From: Bacteroidota bacterium | GTDB taxonomy: Bacteria; Bacteroidota; Bacteroidia; Palsa-965 | Direction of reading: 5' to 3' | NCBI GenBank assembly: GCA_013289095.1 | Contig: JABDAO010000020.1 | Span: 1-34,783, forward strand | Length of the DNA stretch: 34,783 nt | In this document: one piece after another, positions 1-34,783 of the stretch | Layout of the letters: the number at the start of each line of letters is the position of its first letter | How positions within the stretch are numbered: the stretch's first letter is position 1 | Notes under the pieces: generated by a model | What the model was told of the DNA's origin: nothing | What the model saw: only the letters and a program-made list of their open reading frames with translations | The model's database searches: none | Made by a program: the position numbers and the translations under genes

Positions 1-1
1 A

Positions 2-601
2 AAGGAAGTGATGGTGACACGCGGTTCAGACCAAAGCTATTCGATGGAAGCATTGGCCTGTAAGTCGGTAGGGGTTTTATCATACAGCGTAGGTTCGATG
101 CTTGAAACAGTTCCTGGCATTACTACCGTTCAACTTGGCCGTATCCCGGCATCGCAGGATGAGATAAAAGTTCGGGGCATGCGGGGCGCTGCTTCGGTAT
201 TTACTGAAATTAGGGATACGATCGGGAAGACGGATCTGGAGACGAAGGCCCAGCGTACTGCCTTTGCCGATTGTGCCTATTGGGTACCGAATCTGATTAC
301 CGATGAACGGGGTGAAGCCCAGTTCACCGCCACCTTCCCCGATAATCTGACGGCATGGAACGCTCATTTTATTGGTATGGCTAGACATAAACATACCGGA
401 ATAGGCACGGCCCAGACCAGGGCACTGAAAAAGGTAACGGCATCGATCACAACACCGCGTTTTTTGATTTGCGGTGATGAATATGGGGTGGAGGAGAAAA
501 TATTTAATTACACAGCGGCAACCTATGCCCTTGCAGGCAGCCTGCATCTCGGAGAAAAAGAAGTGATGCACCTCGCCGAGTTTCTTGAAATGCAGGTTTG
601 A
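2..601 (+). CDS. Alpha-2-macroglobulin-like protein fragment (A2M domain), cut by left edge
   Basis: The frame is open to the left edge (Lys-Glu precede the first GTG at 8), so this is the internal part of a larger protein. Residues around 25-65 look like a TonB plug-type segment (VPGI...IKVRGMRG). This is followed by the hallmark A2M domain stretch, FADCAYWVPNLITDERG and then FPDNLTAWNAHFIGMA. The A2M domain of such large periplasmic protease traps normally precedes a thioester/complement-like domain of several hundred residues. Here the frame ends about 70 residues after the motif, in an odd tail (HLAEFLEMQV). The thioester domain is absent, so the gene is truncated. The last ~60 bases overlap the - strand A2M-like reading frame at an imperfect palindrome. 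Domain identity is fairly secure; gene integrity is not. It could be the missing C-terminal half of the - strand gene next to it. Confidence 0.7.
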   Translation, partial: KEVMVTRGSDQSYSMEALACKSVGVLSYSVGSMLETVPGITTVQLGRIPASQDEIKVRGMRGAASVFTEIRDTIGKTDLETKAQRTAFADCAYWVPNLITDERGEAQFTATFPDNLTAWNAHFIGMARHKHTGIGTAQTRALKKVTASITTPRFLICGDEYGVEEKIFNYTAATYALAGSLHLGEKEVMHLAEFLEMQV

Positions 602-3600
602 AAACGCAGCTCCATAGGTTGAATTGGAACGGATCACAATCTCCTTTTCGAAATAATACCCGCCCGGGGTAATGAACTGAAACCGATAGGTGCCGGGAGT
701 CAGGTCATACCAGGTGGTTTTGCTGCCGCGAAAGATCCAATGGTTAGAGGAGTCGGCCCCAACCAGCCTCATGCTCACGGCATAAAACATGGAATCGCCT
801 GCATACCGGCACTGAAATGAGCCATTGCCCTTGGTATCCTTTTCAGGTATTTTAGTTTCATATACAAAGGGGTTGGGCGCATGTGCGGGTGAATGGATTT
901 GAATATCCGACTCTTCATACGCCCTTCTCCAAAAATCTATAGCTGTCGGTTGATCTTGTGGAATAGGAAGTAAACGGCTATGGCCCGGCCTTTCACGCAT
1001 TTTTACAAATTGGTCGCGGGTTTCATAGCTATAGTTGCTTTCGAATGGAAATGAAACGGTGTATTCATCTCTTTTCACAATCTTTATATCCAAACCAGGT
1101 GCAAAAGGGCCCAGTACCGTTTCGTTGCCGCTATAATAGGTATACGGAACATCGTTCAAAAGACAGATCTTATTTCCCTGTTGTATGGAATACATGCTGT
1201 GATAAGCAAGGTTAGACAAACAAAGGGTGTGCTGCTCGGCCTCGTACGCTTCGTTCGACGAGAGGAAAGGGTTCTCGTCCCAAAGCGTGACGTTTGGATT
1301 TTGAATCGCGAGATCAACAACCAGATTGGTTTTGAAATGGTCTCTCACAACCAAGGTATCTATCTGCACTGTTTTATCGCGCAGCCTGATCAACAGTCTG
1401 TGTTTACCTGGGTTCAGGATAATAGAATATGGTTGATCGCCTGCAAGGCTATACCAGTAAACAAGGCGTCCGTCTGCATGGATGGAATAGATCTGTTTTT
1501 GCACGCCGTGGCTGAAGACAAAAGCCGCAAACTGGGCTTTCGAATTTCCGATTGAATCCTGTTTCATACAAAACCCGGTTGACGGGAATACCGCTTTGTA
1601 CCAGGCAATCGTGTCGAGCTTAAACCGTTTTCTGAAATACGAACTTAGAAAATGGGTCGTGGCCTCATTATTTAAATCGGTGTGAAGAGAATAGGTTGAA
1701 TGTTCACGCATGGTAAATTTATTGTAGAACGGAATCCCTTTTTTTTGTTTGCCAAAATACGGCACGTCTGCGACTGCGGCTTCTTTAAAAAGGCTGTTCA
1801 CACATCCTCCGCAGAGGTTTACGTTTTTCACAGGCCGACCCTGGTAATCTCTTACCTCCACCTTCATTTTTACCGTCTGACCCGGATATACCGTTTCGGG
1901 TTGATCAATCAGTATCTGTAGGTTATTCTCGAAGCAGGAAGCATGCGCTGTACATTCGGCAGCCTCCCCGGCCCAGGTATAATTGCAATGTACTGTATAC
2001 GAAGCGGTGCTTCGGTCTGCGCATTTCCAGTTAAGAGACCGGGTCAAACCGCTTTCTACCAGATGCTGGTTTTTATAAATGGTATAGGTCACCGCCGCAA
2101 AATGAGGGTTGACCAGTTGAAAAAATACCGAATCGCGTGTACGTTGTGACAGCATCCTGACACCCGACCCCTCGCTTGCCATGTCGAGTTTCGACTGCTG
2201 ATGTTTGCAAACCAGCGTATAACCCGAAGCCATGGGGTTGAGCGGCTCGCTGTGCGGAAGCATAACCTGTTGTCTGCTCAGGGTATCGCTCTTGCTGTCG
2301 AGCGCAACCAGCCAGTACGCATCGGCTGAGGTTTTTGAACCGGAGCATCCGGCATGCAACAGACTATCGGAAATCTGAAGCCCCAGCATCTCACTCCGTT
2401 TGTCAACATCGAAGAAAAGAACTTCATCGTGTGTTTCAAAATTGCTGTTGTTAAAGCTTACGTTGATCTCGTATTCCCCTTTAATTTCGGGGATGAGTGC
2501 CGGCGGTATCAGCACCTGGGTCTCTGCCGTATTCTCCAGATATCCTTGATGCACCCAAAGTGTATCAGGCACGTATAGCGAATCGGGATAAAAACCGGTC
2601 AGCGCCGTACGGGTAATAACAATATTGAAACGGCCGTCGAGCAAGGGAAGCGCGTTGGCATCGGTTCCGCTGAGGTGGATGATCACCGAATCTGCGGCAG
2701 TAACCGATTTTTTATTCAAATGCGCTTCGTAATGTGTCTCATCAAGCTGATAATCCTCGTACCTGAACCGCTCGGCACGGTAACTGCGTTTACCCGAAGC
2801 GCTCAGGAGCTGCACAAAATACGTATGGTCAACCGGAAGCGAATCGTTCAGTACAAAAGAATACGTGTATGCGCCACGGCTTACCGGTTTTAAGAGTGTA
2901 GAGAATACGAGATTGCTCTTGTCGCCGATGTAATCTTTGTAGAGTCTCACGGTCACTGCTTTTCTCAATGGTTTTGCTTTCCGGCTTGTCAGAAAAGCCT
3001 TGAATTTCACCGTATCATGCGGCAGGTATTTGGGTTTACTGAAGTCGACATACCCATATACGGAACCATACCGGCGATTATCCCCATCATCATCATCCCG
3101 ATATCTGCGAACAGTTTCCTGAATACGGTATTTGGTAAGATAGATCCATTTTACAGGCACTGTTCTCTGGATGAGATGCCAGGATCTGGTCCAGATGGAA
3201 TTATTGAATTCACGATCCAGTTCATGAAACTGAATGCACGAACCCTCTTCAACAACCAGCGGCCCACGGTTGTTTGCCCTGGGCAGCGAATACCAACGCT
3301 TTATGGGGTTATAGGGAATGGGGGTGCCATTAATGAAAACCCTTGCATCGCCAAGCTCCTTCCCGGCTTTGTCCATCACAATCACAGCCAGTTCGGTAGT
3401 CGTTGGCGCAATCATCACCTCAAATCCAGGAATGAGGTGCAGTTTTGATTCCAGCTTATTTTCGCGGGCCCGCAGATAAAGATAATTGCCGGGGTTGAGC
3501 GTATGACGGTAAATACTGTCGCTGCAAAAGGAATCGAGGGGGGCTTTCATCACCTCCTCATGGGAAAATTCCTCCGGTCCGTTTACATACTGCCGTGTTT

Positions 3601-3757
3601 GCGCATTGGTCAGTTGGATGATATACGTGTAATACCCGTGGTTATGGCTTCGGATAAGCGATTGCCCGTGAGCAAGCAGACATAAGAGAGAGAAGAGGCC
3701 TTGCAGAAAAAGACAAGTCGCTGTCTTGGCACCCCTGTAACGTCTAGTTAGGTTCAT
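80..3757 (-). CDS. Alpha-2-macroglobulin-like protein, N-terminal MG-domain part; C-terminus chimeric
   Basis: The protein starts with basic residues and a hydrophobic signal peptide (about 1-31, ending LLAHGQ), so it is exported. Residues about 232-330 match an MG2-type macroglobulin domain (YGSVYGYVDFSKPKYLPHDTVKFKAFL), followed by further beta-sandwich domains and a Cys-Gly-Gly-Cys segment after 'VRDYQGRPVKNVN'. The authentic sequence seems to stop near residue 1052, after FEKEIVIRSNSTYG. From there to the stop at 80 the frame reads antisense to the + strand A2M fragment and has non-protein-like composition (Cys/Arg-rich). The A2M and thioester domains expected after the MG repeats are missing. 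In this family the pieces are one polypeptide of roughly 1,800-2,000 residues. I infer an inversion or foldback that split one gene, or two truncated paralogues. The ATG at 3757 is the only sensible start because the signal peptide follows it directly. Confidence 0.75.
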   Translation of the reverse strand: MNLTRRYRGAKTATCLFLQGLFSLLCLLAHGQSLIRSHNHGYYTYIIQLTNAQTRQYVNGPEEFSHEEVMKAPLDSFCSDSIYRHTLNPGNYLYLRARENKLESKLHLIPGFEVMIAPTTTELAVIVMDKAGKELGDARVFINGTPIPYNPIKRWYSLPRANNRGPLVVEEGSCIQFHELDREFNNSIWTRSWHLIQRTVPVKWIYLTKYRIQETVRRYRDDDDGDNRRYGSVYGYVDFSKPKYLPHDTVKFKAFLTSRKAKPLRKAVTVRLYKDYIGDKSNLVFSTLLKPVSRGAYTYSFVLNDSLPVDHTYFVQLLSASGKRSYRAERFRYEDYQLDETHYEAHLNKKSVTAADSVIIHLSGTDANALPLLDGRFNIVITRTALTGFYPDSLYVPDTLWVHQGYLENTAETQVLIPPALIPEIKGEYEINVSFNNSNFETHDEVLFFDVDKRSEMLGLQISDSLLHAGCSGSKTSADAYWLVALDSKSDTLSRQQVMLPHSEPLNPMASGYTLVCKHQQSKLDMASEGSGVRMLSQRTRDSVFFQLVNPHFAAVTYTIYKNQHLVESGLTRSLNWKCADRSTASYTVHCNYTWAGEAAECTAHASCFENNLQILIDQPETVYPGQTVKMKVEVRDYQGRPVKNVNLCGGCVNSLFKEAAVADVPYFGKQKKGIPFYNKFTMREHSTYSLHTDLNNEATTHFLSSYFRKRFKLDTIAWYKAVFPSTGFCMKQDSIGNSKAQFAAFVFSHGVQKQIYSIHADGRLVYWYSLAGDQPYSIILNPGKHRLLIRLRDKTVQIDTLVVRDHFKTNLVVDLAIQNPNVTLWDENPFLSSNEAYEAEQHTLCLSNLAYHSMYSIQQGNKICLLNDVPYTYYSGNETVLGPFAPGLDIKIVKRDEYTVSFPFESNYSYETRDQFVKMRERPGHSRLLPIPQDQPTAIDFWRRAYEESDIQIHSPAHAPNPFVYETKIPEKDTKGNGSFQCRYAGDSMFYAVSMRLVGADSSNHWIFRGSKTTWYDLTPGTYRFQFITPGGYYFEKEIVIRSNSTYGAAFSNLHFKKLGEVHHFFFSEMQAACKGIGCRCVIKYFLLHPIFITANQKTRCCDRCRYLFQCPGLGRAYSGMFMSSHTNKMSVPCRQIIGEGGGELGFTPFIGNQIRYPIGTIGKGSTLGLRLQIRLPDRIPNFSKYRSSAPHAPNFYLILRCRDTAKLNGSNARNCFKHRTYAV
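541..596. repeat. Imperfect palindrome at the A2M inversion junction
   Basis: The arms CCTGCAT (541-547) and ATGCAGG (590-596) are perfect inverted copies centred on the palindrome TGCA (567-570). By hand count, 16 of 28 paired positions match across the whole 56-bp span. It lies exactly where + strand A2M coding sequence meets - strand A2M coding sequence, so it may mark a foldback, inversion or assembly join. Confidence 0.5.
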
Positions 3758-3890
3758 AAGCAGTTTTTAAGTGGCATAAGCCGGGGTTGCCCTGCACGTG
3801 ATTAACATAAAGTGAAAACCTGGGGATGGCAAGAGATGGGGTGTTGGTTCAACGAATATAAATCAATTTTGTTTCATGCCAATTCGGACC

Positions 3891-3900
3891 ATGCGGGTAC
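3891..3900. repeat. Left target-site duplication of the MITE-like element
   Basis: ATGCGGGTAC here is repeated exactly at 4291-4300, immediately outside both terminal inverted repeats of the element between them. This is the expected footprint of a transposition event with a 10-bp staggered cut. Confidence 0.85.
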
Positions 3901-4290
3901 CAGGGCAATCGCGCCAAAAAACCTCCGAATTCACAACTACCAAAGCAAATCGTTACCGATTACAGGGTTTCAAATTCGCGTTATTGGAGGATGGGAGCGG
4001 GTTTATCCCGCTTTTTCAGTTGGATATGGCTGACGCTCTGAAAAGGCCGGCAGCTCTCAGGAGCAGCGGGTTAACCCATCCCGATGAATATCGGGACCGC
4101 ACAAATCCTAACACCCAGTGCCCGCCCGGCCGACAGAAGACCTGGTTGAGGCGGTCTGGACAGGCATTAGCGCACAAGCCATCTAATGCAAAATCCCGGT
4201 TTATCCTTCTTCACCAAATACCAGGTCTGCTGCCTCTGTCTCCCAAAGCTCGTAATCGTGACTTTCGGGAATCCAGACGCGATTGCCCTG
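3901..4290. mobile_element. MITE-like non-autonomous transposable element, 390 bp
   Basis: The left end CAGGGCAATCGCG (3901-3913) and right end CGCGATTGCCCTG (4278-4290) are perfect 13-bp inverted repeats. Weaker similarity continues inward on both sides (CCGAATT..CAC against CCGAAAGTCAC). The element is bounded by 10-bp direct repeats. It contains no transposase; the longest open frames across it have no protein-like features. Two short hairpins sit inside, at 3996-4012 (AGCGGG/CCCGCT followed by T's) and 4079-4096 (TCCCGAT/ATCGGGA). Target duplications of about 10 bp occur in the IS4 superfamily, so an IS4-like transposase elsewhere in the genome may mobilise it; that is inference. It fills nearly all of the gap between the A2M-like gene and the MgtC-like gene. 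Confidence 0.85.
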
Positions 4291-4300
4291 ATGCGGGTAC
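4291..4300. repeat. Right target-site duplication of the MITE-like element
   Basis: ATGCGGGTAC, identical to 3891-3900, directly follows the right terminal inverted repeat. It lies 45 bp upstream of the next gene's ATG, so the insertion landed in that gene's promoter region. Confidence 0.85.
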
Positions 4301-4335
4301 TTAAAAAGGAGTCGGGTTCCATCCCGGCATATTTG

Positions 4336-4343
4336 TATCTTTG
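4336..4343 (+). promoter_or_regulatory. Bacteroidota -7 promoter element (TATCTTTG)
   Basis: TATCTTTG matches the Bacteroidota TAnnTTTG -7 consensus and ends only 2 bp before the ATG at 4346. Transcription would begin at or inside the start codon, implying a leaderless message or a start codon further downstream. No clear -33 TTTG is visible, and the MITE-like insertion ends 35 bp upstream. Confidence 0.5.
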
Positions 4344-4345
4344 AA

Positions 4346-5653
4346 ATGCATCAACCCGTTCACCCCTTGTTTGAAGAATACCTCCACAACATCCCCCCCG
4401 ACATCATCAAATTCGTGATCGTGGTCATTTTCGTATTGCTCATTGGTCTTGAACAACGCCGGCATCATATCAAGGAAGAATTCGAAAGCCGGTTTGGCAC
4501 CGACCGCACGTTTACGCTCATCGGTATATTGGGGTATATTCTATACATCATCAGCCCGCTTACACTTGTTCCGTTTCTGGGAGGAGGGGCGGTTATTTCA
4601 GTCCTGCTTGCTATCTCCTATCTGGAAAAGATACGGGTACAGAAAATGTTTGGCATCACTTCGCTGGTCATTGCCATTATAACCTATAGTCTTGCCCCGT
4701 TGGTCTATACACAGCCAGCCTGGCTGGTGTTGCTGGTGGTGGTTTGTGTGCTCATCATCACCGAAATAAAAGAAGAGCTGTTTGAGTTTTCAAAGAAATT
4801 CGACAATACCGAATTCATCACCCTCGCAAAATTCCTGGTGCTGGCCGGGGTCATCCTGCCCCTGCTTCCCGACAAACCCATTTCTGATCAGCTCAATATC
4901 TCTCCCTTCAAATTCTGGCTGGCCATTGTGGCTGTGTCGGGCATCTCGTACCTGAGCTATCTTCTCAAAAAATTTGTCTTTCCAAAATCGGGGATTATGC
5001 TGGCTGCAATGCTCGGGGGGCTTTACAGCAGCACCGCCACCACGTTTATCATTGCCCGCAAAAGCAAGGAAATCCCGGCCGAAGGCAATAAAGCAATATC
5101 GGCCATTTTCCTGGCCACCACCATGATGTATCTGCGTATTTTTCTGCTTGCATTGTTTTTTAATAAAGACATCGCCCTGCTGCTGATCCCTTCGTTTGCT
5201 GTTTTTATTCTGGTTTCATCGCTTCTGGCGCTTTACTTTTTCAGGCTAAAAAACACAACCGCTACAGCTCCTGCCGAACAAACCCTGATAGAACCCCGCA
5301 GCAACCCGCTTGAACTCAAAACCGCGCTTGTTTTTGCCGGATTATTTATTCTGTTTGCATTCATAACCGGTTTTGTGAGGAAGCAATATGGGGCATCGGG
5401 GATAAACGTACTGTCGCTCATCGTCGGAGTAACCGATATCGACCCATTCATCATCAATGTTTTCCAAAGCAAATGGAACCTGGAGAATTCTGTCCTGGTC
5501 ATTGCCGTACTCAATGCCATTTCGAGCAACAACCTGCTTAAACTAATCTACGGAACCACACTTTGCGATACCGCCATGCGTAAAAAACTCATTGCCGGGT
5601 TTGGAATACTCATTGGCATTGGGGTGGTGATGGCGTGTCTGTTTTATTGGTAG
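4346..5653 (+). CDS. MgtC/SapB-like, DUF4010 family membrane protein
   Basis: This is an integral inner-membrane protein with about 12 hydrophobic segments. The N-terminal part resembles MgtC/SapB: a first helix, then LLIGLEQRRHHIKEE and GTDRTFTLIG, the usual LIGLERERR...GLRTF pattern. The C-terminal part has the DUF4010 signatures GGLYSSTATTFIIARKS and, later, SNPLELKTALVFA, YGASGINVLSLIVGVTDID and the final SSNNLLKLIYG. The family is linked to Mg2+ or acid-stress physiology in some bacteria, but its transport activity is not established. The length of 435 residues is normal for MgtC-DUF4010 fusions. The start at 4346 sits 2 bp after a -7 element, so leaderless translation is likely. The gene stands alone, convergent with the glycosyltransferase that follows. 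Confidence 0.85.
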   Translation: MHQPVHPLFEEYLHNIPPDIIKFVIVVIFVLLIGLEQRRHHIKEEFESRFGTDRTFTLIGILGYILYIISPLTLVPFLGGGAVISVLLAISYLEKIRVQKMFGITSLVIAIITYSLAPLVYTQPAWLVLLVVVCVLIITEIKEELFEFSKKFDNTEFITLAKFLVLAGVILPLLPDKPISDQLNISPFKFWLAIVAVSGISYLSYLLKKFVFPKSGIMLAAMLGGLYSSTATTFIIARKSKEIPAEGNKAISAIFLATTMMYLRIFLLALFFNKDIALLLIPSFAVFILVSSLLALYFFRLKNTTATAPAEQTLIEPRSNPLELKTALVFAGLFILFAFITGFVRKQYGASGINVLSLIVGVTDIDPFIINVFQSKWNLENSVLVIAVLNAISSNNLLKLIYGTTLCDTAMRKKLIAGFGILIGIGVVMACLFYW

Positions 5654-5719
5654 CGACCGCGCCCTGTGTATGAAGAACAACCCCAACAGATTAATATCCC
5701 GCAGACCATGCTGTTGCTA

Positions 5720-7159
5720 TTATGGCAGGTGCTGAATCCTTTTATAGAGATCATACTTCCTGGTAGCAAGTCCGATTTTTCGATACCCTTCTCCTACTCG
5801 CTGGTATTGCGACCGGTCTGTTAAGAAATACTCATACAGGGGATGATCAGATTCCAGGCTCACACTAAAATGACGGGCCAGGTACTGATGCATGGCCCAA
5901 TTTTCAAAGGTATAAGGATAGGTGTTGACAATGCTTCCCCGAGGAAGCGCCAGACCGATGAGTCTTGAGTCGGTAACGTCATCCATTTCCTTTTCCCGGA
6001 TCTTTCCTTTTTGCAGACCCGAAAAAACGAGTGAAAACAAGAGAAGCAGAATGGAACCAGCAAATAACCCGTTGTTTAGTCCTCTCCTTTGTTTCATCCA
6101 TTCGTGCAGCTGCAACACCGCAGGAGCTACAAGCGATGCCAGACAAAGCGCAAATGCAGGAATAGCCGGAACGGTATAAAACCATCGTTGCTCACCGGTT
6201 ATCATCAATGGTAAGGAAGCACAGGCACCGACTCCCAAAAAGAGTATGGCCTGCTTTTTATTTTCGGATGATAAATGAGTATGTTTATTTTTGTATTTGC
6301 AAGCTATAAAAAACAAAACGGCGGCAATCGCTCCCGGAACACCAAGATCAGCACAGAGTTGAACCAACAGGTGTAAGCGGCCCTGACCAGTATCTACATC
6401 CAGAATACTGTTTAGCACACGGTCGTGCAAGTATGCACCCAGACTTACCCGTGCCGACGCATTTAGCAACAGCAATGAAAAGCACACCACAACCCCGCCA
6501 CCCAGAATCAGGCCTTGACACATCATTTTTAGAAATGACTCTTTTCTGTATACAAGCCAATACAGAGATGGAAGCGCCAATGGATATAATCCCGGAAAGC
6601 CTTTACAAAGCCAGGCCAGAAGCATAGACAGCGAAGCTGCCAGTAGATGCCAGACAGGGCTCCTTCTCCAGCTGCGAATAATCATCCAAACCGAAATCAG
6701 TGAAAAAACACACAGGCTGTTCTCTTCGAGGTTGTTGCGAAAAGCAAAAAAACAAACCGGTGTGATAATCCAGAAAAGGACCGGAACCCATGACATTTTT
6801 TGTGCTTTTGACGAATGATGATTTATCTCCCTCCAGATTGCGGCAATAAGCAACGCCGAGCCAATGGCGCAAAACAGGGAATACAAACGCTCAACATAAA
6901 TACTATCGCCCAGTACCTTAAAAAAAACAGCCTGTATACCAAACGTAAGCGGTGGCTGCTGGTGAAAAAAAGGATGAAAAAGTGTAGCACTGAATTGAGG
7001 AAACCAGAACGAGCCAAACCCATGGGCTTCGTTATGAGCTACGGCTGCGTACAAAACACCATCGGCAAACATCCCGTCTTTGATGAGTTCGGGCACCAGC
7101 AACAAAATCAACACCGAAATGGTGAATATCCGGAGGGAGGCAAGTGAAAGGTCTTTCAA
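5720..7159 (-). CDS. GT39/ArnT-like membrane glycosyltransferase
   Basis: This polytopic membrane protein has a first transmembrane helix followed by a luminal acidic motif (FADGVLYAAVA) and FHQQPPLTFGIQAVFFKVLG. The latter corresponds to the H-x-PPL...l...lfG pattern of the PMT_2/ArnT class, which transfers sugars from polyprenyl-phosphate carriers to lipid A, proteins or glycans in the periplasm. About 10 hydrophobic helices follow, with a soluble C-terminal tail. The start codon is TTG at 7159; the next methionine would remove the first transmembrane helix, so TTG is preferred. It lies 56 bp downstream of the PKD/T9SS protein on the same strand and may be cotranscribed with it. The acceptor cannot be told from sequence. 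Confidence 0.75.
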   Translation of the reverse strand: MKDLSLASLRIFTISVLILLLVPELIKDGMFADGVLYAAVAHNEAHGFGSFWFPQFSATLFHPFFHQQPPLTFGIQAVFFKVLGDSIYVERLYSLFCAIGSALLIAAIWREINHHSSKAQKMSWVPVLFWIITPVCFFAFRNNLEENSLCVFSLISVWMIIRSWRRSPVWHLLAASLSMLLAWLCKGFPGLYPLALPSLYWLVYRKESFLKMMCQGLILGGGVVVCFSLLLLNASARVSLGAYLHDRVLNSILDVDTGQGRLHLLVQLCADLGVPGAIAAVLFFIACKYKNKHTHLSSENKKQAILFLGVGACASLPLMITGEQRWFYTVPAIPAFALCLASLVAPAVLQLHEWMKQRRGLNNGLFAGSILLLLFSLVFSGLQKGKIREKEMDDVTDSRLIGLALPRGSIVNTYPYTFENWAMHQYLARHFSVSLESDHPLYEYFLTDRSQYQRVGEGYRKIGLATRKYDLYKRIQHLP

Positions 7160-7215
7160 GATTTATATTCAGGTGGAAATAGCTTAGAAACTTCGTTAAG
7201 TCCAGACAGAATTCA

Positions 7216-8772
7216 TTATCGGATCAATGTCAGAAACCCATTGTACTTATACGCCTTTCCATCCACCCCCGTACCGGTAATGATGTAATAATACGTACCA
7301 TCGACCACAGCAATACCCGATTTGTCGTGTCCATCCCAGCCTTGTATGGGCGAAGTGGCTTCGCTCATTAAAATCCCCCAGCGGTCGTAGATCTTCATGT
7401 CGAACTTGGTGATGCCCTGGGAGATGACCGAGAACACATCATTCTTACCGTCTCCGTTGGGGGTGAATACATTGGGCACTGTCATCGAGGATCCCGGTTC
7501 GCGTACATGTATGATTACGGTATCGGTAACGCTGCAACCGCTGGCGCCGTTTACGGTAAGCACTGCGGTGTAGGTGCCTGCGGTATTGTAAATATGATCG
7601 GGGTTGGGGCCTGTACCGGTTGTGCCGTCGCCGAAGGTCCAGCTCCAGCTCGTAGCCGAGGCAGAACTGGCGCTGGTAAACTGTGCATTAAACGCTGCCA
7701 GACCCGAAGTGCTGTCGGCCGTGGCAGAAGAGCTGACTCCCGAACCGTTGGTTACACTGGTGGTGACGGTTTGTGTATAGGTGCCACAGGCCCCTACGAA
7801 TACAACATTACAGGTATATGTTCCAGGGCCGAGGTTATGAATGGTATCGGTGGTCATACCTCCCGGTGTCCAGGCATAGGTTGGAGCAGGACCCGAATTA
7901 CCGGTAACGGTAGCATAAGCGCTGGCTTTGTTGCCGCAAATGGCGGTCGAAATACCGGTAGCGGTAACCGCAGGCGCCCCACTCTGACACGAAACCGAGT
8001 TGCCTTTGATAAACACGCCGGAGTCGTTATGCCCGTTGGCGGCATCGGCCACTGCAATTTTCATATGGTATGAACTGCAAGGCACCAAGGGTGTTACCGA
8101 AGTGAGCGGAACGGTGTAACCATAGTAATCTATATTGTGTGTATTTGTTCCATCGGGAGGATAATTATCAATATAAAATGACGGGTTTGTAGCCCCTGTT
8201 CCGAGTGGCCAGCCTCCGTTTACGGTGTTGATTTCAACCGGTGTTCCGCTCGGAAGTGTGGCTATATCCTGGGCGGTATAGGCCCCTCCCGCTGGTTTAG
8301 GCCCGGTAATAAATACCCCGAAGGCATCGTTGAACTGGTTGATGTATTTGGGGTACTCATCAGAGCCAAACACAAAGCTCAGTTTCATGCTGTCGCAGAT
8401 GGCAACAAAATCGAATTGGAGGATACAGGCATCGTAGGTGGCCTGGGGGCTGATGGCGGTAAGGTCGGGATCCGTAAAATTGTTTCCGTTGGTGACATTC
8501 AAAAAGAAACTCCCAAAGGTGGCCGAAACCTGTGATGCAATTCCGTTGGTAAGGAGGATTCCATCCGGTATACCCAGGTCGGCACCCGTGTAGGTGAAGG
8601 TACCTGCCGCCTGAGGCCCGCAGTTGAGTGTGGCATTCGAAACCGACACTCCGGCTCCGGCAATTTGCTGGGCCAACACACTGGCTGTACCCGTTTGGGT
8701 GATGCTCAGCTGCGAAAAAACAGGAGCAGCAAAAAAGAGGAGGAGTATAAGCAATGAGAATATCCGTTTCAT
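7216..8772 (-). CDS. Choice-of-anchor L / PKD-domain surface protein with T9SS type B sorting domain
   Basis: The protein begins MKRIFSLLILLLFFAAPVFSQ, a clear signal peptide; a longer frame to 8817 only adds an Ile/Lys-rich extension, so the ATG at 8772 is preferred. Residues about 20-270 resemble the 'choice-of-anchor L' domain (IPDGILLTNG..., FDFVAICDSMKLSFVFGSDEYPKYI, FGVFITGP). A PKD-like fold follows, with WSWTFGDGTTGTGPNPDHIY. The last ~85 residues (VPNVFTPNGDGKNDVF, YDRWGILMSE, GWDGHDKSG, DGTYYYIITG) are the gliding-motility-associated type B C-terminal domain recognised by T9SS. It is therefore likely exported across both membranes and attached to or released from the surface, perhaps as an adhesin. 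A TATCTTTG -7 element lies about 100 bp upstream. Confidence 0.9.
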   Translation of the reverse strand: MKRIFSLLILLLFFAAPVFSQLSITQTGTASVLAQQIAGAGVSVSNATLNCGPQAAGTFTYTGADLGIPDGILLTNGIASQVSATFGSFFLNVTNGNNFTDPDLTAISPQATYDACILQFDFVAICDSMKLSFVFGSDEYPKYINQFNDAFGVFITGPKPAGGAYTAQDIATLPSGTPVEINTVNGGWPLGTGATNPSFYIDNYPPDGTNTHNIDYYGYTVPLTSVTPLVPCSSYHMKIAVADAANGHNDSGVFIKGNSVSCQSGAPAVTATGISTAICGNKASAYATVTGNSGPAPTYAWTPGGMTTDTIHNLGPGTYTCNVVFVGACGTYTQTVTTSVTNGSGVSSSATADSTSGLAAFNAQFTSASSASATSWSWTFGDGTTGTGPNPDHIYNTAGTYTAVLTVNGASGCSVTDTVIIHVREPGSSMTVPNVFTPNGDGKNDVFSVISQGITKFDMKIYDRWGILMSEATSPIQGWDGHDKSGIAVVDGTYYYIITGTGVDGKAYKYNGFLTLIR

Positions 8773-8869
8773 AGGAATGTTGATTTTAGATTGTTTTTTA
8801 AGGAAGATGAAAAACAATTCCCTTTTTCGTCAGAGAATCAGGCTCTTAACACAGATTCGCTTCAGGTTT

Positions 8870-8877
8870 CAAAGATA
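8870..8877 (-). promoter_or_regulatory. Bacteroidota -7 promoter element for the PKD/T9SS protein
   Basis: The - strand reads TATCTTTG, a full TAnnTTTG match, about 97 bp upstream of the ATG at 8772. It implies a leader of roughly 90 nt. A good -33 TTTG is not obvious. Confidence 0.45.
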
Positions 8878-9314
8878 GCCAAAAAGGAAAGAATCTACGA
8901 ACCTGGAGGAGGATGCCTCCTTTCAATTAACAGGGAGTTAACCTGAACAGAAATCTTCATTTCCCAACTAGTTTGCCCAGGTGCAATCCTTTATTAAGCC
9001 CCATTTAACGGGCAATACGGGGAGGAACGGGGGAGACCATTCACACGCTCCTCCGGCTACGTCAAGAAGACGTTTAGTCGTTTTCTTCAAAAATTAATGG
9101 CTGCTCCCGACCGGGTTTTCATATAGAACGTACAGCAACCGGTTCATCGATTCAACCCCATCGGGTCAGGGCCAGGCTGCCGGAATGTTGGTTATTTTAT
9201 CCTGTTCTACCCGAGTACGCGAGTATTTGATTATCTTTCAGCTTCCACAGACTTTTGAGTTGCAGTGCATCCGTTAATCCGTTCCGTTAATCAACAGGAT
9301 CCTATACATCTGAA
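8878..9314. other. Intergenic region between divergent surface-protein genes
   Basis: No gene is supported here. A short direct repeat (CCGTTAAT twice, around 9270-9290) and a weak stem (AAGAAGACG/CGTTTTCTT, 9064-9087, one mismatch) are visible. The region presumably holds the promoter of the muramidase gene, but no full TAnnTTTG match was found close to its start. Confidence 0.4.
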
Positions 9315-10709
9315 ATGAAAAAAAAATTACTCGTTATCGTCGTCTTGATTATTACCGGAACATACGCTAACGCCCAGCAATGCCTGAGTTCGGGTTTCTG
9401 TTCGAACTCCACCAACCAATATCCTGCTTCTACCTTCTCTACCACTACCTCTGCCTGGACTACCGTAAGCGCCTATATGAATGCCGGCAACTGGACACTC
9501 TTTAACGTGACTTCGGGTGATGTGTATGAATGGACCTACTGCGAGGCTTATGGAGGTGTTTCAACCAACTGGCATGCACAACTCACTCTTTCGAACAACG
9601 CCACTGCGGCCAATCTTTGTTTCAGCGATAATGAGTGCGGCACCAACGGAAATGCACCCTACATCAGCTGGACGGCTAGCTTTACAGGGGTGGTTAAATT
9701 GCTGACAAGCCAGTCGCCCTGTGCAAGTAATACCGGAGCGCCTTACAATACCCTCGTATGGAGACAGAAAAACGGGGGTGCAAGCACCGCAATCCTGGGG
9801 GTGGATGTGGCCCATTTTGACAGCGATTCTCCATACGGGCCCATCACCTGGGCAACGGTAAAGACCACCGGCGCCAAGACTTTTGCCTGGTGCAAATCAA
9901 CCGAAGGAACCACCTTTACCGACCCGGCATACATCACCAACATGACCAACGGAACCGCAGGCGGTGTGGTGATGGGAGCCTACCATTTCGGGCACCCCGA
10001 AACAAATACGCCTGCAGCAGAAGTGAGTTTCTTTTTGAGTGTAGCCGGCCCCTATATCAAGGCCTGCTACCTTCCCCCCGTGCTCGACCTTGAAGACCCA
10101 TCGGGAGGGCCTCCGCTCACAAGCATGACCAGCGCTGCGCTTACCACCTGGGTGAGCGACTGGATGAGCGCCGTGAAAACACAAACGGGCATTTCCCCAA
10201 TTCTGTACACCGCAGGATCAACAGCCGCTTATCTAAACAGTTCGCTCAATACCTATGGACTCTGGATTGCCGATCCCGATGGCAGTTCCTCGGCTCCTCC
10301 GGCCAGTATCGGCGTATGGACCACCTGGCTGTTCAAACAATATTCCTGGACAGGAAAGGTAACAGGCATTGGCGATACTACTGTTGATCTGGATGTCTTC
10401 AACGGCAACCAGACTGCTTTCAATGCCCTCATCGGTTGTGCAACCGGTATTGCCGACCAGCATTCGAACCCCGATTTTATACTTTACCCCAACCCGGCCA
10501 GTGATCAGCTCACCATCGAAAACACGGCTGAAAACAACAACCAGGAAGCGCTCATCTCGGTGTATACCATGCAGGGACGTTTGGTGCTACAGCAAAAAAT
10601 GGTGCAGCAAATCACCCTGCTCAATACGGCTGATTTTCCGAAAGGTATTTATCTTGTCTGTGTGAATACTTCGGATGGGATGGTGTCCAGGAAGTTTGTG
10701 AAAGATTGA
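9315..10709 (+). CDS. GH25 muramidase (lysozyme) with T9SS type A sorting domain
   Basis: The signal peptide is MKKKLLVIVVLIITGTYANAQQ. Residues about 22-150 form a Cys- and aromatic-rich beta-sandwich (FNVTSGDVYEWTYCEAYGG, LCFSDNECG) of a kind seen in T9SS cargo proteins. Residues about 160-375 are glycoside hydrolase family 25: catalytic-type ILGVDVAHFD (164-169), FAWCKSTEG, VVMGAYHFGHP, LPPVLDLEDP (258-261) and the late VDLDVFNG. GH25 enzymes cleave the beta-1,4 bond between N-acetylmuramic acid and N-acetylglucosamine in peptidoglycan. The last ~80 residues (ILYPNPASDQLTIEN, VYTMQGRLVL, FPKGIYLVCV, RKFVKD) are a type A T9SS sorting domain, so the enzyme should leave the cell and probably acts on other bacteria's walls or in scavenging. 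The active-site carboxylates appear intact. Confidence 0.93.
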   Translation: MKKKLLVIVVLIITGTYANAQQCLSSGFCSNSTNQYPASTFSTTTSAWTTVSAYMNAGNWTLFNVTSGDVYEWTYCEAYGGVSTNWHAQLTLSNNATAANLCFSDNECGTNGNAPYISWTASFTGVVKLLTSQSPCASNTGAPYNTLVWRQKNGGASTAILGVDVAHFDSDSPYGPITWATVKTTGAKTFAWCKSTEGTTFTDPAYITNMTNGTAGGVVMGAYHFGHPETNTPAAEVSFFLSVAGPYIKACYLPPVLDLEDPSGGPPLTSMTSAALTTWVSDWMSAVKTQTGISPILYTAGSTAAYLNSSLNTYGLWIADPDGSSSAPPASIGVWTTWLFKQYSWTGKVTGIGDTTVDLDVFNGNQTAFNALIGCATGIADQHSNPDFILYPNPASDQLTIENTAENNNQEALISVYTMQGRLVLQQKMVQQITLLNTADFPKGIYLVCVNTSDGMVSRKFVKD

Positions 10710-10927
10710 TAGCGCAGACACTCTTTTTCTGACATTACAAAGACATCAGCCAGGCGTTTTCCTGTTAAAATCATCACTTACTTCTCTCCTCCGTTTCTCC
10801 AAATTCTTAATTTTGCGCCGGTTAATAATCGGCTCAGCAACCAACCTGCCCGTTTCTTGTGTTTTTATGCATTATGTGTAATCGGGACGAAAATCGATAA
10901 TGTCTGCTGATCCGTCAATTTATGAGT

Positions 10928-10935
10928 TATATTTG
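10928..10935 (+). promoter_or_regulatory. Candidate -7 promoter element upstream of lpxD
   Basis: TATATTTG matches TAnnTTTG and lies 61 bp before the lpxD ATG. A second match, TAATTTTG, occurs at 10808-10815. No convincing -33 element was found for either, so the choice between them is open. Confidence 0.35.
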
Positions 10936-10996
10936 GAGATCGAATGTCCGTACAAAAGCATAACTCCATACAAATCATTGCTTTATCTAGAGAAAG

Positions 10997-12034
10997 ATGG
11001 AATTTACAGCCAAGCAGATAGCCGCATTGTTAAAAGGCACCGTTGAGGGCGATCAGGACGCAAGTGTTTCTGTATTGTCAAAAATCGAGGAAGGATCGGC
11101 CGGAAGTTTATCCTTTCTGTCGAATCCTCTCTATACTCCGTTTATCTACGAAACCGAAGCATCGGTGGTGATCGTAAACAACAATCTGACCCTTGAAAAA
11201 CCGGTAAAAAAAACCTGTACCCTGATACGTGTTGAAGACCCCTACAGCAGTTTTGCCAAACTGCTCGAGTTGTATGATCAGACGCGTCAATCAAAAAAGG
11301 GTATTGAACAACCCTCTTTTATTTCGGCTTCGGCCAAACACGGCGCCGATTGCTATATCGGCGCGTTTGCCTATATCGGCGAAAACGTACGCATCGGGAA
11401 CCATGTAAAGATATATCCCCAGTGTTATATAGGCGACAATGCCTCCATAGGCGATAACACCACCCTCTATGCAGGAGTTAAAGTATACCACGATTGTGTG
11501 ATCGGTACAGATTGCACCATCCATGCAAGCACGGTCATCGGCAGCGATGGGTTTGGCTTTGCACCCAATTCGGAAAACAATTACAAAAAGGTGCCCCAGA
11601 TCGGCAATGTAGTCATCGGGGATCATGTTGAAATAGGATCCAATACTTCTATAGACCGGGCCACGATGGGTTCAACCATCATACACAAAGGAGTAAAACT
11701 CGATAACCTCATCCAGATTGCACACAATGTTGAAATCGGTGAAAATACCGTGATGGCTGGCGGGGTGTTCATTGCCGGTTCTACCAAAATTGGCAAGAAC
11801 GTAATGATCGGCGGACAGGCCGGTGTGATCGGGCATTTGAAAGTGGCCGATGGGGTAAAGATTGCCGGACAATCGGGTGTGGGATCAAACATCGAGAAAG
11901 AGGGCGAAATCGTGCAAGGCTCGCCTGCGTTCCCGATCGGCGATTACAAACGCAGTTATGTGCTTTTCCGCGGTCTTCAGAAACTGAACGACCGCATACG
12001 CACCCTCGAAGCATTTATGAAAAAATCAAGTTAA
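10997..12034 (+). CDS. lpxD: UDP-3-O-acylglucosamine N-acyltransferase LpxD
   Basis: LpxD transfers a 3-hydroxyacyl chain from acyl carrier protein to the amino group of UDP-3-O-acylglucosamine, the third step of lipid A synthesis in the cytoplasm. The N-terminal uridine-binding domain (1-100) includes [10 protein letters not shown]. It is followed by a long left-handed beta-helix of hexapeptide repeats (IGxxxxIG). The signature GSDGFGFAP lies at 182-190, and the catalytic His of [11 protein letters not shown] is residue 243. The C-terminal helix ends [11 protein letters not shown]. At 345 residues it is full length. The acyltransferase gene begins about 20 bp downstream, suggesting a two-gene lipid operon; other lpx genes are not in the window. 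Confidence 0.95.
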
Positions 12035-12054
12035 TTTCTTTCCCGTTGAGCTCA

Positions 12055-12963
12055 ATGATATCTGATAAAGTGATTGATGTGCCGGTTATGAACGATTCGA
12101 AATTCGTGGACGTTGAAAAGGTATTGAGCGAAAAAGCGCCCAGTCTGATGAAATGGCTTCCGAAATTCGTGCTGGCTTATGTTAAGCGCAAGTTTCATGA
12201 ATCAGAAATAAACCAGATCATGTATGATCTGAAGGATTATCAGGGTTTGGAGTTCAATAAAAAAGGACTTGAAAAACTGGGCGTACATATACAATCCATC
12301 AATGCACACTATGTCCCAAAAACCGGAGGTGTTATTGTGGTTGCAAACCACCCCCTGGGCGGATTAGACGGCATGGCCCTGGTTCATGCCGTAGGCGAAG
12401 TGAGACCCGATGTGCGTTTTGTAGTGAACGATGTGCTCAAAAAACTGGAGAATTACGGCGATGTATTTGTGGGCGTCGATAAGATCAGCGCCACCTCTAC
12501 CGCATCGCTTCGTACCATGGAACTGGTGCTCCAGACCCAGGAAGCAATCCTCTTCTTCCCGGCCGGCATGGTAAGCCGAAAACAGGAAGGGGTGATCAAG
12601 GACCTGGAATGGAAGAAAAGCTTTGTGACCCAAAGCATCGATCACCGCCGCGATATTGTACCGGTGTTTATTGAAGGCGAAAACTCATCCTTCTTCTATC
12701 GCTTTGCCAACTTCAGAAAGTTTATCGGCATCAAGGCCAATATCGAAATGGCATTTTTGCCCGACGAAATGTTCAAACAACGGGGCCGTACCGTGAAGAT
12801 GCATTTCGGCCCCCCCTTCCCATCGAGTTTGCTTGATCCCAGCAAGTCGCACCGGGCCTGGGCTTCGGTCATCAAACAATACATCTATTCCGAAGATTTT
12901 AAACAGGGCAAACATTTTGAAGAATACCTGAAATCCAGCGGGCATCAGCTTCGTACTTCCTGA
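12055..12963 (+). CDS. PlsC-like lysophospholipid/lipid acyltransferase
   Basis: The protein has the glycerolipid acyltransferase motif I, VVANHPLGGLDGMALV (the NHPxGxxD form), and a motif III-like segment, ILFFPAGMVSRKQEG, followed by VPVFIEGEN. These mark acyl transfer to a lysolipid at the inner membrane. There is no signal peptide, and roughly 80 residues precede the catalytic motif. It follows lpxD by 20 bp on the same strand, so it may act on envelope lipids: phosphatidic acid synthesis, or the O-acylation step of amino-acid lipids known in Bacteroidota. Sequence alone does not decide. A TTG at 12046 would add three residues; the ATG at 12055 is preferred. It converges on the broken ArsR gene. 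Confidence 0.85.
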   Translation: MISDKVIDVPVMNDSKFVDVEKVLSEKAPSLMKWLPKFVLAYVKRKFHESEINQIMYDLKDYQGLEFNKKGLEKLGVHIQSINAHYVPKTGGVIVVANHPLGGLDGMALVHAVGEVRPDVRFVVNDVLKKLENYGDVFVGVDKISATSTASLRTMELVLQTQEAILFFPAGMVSRKQEGVIKDLEWKKSFVTQSIDHRRDIVPVFIEGENSSFFYRFANFRKFIGIKANIEMAFLPDEMFKQRGRTVKMHFGPPFPSSLLDPSKSHRAWASVIKQYIYSEDFKQGKHFEEYLKSSGHQLRTS

Positions 12964-12971
12964 AAACTGGT

Positions 12972-13366
12972 TCAATACCCCTTCCTCAGCATTTCTGAAA
13001 ACTCATCCGGAAGCCTGCTTTCTTCGATGGCACGCCCTGCCCTTTCGATGTCATACTCAAAAATGAATCAAAGAGTTCGCCCAAAGATCTCTGGGCAAGC
13101 TTCCATTCTGCGGCATCAATGCAATAACACACCCGGGCCCCTTCAATACCTCCTTTAATCAACCCGGCTTCTTTCAGCTCTTTGAGATGCTGGGATACGG
13201 TGCTTTGAGAAAGAGGAAGTTCATCGACGATATCGCCGCAGATGCAGGCCCTTTTCAAGATCCGCAGTTTCAGGATGGCTATCCGGGCCGGGTGAGCCAG
13301 CGCCTTTGCATAACTGGCTGTTTTATTGTCGTTTACTGTAAATTCTTTGGTTTTAGTGATTCACAT
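12972..13366 (-). pseudogene. ArsR-family metalloregulator, frameshifted and with ATG-TGA start
   Basis: The conserved body is a winged-helix ArsR/SmtB repressor: [17 protein letters not shown], then [33 protein letters not shown] and ARVCYCID. The Cys-x-Cys at the start of helix 3 recalls As(III)/metal-sensing members. Two defects are visible. The only nearby ATG (13364-13366) is followed at once by an in-frame TGA, after which the ArsR frame runs on without a normal start; the first usable codon, TTG at 13258, would lose about 34 conserved residues. Near the C-terminus, after GELFDSF, the frame drifts into SMTSKGQG, while the neighbouring frame gives the natural-looking [20 protein letters not shown] and ends at 12972. 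A one-base loss near 13060 explains this. Either this is a decaying gene or there are two sequencing errors; no partner arsenic or metal gene is adjacent. Confidence 0.7.
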
Positions 13367-13480
13367 ATCGCAATATTTCGATAAATAACCGAGTTCTGCA
13401 AAGTGCGATCTTAATTGGAGTACTCACAAAAGGGAGTGAAGAACAAGGGATCTCATAGCCTTGATTAGTAAACCAGCGGG

Positions 13481-14005
13481 AACGTGCCGGGAACCTTGGG
13501 GAACATGTCGGGAACCTCAGGGAACATGTCGGGAACCTTGGGGAACGTGTCGGGAACCTCAGGGAACATGTCGGGAACCTCAGGGAACATGTCGGGAACC
13601 TTGGGGAACATGTCGGGAAGCTTAGTAAACATGTCGGGAAACTAAGGGAACATGTCGGGAAGCTTAGCAAACATGTCGGGAAGCTTAGTAAACGTGTCGG
13701 GAAGCTTAGTAAACATGTCGGGAAGCTCGGGGAACATGTCGGGAAGCTTAGTAAACATGTCGGGAAACTCGGGGAACATGTCGGGAAGCTTAGTAAACAT
13801 GTCGGGAAACTCGGGGAACATGTCGGGAAGCTTAGTAAACATGTCGGGAAACTTGGGGAACATGTCGGGAAGCTTAGTAAACATGTCGGGAATCTTGGGG
13901 AACATGTCGGGAAGCTTAGTAAACATGTCGGGAATCTTGGGGAACATGTCGGGAAGCTCGGGGAACATGTCGGGAACCTGGGGGAACGTACCGGGAAGCC
14001 TGGGG
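13481..14005. repeat. Minisatellite: 25 tandem units of 21 bp
   Basis: Units start every 21 bp from 13481 to 13985 with no insertion or deletion. Each has the core AACATGTCGGGAA followed by an 8-nt variable tail (commonly GCTTAGTA, ACTCGGGG, CCTCAGGG or CCTTGGGG). Units 1-6 carry mostly CCT-type tails. From 13733 to 13942, GCTTAGTA strictly alternates with a GGGG-type tail, giving a 42-bp higher-order repeat. The first and last units are the most diverged (AACGTGCCGGG, AACGTACCGGG), as usual at array ends. Because 21 is divisible by 3, several long reading frames cross the array on both strands. Substitutions show no synonymous bias and two frames are stopped in unit 7 (13628), so it is most likely non-coding. 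Each unit holds the palindrome ACATGT, and many also AAGCTT. Confidence 0.95.
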
Positions 14006-14144
14006 AACTGTAGATCCTGAGCAAGAGTGCGCATCCGGAGAGCTGAAGAGCAAACACTTATGACAGGTGTAAAACAGCCTTTTCATTCAAAAAAATCAAA
14101 TAAAATGCTTATTTTAACGTTCTGAATTACAGACAACCCGATTC

Positions 14145-14678
14145 TTGAGAGCTCCACTTCTTATTAGTATATTTCTTTTTAGTTGTTCCCTCTCCTTTGC
14201 ACAATTGGAGAACAAGGCTATTGGGATGAGCGGCATCTATGATTTCCAGACCAATGGCATCGGTATCGGGCTCAGGGGGTATTTCCCGATCAATGCGGTA
14301 GACCGGCTGGCCCTTTCGCCACAGGTATCGTACTTTCCTTCGTTTAATGTGGTGACCGAATTTTATGCAGGGCTTGCAGCCCAATATACGCTGGCCTATG
14401 TACAAAACTGGGATCTCTATGGTTTGGCCGCAGGCTATTACGACGACTGGATCAACTATGCAAAATTCGACAGTAAAATAGCCCGTCAAAACAGTTTTGC
14501 AGGCGAGATAGGCGGAGGGATTATGCGTTCGGTAGGCTGTTTTCATCCGTTTCTGGAAGGACGTTATGATACCCGCTGGAAGGAAGCGCATATAGAATTA
14601 GGTTTCCTGGTCACCCTCGGTGGGGGTTGTTTCAGCCTGGGCCATCATGGCCCCGATCTTTGTCCTGCTTATTTTTAA
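14145..14678 (+). CDS. Small outer-membrane beta-barrel-like protein
   Basis: I do not recognise a named family. A signal peptide (MRAPLLISIFLFSCSLSFAQ) precedes a Gly- and aromatic-rich sequence with alternating hydrophobic residues (GIGIGLRGYFPI, LALSPQVSYFP, YAGLAAQYTLAY, WDLYGLAAGYY, IELGFLVTLGGG). This is typical of a short transmembrane beta-barrel of about eight strands. The start is TTG at 14145, because no ATG lies upstream in frame and the signal peptide begins right there. It sits 35 bp upstream of the lipoprotein gene, so the two may be cotranscribed. Function unknown. Confidence 0.7.
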   Translation: MRAPLLISIFLFSCSLSFAQLENKAIGMSGIYDFQTNGIGIGLRGYFPINAVDRLALSPQVSYFPSFNVVTEFYAGLAAQYTLAYVQNWDLYGLAAGYYDDWINYAKFDSKIARQNSFAGEIGGGIMRSVGCFHPFLEGRYDTRWKEAHIELGFLVTLGGGCFSLGHHGPDLCPAYF

Positions 14679-14713
14679 GTTAATTACGCATCAAACAACA
14701 AAAACACATACCC

Positions 14714-15721
14714 ATGAATCACCCACGCACACCCTTTTTCACACGCATCATGCTCCGGAAAGGACTGATTTTCACGACCTTCCTCATCGCCTTCGTGTTT
14801 GGAAGCATTCTCTTTCCTTCCTGTTCGAGACAACGCACACAAACTCCGGCCCCCACCACCTCAGCCAATAACAATAACAACACCGCAGCCCTGGGTTATA
14901 CCAATGCCAACACGTTTCATACCCAGAATCAGCAACAGGAACAGGTGTTTACCGTCGATTCGCCGGGCACAGGCCCTATTGTCGGCGCTATGGGTACAAA
15001 ACTTTACCCGACCGCAAACATTTTCATGTTCCCAAACGGGGGCAATGTAGTGTACCCGTTCACCATCAAGCTTGTTGAGATTTACCCCAACAAAGACATC
15101 ATCCTATCAAACATGCCCCCCATTGCAGGCGGTAAAATACTCGATTCAAAAGCCGAAATCAGGGTACGCGCCTACAAAGACACCACCGAACTGGTGCTGC
15201 GTCCAGGCAAAAAATTCAATATGCAAACGGCTACCGTCAGTAATATCCTTACCCAGATGAGCGATTTTTACGGTTTCCAGAGCGGCGCCATAACCGATTG
15301 GACCAACAATGTATCTACCTTAAACCCCGCTATCAGCCCCGATACACTTTCATCGGTTACAAACCTGGCTTCTTCGTATTCCATGAACATAGCCCGTATG
15401 GGCTGGATGGATTGTGCAAAGTTTGATGCCAGCGGGGGCACCCCCACCACCCTGAGCTTTACCACTACCGGCAACAATATCCAGAATATCGAGGTATACC
15501 TGGTGTTCCAGAACATCCCTTGTGTGATGAAGGCCTATAACCTGGTATCCGGACAAATACCCATTGGCACGAACCTCATCATGGTGGCATTTGCCATGAA
15601 TGCAAGCAATCAGCTGGTGTACGACAAACAGACCATCACCGTAACCGCAGGACAGGTTGTTACCCTGAACATGCAAAGCACGACAAGCGCTAACCTGCTT
15701 TCTGTCTTAGCTGCGCTTTGA
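14714..15721 (+). CDS. Predicted lipoprotein of unknown function
   Basis: The N-terminus has a hydrophobic segment ending LFPSC (Cys about residue 37), a plausible lipobox, followed by a low-complexity linker rich in Thr, Ala, Pro and Asn (PAPTTSANNNNN). This points to membrane anchoring in the envelope. The rest is a beta-rich extracytoplasmic region of unknown fold; one visible segment is YPFTIKLVEIYPNKDIILS. The start could also be the methionine at 14750 (MLRKGLIF), which fits a lipoprotein signal length better. It is followed by the strong terminator at 15861-15910. It probably works with the beta-barrel-like protein just upstream, but that rests only on adjacency. Confidence 0.7.
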   Translation: MNHPRTPFFTRIMLRKGLIFTTFLIAFVFGSILFPSCSRQRTQTPAPTTSANNNNNTAALGYTNANTFHTQNQQQEQVFTVDSPGTGPIVGAMGTKLYPTANIFMFPNGGNVVYPFTIKLVEIYPNKDIILSNMPPIAGGKILDSKAEIRVRAYKDTTELVLRPGKKFNMQTATVSNILTQMSDFYGFQSGAITDWTNNVSTLNPAISPDTLSSVTNLASSYSMNIARMGWMDCAKFDASGGTPTTLSFTTTGNNIQNIEVYLVFQNIPCVMKAYNLVSGQIPIGTNLIMVAFAMNASNQLVYDKQTITVTAGQVVTLNMQSTTSANLLSVLAAL

Positions 15722-15787
15722 TATCCGAAGGCTGATAACCTGTTTAAGGGCATCGCTAATAACCCCGTTTTCTTGCCCGCTCCCTGA

Positions 15788-15812
15788 CCCTTTCCGCCGC
15801 AGGCGGAGAGGG
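15788..15812. repeat. GC-rich palindrome (CCCTTTCCGCC / GGCGGAGAGGG)
   Basis: An 11-bp stem with one mismatch and a 3-nt loop (GCA) lies between the lipoprotein stop and the terminator. It resembles the short dispersed palindromes found in Bacteroidota intergenic regions. Without a T-run it is not a terminator by itself. Confidence 0.55.
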
Positions 15813-15860
15813 CATGTTTGGAAGGGGCTATTAGATATGCCATTAAGTCAACATCGAAAG

Positions 15861-15910
15861 AAAAAACCCGTAACAATGCTGTGTTAAACGCATTATTACG
15901 GGTTTTTTTT
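15861..15910. terminator. Bidirectional Rho-independent terminator
   Basis: AAAAAACCCGTAA (15861-15873) pairs with TTACGGGTTTTTT (15896-15908), and the stem continues inward (CAATGC/GCATTA) to about 19 bp with one mismatch. An A-run on one side and eight T's on the other let it work on both strands. It ends the outer-membrane/lipoprotein unit on the + strand. Confidence 0.9.
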
Positions 15911-15993
15911 GTGGATTTGTAAGCAGGTTTCAGTTTACAAAGGCTTAAACTAGCAATGAGCAACCAGTACGGGGGACGAACCGCATTTAGCCG

Positions 15994-16001
15994 TACCTTC
16001 G
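15994..16001 (+). promoter_or_regulatory. Candidate -7 element (TACCTTCG) before DnaJ-KTSC gene
   Basis: TACCTTCG differs from TAnnTTTG at one base and lies 38 bp before the ATG at 16039, just after a strong terminator, where a new promoter is needed. No clear -33 was found. Confidence 0.35.
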
Positions 16002-16038
16002 CGGCGTTTCAGATCAACAGCTGAATTCGAAAAGAGTC

Positions 16039-16488
16039 ATGAAAAAGATAACCGATTACCGAAAACTCCTGGGCGTAACCCCAACCATTGAGCTGAAAGA
16101 ACTGAAGACTATCTACCGCAACTTCATGAAGGAATGTCATCCAGACAAATTTCCGGACAATGAGGAAGAAAAGCTCGAAGCCGAGGCAAAAAGCAAGACC
16201 GTTATCGAGGCCTATCATTTCCTGGTAAGCATTGCCCCGGAAACCAAGGCCCTGCATTTGCCTGTGTACGAAAAAACAACCAGCACCTCCAGCATCACCG
16301 ATCTGGAGTACGACAAACAAACCTTAAAAGTGACCTTTGCCGACGGCAGCATCTACGAATATTTTGATGTGCCCCGCAATACCTATATCAAGCTCATCAA
16401 TGCCGAATCGCAGGGGCGGTTTGCCCGCAGACATATCTATACGGAGTTTGTTTACCGGAGTTTGAGCAAACTGGTGGCGAGTGAATGA
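16039..16488 (+). CDS. DnaJ (J-domain) and KTSC domain fusion protein
   Basis: Residues 1-65 are a J-domain with the HPD motif at 34-36 (ECHPDKFPD), which in this family stimulates the ATPase of Hsp70/DnaK. Residues about 83-147 match KTSC (SSITDLEYDKQTLKVTFADG, YEYFDVP, YIKLINAESQGRFARRHI), a small domain found in phage and bacterial proteins and thought to bind nucleic acid or protein. The combination is common in Bacteroidota and usually annotated as KTSC-DnaJ. There is no signal peptide, so it is cytoplasmic. At 149 residues it lacks the Gly/Phe, zinc-finger and C-terminal domains of classical DnaJ, so it is a specialised co-chaperone rather than dnaJ itself. Confidence 0.85.
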   Translation: MKKITDYRKLLGVTPTIELKELKTIYRNFMKECHPDKFPDNEEEKLEAEAKSKTVIEAYHFLVSIAPETKALHLPVYEKTTSTSSITDLEYDKQTLKVTFADGSIYEYFDVPRNTYIKLINAESQGRFARRHIYTEFVYRSLSKLVASE

Positions 16489-16599
16489 ATAGGAAACCGC
16501 TACTCACTTGAAGATAATTTCGGAAACCGGGGATGGGGGACTTGTCCGGATAACCACGACCTGATATCCGACAAGATTCCACCTATCATACAACAAACC

Positions 16600-17742
16600 A
16601 TGTCATTTTCCTCCCTCGGTCTCTCGGCTCCTTTACTGGCAGCATTGACCGGACAAAATTACAAAGAGCCTTTCCCGATCCAGGAACTGGTGATCCCCCC
16701 GGTCCTGGCTGGAAAAGATATCCTGGGCATTGCCCAGACCGGTTCGGGTAAGACAGCCGGGTTTGCATTGCCTATCCTCGATCTGTTGCAAAAACAGGTG
16801 GAATCAAAAAACAGACATATCAGGGCCCTGGTATTGGTGCCAACCCGCGAACTCGCCATTCAGACAGCCGATGTGTTTCAGAAATTCGGGGCCAAACTCC
16901 CCAGGCAGATAAAGACTATGGCTGTACATGGAGGTGTTTCGATCAACCCCCAGATGATACAGATGCAACATGTGGAAATTCTGGTTGCAACACCCGGGCG
17001 TTTAATTGAACTGGTTGTATCCAAAGCCGTTCATCTTGCAGATGTAGAAATCCTGGTGCTCGACGAAGCCGATAAAATGTTGAACCTTGGTTTCCGGATG
17101 GAACTGAACCAGGTATTGGAACAGCTCCCGGAAAAGAAACAAAACCTCCTGTTCTCTGCTACCCTCGGAATGGATGTTGGGCCTATGGCCAGGTTGTTGC
17201 TGCATGACCCGGTGCGTATAGAGGTACAATCAGAAACCGAAAACATAGACCTCATCACCCAAACAGCATACGCTGTAGCCCCAGACCGCAAAGGCCCCTT
17301 GCTGCGCTATCTGATCCTGAAACAGGATATGCCCCAGGTGTTGGTGTTTACCTCATCGGTTCACAAAGCGGATGCCGTGACCACCAAGCTGCGCACCAAC
17401 GGCATCCTGGCCGAAGCCATACACAGCAAGAAAACACAGGGAGGGCGCACCGAAGCCCTCCGAAAATTCAAGACCGGGGCATTGCGTGTGCTTGTTGCAA
17501 CCGATCTGGCATCCCGCGGAATTGATATCCCGTTTCTTCCCTTTGTCATCAATTATGAATTGCCCCGCTCCCCAAAAGATTATATCCACCGTATCGGGCG
17601 CACAGGCCGAGCCGAAAACCCCGGCGATGCCATATCACTGGTATCGCCCGGGGAAGAGCATCATTTTAAAGTGATCCAGAAAAAGATGGGAAAGATCGTG
17701 TTACTACAGGAGTCAAACGAATTCGACCTGAAAGGGTATTAA
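16600..17742 (+). CDS. DEAD-box ATP-dependent RNA helicase
   Basis: All core helicase motifs are present: Q-motif region (EPFPIQELVIPPVLAGKD), Walker A AQTGSGKT (45-52), PTRELAIQ (81-88), TPGRL, DEAD (155-158), SAT (186-188), the ATDLASRGIDIP motif V region and HRIGRTGRA motif VI. Such enzymes unwind short RNA duplexes in ribosome assembly or mRNA turnover. At 380 residues it is the minimal two-RecA core, without the basic C-terminal tail of many RhlE/DeaD proteins, so its exact class (RhlE-like) is uncertain. It stands alone downstream of DnaJ-KTSC and is followed closely by the -7 element of the next gene. Confidence 0.93.
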   Translation: MSFSSLGLSAPLLAALTGQNYKEPFPIQELVIPPVLAGKDILGIAQTGSGKTAGFALPILDLLQKQVESKNRHIRALVLVPTRELAIQTADVFQKFGAKLPRQIKTMAVHGGVSINPQMIQMQHVEILVATPGRLIELVVSKAVHLADVEILVLDEADKMLNLGFRMELNQVLEQLPEKKQNLLFSATLGMDVGPMARLLLHDPVRIEVQSETENIDLITQTAYAVAPDRKGPLLRYLILKQDMPQVLVFTSSVHKADAVTTKLRTNGILAEAIHSKKTQGGRTEALRKFKTGALRVLVATDLASRGIDIPFLPFVINYELPRSPKDYIHRIGRTGRAENPGDAISLVSPGEEHHFKVIQKKMGKIVLLQESNEFDLKGY

Positions 17743-17754
17743 TCACACATACCT

Positions 17755-17762
17755 TATCTTTG
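17755..17762 (+). promoter_or_regulatory. Bacteroidota -7 element (TATCTTTG), leaderless arrangement
   Basis: TATCTTTG is followed by CACC and the ATG at 17767. With initiation a few bases after the element, the transcript would start at or next to the ATG, so translation is probably leaderless. Confidence 0.6.
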
Positions 17763-17766
17763 CACC

Positions 17767-18297
17767 ATGAAATTACTTTTTTCCATCTCTTTCTCCCTGC
17801 TCTCTTTTTTCGCCCTCGCTCAGCTTGAAGCAAAAAAGACACTCCAGGTAAATCCAAGCGACGAAGTATTGATTACAGGAAAAATAAAGAACGATATAAC
17901 AATCGGGGCAGGAGAACTCTACAAATTTGGCGAACGCAAGATGGGCGATGTGCCTATATTCAGCAACCTGGGCGCAATAAAAGGCACAGCCCGCGACCTG
18001 AAAGGCGTGTTGCTGAAAGACATCCTGAGCAAGATCGATATCCAGGCCGAGAATGAAAAGGTGTTGAGCGAATTCTATATCACCTGCATAGCCACAGACG
18101 GCTACAAAGTGGTATACTCCTGGAACGAAATCTTTAACAGCGATACCGGAGAAAACGTTTACCTCATCACCGAAAAGGAAGAAATAAAAGCCGCCGAAAT
18201 GACAGACCGCATTTTGATGATTTCAACCAAAGACTACAAAACCGGAAGAAGATATGTAAAAGGTCTTCAGAAAATTGTGATAGAACGGGTGAATTAG
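17767..18297 (+). CDS. Exported small protein, possibly molybdopterin-oxidoreductase-like fold
   Basis: A signal peptide (MKLLFSISFSLLSFFALAQ) leads a 157-residue mature protein. The middle segment ARDLKGVLLKDILSKIDI, followed by FYITCIATDGYKVVYSWNEIF, resembles the stretch in sulfite-oxidase-type molybdopterin-binding folds where 'G-V-L-L..L' is followed by 'A.DGY...'. The conserved cysteine ligand of true molybdoenzymes is not recognised, and short Bacteroidota proteins of this kind may be binding proteins only. The family assignment is tentative. It is transcribed from its own -7 element, and nothing related lies next to it. Confidence 0.65.
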   Translation: MKLLFSISFSLLSFFALAQLEAKKTLQVNPSDEVLITGKIKNDITIGAGELYKFGERKMGDVPIFSNLGAIKGTARDLKGVLLKDILSKIDIQAENEKVLSEFYITCIATDGYKVVYSWNEIFNSDTGENVYLITEKEEIKAAEMTDRILMISTKDYKTGRRYVKGLQKIVIERVN

Positions 18298-18817
18298 GGC
18301 CTGAACTCCTTTTCATTAAACGAAGGGCATCTTTAACTACACGGATAAAACGGTATTCCTTAAAAGTCTTTCTTTAGCTTGGGAGTATGTATTGGGCCGG
18401 AGGATTTATCCGATTCATTCCTTATCCAAAATCCTACCGGTAGCGTGACAAGGTGAGCTATTGCCTGAAATACCCCTCAAGGATGCCTACCGGATTTTAA
18501 TGCCGGGCACCTCTTTTCCCCTTCCTGATTTAATGTCCTCTTTTGCCCAAGCGGGTTTCCGGGCTTCATCTTCCATGCAGTTGGCTTGGCTCCTGGCATC
18601 TGAAACTAAATAATGAGGTATAAGTTGATTTGCTTAACGTGCCCAGACGGAGTTACTTTGATCATCATTTCAAGGCGATTGACACGTTGGGGCGGAGTAG
18701 TGAACCGGATGTCAGTACACACCAAACACATTTCTCCCTGCTCGCTTGATCTGCTTTGGAGTATCCTGTTAAACGTATACAGAACCTTGCTGTGTATTAG
18801 GGCAACAGCAGCAGAAC
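18298..18817. other. Long intergenic region upstream of the RiPP precursor
   Basis: About 520 bp without a supported gene. It contains an 8-bp inverted repeat (CGGATAAA at 18342-18349, TTTATCCG at 18405-18412) and a loosely inverted CTACCGG/CCGGTAG pair around 18430-18500. TTACTTTG at 18653-18660 is one base off the -7 consensus. It could hold the promoter and control sites of the precursor gene, but nothing is decisive. Confidence 0.35.
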
Positions 18818-19000
18818 ATGAAAAAGATAAAACTCAAAGGAAAACTTTTCTTAAACAAGGAAATCCTTTCAAACCTCAACAAAGAAAAGATGGACGAAGT
18901 AAACGGAGGCATCACCATCCTCCGTACCCGGGCTGGTGGAGCGTGTGAGACCAACGACAAAAGTTGTTTTAGAAGATGTGGAAGCTGGTTTAACTGTTGA
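18818..19000 (+). CDS. RiPP precursor peptide with GG leader (class I lanthipeptide-like)
   Basis: The 60-residue peptide has a Lys-rich leader, FLNKEILSNLNKEKMDEVNGG, split here as FLNKEIL and SNLNKEKMDEVNGG. This is the LNKExxxxLNxxEMxxVxGG pattern of Bacteroidota natural-product precursors, with Gly-Gly at 30-31. The core begins ITILRTRAGG. A second Gly-Gly at 40-41 would release the 19-mer ACETNDKSCFRRCGSWFNC, with Cys at 43, 50, 54 and 60 and Ser/Thr at 45, 49 and 56 that could form (methyl)lanthionine bridges; disulfides are the alternative. No LanB, LanC, radical-SAM or peptidase-containing ABC exporter gene is in the window. An S41 peptidase follows 98 bp downstream, after a perfect hairpin. 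The leader match is strong; the modification type is inference. Confidence 0.8.
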   Translation: MKKIKLKGKLFLNKEILSNLNKEKMDEVNGGITILRTRAGGACETNDKSCFRRCGSWFNC

Positions 19001-19032
19001 TCGCCCGTTAACCCGTTGCGTACCCGAAACAG

Positions 19033-19068
19033 GAAATTATCTCCGGGTGCAGGCCCGGAGATAATTTC
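19033..19068 (+). promoter_or_regulatory. Perfect 15-bp hairpin between precursor and peptidase genes
   Basis: GAAATTATCTCCGGG (19033-19047) and CCCGGAGATAATTTC (19054-19068) are exact inverted copies around a 6-nt loop. No T-run follows, so it is not a classical terminator. Its place between the precursor stop (19000) and the peptidase ATG (19099) suits an mRNA-stabilising or attenuating element that keeps precursor transcript above peptidase transcript. Confidence 0.75.
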
Positions 19069-19098
19069 GAGTACTGATTGCAACTGACCCGTTGTCTT

Positions 19099-20814
19099 AT
19101 GAGAAAAACAAATTATTTCCTGCTTGGAATATTCCTGCTCGTGTTGAATGGCCCATTAAAATGTGAACAGGCCGCCCTGTTGAATCAAAAACTCTCAGAC
19201 CTGTGCAAGGCCTGGGGGATCCTCAAATACCATCATCCCGGTATTGCATCCGGGAAAACAGATTGGGACAGTTGTCTGGTTTCTGAAATTACCCAATTAC
19301 TCACCGACTCCGCTTGCCCCCTGCATCCACTTGTCTGCAAACTCCTTGCACTGGCCGACCGCAATTATATTCCCTCTCCTGCTGATACCCTGCCTCTTAC
19401 ACCCGCTGCCGGGCCTATCTTTCGAACCAACTATTTCATCCTCCTGAATGACTCATTCACGAACCGTCTTGAAGCGGTAATCAGGGGCCCGCACCGCCGG
19501 CAGAATTACTACATGGCCCGAAAATCGCAACTTCTTGACTTTTCATTCGAAAAAATATACACCAAAGGGTTTCCATCAGCGGCTTATCGGCTCCTGGGCC
19601 TTTTCCGTTTCTGGAACATTGTTGAATTTTTTGCACCCGATAAAGAGTTAATGGATGCCAACTGGGATCGGACCTTGCTTGACTTCATCCCCCGCTTTCT
19701 GCACGACGACAACCGGGAGGCGTACTTCAAAAGCGTTTCAGCGCTGTTGACAACATTGGATGATGGACATGCCATTGTCATGGACCGCCACCGGTTTGAT
19801 TATCTGGGGAAGTATGAATTTCCGGTGACATTTAAATGGATTGACCAGGAGCTGCTCATAACAGCTGTAGCATCAAAACACCTGGTCAGGAAGTACCAGA
19901 TTGAACCGGGCGACCATGTCCTGACGCTAAACCACCAGACACCCGAACAACAGATCAAACAACTAGGGCCGTTTGCACCGGCTTCGAACCAGAACCGAAA
20001 AATGGTTATCCTCAGTACCTTGCTGGCTGCGTATTCTTCACCCGAACTTACACTTGAACTGGAAAAAAGAAATGGGCAGCGCATCCGTATTATCGAAAAA
20101 CTGAAACCTCAGTCGGCCTGGACAGTTCTTGTTTCAGAATCGAGAGCAAAAAAAGCCTTGAGACAGATCAACCAGACAACTACAAAAACACTGGCACTGC
20201 AAGACATCGGGTATGTCAACCCCTGTTCCTGCAAAAACAAAGCGTTGAAAAAAGCCTATGAAAACGCACGACAGTATCCTGCACTTATTATAGACATGCG
20301 CGGATACCCTGCGGATGATATACTCTTGCTACTGAATCAACTGCTTTGCCGGGAGAAAAAGGTTTTTGTAAAATATCTCGTGGCCGATTCTCTTTTCGCG
20401 GGGCAATTTTGTTCCCAATCAGATTCCTTGTCCCATTTAGATTCCCTGACACCAGCATCACTCAAAGCGCATGCTGTCTCTTATTCAGGCCCTATACTTG
20501 TGCTTGTCAACAGCAGGACACTGAGCGCTTCAGAATGGACTGTCATGGGGCTTCAAACACAACAGCATGTGCTGGTCATGGGCAGCCAGACGGCAGGAGC
20601 CGATGGGAACATTGCCCGTGTTCCTTTGCCTGGTGGATTCAATGCCTGCTTTTCAGGGCTTGGGGTTCTCTACCCCGATGGAGCCAATACGCAAAGAACC
20701 GGTGTCAGGATCGATATCCCGGTTTCGGAAACCCTGCAAGGAGTGCTTTGCGGAAAAGACGAAATCCTGGATGCGGCAGTTCGTTATTTCAAGACAAAAA
20801 CGACAATCAATTGA
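19099..20814 (+). CDS. Exported S41-family (C-terminal processing-like) serine peptidase
   Basis: A hydrophobic N-terminus (NYFLLGIFLLVLNGPLKC) suggests export. An N-terminal helical part (LSDLCKAWGILKYHHPGI, then FRFWNIVEFFAPD) is typical of Bacteroidota S41 proteins. It is followed by a PDZ-like region (KWIDQELLITAVA, IEPGDHVLTLN) and the tail-specific protease core: ALIIDMRGYPADD, GPILVLVNSRTLSASEWTVMG with the Ser of SASEW (about 476-480), and GSQTAGADGNI. S41 enzymes cut unstructured protein C-termini using a Ser-Lys dyad. The ATG at 19099 is preferred over the TTG at 19078 because the signal-like sequence starts there. Coupling to the upstream precursor is suggested only by position: same strand, 98 bp, hairpin between. 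It may mature or degrade the peptide, or be unrelated. Confidence 0.85.
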   Translation: MRKTNYFLLGIFLLVLNGPLKCEQAALLNQKLSDLCKAWGILKYHHPGIASGKTDWDSCLVSEITQLLTDSACPLHPLVCKLLALADRNYIPSPADTLPLTPAAGPIFRTNYFILLNDSFTNRLEAVIRGPHRRQNYYMARKSQLLDFSFEKIYTKGFPSAAYRLLGLFRFWNIVEFFAPDKELMDANWDRTLLDFIPRFLHDDNREAYFKSVSALLTTLDDGHAIVMDRHRFDYLGKYEFPVTFKWIDQELLITAVASKHLVRKYQIEPGDHVLTLNHQTPEQQIKQLGPFAPASNQNRKMVILSTLLAAYSSPELTLELEKRNGQRIRIIEKLKPQSAWTVLVSESRAKKALRQINQTTTKTLALQDIGYVNPCSCKNKALKKAYENARQYPALIIDMRGYPADDILLLLNQLLCREKKVFVKYLVADSLFAGQFCSQSDSLSHLDSLTPASLKAHAVSYSGPILVLVNSRTLSASEWTVMGLQTQQHVLVMGSQTAGADGNIARVPLPGGFNACFSGLGVLYPDGANTQRTGVRIDIPVSETLQGVLCGKDEILDAAVRYFKTKTTIN

Positions 20815-20966
20815 AAAAGAGGTGTGAGAAGGAAATTGGGGTTGGAATTGATACTAAAACACCGGGGCAGAACGTGGGTCTGATATCAGCTGCAAGATAT
20901 TATCGTTGCTGGCAGATTAACTACCAATCAGTAAACCGGAAGTGATCGTTCTTGTGGATTCGTGCC

Positions 20967-21608
20967 CTACTTTTCCTGGTTCCTGGCAAATTCATAGATA
21001 GAATAAAGGACAACCAGAGGTAGAAGGATAAGGGAAAGCAGCGAATAGATCCCTCCCAGGAAAATGCAAACCAGGAACCAAACCACATCCATCACAGAAA
21101 CGCTTCTATCAGCCGGATGTTTGTCAAGCCCCAATTCTGTCTTCAAACTACTTACAGGGATACCAAGCGCCTCCTCATCCGTCATCAGGTCATGGTACAG
21201 ATTACGCGTCCTTCTTCCCCTTGCAAAAGCCATAAGGACTCTTTTCGGATTAATGAGCAGACCCAGCATCATGCCCGAGGCATCTATTAAAAAGGCCATC
21301 CAATAGACCTTACACCCGGATGCCAGCTCCCAGGCGCTGATCTCGCTTTCGCCCAGAATAGATCCGGCGCTATACCCTGTTACCAGGTGATGGATATCAT
21401 GCTTGATAATGGCCTTGCGACGAGATGGGAAATTAGGGATGAAGAAGCTAAAGCCTTTTGATACCTGGATCTTTACAGAAGCGCTGTTTACTCCCCCATC
21501 GGGTTCGAGGTTGTTTTGCCGGTAAAATACGGCCAGTAATTCCCTGGGCGTGGATGCGGCTGTTGGTAAGTCTGTGTGCTGGTTCAGCTGAGAAAAGGAT
21601 TTTACCAA
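20967..21608 (-). CDS. Coq4-like protein with C-terminal membrane hairpin
   Basis: Residues 69-97 contain KHDIHHLVTGYSAG followed by EISAWELASG. The HDxxH with downstream acidic residues is the metal-binding pattern of the Coq4 family, in which it supports quinone-ring modification in eukaryotes. In Bacteroidota the role is unknown. The last 45 residues contain two hydrophobic helices (VVWFLVCIFLGGIYSLL, LILLPLVVLYSIYEF), so the protein is membrane-bound. The start is unclear: the TTG at 21608 overlaps a TATCTTTG -7-like sequence on the same strand (21606-21613), and no ATG lies near the N-terminus. Codons between 21606 and 21590 could be leaderless non-ATG starts. It converges with the S41 peptidase gene. 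Homology is judged from one motif only. Confidence 0.6.
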   Translation of the reverse strand: MVKSFSQLNQHTDLPTAASTPRELLAVFYRQNNLEPDGGVNSASVKIQVSKGFSFFIPNFPSRRKAIIKHDIHHLVTGYSAGSILGESEISAWELASGCKVYWMAFLIDASGMMLGLLINPKRVLMAFARGRRTRNLYHDLMTDEEALGIPVSSLKTELGLDKHPADRSVSVMDVVWFLVCIFLGGIYSLLSLILLPLVVLYSIYEFARNQEK

Positions 21609-21613
21609 AGATA
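21606..21613 (-). promoter_or_regulatory. TATCTTTG overlapping the start of the Coq4-like gene
   Basis: On the - strand, TATCTTTG ends with the very TTG that opens the reading frame. If it is a real -7 element, transcription begins after the TTG and the true start lies inside the annotated frame; if not, it is a chance match. Confidence 0.35.
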
Positions 21614-21795
21614 CAATAAGCCTTTTAATGCTACCCGGTTACCTACCAGACCTGCTGAGTGGGCCCGCCTTGCCCGACATTTTTGAAGAGGCTTTGTGAG
21701 AGGTGGCTCCTGAGCGAATTTTCAGCATATCTTTACTCTTTGCACACGCAAATTATCTTAACCAAAAATCACTGCCAAGACAGGCACCCTCACCC

Positions 21796-22851
21796 ATGGG
21801 CTTAATCTCGAAAAAGAAAACAGTCTTCAAAATAACCCCGGCGCTACGCAAATATTTGAAGACCTACGGACGCGAAGAAAAGATCCCGATAGATTACCTG
21901 GATCTCACCGAATACACGGAACACATCACGTTATACGACCGGAGTAAAAAAGATACCTTGTGGGTAACCGTTGTCTACGACCACAGCCATGCCGATATGC
22001 TGCACGAAGGACTTAAAAAAGTGTATGCCATTCTAAAATCAGCCGGAGATATATCTGTTATCAAACACTTATCTATAGACCGAATCGATCTTTGTCTGTA
22101 TGCCAATACCCAGCCCTTCCGTATTAGGGTGGTAAATATGCTGAACGAAAATCACGATTATTTTTATGTGAAACAGGCCGACAGCTCACGCATCTATGGC
22201 CTGGAGCTGGAACATATCTTGTCGCCCAACCGTATTGCCTATTTCGTAAGCAATGATACGCTTATTGAGGAACACATCATCGGCATCCCTGCCGATCAGT
22301 TTTTGAAAAACAACCTGGTCGACCGGCATTTTGAAGAAACACGTCTTGCCAAGGAATTTGTAAAATTTAACGAACGTTGTTTTGTTCGGCTGCTGGGCGA
22401 TATGCATACGAGTAACTTTGTGATCGATGTGACACCCGATTTTGAGGAAACGCATTATCGCATGCGTGCCATTGATTTCGACCAACAATCATACGAACGA
22501 CGTAAATCGGTTTATCTGCCCCAGTTTTTTAAGGAAAACAAACACTTCGTCGACCTGGTAAAGAAAAACCTGACCCTCGAATCGATCTTCCAATACCAGC
22601 GCGAAGAACGGGCGCTTATCTTCAACCGCATCCGTTCTTCCAGGTATCAGCTTAAAGGATTGCTTGACACGATGGTACTGGATAATCTTTCACCTGCATC
22701 GCATGTAGAGATGCTCCGAAAAGAGCTAAGCGTGCATTACAAATTGGATGCTTTCCTGAAATGCAGGACAATGGGAGAGCTGGTAAAAATGAGTCTGAAG
22801 ACACTGATCCGTAAAAGCAGGTTGCCTGAAAGCTTTACGAAGACGCGTTGA
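21796..22851 (+). CDS. Orphan protein-kinase-fold (phosphotransferase-like) protein
   Basis: I do not recognise a named family. Kinase-fold landmarks appear in order: a possible beta-3 lysine in YFYVKQAD (126), a hinge-like IAYFVSNDTLIEEHI, a catalytic-loop-like RLLGDMHTSNFVID (198-211; compare GDLHPGNxL in aminoglycoside phosphotransferases and ABC1 kinases), and AIDFDQ (225-230) at the metal-binding DFG position. The N-terminal ~100 residues and the C-terminal helical ~110 residues (YQREERALIFNRIRSS...) are unfamiliar. There is no signal peptide or membrane helix. The ATG at 21796 is preferred; the frame opens at 21703 with a hydrophobic stretch that is probably upstream DNA. A near-match -7 (TATCTTTA, 21728-21735) lies upstream. 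Its end overlaps the convergent deacetylase gene by 17 bp. Substrate unknown; a sugar, lipid or peptide kinase is possible. Confidence 0.7.
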   Translation: MGLISKKKTVFKITPALRKYLKTYGREEKIPIDYLDLTEYTEHITLYDRSKKDTLWVTVVYDHSHADMLHEGLKKVYAILKSAGDISVIKHLSIDRIDLCLYANTQPFRIRVVNMLNENHDYFYVKQADSSRIYGLELEHILSPNRIAYFVSNDTLIEEHIIGIPADQFLKNNLVDRHFEETRLAKEFVKFNERCFVRLLGDMHTSNFVIDVTPDFEETHYRMRAIDFDQQSYERRKSVYLPQFFKENKHFVDLVKKNLTLESIFQYQREERALIFNRIRSSRYQLKGLLDTMVLDNLSPASHVEMLRKELSVHYKLDAFLKCRTMGELVKMSLKTLIRKSRLPESFTKTR

Positions 22852-23575
22852 TCAAATCCACTCCTTTTTCTATGGTCACCACACGCAGCTTTCGATCAAA
22901 GCAATACTTAACAATAGACTCGAAATAAGCCGGCTTATACCCCAGCGGCGAACAATCATCCTGCACATCGTGCGTATAAAAGATGAGCCATCCCTTTTGC
23001 CGAATGGTCTTTTCGATGAAAGCAATGGCAGTATCAAGTGTCAGCTCCTGATCCAGCTGCATGGATTTGAGGTTATTCAGATCAACCGGATTGCGGTTGA
23101 TCCCTGTCTTTACGCTCCTTGCACTGCTGAAACGCGAACGAATAAGCATTTTTGAACGGATGGTCTGCTCACCGTATGGATAGGAAAAGTTTGAGAATAA
23201 ATAATCCGGAATAATTTGCCGGAGCTGGTCCTGATTCTCGTCGAGATCTGATCCAATTTCATCTTCCGTTGCCGAATAAAAATGAATGTGGTTGTAGGTG
23301 TGACAACCCAGCTCTCCTCCTTCATCAATAACCTTACGGAGATGCTCCCGATCAAAGTAAGCTATATCGGGCTGATCATCTTTGAACAGGCCAAGTGAGA
23401 TATAGTACGTACCCGCATACCCATATTTCTTAAGTATTTCTCTGGCAGTAACGAATGCAGAGTTGGGTGCGTCATCAAACGAAAAAGAGAACATCGGTTC
23501 ACTGAAGTCTATGTTTCTTTGCTGACGCACCAACCTGCATGCAATAATGCGCCGTAACTTATCAATCCATTTCAT
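22835..23575 (-). CDS. Polysaccharide deacetylase (NodB/CE4-like)
   Basis: The NodB homology motifs are present: SFSFDDAP with Asp-Asp at 34-35, a metal-binding pair in GCHTYNH (His92 and His96), FSYPYG (motif 3), and IFYTHDV near residue 200 (motif 5). CE4 enzymes remove N- or O-acetyl groups from amino sugars using a divalent metal. There is no signal peptide, so deacetylation would occur in the cytoplasm, on a lipid-linked or nucleotide-linked intermediate, unless it is exported differently. It is the last gene of the - strand polysaccharide cluster, 79 bp after the GT2 gene, and its 3' end overlaps the kinase-fold gene by 17 bp. Confidence 0.88.
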   Translation of the reverse strand: MKWIDKLRRIIACRLVRQQRNIDFSEPMFSFSFDDAPNSAFVTAREILKKYGYAGTYYISLGLFKDDQPDIAYFDREHLRKVIDEGGELGCHTYNHIHFYSATEDEIGSDLDENQDQLRQIIPDYLFSNFSYPYGEQTIRSKMLIRSRFSSARSVKTGINRNPVDLNNLKSMQLDQELTLDTAIAFIEKTIRQKGWLIFYTHDVQDDCSPLGYKPAYFESIVKYCFDRKLRVVTIEKGVDLINASS

Positions 23576-23654
23576 GTCAAATGTCAGCTTGTGCGTTTTA
23601 ATTTCTCAATGACGGGTTTATGCCTTGTTCAGGCCATGAACCTGTCAGGATGGG

Positions 23655-24509
23655 TCAGTATAGGCCTATCCGTTTGCTAATTTTAATTTTTTGTTCCTTC
23701 CACAGCTGCCTTGAAACAAACAAGGGAAAAGGCTGGTAACGCAGCACATAGCGGGAAAGACAATATCCATATAACTGTAGTACGGCTCCCAGCAAAAAAG
23801 GCTTACGGAACACATCCCTTGCCACATTACCCAGAAAGAATGGGAGCCAGTATGGAACAGAGCCTTTGTAAAAGCCGGTTACATAGTGGTTCTGAAGTTT
23901 TGATTTGCGGATCCCTTCTGGTTTTAAATGATTGAACCAGATATCAAAGGTCCTGCTTTTCCAACCCAGGGCCCGAGTTGCAATAAATGCCAGGTCATCT
24001 TCTCCCCTGGTCTTGCTTACAAAGAATTTCCCGATATCAAGGAAACAGTCATAACGGATAATCAGACTGGCTCCCCTGCCGCTGGTCCAATCCTTAATTG
24101 TCTCCGGAATCCCATTCTCCACCAGCCTGCCCGAAGCTATGCCCAATGCCGCATCGTTTTTGAACTCACGTGTGATGCTGTCAAAGAAATCACTGCCAAA
24201 GCTTGTATCTGCATCGATCTTTGCAAGTAAATGAACGGCCTCCGACCGCAGGCTATCGGCATGATTCATGATAGCGGCTACTCTTCCACCCGTATTTCGG
24301 AGCTCTGGCCTGAAATCATAAAGCTTGATATAATTAATAAAGGGATGAAGCTGCCTGTATTTTTCTATGATTGCATAGGTATTGTCAGTCGAGTCATCAT
24401 CCATGATCATCCATTCAGCCGGCAGTACGGTCTGGTTGATGACCGACTGAATGGTTTGTTCAATATACAGGCCTTCGTTTTTAGTCGGTGTGATAATGCT
24501 ATAAATCAT
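23655..24509 (-). CDS. Family 2 glycosyltransferase
   Basis: This is a GT-A fold enzyme: YSIITPTKNEGLYIEQTIQS at the N-terminus, MIMDDDSTDNT (Asp37-39) for nucleotide binding, LLAKIDADT (Asp99, Asp101; the DxD metal site), and TRGEDDLAF as the acidic acceptor-side motif. It transfers a sugar from a nucleotide sugar to a growing glycan on the cytoplasmic face. The C-terminal ~60 residues are basic and aromatic, likely membrane-associated. Its start overlaps the end of the preceding GT2 gene by 11 bp, indicating translational coupling. Donor sugar unknown. Confidence 0.9.
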   Translation of the reverse strand: MIYSIITPTKNEGLYIEQTIQSVINQTVLPAEWMIMDDDSTDNTYAIIEKYRQLHPFINYIKLYDFRPELRNTGGRVAAIMNHADSLRSEAVHLLAKIDADTSFGSDFFDSITREFKNDAALGIASGRLVENGIPETIKDWTSGRGASLIIRYDCFLDIGKFFVSKTRGEDDLAFIATRALGWKSRTFDIWFNHLKPEGIRKSKLQNHYVTGFYKGSVPYWLPFFLGNVARDVFRKPFLLGAVLQLYGYCLSRYVLRYQPFPLFVSRQLWKEQKIKISKRIGLY

Positions 24510-25431
24510 GTTTCACATTTTTATATTTAAAAAAATAAGCATAGCAGGTTCCGGCAATAAACTTCAGCAGGTAGAAAGGCAGCAATTTTTTTTTGCCGTG
24601 CAAATAAAAGAACGCCATTTGTTTGGGCAGATAGTTCACAGAATTCCAGGTAAAGAAACTTTTCAGGAATACGGGCAATCGATCCTGGCGAAACGCGGTT
24701 CCTTTGGCCGTTTCCTGCGTACGGTCGAATACGATACAGGAATATGAAATAAAAACGAGGAACCCCTTTTTCCAGGCCCTAAGGGCAAGGTCATCATCAG
24801 AACCATATTGTGGAAAGGAGTGTTCGTTTAGAAAACCAACCTCCAGGATCAGCTTAGCGCTAAAAAAGCTGCCCCGGCCATTTAATGCAAAGCTGGGGTA
24901 TAGACCCAGTGGGGGGATGTTTTCGAGAAGTTCAAAACTTCTGTGGTAATTCATGACCCGATAATAGGTCCAGTCGATCGATTTCACACCCGAAAAGGTA
25001 ACCCGCAGCGGACTGTTATCTGTAACCGAAATGCTCCCAATAATGCTGTCGTCTCCGGCCGAATAAGCCGATTCAATAAGCGCGTTTAAATAATCCGGGT
25101 GTATTTGAGAGTCATCATTGAGCAGCAACAGGTAATCCGGGCAAAACCGGCAAATGGCATATTTCATCCCTTCGTTGATGCATTTGGTCCACCACCAGCC
25201 TCCCGGCCCCCGAAGGGTTATATAGGAAGGAAACTCCCTGGCCAGCATTTCACAGGTATCATCTGTACAGCCGTCTACTACGATCACTGGTATGATATCC
25301 ACGTTATACCTGTTTTCAAGCTTCCCGATCTGCAAAAGCAACTGAAAGAGGTAATCCCTCCTGTTAAAGGTAGGGATGATGATACAAATACTTCCGATGT
25401 GTTTTCCCGTTTTCATTTTTAAACATTCCAT
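24499..25431 (-). CDS. Family 2 glycosyltransferase (rhamnosyltransferase-like)
   Basis: GT-A motifs are ICIIIPTFNRRDYLFQLL, VIVVDGCTDDTCE, GPGGWWWTKCINEGMKYA, LLLLNDDSQIHPDYL (metal site) and YGSDDDLALRAWKKG. The GGWWWTKCxNxG and LNDD pattern is seen in rhamnosyltransferase-like GT2 enzymes of O-antigen clusters. The C-terminal region is hydrophobic and basic (LPFYLLKFIAGTCYAYFF), suggesting membrane attachment. The frame opens with TTG at 25449; the ATG at 25431 is preferred, and a second ATG at 25416 is also possible. It overlaps the next gene by 11 bp. Donor and linkage cannot be inferred. Confidence 0.88.
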   Translation of the reverse strand: MECLKMKTGKHIGSICIIIPTFNRRDYLFQLLLQIGKLENRYNVDIIPVIVVDGCTDDTCEMLAREFPSYITLRGPGGWWWTKCINEGMKYAICRFCPDYLLLLNDDSQIHPDYLNALIESAYSAGDDSIIGSISVTDNSPLRVTFSGVKSIDWTYYRVMNYHRSFELLENIPPLGLYPSFALNGRGSFFSAKLILEVGFLNEHSFPQYGSDDDLALRAWKKGFLVFISYSCIVFDRTQETAKGTAFRQDRLPVFLKSFFTWNSVNYLPKQMAFFYLHGKKKLLPFYLLKFIAGTCYAYFFKYKNVKHDL

Positions 25432-25460
25432 AATAAAAGGCAGCGCCAAGGGCTGTTCAG

Positions 25461-26831
25461 TTAATTTCCAGCATGGGGGTGTGGATAGGGATACGTTTGA
25501 TACTGGGGCTTGGGAACGAAATGAAAATCGCGTTCCTGTTGAAAATATTGGGGTAAATAATTATAGAAGGAGCCACTGGTATCCGTACCTATATAAGGAG
25601 TAAACTGATTGTTCCAGGTAAAAAGATCGCCGTCGCCATGACCATTTACTATACCGGTATCATTTGATCCAAAAGCCAGTCCACTTGCGTAACCTGGTTG
25701 AGTAAAAATCGGGTAAGTCTGAGGGCCGGTAATCACAAAATTTGAAATGCCAACCCCGAAGCGGTATCCTTGGAACTGATTGTCATGTATCAGCGCCTCA
25801 CCTCCGCGCACCATCACTGCGTTTTCGACAAGATTTTTGGAACTCTGGCCCGGGACAATGGGGGTCCCATCCATGAAAGTAGTATTGACAACCGTATTGT
25901 TGTAGATTTCAACCGCCCGGGTGCTGTAATAATTCAAACCCGACTGTTGTCTCGCTTCATGAGCGTCGATGGCCTGGGCAGAATATGCCCCAATGTTATT
26001 GTTGGCAACGGTATTGTACCTGAACACATACAATGCACAACCTCCGGCCGCTACCGAATGCCGGTGAAAATCGAATGTGTTGTTTTCAATAAAAATGAAG
26101 TTTTCAGACCCAAAGCGGGGGTCTGTGATCCATTGTTTATTCGCCCCGAAGATCACGATGCCATACCCCAACCCCAATCCAGTTGGCCCTTTGACATTGT
26201 GCGAAAACATGCAACTCGTGACAAGGCCCCGGGCCACCAGATCATCATGCTGTACACAGATAGCCGCACTTCCAAAAAACTGGAAGAGGCACCTCCTGAT
26301 CACAAAATCCGTACAGCTGATCATTTTAATGCCTATATCAGGGGCCAGAGACCCTCCATCACCGGTTGTAACACAAGGAGACTTACTCCGAAGGCACAAA
26401 TCAGAAACGAATATGCCACTCGGCTGAGTGCTGTTGATATTGAATTTAAACATGCAATTCAGACTATCAGCCGAAAGCAAGGTGTCACTGAGCGACTCGG
26501 GTCTGAACAAAATAGTGCTTGTCATTCCACTGCCGGAAACAGAAATAAATTTCGTAATAACAATGGTCCTGACTACGCTAAAGACCCCTTCAGGCAGTCT
26601 TATCTCGTCACCATTGTTGGCGGAGTTAATTGCGGCCTGGACGGCGGGCTGAATATCATTCAGCATTCCGGGATTCTGCACATAAATGACATGGTGGGGC
26701 CCCGAATTCATCCCTCGCAGCAAGGCTGTCTGCGCTGGAGAGAGCGGCTCAGGCTTCTCGATATTCCCTTTTTTGCATTCCAAGCACAGCAACAACCCGC
26801 CGGTACAAAAAAACAGTGTTAAATATTTCAT
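25461..26831 (-). CDS. Right-handed beta-helix lipoprotein (pectate-lyase/epimerase-like)
   Basis: The N-terminus MKYLTLFFCTGGLLLCLECKK is a lipoprotein-like signal with Cys at 16 or 19. A Pro-rich linker follows, then DIQPAVQAAINSANNGDEI and RLPEGVFSVVRTIVI, the usual entry to pectin-lyase-fold proteins. Next comes a run of coils with Asn ladders (FIFIENNTFDFHRH, VFRYNTVANNNIG, EIYNNTVVNTTFMDG, LIHDNQFQGYRFG). Such proteins bind, cleave or epimerise polysaccharides. No catalytic triad can be identified by eye, so lyase, C5-epimerase or binding are all open. The ATG at 26831 is preferred over GTG at 26837. It sits inside the polysaccharide cluster with a 157-bp gap upstream, so it probably acts on the exported glycan in the periplasm or at the surface. 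Confidence 0.8.
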   Translation of the reverse strand: MKYLTLFFCTGGLLLCLECKKGNIEKPEPLSPAQTALLRGMNSGPHHVIYVQNPGMLNDIQPAVQAAINSANNGDEIRLPEGVFSVVRTIVITKFISVSGSGMTSTILFRPESLSDTLLSADSLNCMFKFNINSTQPSGIFVSDLCLRSKSPCVTTGDGGSLAPDIGIKMISCTDFVIRRCLFQFFGSAAICVQHDDLVARGLVTSCMFSHNVKGPTGLGLGYGIVIFGANKQWITDPRFGSENFIFIENNTFDFHRHSVAAGGCALYVFRYNTVANNNIGAYSAQAIDAHEARQQSGLNYYSTRAVEIYNNTVVNTTFMDGTPIVPGQSSKNLVENAVMVRGGEALIHDNQFQGYRFGVGISNFVITGPQTYPIFTQPGYASGLAFGSNDTGIVNGHGDGDLFTWNNQFTPYIGTDTSGSFYNYLPQYFQQERDFHFVPKPQYQTYPYPHPHAGN

Positions 26832-26994
26832 GTGCACTAGTTTTTAATGATGAAACTTTTCTATTCTTCAGAGCTCACTTCAAATGATGTTTTCTATTTG
26901 CCCCTCTTTGCGACCAGGTCTACCCCTTTCACTGTCTCGTTCACAAGCCGACGGCTTATACAAATTCACAAGGACCCAGGCGTATTCACATCCC

Positions 26995-28815
26995 TTAGTC
27001 AATGAACTGTCTTGACCATACTTCGAGATTTATCCATTTCCAGATATCCTTTGCGGCATTTGTTTCTCTGTTTATATGGCGCAGGTGTTTCCTTCTGCAT
27101 TCGGCCACATTAAAATACCCCCGTTCATTGAACGATTCGGAGTTCAATAATTCGTTTACATAGTCAATGAATGGTGTTGTCCGTAACCATTCATCGGCCG
27201 GGGTGGCAAAACCAATCTTGTCTTTTCTTGAATAAATAGGAGCCGGCAGGAAACCCTTCATGGCCTCACGCAACAAATATTTGCTCGTGCCGTTTTTGAG
27301 CAGTTGCCCCGATGGCACCGATAATGTTTTCTCAACAAGAATATGATCCAGAAAGGGTATCCGCGATTCAATTGAAAAACGCATAGAATTCATGTCATCC
27401 CATTTTAATAAATGTTCCAACTTGAATTCAAAATGCTTCAGGCAGAAGTCATGTACAGACGAAGGGTTATGGAGGTCGCTTCCAAGCGTTGATAAGGCTG
27501 AGAGCCGGCGATGAAAGTTCTTTGATATACAACTATTTCCCTTTCCTGAACGCCGTTTCATAAATTCGGGGAGAAGGTAGTACCCCAAATACAAAAAGGC
27601 TTCTTTTGATGGGTTGTTCCGGTAACAACCTACAGATTCCCTGGCTGCAGCAAGCAGGCGCCAATTGAACAAGAGTTCCTTGATGTAACATCCATAAAAA
27701 TAATTATACCCTCCCAGCATTTCGTCAGCGCCTTGTCCATCGAGCGTTACGGCCACCTTGCCTTGCGCCAGTTGCATCACCTTATATTGTGCATACGGAC
27801 TGACGCCTGGCATAGGCTCCGAATGAGAAACGATAAAATCTGTGAACTCCGAATAAAACACTTCGGCTGAAGGAGTAACCGCATACATATTCCGGAAGAT
27901 CGGTTTAAAGCAATCAATGAAACGGCTCTCATCTGCTGGATCCGACCTTCCATAGACGGCAGAAAAGGTTTTCAACCCATGCAACTGATACTCCTGACTA
28001 AGTACAGAGGCAATGGAAGAAGAATCAATGCCCCCGCTTAGACAAACTCCCACGGGCACATCACTGCGAAGCCTTAGACCAACAGACCGGGTTAATTCAT
28101 ACCTGAATTCGGGAGGGGTAAGTCTGGTTGGATATTGCAGGGAAGCCTGGAGGTCATACCACTTTCTGCAACTTACGACCCCATTTTCAATACGGATGCA
28201 ATGCCCGTGCTGCAATTTAAAGACCGATTGAAAGAATGTTTCCTCAGATTGATCGGTGCGGTTGAATACAAGGTATTCGAAGATTATTTTCTCATTGGCA
28301 ACATTCTTCCCATTAAGTGGAAGGAGCGCTTTTATTTCGGATGCAAAAACGAAACGGTTTGCATCACATTGATAATAAAATGGTTTTATTCCAAACCGGT
28401 CTCTTGCCCCGAAAAGGATGTTTTGTTCCTGGTTGTAGATAACAAACGCAAAATCGCCATTGAGACGCGAAAGACAGGCCTCCCCCCACTCCAGGTATGC
28501 GGCCAGGAGCACTTCGGTGTCGGTTTTTGTTTTGAACGCATATTTAAACCCGAGTTCCTGTTTGAGTTCAAGATAATTATAGATTTCTCCGTTGAATACA
28601 ATCCAGTGGGTTTCATCATTGCTTTTCATGGGTTGGTGACCTGCTTTTGACAAATCAAGTATACTCAGACGCACATGACCCAGACCCACATTGTTGTGAA
28701 TAAAGATCCCCTCGTCATCAGGACCACGGTGTTTCAGCTCCGTGAGCATAGACCGGATGAGACGGGAGTCCACCGGTTCGCCTGAAAGATTAACAATGCC
28801 TGCTATTCCACACAT
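26995..28815 (-). CDS. asnB: Glutamine-hydrolysing asparagine synthetase-type amidotransferase
   Basis: The N-terminal class II glutaminase domain has the nucleophile Cys2 (MCGIAG), HRGPDDEG (29-36) and FNGEIYNY (74-81), with GARDRFGIKPFYY further on. The C-terminal synthetase domain has the ATP PP-loop LSGGIDSSS (259-267) and GQGADEMLGGYNYFYG. At 606 residues it is full length. AsnB makes asparagine from aspartate, but AsnB-type enzymes within capsule or O-antigen clusters are often thought to amidate uronic acids in the glycan; here the position between a deacetylase-like gene and a beta-helix gene favours that. It starts 4 bp after the end of the preceding gene, so translation is probably coupled. 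Confidence 0.93.
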   Translation of the reverse strand: MCGIAGIVNLSGEPVDSRLIRSMLTELKHRGPDDEGIFIHNNVGLGHVRLSILDLSKAGHQPMKSNDETHWIVFNGEIYNYLELKQELGFKYAFKTKTDTEVLLAAYLEWGEACLSRLNGDFAFVIYNQEQNILFGARDRFGIKPFYYQCDANRFVFASEIKALLPLNGKNVANEKIIFEYLVFNRTDQSEETFFQSVFKLQHGHCIRIENGVVSCRKWYDLQASLQYPTRLTPPEFRYELTRSVGLRLRSDVPVGVCLSGGIDSSSIASVLSQEYQLHGLKTFSAVYGRSDPADESRFIDCFKPIFRNMYAVTPSAEVFYSEFTDFIVSHSEPMPGVSPYAQYKVMQLAQGKVAVTLDGQGADEMLGGYNYFYGCYIKELLFNWRLLAAARESVGCYRNNPSKEAFLYLGYYLLPEFMKRRSGKGNSCISKNFHRRLSALSTLGSDLHNPSSVHDFCLKHFEFKLEHLLKWDDMNSMRFSIESRIPFLDHILVEKTLSVPSGQLLKNGTSKYLLREAMKGFLPAPIYSRKDKIGFATPADEWLRTTPFIDYVNELLNSESFNERGYFNVAECRRKHLRHINRETNAAKDIWKWINLEVWSRQFID

Positions 28816-28819
28816 ACAT

Positions 28820-29590
28820 TCAGGAGTTGATGATGAATTTTTTGACTTGGTTTTTTATATTTTGAAAGATGATCTCCTTGGTCCACGGAATGATCCGGTC
28901 GTCCCAACGCTGAGGGTGAGTCGTGACCATAATTTGATCAGGAAGCTCCTGCATCCGCTCGATAATATCAGCCGTCGAACGGAACTCAAGCGAGTATGAG
29001 GAAGTCACTTTATCGCGTACGCTCATGTTTTCGCCGTTCCATCTGCGCCCGGTGTCGGTGAGATAAAATATTTTATTAAAATCAGTCTCGAAATAGGGCT
29101 CACCGATGATCCCATACTCGGCATATGAATATTCTTCCCAGAGTTTGCGGTTGTCCCAAGGTGTGAGAGGGCTGCCATGCATACAAATTGTCCGCACCGG
29201 ATAAAACGTCCTGAAATATTCGAGGTTTTTCCTGAACGCAAGGATGGCCTCTTCCTTATCGCCCTCTGCTTCTGCGAGGTCTTCGTAATGATACCCGATC
29301 TCATGATCGAGATTCATGATTGCCCTGATCACTTCCGGGTCATTGCTGCTGTTCACAATCCGAAAATAGTATGTCGACCGGATGCCCATTCTATACTCAA
29401 TGGCAGCCATCCGCAATGAATTTTGAGGAAGATCATCAACATCATGACGCAGGATGATCTGTTTTCCTTCGCAGCCTCTAGTTAGATAATCTTCGTAAGT
29501 TAAAAACCCATATCCGTTACGACGGAGTGCATTTAACAAAAGTTCATAAGCCGTAAGTGTGAAGTCCCTCTCAAAGAAATACTTTTTCAT
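28820..29590 (-). CDS. WbmS-like polysaccharide deacetylase-fold protein
   Basis: Residues 45-55 read QIILRHDVDDL, a deacetylase motif-1-like acidic pair. GYHYEDLA supplies a metal-type His, and TICMHGSPLTPWDNRKLW and MVTTHPQRW supply later conserved His. This set resembles the deacetylase-fold WbmS group of O-antigen clusters rather than classical NodB proteins. It has no signal peptide. The reaction is not established; removal of an acyl group from a nucleotide- or lipid-linked sugar is likely. The ATG at 29590 has AGGAAAG just upstream and begins MKKYFF; the longer GTG start at 29608 is less likely. It ends 4 bp before asnB. Confidence 0.75.
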   Translation of the reverse strand: MKKYFFERDFTLTAYELLLNALRRNGYGFLTYEDYLTRGCEGKQIILRHDVDDLPQNSLRMAAIEYRMGIRSTYYFRIVNSSNDPEVIRAIMNLDHEIGYHYEDLAEAEGDKEEAILAFRKNLEYFRTFYPVRTICMHGSPLTPWDNRKLWEEYSYAEYGIIGEPYFETDFNKIFYLTDTGRRWNGENMSVRDKVTSSYSLEFRSTADIIERMQELPDQIMVTTHPQRWDDRIIPWTKEIIFQNIKNQVKKFIINS

Positions 29591-29638
29591 CTTTCCTAGA
29601 TTTAACACGGCAAGTGCTGGCCATGTGTTTCCAATGAT

Positions 29639-30787
29639 TCACACAAAGTCGGAATCAGCATATCCTCCTCTGAACCTGGACTGATACCCTGGGTCGTTTT
29701 GTACATCCTGTTTGCTTGCCGGATAGTTCTCTACGAACCACACCATAAAGCCCGTAACATCAATCAAGGTGCTGACCACATCCGTTGATTTTACCTGAAA
29801 CTCTGATTTATAGCCTGGGTTTTTTGCCAGCGCCACGGCTCTTTCAACAACCCCTTCACTGCCCCTGAATAGTTCAATAAGGCCCAGTCTTACCTCTTCA
29901 TCAAGAGTGCCGGCCCTGGCCGTACTGATGCAGAGGGTAGGTGTTCCGAGGAACGCTGCTTCGGCCGACATGGTCAGGCTCTCGCTCACAAGCAATGCCG
30001 CGTCTGCCATAAATCCGTGCATCTCAGCCGGATGAATTGAATAACCATACGCCTGGAGGTCGGGCGGCAGAGGCGATTCAGAAGAGATCACGATGTCTGC
30101 ATATTTAGATAATTCACGAACCAACGCATATTTTGTTTCCCGAGAAAGACCCGAAAGGCCTATATCATGGCTTGCTTCCCATGAAACAAAACGCAGAATG
30201 ATATACTTCCGTTTCATCGGCCCGCTCAGATCACCCGCAGTACTTCCCTTTTCAATAACAGCAGTGGCCCTGGTTACGTTGGTTGTATCCGGGGCCTGAA
30301 ATCTCCGGGGATGAAGCGAGCAGAGCTCCATAAACCCATTGAACCGTACATGCTTCTTTCCATACGATTTTGTGTATACTCCGGGGGTCAGGATCGTTTC
30401 CGTAAAAGGCACATACATCAGCTGGGCAAAGAAGTTATGATCGGTATCATCAAAAGCCAGGTGGGGCTTCCCGACCAGCCAGGCAGTATGTGCAGCATAA
30501 GGCGACCCGAAGCTCACGAAGAGATCGGGTTTCACTTTCAGCGCTTTGCGAAGCAGGAAGAAATCAGCACTCAGGATATAGACCAGCTTACCCAGCATAC
30601 TCTTCCTCCCCTTTCCACGGTTGCTGTATTCGAGCTTGTAATGGTCAAGCAAGCTTAAGGTCACTTCTTTATCCCTGGCAGTAATAAATACCTCATGTCC
30701 TTTGGTGTGCATAATGCGCACAAAGTGCCGGAAGTAATGTACATGCGCCGGGTGCCCAATGTCTATAAATATTTTCATGCTCTTCAT
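29639..30787 (-). CDS. DUF354 family protein (GT-B/UDP-GlcNAc 2-epimerase-like fold)
   Basis: The N-terminus MKIFIDIGHPAHVHYFRHFV and GHEVFITARDKE are the signature of DUF354 proteins, which share the GT-B Rossmann architecture with UDP-GlcNAc 2-epimerases and MurG-like glycosyltransferases. Further family segments are PDLFVSFGSPYAAHTAWLVG, HLAFDDTDHN, FNGFMELCSLHPRRF and the C-terminal GFMADAALLVSESLTMSAEA, where the last stretch would face a nucleotide-sugar. The length of 382 is normal; an ATG at 30778 would drop three residues. It lies 9 bp after the polymerase gene. The exact reaction (epimerase or glycosyl transfer) is unknown for the family. Confidence 0.85.
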   Translation of the reverse strand: MKSMKIFIDIGHPAHVHYFRHFVRIMHTKGHEVFITARDKEVTLSLLDHYKLEYSNRGKGRKSMLGKLVYILSADFFLLRKALKVKPDLFVSFGSPYAAHTAWLVGKPHLAFDDTDHNFFAQLMYVPFTETILTPGVYTKSYGKKHVRFNGFMELCSLHPRRFQAPDTTNVTRATAVIEKGSTAGDLSGPMKRKYIILRFVSWEASHDIGLSGLSRETKYALVRELSKYADIVISSESPLPPDLQAYGYSIHPAEMHGFMADAALLVSESLTMSAEAAFLGTPTLCISTARAGTLDEEVRLGLIELFRGSEGVVERAVALAKNPGYKSEFQVKSTDVVSTLIDVTGFMVWFVENYPASKQDVQNDPGYQSRFRGGYADSDFV

Positions 30788-30796
30788 TTAATCCGA

Positions 30797-32113
30797 TTAG
30801 TAACCATGACCGCGTTTGGGTGCATTTAATTTTCTATTGTATGAGCCATTTGAACCTGTTTTCAAAATCAAGTACCTGGACGTGGCACTTCCAGCTTTTA
30901 CTGCACCCGCTACCTGGGCAATGGGCATGTAACCGATAAACAACAGGCTGTAAAAGAATGGTTTTAAAAAGATTGATTGACTGAACCCCAACATCAATAC
31001 CACAGCCAGGGCATATGCTGCGAAGTTCACGTTCATTCCGCTTCGGATGCAAAGCGACTTGAGCGATACGTAGTAACGGTAAAAGAAAAATAAAAAGAGG
31101 AAGAGCCCATAGGTAGCAAGCAGATCGGTGACACTGTTGTTCCGGTGTTGATCTTCGGAAAAGAAGGAGAATGTTTTTCCACCAAACCGCATCACGCCCC
31201 GCCCCCATCCGATCAAGGGGCTTTTTGCAAAATCGCTTAAATCGGCAAGAGCGCTTCCAAAGCGGGAGGACGTGGTGGTGCCAGCCATCTGAATATTCTG
31301 CTCAATCTTGGTACTCAGAAAATCGAGGGAGAAATAAAGCCCAAGTACGGCTGGAATAAGGATAATACCCAGCAGCGCTTTTTGAGCTACGTTTTGTCTC
31401 ACAAAATAATAGGCCGCTATCAATACAAAGAATGCCAGATAGCCGGCCGTTGAAAAGGTGGAGATCAAAGCAAGGGTCAGGACAATATTAACTCTCGAAC
31501 CTGCTCTCTGCTCACGTATCAGGTTAAACAGCAGAGCCAAGACCAGAAATACGGCAAACAGGCCAGGCTCCCAAAATGGCCCGGGGTTACGATACTCGGT
31601 GAGCACGCATTCATGAAAACAAAAAAGAATATTCGTAGGCCAAACCGTATAAAACCCTGTCTGCTCGGCGAATGGTGTATCAAACAACGGGCACACTTTG
31701 GCGACAAAGAAATTGAAAAACCCGTGCGAAAGAATGGAAGGGATAAAAAACGAAAAGCTGATGATTGAACACACATAGAGAATGTTCACGAGGTATCCGG
31801 CAAAGCGCTCACGGGTGAGACTTATTACAAAATACCCAAGGAACATCCGGATGAAGGTGCCGGCTATCATAACCGGCTCAAACGGTTTAATAAAAAGAAA
31901 CTGAAGAACCTCAACGACCAGGAAGAAAAGCACCACAGCCATTATCTTGGAATCGAACACAATGCTCCTTTTCAAAAAGATAAAGCACACGAAGAGAAAG
32001 AGCAGCAGAAAATGAAGCTGGGCAACCATAAAGTATGGAAAACCGCTCACCGCAATCAGACCTGTTACCATAAAATAATCGGTGGCCTCCCTCGACCTGA
32101 GAATTTTGAACAT
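30797..32113 (-). CDS. Wzy-like O-antigen/exopolysaccharide polymerase
   Basis: A polytopic membrane protein of 438 residues with about 11-12 hydrophobic helices. A long periplasmic loop carries EYRNPGPFWEPGLFA, the Arg...Glu arrangement typical of the Wzy/WaaL (O-antigen ligase-like) superfamily. A later SPLIGWGRGVMRFGG and DQHRNNSVTDLLATYG match the second conserved region ('G.G.......HN.....l...G'). It would polymerise lipid-linked repeat units in the periplasm. The gene starts 2 bp after the flippase gene and is followed 9 bp later by the DUF354 gene, as expected of a Wzx/Wzy-dependent operon. A ligase role cannot be excluded, but the neighbours favour polymerase. Confidence 0.88.
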   Translation of the reverse strand: MFKILRSREATDYFMVTGLIAVSGFPYFMVAQLHFLLLFLFVCFIFLKRSIVFDSKIMAVVLFFLVVEVLQFLFIKPFEPVMIAGTFIRMFLGYFVISLTRERFAGYLVNILYVCSIISFSFFIPSILSHGFFNFFVAKVCPLFDTPFAEQTGFYTVWPTNILFCFHECVLTEYRNPGPFWEPGLFAVFLVLALLFNLIREQRAGSRVNIVLTLALISTFSTAGYLAFFVLIAAYYFVRQNVAQKALLGIILIPAVLGLYFSLDFLSTKIEQNIQMAGTTTSSRFGSALADLSDFAKSPLIGWGRGVMRFGGKTFSFFSEDQHRNNSVTDLLATYGLFLFLFFFYRYYVSLKSLCIRSGMNVNFAAYALAVVLMLGFSQSIFLKPFFYSLLFIGYMPIAQVAGAVKAGSATSRYLILKTGSNGSYNRKLNAPKRGHGY

Positions 32114-32115
32114 GT

Positions 32116-33459
32116 TCAGTCGCTTTGGGTTGTTTGCCTGTTAAGAATACGTTTCACCTCAAAGGGGGCAACAGCGGCGCCATAGATACTGCAAATGATG
32201 GTGGAAAGAATAATGCCCACAATCCCCATTTTCAATGTCACGGCCAGGTAATAGGCCAGGGGAACAAACAGCAACATGCCCGCGACATTGACTAGTATCT
32301 GCAAACGGATCTGCCCGATACCATTGAGCACCATGATGTACATATTCCCGAAACAAATAATCACCGTATACAACATCATAAAGAGGGAAATCCGAAAATC
32401 GACCACTACCTTGTTCCCAACCCAGAGACGGTACGCTGAATTCGAAAATACAAGCATAATGATGGCCACAACAACCAGGATCAGCCATCCTGCCAACAAT
32501 TGTTTCAACGAATTCCGAATCCATGCAAAATCAAGTTTGACATAGGCCTCTGTAAAAGCCGACCAATAGGGGGCCGTAATGATACTGAACACCATTGTGA
32601 TCATTCCGAAATACCGAAAAGCTATATTATAGGGCGTAACCAGCTCGGGCGAAAAGAAACGGCAGATAAGCAGATTGCTGGTCTGAAAAAAGATCAGGAC
32701 CGTGAGCTGGATGACAAAGAATTTAATCCCCAGACCCAACACTTCTCTCAACAAACCCAGATCAATATCTTTGAGACTCGGGGCAATGTTCCTGAAACTG
32801 TTCCGGAAATAAAACACATTGACTCCTGCCAGGACGATTACCGGAATAATCGAAAAAACAAGTGCAATCAAATACAGCGATTCATGCGTATACCTGATCA
32901 GTACAATGATGGAGAGAAGCACTGCCAGGTTGGAGAGCATACCATAGAGTGAGACCAGGGCCGGTTGCTGGTGGCTCAGAAAAACACTGTTGATGAGTTG
33001 CAAGATGAATTGAACGGAAAACATCGAAAAGAGCAAAAAAGCAACCGCCCGCAAATCCTCGCGTCCGTCATCACGCAATTTCAGGATTGCATTCCAATCA
33101 AGATGGGAATTCAGAAAAACAAACGCGGTAAAAAGCAGACAGCAGATCACTGTTATTGAAAGATAGGCTGAACTTACATAGGCTTTAGCCTTTGTCATTT
33201 CGTTTTTGGCCATGGCTTCGGCGAGCTTGTTTCGCAAACCATGGCCCAATCCGATATCAAAGAAACTGATCCAGCCGAGCATAGAGCTGATCGTGAGCCA
33301 TACCCCATACTTGGTCGGACTGAGGTAGTTAATGATCAGGGGCACCAGCGCCAGGTTGATAAGCACGCTCACAAACTTGACAGCAAAAGAACTCACAATA
33401 TTCTTCTTCATTCTTGCCGACCTGCTCTGGGAGTCTGAAAAATACCTGTCTGAAATCAT
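32116..33459 (-). CDS. Wzx-like oligosaccharide flippase
   Basis: A 447-residue membrane protein with about 12 transmembrane helices, beginning KNIVSSFAVKFVSVLINLALVP and LSPTKYGVWLTISSMLGWIS. FFDIGLGHGLRNKLAEAMAKN follows, the classic N-terminal pattern of the polysaccharide-biosynthesis (MOP) exporter family. It would flip undecaprenyl-linked repeat units to the periplasmic face. It lies 48 bp after the Wzc gene and 2 bp before the polymerase gene. The start ATG at 33459 gives a short cytosolic leader (MISDRYFSDSQSRSARMKK) before the first helix; an inner methionine at MKKNI is also possible. Confidence 0.92.
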   Translation of the reverse strand: MISDRYFSDSQSRSARMKKNIVSSFAVKFVSVLINLALVPLIINYLSPTKYGVWLTISSMLGWISFFDIGLGHGLRNKLAEAMAKNEMTKAKAYVSSAYLSITVICCLLFTAFVFLNSHLDWNAILKLRDDGREDLRAVAFLLFSMFSVQFILQLINSVFLSHQQPALVSLYGMLSNLAVLLSIIVLIRYTHESLYLIALVFSIIPVIVLAGVNVFYFRNSFRNIAPSLKDIDLGLLREVLGLGIKFFVIQLTVLIFFQTSNLLICRFFSPELVTPYNIAFRYFGMITMVFSIITAPYWSAFTEAYVKLDFAWIRNSLKQLLAGWLILVVVAIIMLVFSNSAYRLWVGNKVVVDFRISLFMMLYTVIICFGNMYIMVLNGIGQIRLQILVNVAGMLLFVPLAYYLAVTLKMGIVGIILSTIICSIYGAAVAPFEVKRILNRQTTQSD

Positions 33460-33507
33460 TGTGTGTTGATTAGTTCTACGTCTTGTTTATTTACACTTTC
33501 CTCTGTT

Positions 33508-34783
33508 TTAATCCTGGGCAAAGTATTCGTTTTTGATGCTGTGGGCCGAATTGTCTCCCTCCACATCATTCATCAGCCAGAAGAACCGGTTTATTTCCTT
33601 ACTTTCTATTTCCCTCAACACACTCATTGCCTGGCTTCTGGGCGTAACTTTTTCGCGTACCACGAAAATATTGAGGTCTGTATATTTCATGAGCAGATAG
33701 CCATCGGTCACAAGTCCTATAGGAGGTGTATCGATGATCACATAATCGTAGCGTCTCCGGAGTTCAGCAAGAAACAGAGCCGTATTCCGCGAGCCAACCA
33801 GCTCGGCCGGGTTTTGAAGTACCGGGCCCGCCCCGATAAAATCAAGATGTGGCAGGGCGGTATGCTCCAATACCTCATCGATCGAGGCACGGGCCGAGAG
33901 GACAGAACTCACACCCAGCTGACAGTCGAGATTCAAGGTCTTGTACAGGCCGGGTTTTCGGATGTCGAAGCTTACCAACACCGTTGTTCGTTCCATCAGG
34001 GCAAGCGCCATGGCCAGGTTCAATGCCACGAACGTCTTGCCCTCGCCCGAAACGGATGAGGTCACAAGCACCAGTTGATTCGTCTTGCCATCCAAATAAT
34101 GATCGAGGTTTGTACGCACAGTGCGTATCGATTCGGAGAGAACCGATTTGGGGTCATCCAGGAGCACGGTATCGGGTACACGCGCTTTTTTGTGATAGAT
34201 CCTCCCAAGAAAGGGTCTTTCGGTGAGCTGGTGCATCACCTGTTCATCTGAAACGCTATGATCGAAGAAGTTCCCCACCCCGAACCTGACAAATGGAAAG
34301 AGCAGGCCCAGGACAATGGCAATGGCATAATTCACCGCCTTATTTGGAAAAACCGGGTTTGGCTGCAATAAACAAGCAGGCTCAAGGATATCGGTGCCCG
34401 GAATATTGCTGGCCCTGGCCACTTCTGCTTCGGCCTTTTTCTGGAGCAGGTAGTTGTAACTGTTGTCGTTGAGTTTGTATTTACGTTCAATGCCGACCAT
34501 CTCCTTCTCGGTAACAGGCAAGGCGCTGATCTGTGCATTCTTTTCTTTCAGTCTTTCTTCCAATGAACCCAGCTGTATTGTATTTGCATGGATGAGATAA
34601 TCGATATTCTGCCCAAGCGTGTTTTTCTGGTTCGAAATTTTCACCCCCAGGTTTTTATACACCGGGCTTGATGCCTGCTTGTTTGCCAAGAGGTTGTTGC
34701 GTTCGGTGCTTAACTTTATATATTCATCGATCAAACCGGCAAGCACATTGTCGTTAATGCCAATGGATGAAGGCACAGGCACG
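33508..34783 (-). CDS. Wzc-like polysaccharide co-polymerase and BY-kinase, cut by right edge
   Basis: The frame is open to the right edge; the N-terminal Wzz part lies beyond it. Visible parts are a periplasmic coiled coil (residues about 20-125), the pre-membrane PNPVFPNKAVN, a transmembrane helix (AVNYAIAIVLGLLFPF) and a cytoplasmic kinase domain. This has Walker A SSVSGEGKT (242-250), Walker A' TVLVSFDIRKPG (267-278) and Walker B YDYVIIDTPP. Such co-polymerases set chain length by cycles of ATP binding and tyrosine phosphorylation. The C-terminal tail (HSIKNEYFAQD) has a single Tyr instead of the usual tyrosine cluster, which may mean weak or different autophosphorylation control. It is the first visible gene of the polysaccharide operon. 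Confidence 0.92.
   Translation of the reverse strand, partial: VPVPSSIGINDNVLAGLIDEYIKLSTERNNLLANKQASSPVYKNLGVKISNQKNTLGQNIDYLIHANTIQLGSLEERLKEKNAQISALPVTEKEMVGIERKYKLNDNSYNYLLQKKAEAEVARASNIPGTDILEPACLLQPNPVFPNKAVNYAIAIVLGLLFPFVRFGVGNFFDHSVSDEQVMHQLTERPFLGRIYHKKARVPDTVLLDDPKSVLSESIRTVRTNLDHYLDGKTNQLVLVTSSVSGEGKTFVALNLAMALALMERTTVLVSFDIRKPGLYKTLNLDCQLGVSSVLSARASIDEVLEHTALPHLDFIGAGPVLQNPAELVGSRNTALFLAELRRRYDYVIIDTPPIGLVTDGYLLMKYTDLNIFVVREKVTPRSQAMSVLREIESKEINRFFWLMNDVEGDNSAHSIKNEYFAQD

Follow-up and report, generated by a model that had tools for sequence, protein, structure and literature searches.

The gene pair at positions 18818-20814 is probably one unlinked piece of a class I lanthipeptide system whose genes are dispersed; here a precursor peptide would be modified in trans by enzymes encoded on other contigs and an exported S41 peptidase would most likely protect the producer against the product. 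The pair sits in the middle of the window, by which we mean the whole 34.8-kb contig analysed here (C20); this contig belongs to a metagenome bin (G000) of 2.95 Mb and 167 contigs, 62% complete and 0.18% contaminated. The molecule itself appears to be of an ordinary kind, a class I lanthipeptide; what looks unusual is the arrangement, i.e. dispersed machinery combined with precursor-peptidase modules.

The leader of the precursor (Table 1) matches NF038153 (lant_leader_L1a), an NCBIfam model of class I lanthipeptide leaders in Bacteroidota, with 38.5 bits (E 9e-10; cut-off 22 bits), which bears out the proposal of the earlier note that this 60-residue peptide is a RiPP precursor with a GG-type leader. 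LxLxKx5L is the motif of Bacteroidota class I LanA leaders, among which there are many with a terminal Gly-Gly and an accompanying C39 protease gene (Walker et al., PMC7268733); read off the sequence, the motif is present here as LFLNKEILSNL and the Gly-Gly as NGG. The four Cys of the core are spaced C-x6-C-x3-C-x5-C, as previously described. There is indeed a second Gly-Gly, ten residues further on, and cleavage behind it would give a 19-mer, but a core beginning at that point is disfavoured as the primary product, because the leader family aligns with the first Gly-Gly and because the 19-mer has three Ser/Thr for four Cys. We therefore place the boundary between leader and core at the first Gly-Gly. 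Counting from it, a conserved Ser/Thr stands upstream of every core Cys, and the product would most likely be a class I lanthipeptide modified in trans. Two other readings of the peptide were considered and dropped: a radical-SAM RiPP (the TIGR04149 leader model gives 13.2 bits, under its cut-off of 25) and a leaderless bacteriocin.

Table 1. Coordinates of the features discussed (positions without a locus prefix are those of the window)
Feature	Position	Strand	Remarks
Predicted lanA-type precursor gene, class I lanthipeptide (Bacteroidota L1a leader)	18818..19000	+	60 aa; NF038153; G109 orthologue
Leader MKKIKLKGKLFLNKEILSNLNKEKMDEVNGG, LxLxKx5L motif and Gly-Gly	18818..18910	+	NF038153 match, residues 1-31
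Predicted core ITILRTRAGGACETNDKSCFRRCGSWFNC	18911..18997	+	29 residues; 4 Cys and 5 Ser/Thr, positions all kept in G109
Perfect 16-bp stem with 4-nt loop, between precursor and S41 gene	19033..19068	+	Fold z-score -4.5, 0/200 shuffles
S41 peptidase gene, predicted to be exported	19099..20814	+	571 aa; PF03572; 48% identical to G109 S41
Codon of His224, LDDGH motif, putative catalytic His	19768..19770	+	Invariant in 14 aligned S41 homologues
Codon of Ser476, TLSASEW motif, putative nucleophile	20524..20526	+	Invariant in the 14 homologues; corresponds to Ser236 position in NSR TASSAEM (motif comparison by eye, PMC4698656)
Tandem array	13373-14086		21-nt unit, about 34 copies
Capsule/exopolysaccharide locus	22835-34782		
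Erythromycin-esterase-like genes directly after lanthipeptide precursors	L022:8937-10052, L026:8225-9355; L090:911-2140, L092:9989-11257, L100:10910-12046		
LytTR-type response regulators and His_kinase sensors adjoining precursors, and solo LytTR protein of G000	L088:10372-12113, L105:9893-10612, L106:6680-9451, L020:2554-2892		

Pfam scans of 20 other large ORFs of the window revealed no LanB, LanC, radical-SAM protein or ABC peptide exporter, confirming what had been claimed for this neighbourhood. Clustering of lan genes with the precursor, which is usual for the class without defining it, is thus not seen in the 18.8 kb upstream and 14.0 kb downstream of the pair. The ORFs flanking the pair gave nothing relevant in the Pfam scan, the partial ORF at the left edge being judged by eye. 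There is no synteny with the nearest relative (G001): it is the only close relative with which a flank gene is shared, one for a 382-aa protein (83% identical), and no other neighbour is common to both. The capsule/exopolysaccharide locus on the right of the window comprises genes for a polysaccharide deacetylase, glycosyltransferases, an AsnB-type amidotransferase, a Wzy-like protein, a flippase and a Wzc-like tyrosine kinase. ORFs resembling the tandem array on its left, with a period of 7 residues, occur on contigs C31, C10 and C6 of the same genome.

Elsewhere in this genome, the machinery is present. Eight L1a precursors score over the cut-off at six loci (two on C10, two on C2, and one each on C106, C20, C6 and C14). 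The single LanB found, on C31, is full length (PF04738, E 1e-155; PF14028, E 5e-71) and is followed by a C39-ABC exporter and then an HlyD protein; a search for a hidden precursor beside this LanB found none. LanC, on C14, is also full length (PF05147, E 1e-46), keeps the zinc-ligand motifs WCYG and CHG, and sits with another precursor. A LanB dehydratase and a LanC cyclase are therefore both available to the window precursor in trans. Thus, the precursor described earlier as an orphan is one in its neighbourhood and not in its genome, and the genome-wide search for LanB/LanC and C39-ABC genes that had been suggested supports the option of a peptide served in trans. With an L1a leader, and with LanB and LanC as the machinery found, the system does not appear to fall among prochlorosin-type class II systems, which have a LanM synthetase and a Nif11/NHLP-type leader. 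Tetranucleotide correlations with the window are 0.57-0.76 for the contigs involved and 0.36-0.58 for other genomes, which supports, without proving, that these contigs belong to one organism. Given the completeness of the bin, a nearer or second LanB or LanC may be absent from it, and some misbinning is conceivable.

What ties these scattered components together is an operon in an uncultured Bacteroidota genome from another family of the class (G109, locus L155, record CAINDA010000045.1). Its gene order is precursor, S41, LanC, LanB, C39-ABC, HlyD. The two precursors are 61% identical (19/29 residues in the core, 18/31 in the leader), with all four Cys and five core Ser/Thr at the same positions, and the S41 proteins align over their full length. 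For each dispersed component of G000, the best match is the G109 operon: LanB is 60% identical (next best 38%), the C39-ABC exporter 77% (next best 67%), HlyD 62% (next best 34%) and LanC 44% (next best 33%), LanC being less close to its G109 counterpart than LanB and the exporter are to theirs. Because this one operon provides the best match throughout, the window peptide is probably a class I lanthipeptide modified in trans, and the simplest reading is that a G109-type operon was broken up in the lineage of G000, its enzymes now acting in trans. The core family appears to be rare: when 84,980 species were scanned for this subtype of S41, G109 alone was returned, and a precursor-profile search covering 396 genomes from the phylum and 36 from the family of G109 gave this core in no genome other than G000 and G109.

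The G109 operon also bears on two possibilities raised by the earlier note, a minimal precursor-peptidase system and a disulfide-only peptide, both of which it disfavours since the orthologous precursor, with its five Ser/Thr and four Cys kept, lies inside a complete LanC/LanB/LanT operon. A secreted peptide that is unmodified or carries disulfides only, using the C39 exporter while the lanthionine enzymes do not act on it, would suit a contig that holds no modifying gene. It would also suit the two L1a peptides of C2, which have few or no Cys and illustrate that the leader alone is no proof of lanthionines. Nevertheless, we consider it unlikely, as the orthologous core is encoded within a LanC-LanB operon and LanB and LanC of G000 are full length, with the G109 enzymes as their best match. 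A further genome (G065, 99% complete) has one L1a precursor and no LanB, so that an L1a leader by itself does not guarantee a lanthipeptide. L1a precursors are likewise found, and LanB not, in G003 (59% complete) and G062 (72% complete), where the contig concerned is perhaps missing. In G062, 19 L1a precursors on four contigs (L093-L096) are accompanied by two LanC genes and no LanB was found; this is possibly another dispersed system. The C2 peptides of G000 (L024:8115-8321 and 8586-8771) have L1a leaders and cores dominated by His and Gly (HGHGHG...), with zero or two Cys. They would be odd as lanthipeptides, and perhaps bind metal and are exported by the same transporter.

The S41 gene begins 98 nt after the precursor stop on the same strand, with an in-frame TTG at 19078 as an alternative to its ATG, so the order of genes is as first described. 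The pairing of the two, which had been claimed from position only, is in our view real, because it is kept in G109, because G000 has a second such pair, because S41 genes occur in other lanthipeptide loci and because a further pair lies on contig C82 of G044. The second pair of G000 is on C106, and its S41 protein is 26% identical to that of the window (E 2e-57). In total, two of the six S41 genes of G000 adjoin precursors, and the chance that at least two of eight precursors would be followed by an S41 gene is about 1e-4 for an assumed gene number. S41 genes of this family inside or beside lanthipeptide loci were found in G109, G044, G194 (two), G378 and G237. On C82 of G044, 29 nt separate an orphan precursor from a downstream, divergent S41-like gene that keeps the Ser and His motifs (PF03572 score 23.5, just below the Pfam cut-off of 24). 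No LanB or LanC was seen within the 20 kb read there; this genome is complete, and its LanB genes lie on other contigs.

A housekeeping peptidase standing next to the precursor by chance would be in keeping with a family that is common in the class, S41 genes of this family being present in 54 of 395 genomes, for the most part away from lan genes and with no precursor. This is very improbable given the pair in G109, the second pair in the same genome and the S41 genes in the lanthipeptide loci of G044, G194, G378 and G237, and the G109 operon alone largely refutes it. As to the precursor occurring without the peptidase in relatives, on which the earlier note would have let the pairing fall, both known members of the core family (2/2) have the S41 gene. 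A tree built from 41 S41 proteins joins those of the window and G109 as a 100/100 pair, whereas the eight proteins associated with lanthipeptide loci require about six changes, at least four of them forced by well-supported branches. These eight are not one clade, and the name S41 does not therefore carry one function; S41 enzymes were apparently recruited to lanthipeptide loci several times.

The window protein itself is placed among the S41 peptidases by its PF03572 domain (E 1.3e-13, Pfam scan) and by its conserved Ser and His (Table 1); Glu479 is likewise invariant in the 14 aligned homologues. A profile search against the PDB gave 37 matches, including solved structures of the Prc, CtpB and CPAF type, with which it shares the peptidase core domain. 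It differs from C-terminal processing, tail-specific and CPAF-like S41 proteins in that all its NCBIfam matches are far below their cut-offs, and by sequence it appears to belong to a distinct Bacteroidota subgroup. A structure predicted from two sequences had a mean pLDDT of 40. The best-studied link between an S41 peptidase and a lanthipeptide is that of the nisin resistance protein NSR, which cuts mature nisin by means of Ser236 (in TASSAEM) and His98 (PMC4828448, PMC4698656). The two are alike in being S41 proteins linked to a lanthipeptide, in having a T-x-S-x-x-E motif with the Ser (TLSASEW and TASSAEM) and in having a conserved His. NSR, however, is a membrane-anchored protein of about 320 aa from Gram-positive non-producers, while the window protein has 571 aa and is encoded with the precursor. 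We did not file the latter as an NSR because the motifs agree at the T, S and E positions alone and because NSR is absent among the 37 PDB matches.

Hairpins are found 3' of every precursor of G000 and of the precursor of G109. The one in the window is a probable partial terminator or transcript stabiliser, and the hairpins would fit a partial terminator that favours the precursor transcript over the peptidase transcript. No recognisable Bacteroidota promoter was seen in the 160 nt upstream of the precursor. Together with the isolated position of the pair, halfway along its 34.8-kb contig, and the lack of synteny with G001, this would be expected of a relic, i.e. a pair that outlasted an operon once complete and is no longer expressed, with LanB and LanC serving other precursors. 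We think such decay improbable, as both ORFs and the hairpin between them are intact, the catalytic residues of the peptidase are kept and conservation of the core is no lower than that of the leader (19/29 and 18/31). No 9-nt k-mer is shared upstream by three or more precursors. A GCYACTGCGT box is present within about 80 nt 5' of the ATG of three precursors of G000 (L024:8070, L024:8507, L026:7842), and its longer form, GCYACTGCGTNT, occurs twice in the whole genome, each time before a precursor; shared regulation or a remnant repeat are possible explanations. LytTR-type response regulators and His_kinase sensors adjoin precursors in G109 and, by sequence appearance, in G003 (Table 1), and G000 encodes a solo LytTR protein 5 kb upstream of its LanB. 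These neighbours may point to peptide-sensing regulation, although Bacteroidota commonly have LytTR systems.

Returning to modification in trans, we propose the following sequence of events. Firstly, the 60-aa peptide would be made with its L1a leader. Secondly, LanB (C31) would glutamylate and dehydrate core Ser/Thr and LanC (C14) would close up to four thioether rings, one plausible pattern being T6-C12, T14-C19, S18-C23 and S25-C29. Thirdly, the C39-ABC exporter and HlyD (C31) would cut after the first Gly-Gly and export the product. Finally, the S41 peptidase, itself exported to the envelope, would act specifically on the product of the window peptide. The LanB, LanC and C39 steps are deduced from protein families; modification in trans, rings, export and the localisation and role of the S41 peptidase we infer.

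For this last role, we tentatively and slightly favour product-specific self-protection over maturation: the peptidase would most likely guard the producer by cutting peptide that returns to the cell, as NSR does with nisin. This preference follows from the NSR precedent, from the C39 domain already handling the leader, and from the S41 gene remaining beside one precursor, its own, whereas several precursors share the modifying enzymes. The S41 peptidase could also trim the product, removing ITILRTRAGG (or a C-terminal piece) after the C39 cut at the first Gly-Gly, which we hold to be possible but less likely. Such trimming would account for the conservation in G109 of the second Gly-Gly and of A-G-G-A-C (FTIINTAAGGAC), and for an S41 gene that directly follows the precursor and remains with it when the operon is split. 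The 26% identity of the two paired S41 proteins of G000, each with a different precursor, is also as expected of core-specific proteases. On the other hand, leader removal is already provided for by the C39 domain of the exporter, an S41 neighbour is missing from most of the L1a precursor loci examined, and trimming to the 19-mer would leave too few Ser/Thr for its Cys, as set out above. S41 peptidases also mostly cut close to C termini, which counts against this role.

The peptidase is not the sole companion of this kind. In G000, the precursors on C10 and C14 are followed by an erythromycin-esterase-like gene, PF05139 being assigned for these two copies; the other copies are homologues, and in G210, G266 and G329 these lie between precursor and LanC. 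The position immediately behind the precursor seems to be filled by either an S41 or a PF05139 protein.

In leader motif, Gly-Gly site, the set of LanB, LanC and C39 exporter, and a Cys-rich core whose every Cys has Ser/Thr upstream of it, the system resembles known Bacteroidota class I lanthipeptides (NF038153; PMC7268733; the Chryseobacterium and Runella peptides, PMC9993889). It departs from them in that precursors, LanC and the LanB-exporter genes are on separate contigs and in that an exported S41 peptidase accompanies the precursor. In class II, scattered precursors modified in trans are on record for the prochlorosins and synechococsins, whose precursor genes are spread through the genome and share modifying enzymes (PMC10783134). 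The arrangement proposed here is similar, but with class I LanB/LanC instead of class II LanM, and with several precursors each followed by its own exported hydrolase. In a limited search of open-licence papers, we found no report of scattered, trans-served precursors in class I or of S41 or erythromycin-esterase-like genes that repeatedly accompany the lanthipeptide precursors of Bacteroidota.

We suggest, with some reserve, that the prochlorosin strategy has a counterpart in class I. A single set of LanB, LanC and C39 exporter would serve at least eight scattered precursors, several of them accompanied by an exported hydrolase of their own (S41 in two cases, erythromycin-esterase-like in two) as a product-specific self-protection or finishing enzyme, and new peptides could be gained or lost as two-gene modules. 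If this is right, peptides of this kind would escape cluster-based genome mining, and their S41 and erythromycin-esterase-like companions would offer a direct and testable way into the question of how lanthipeptides are completed, or survived, by their Gram-negative producers.
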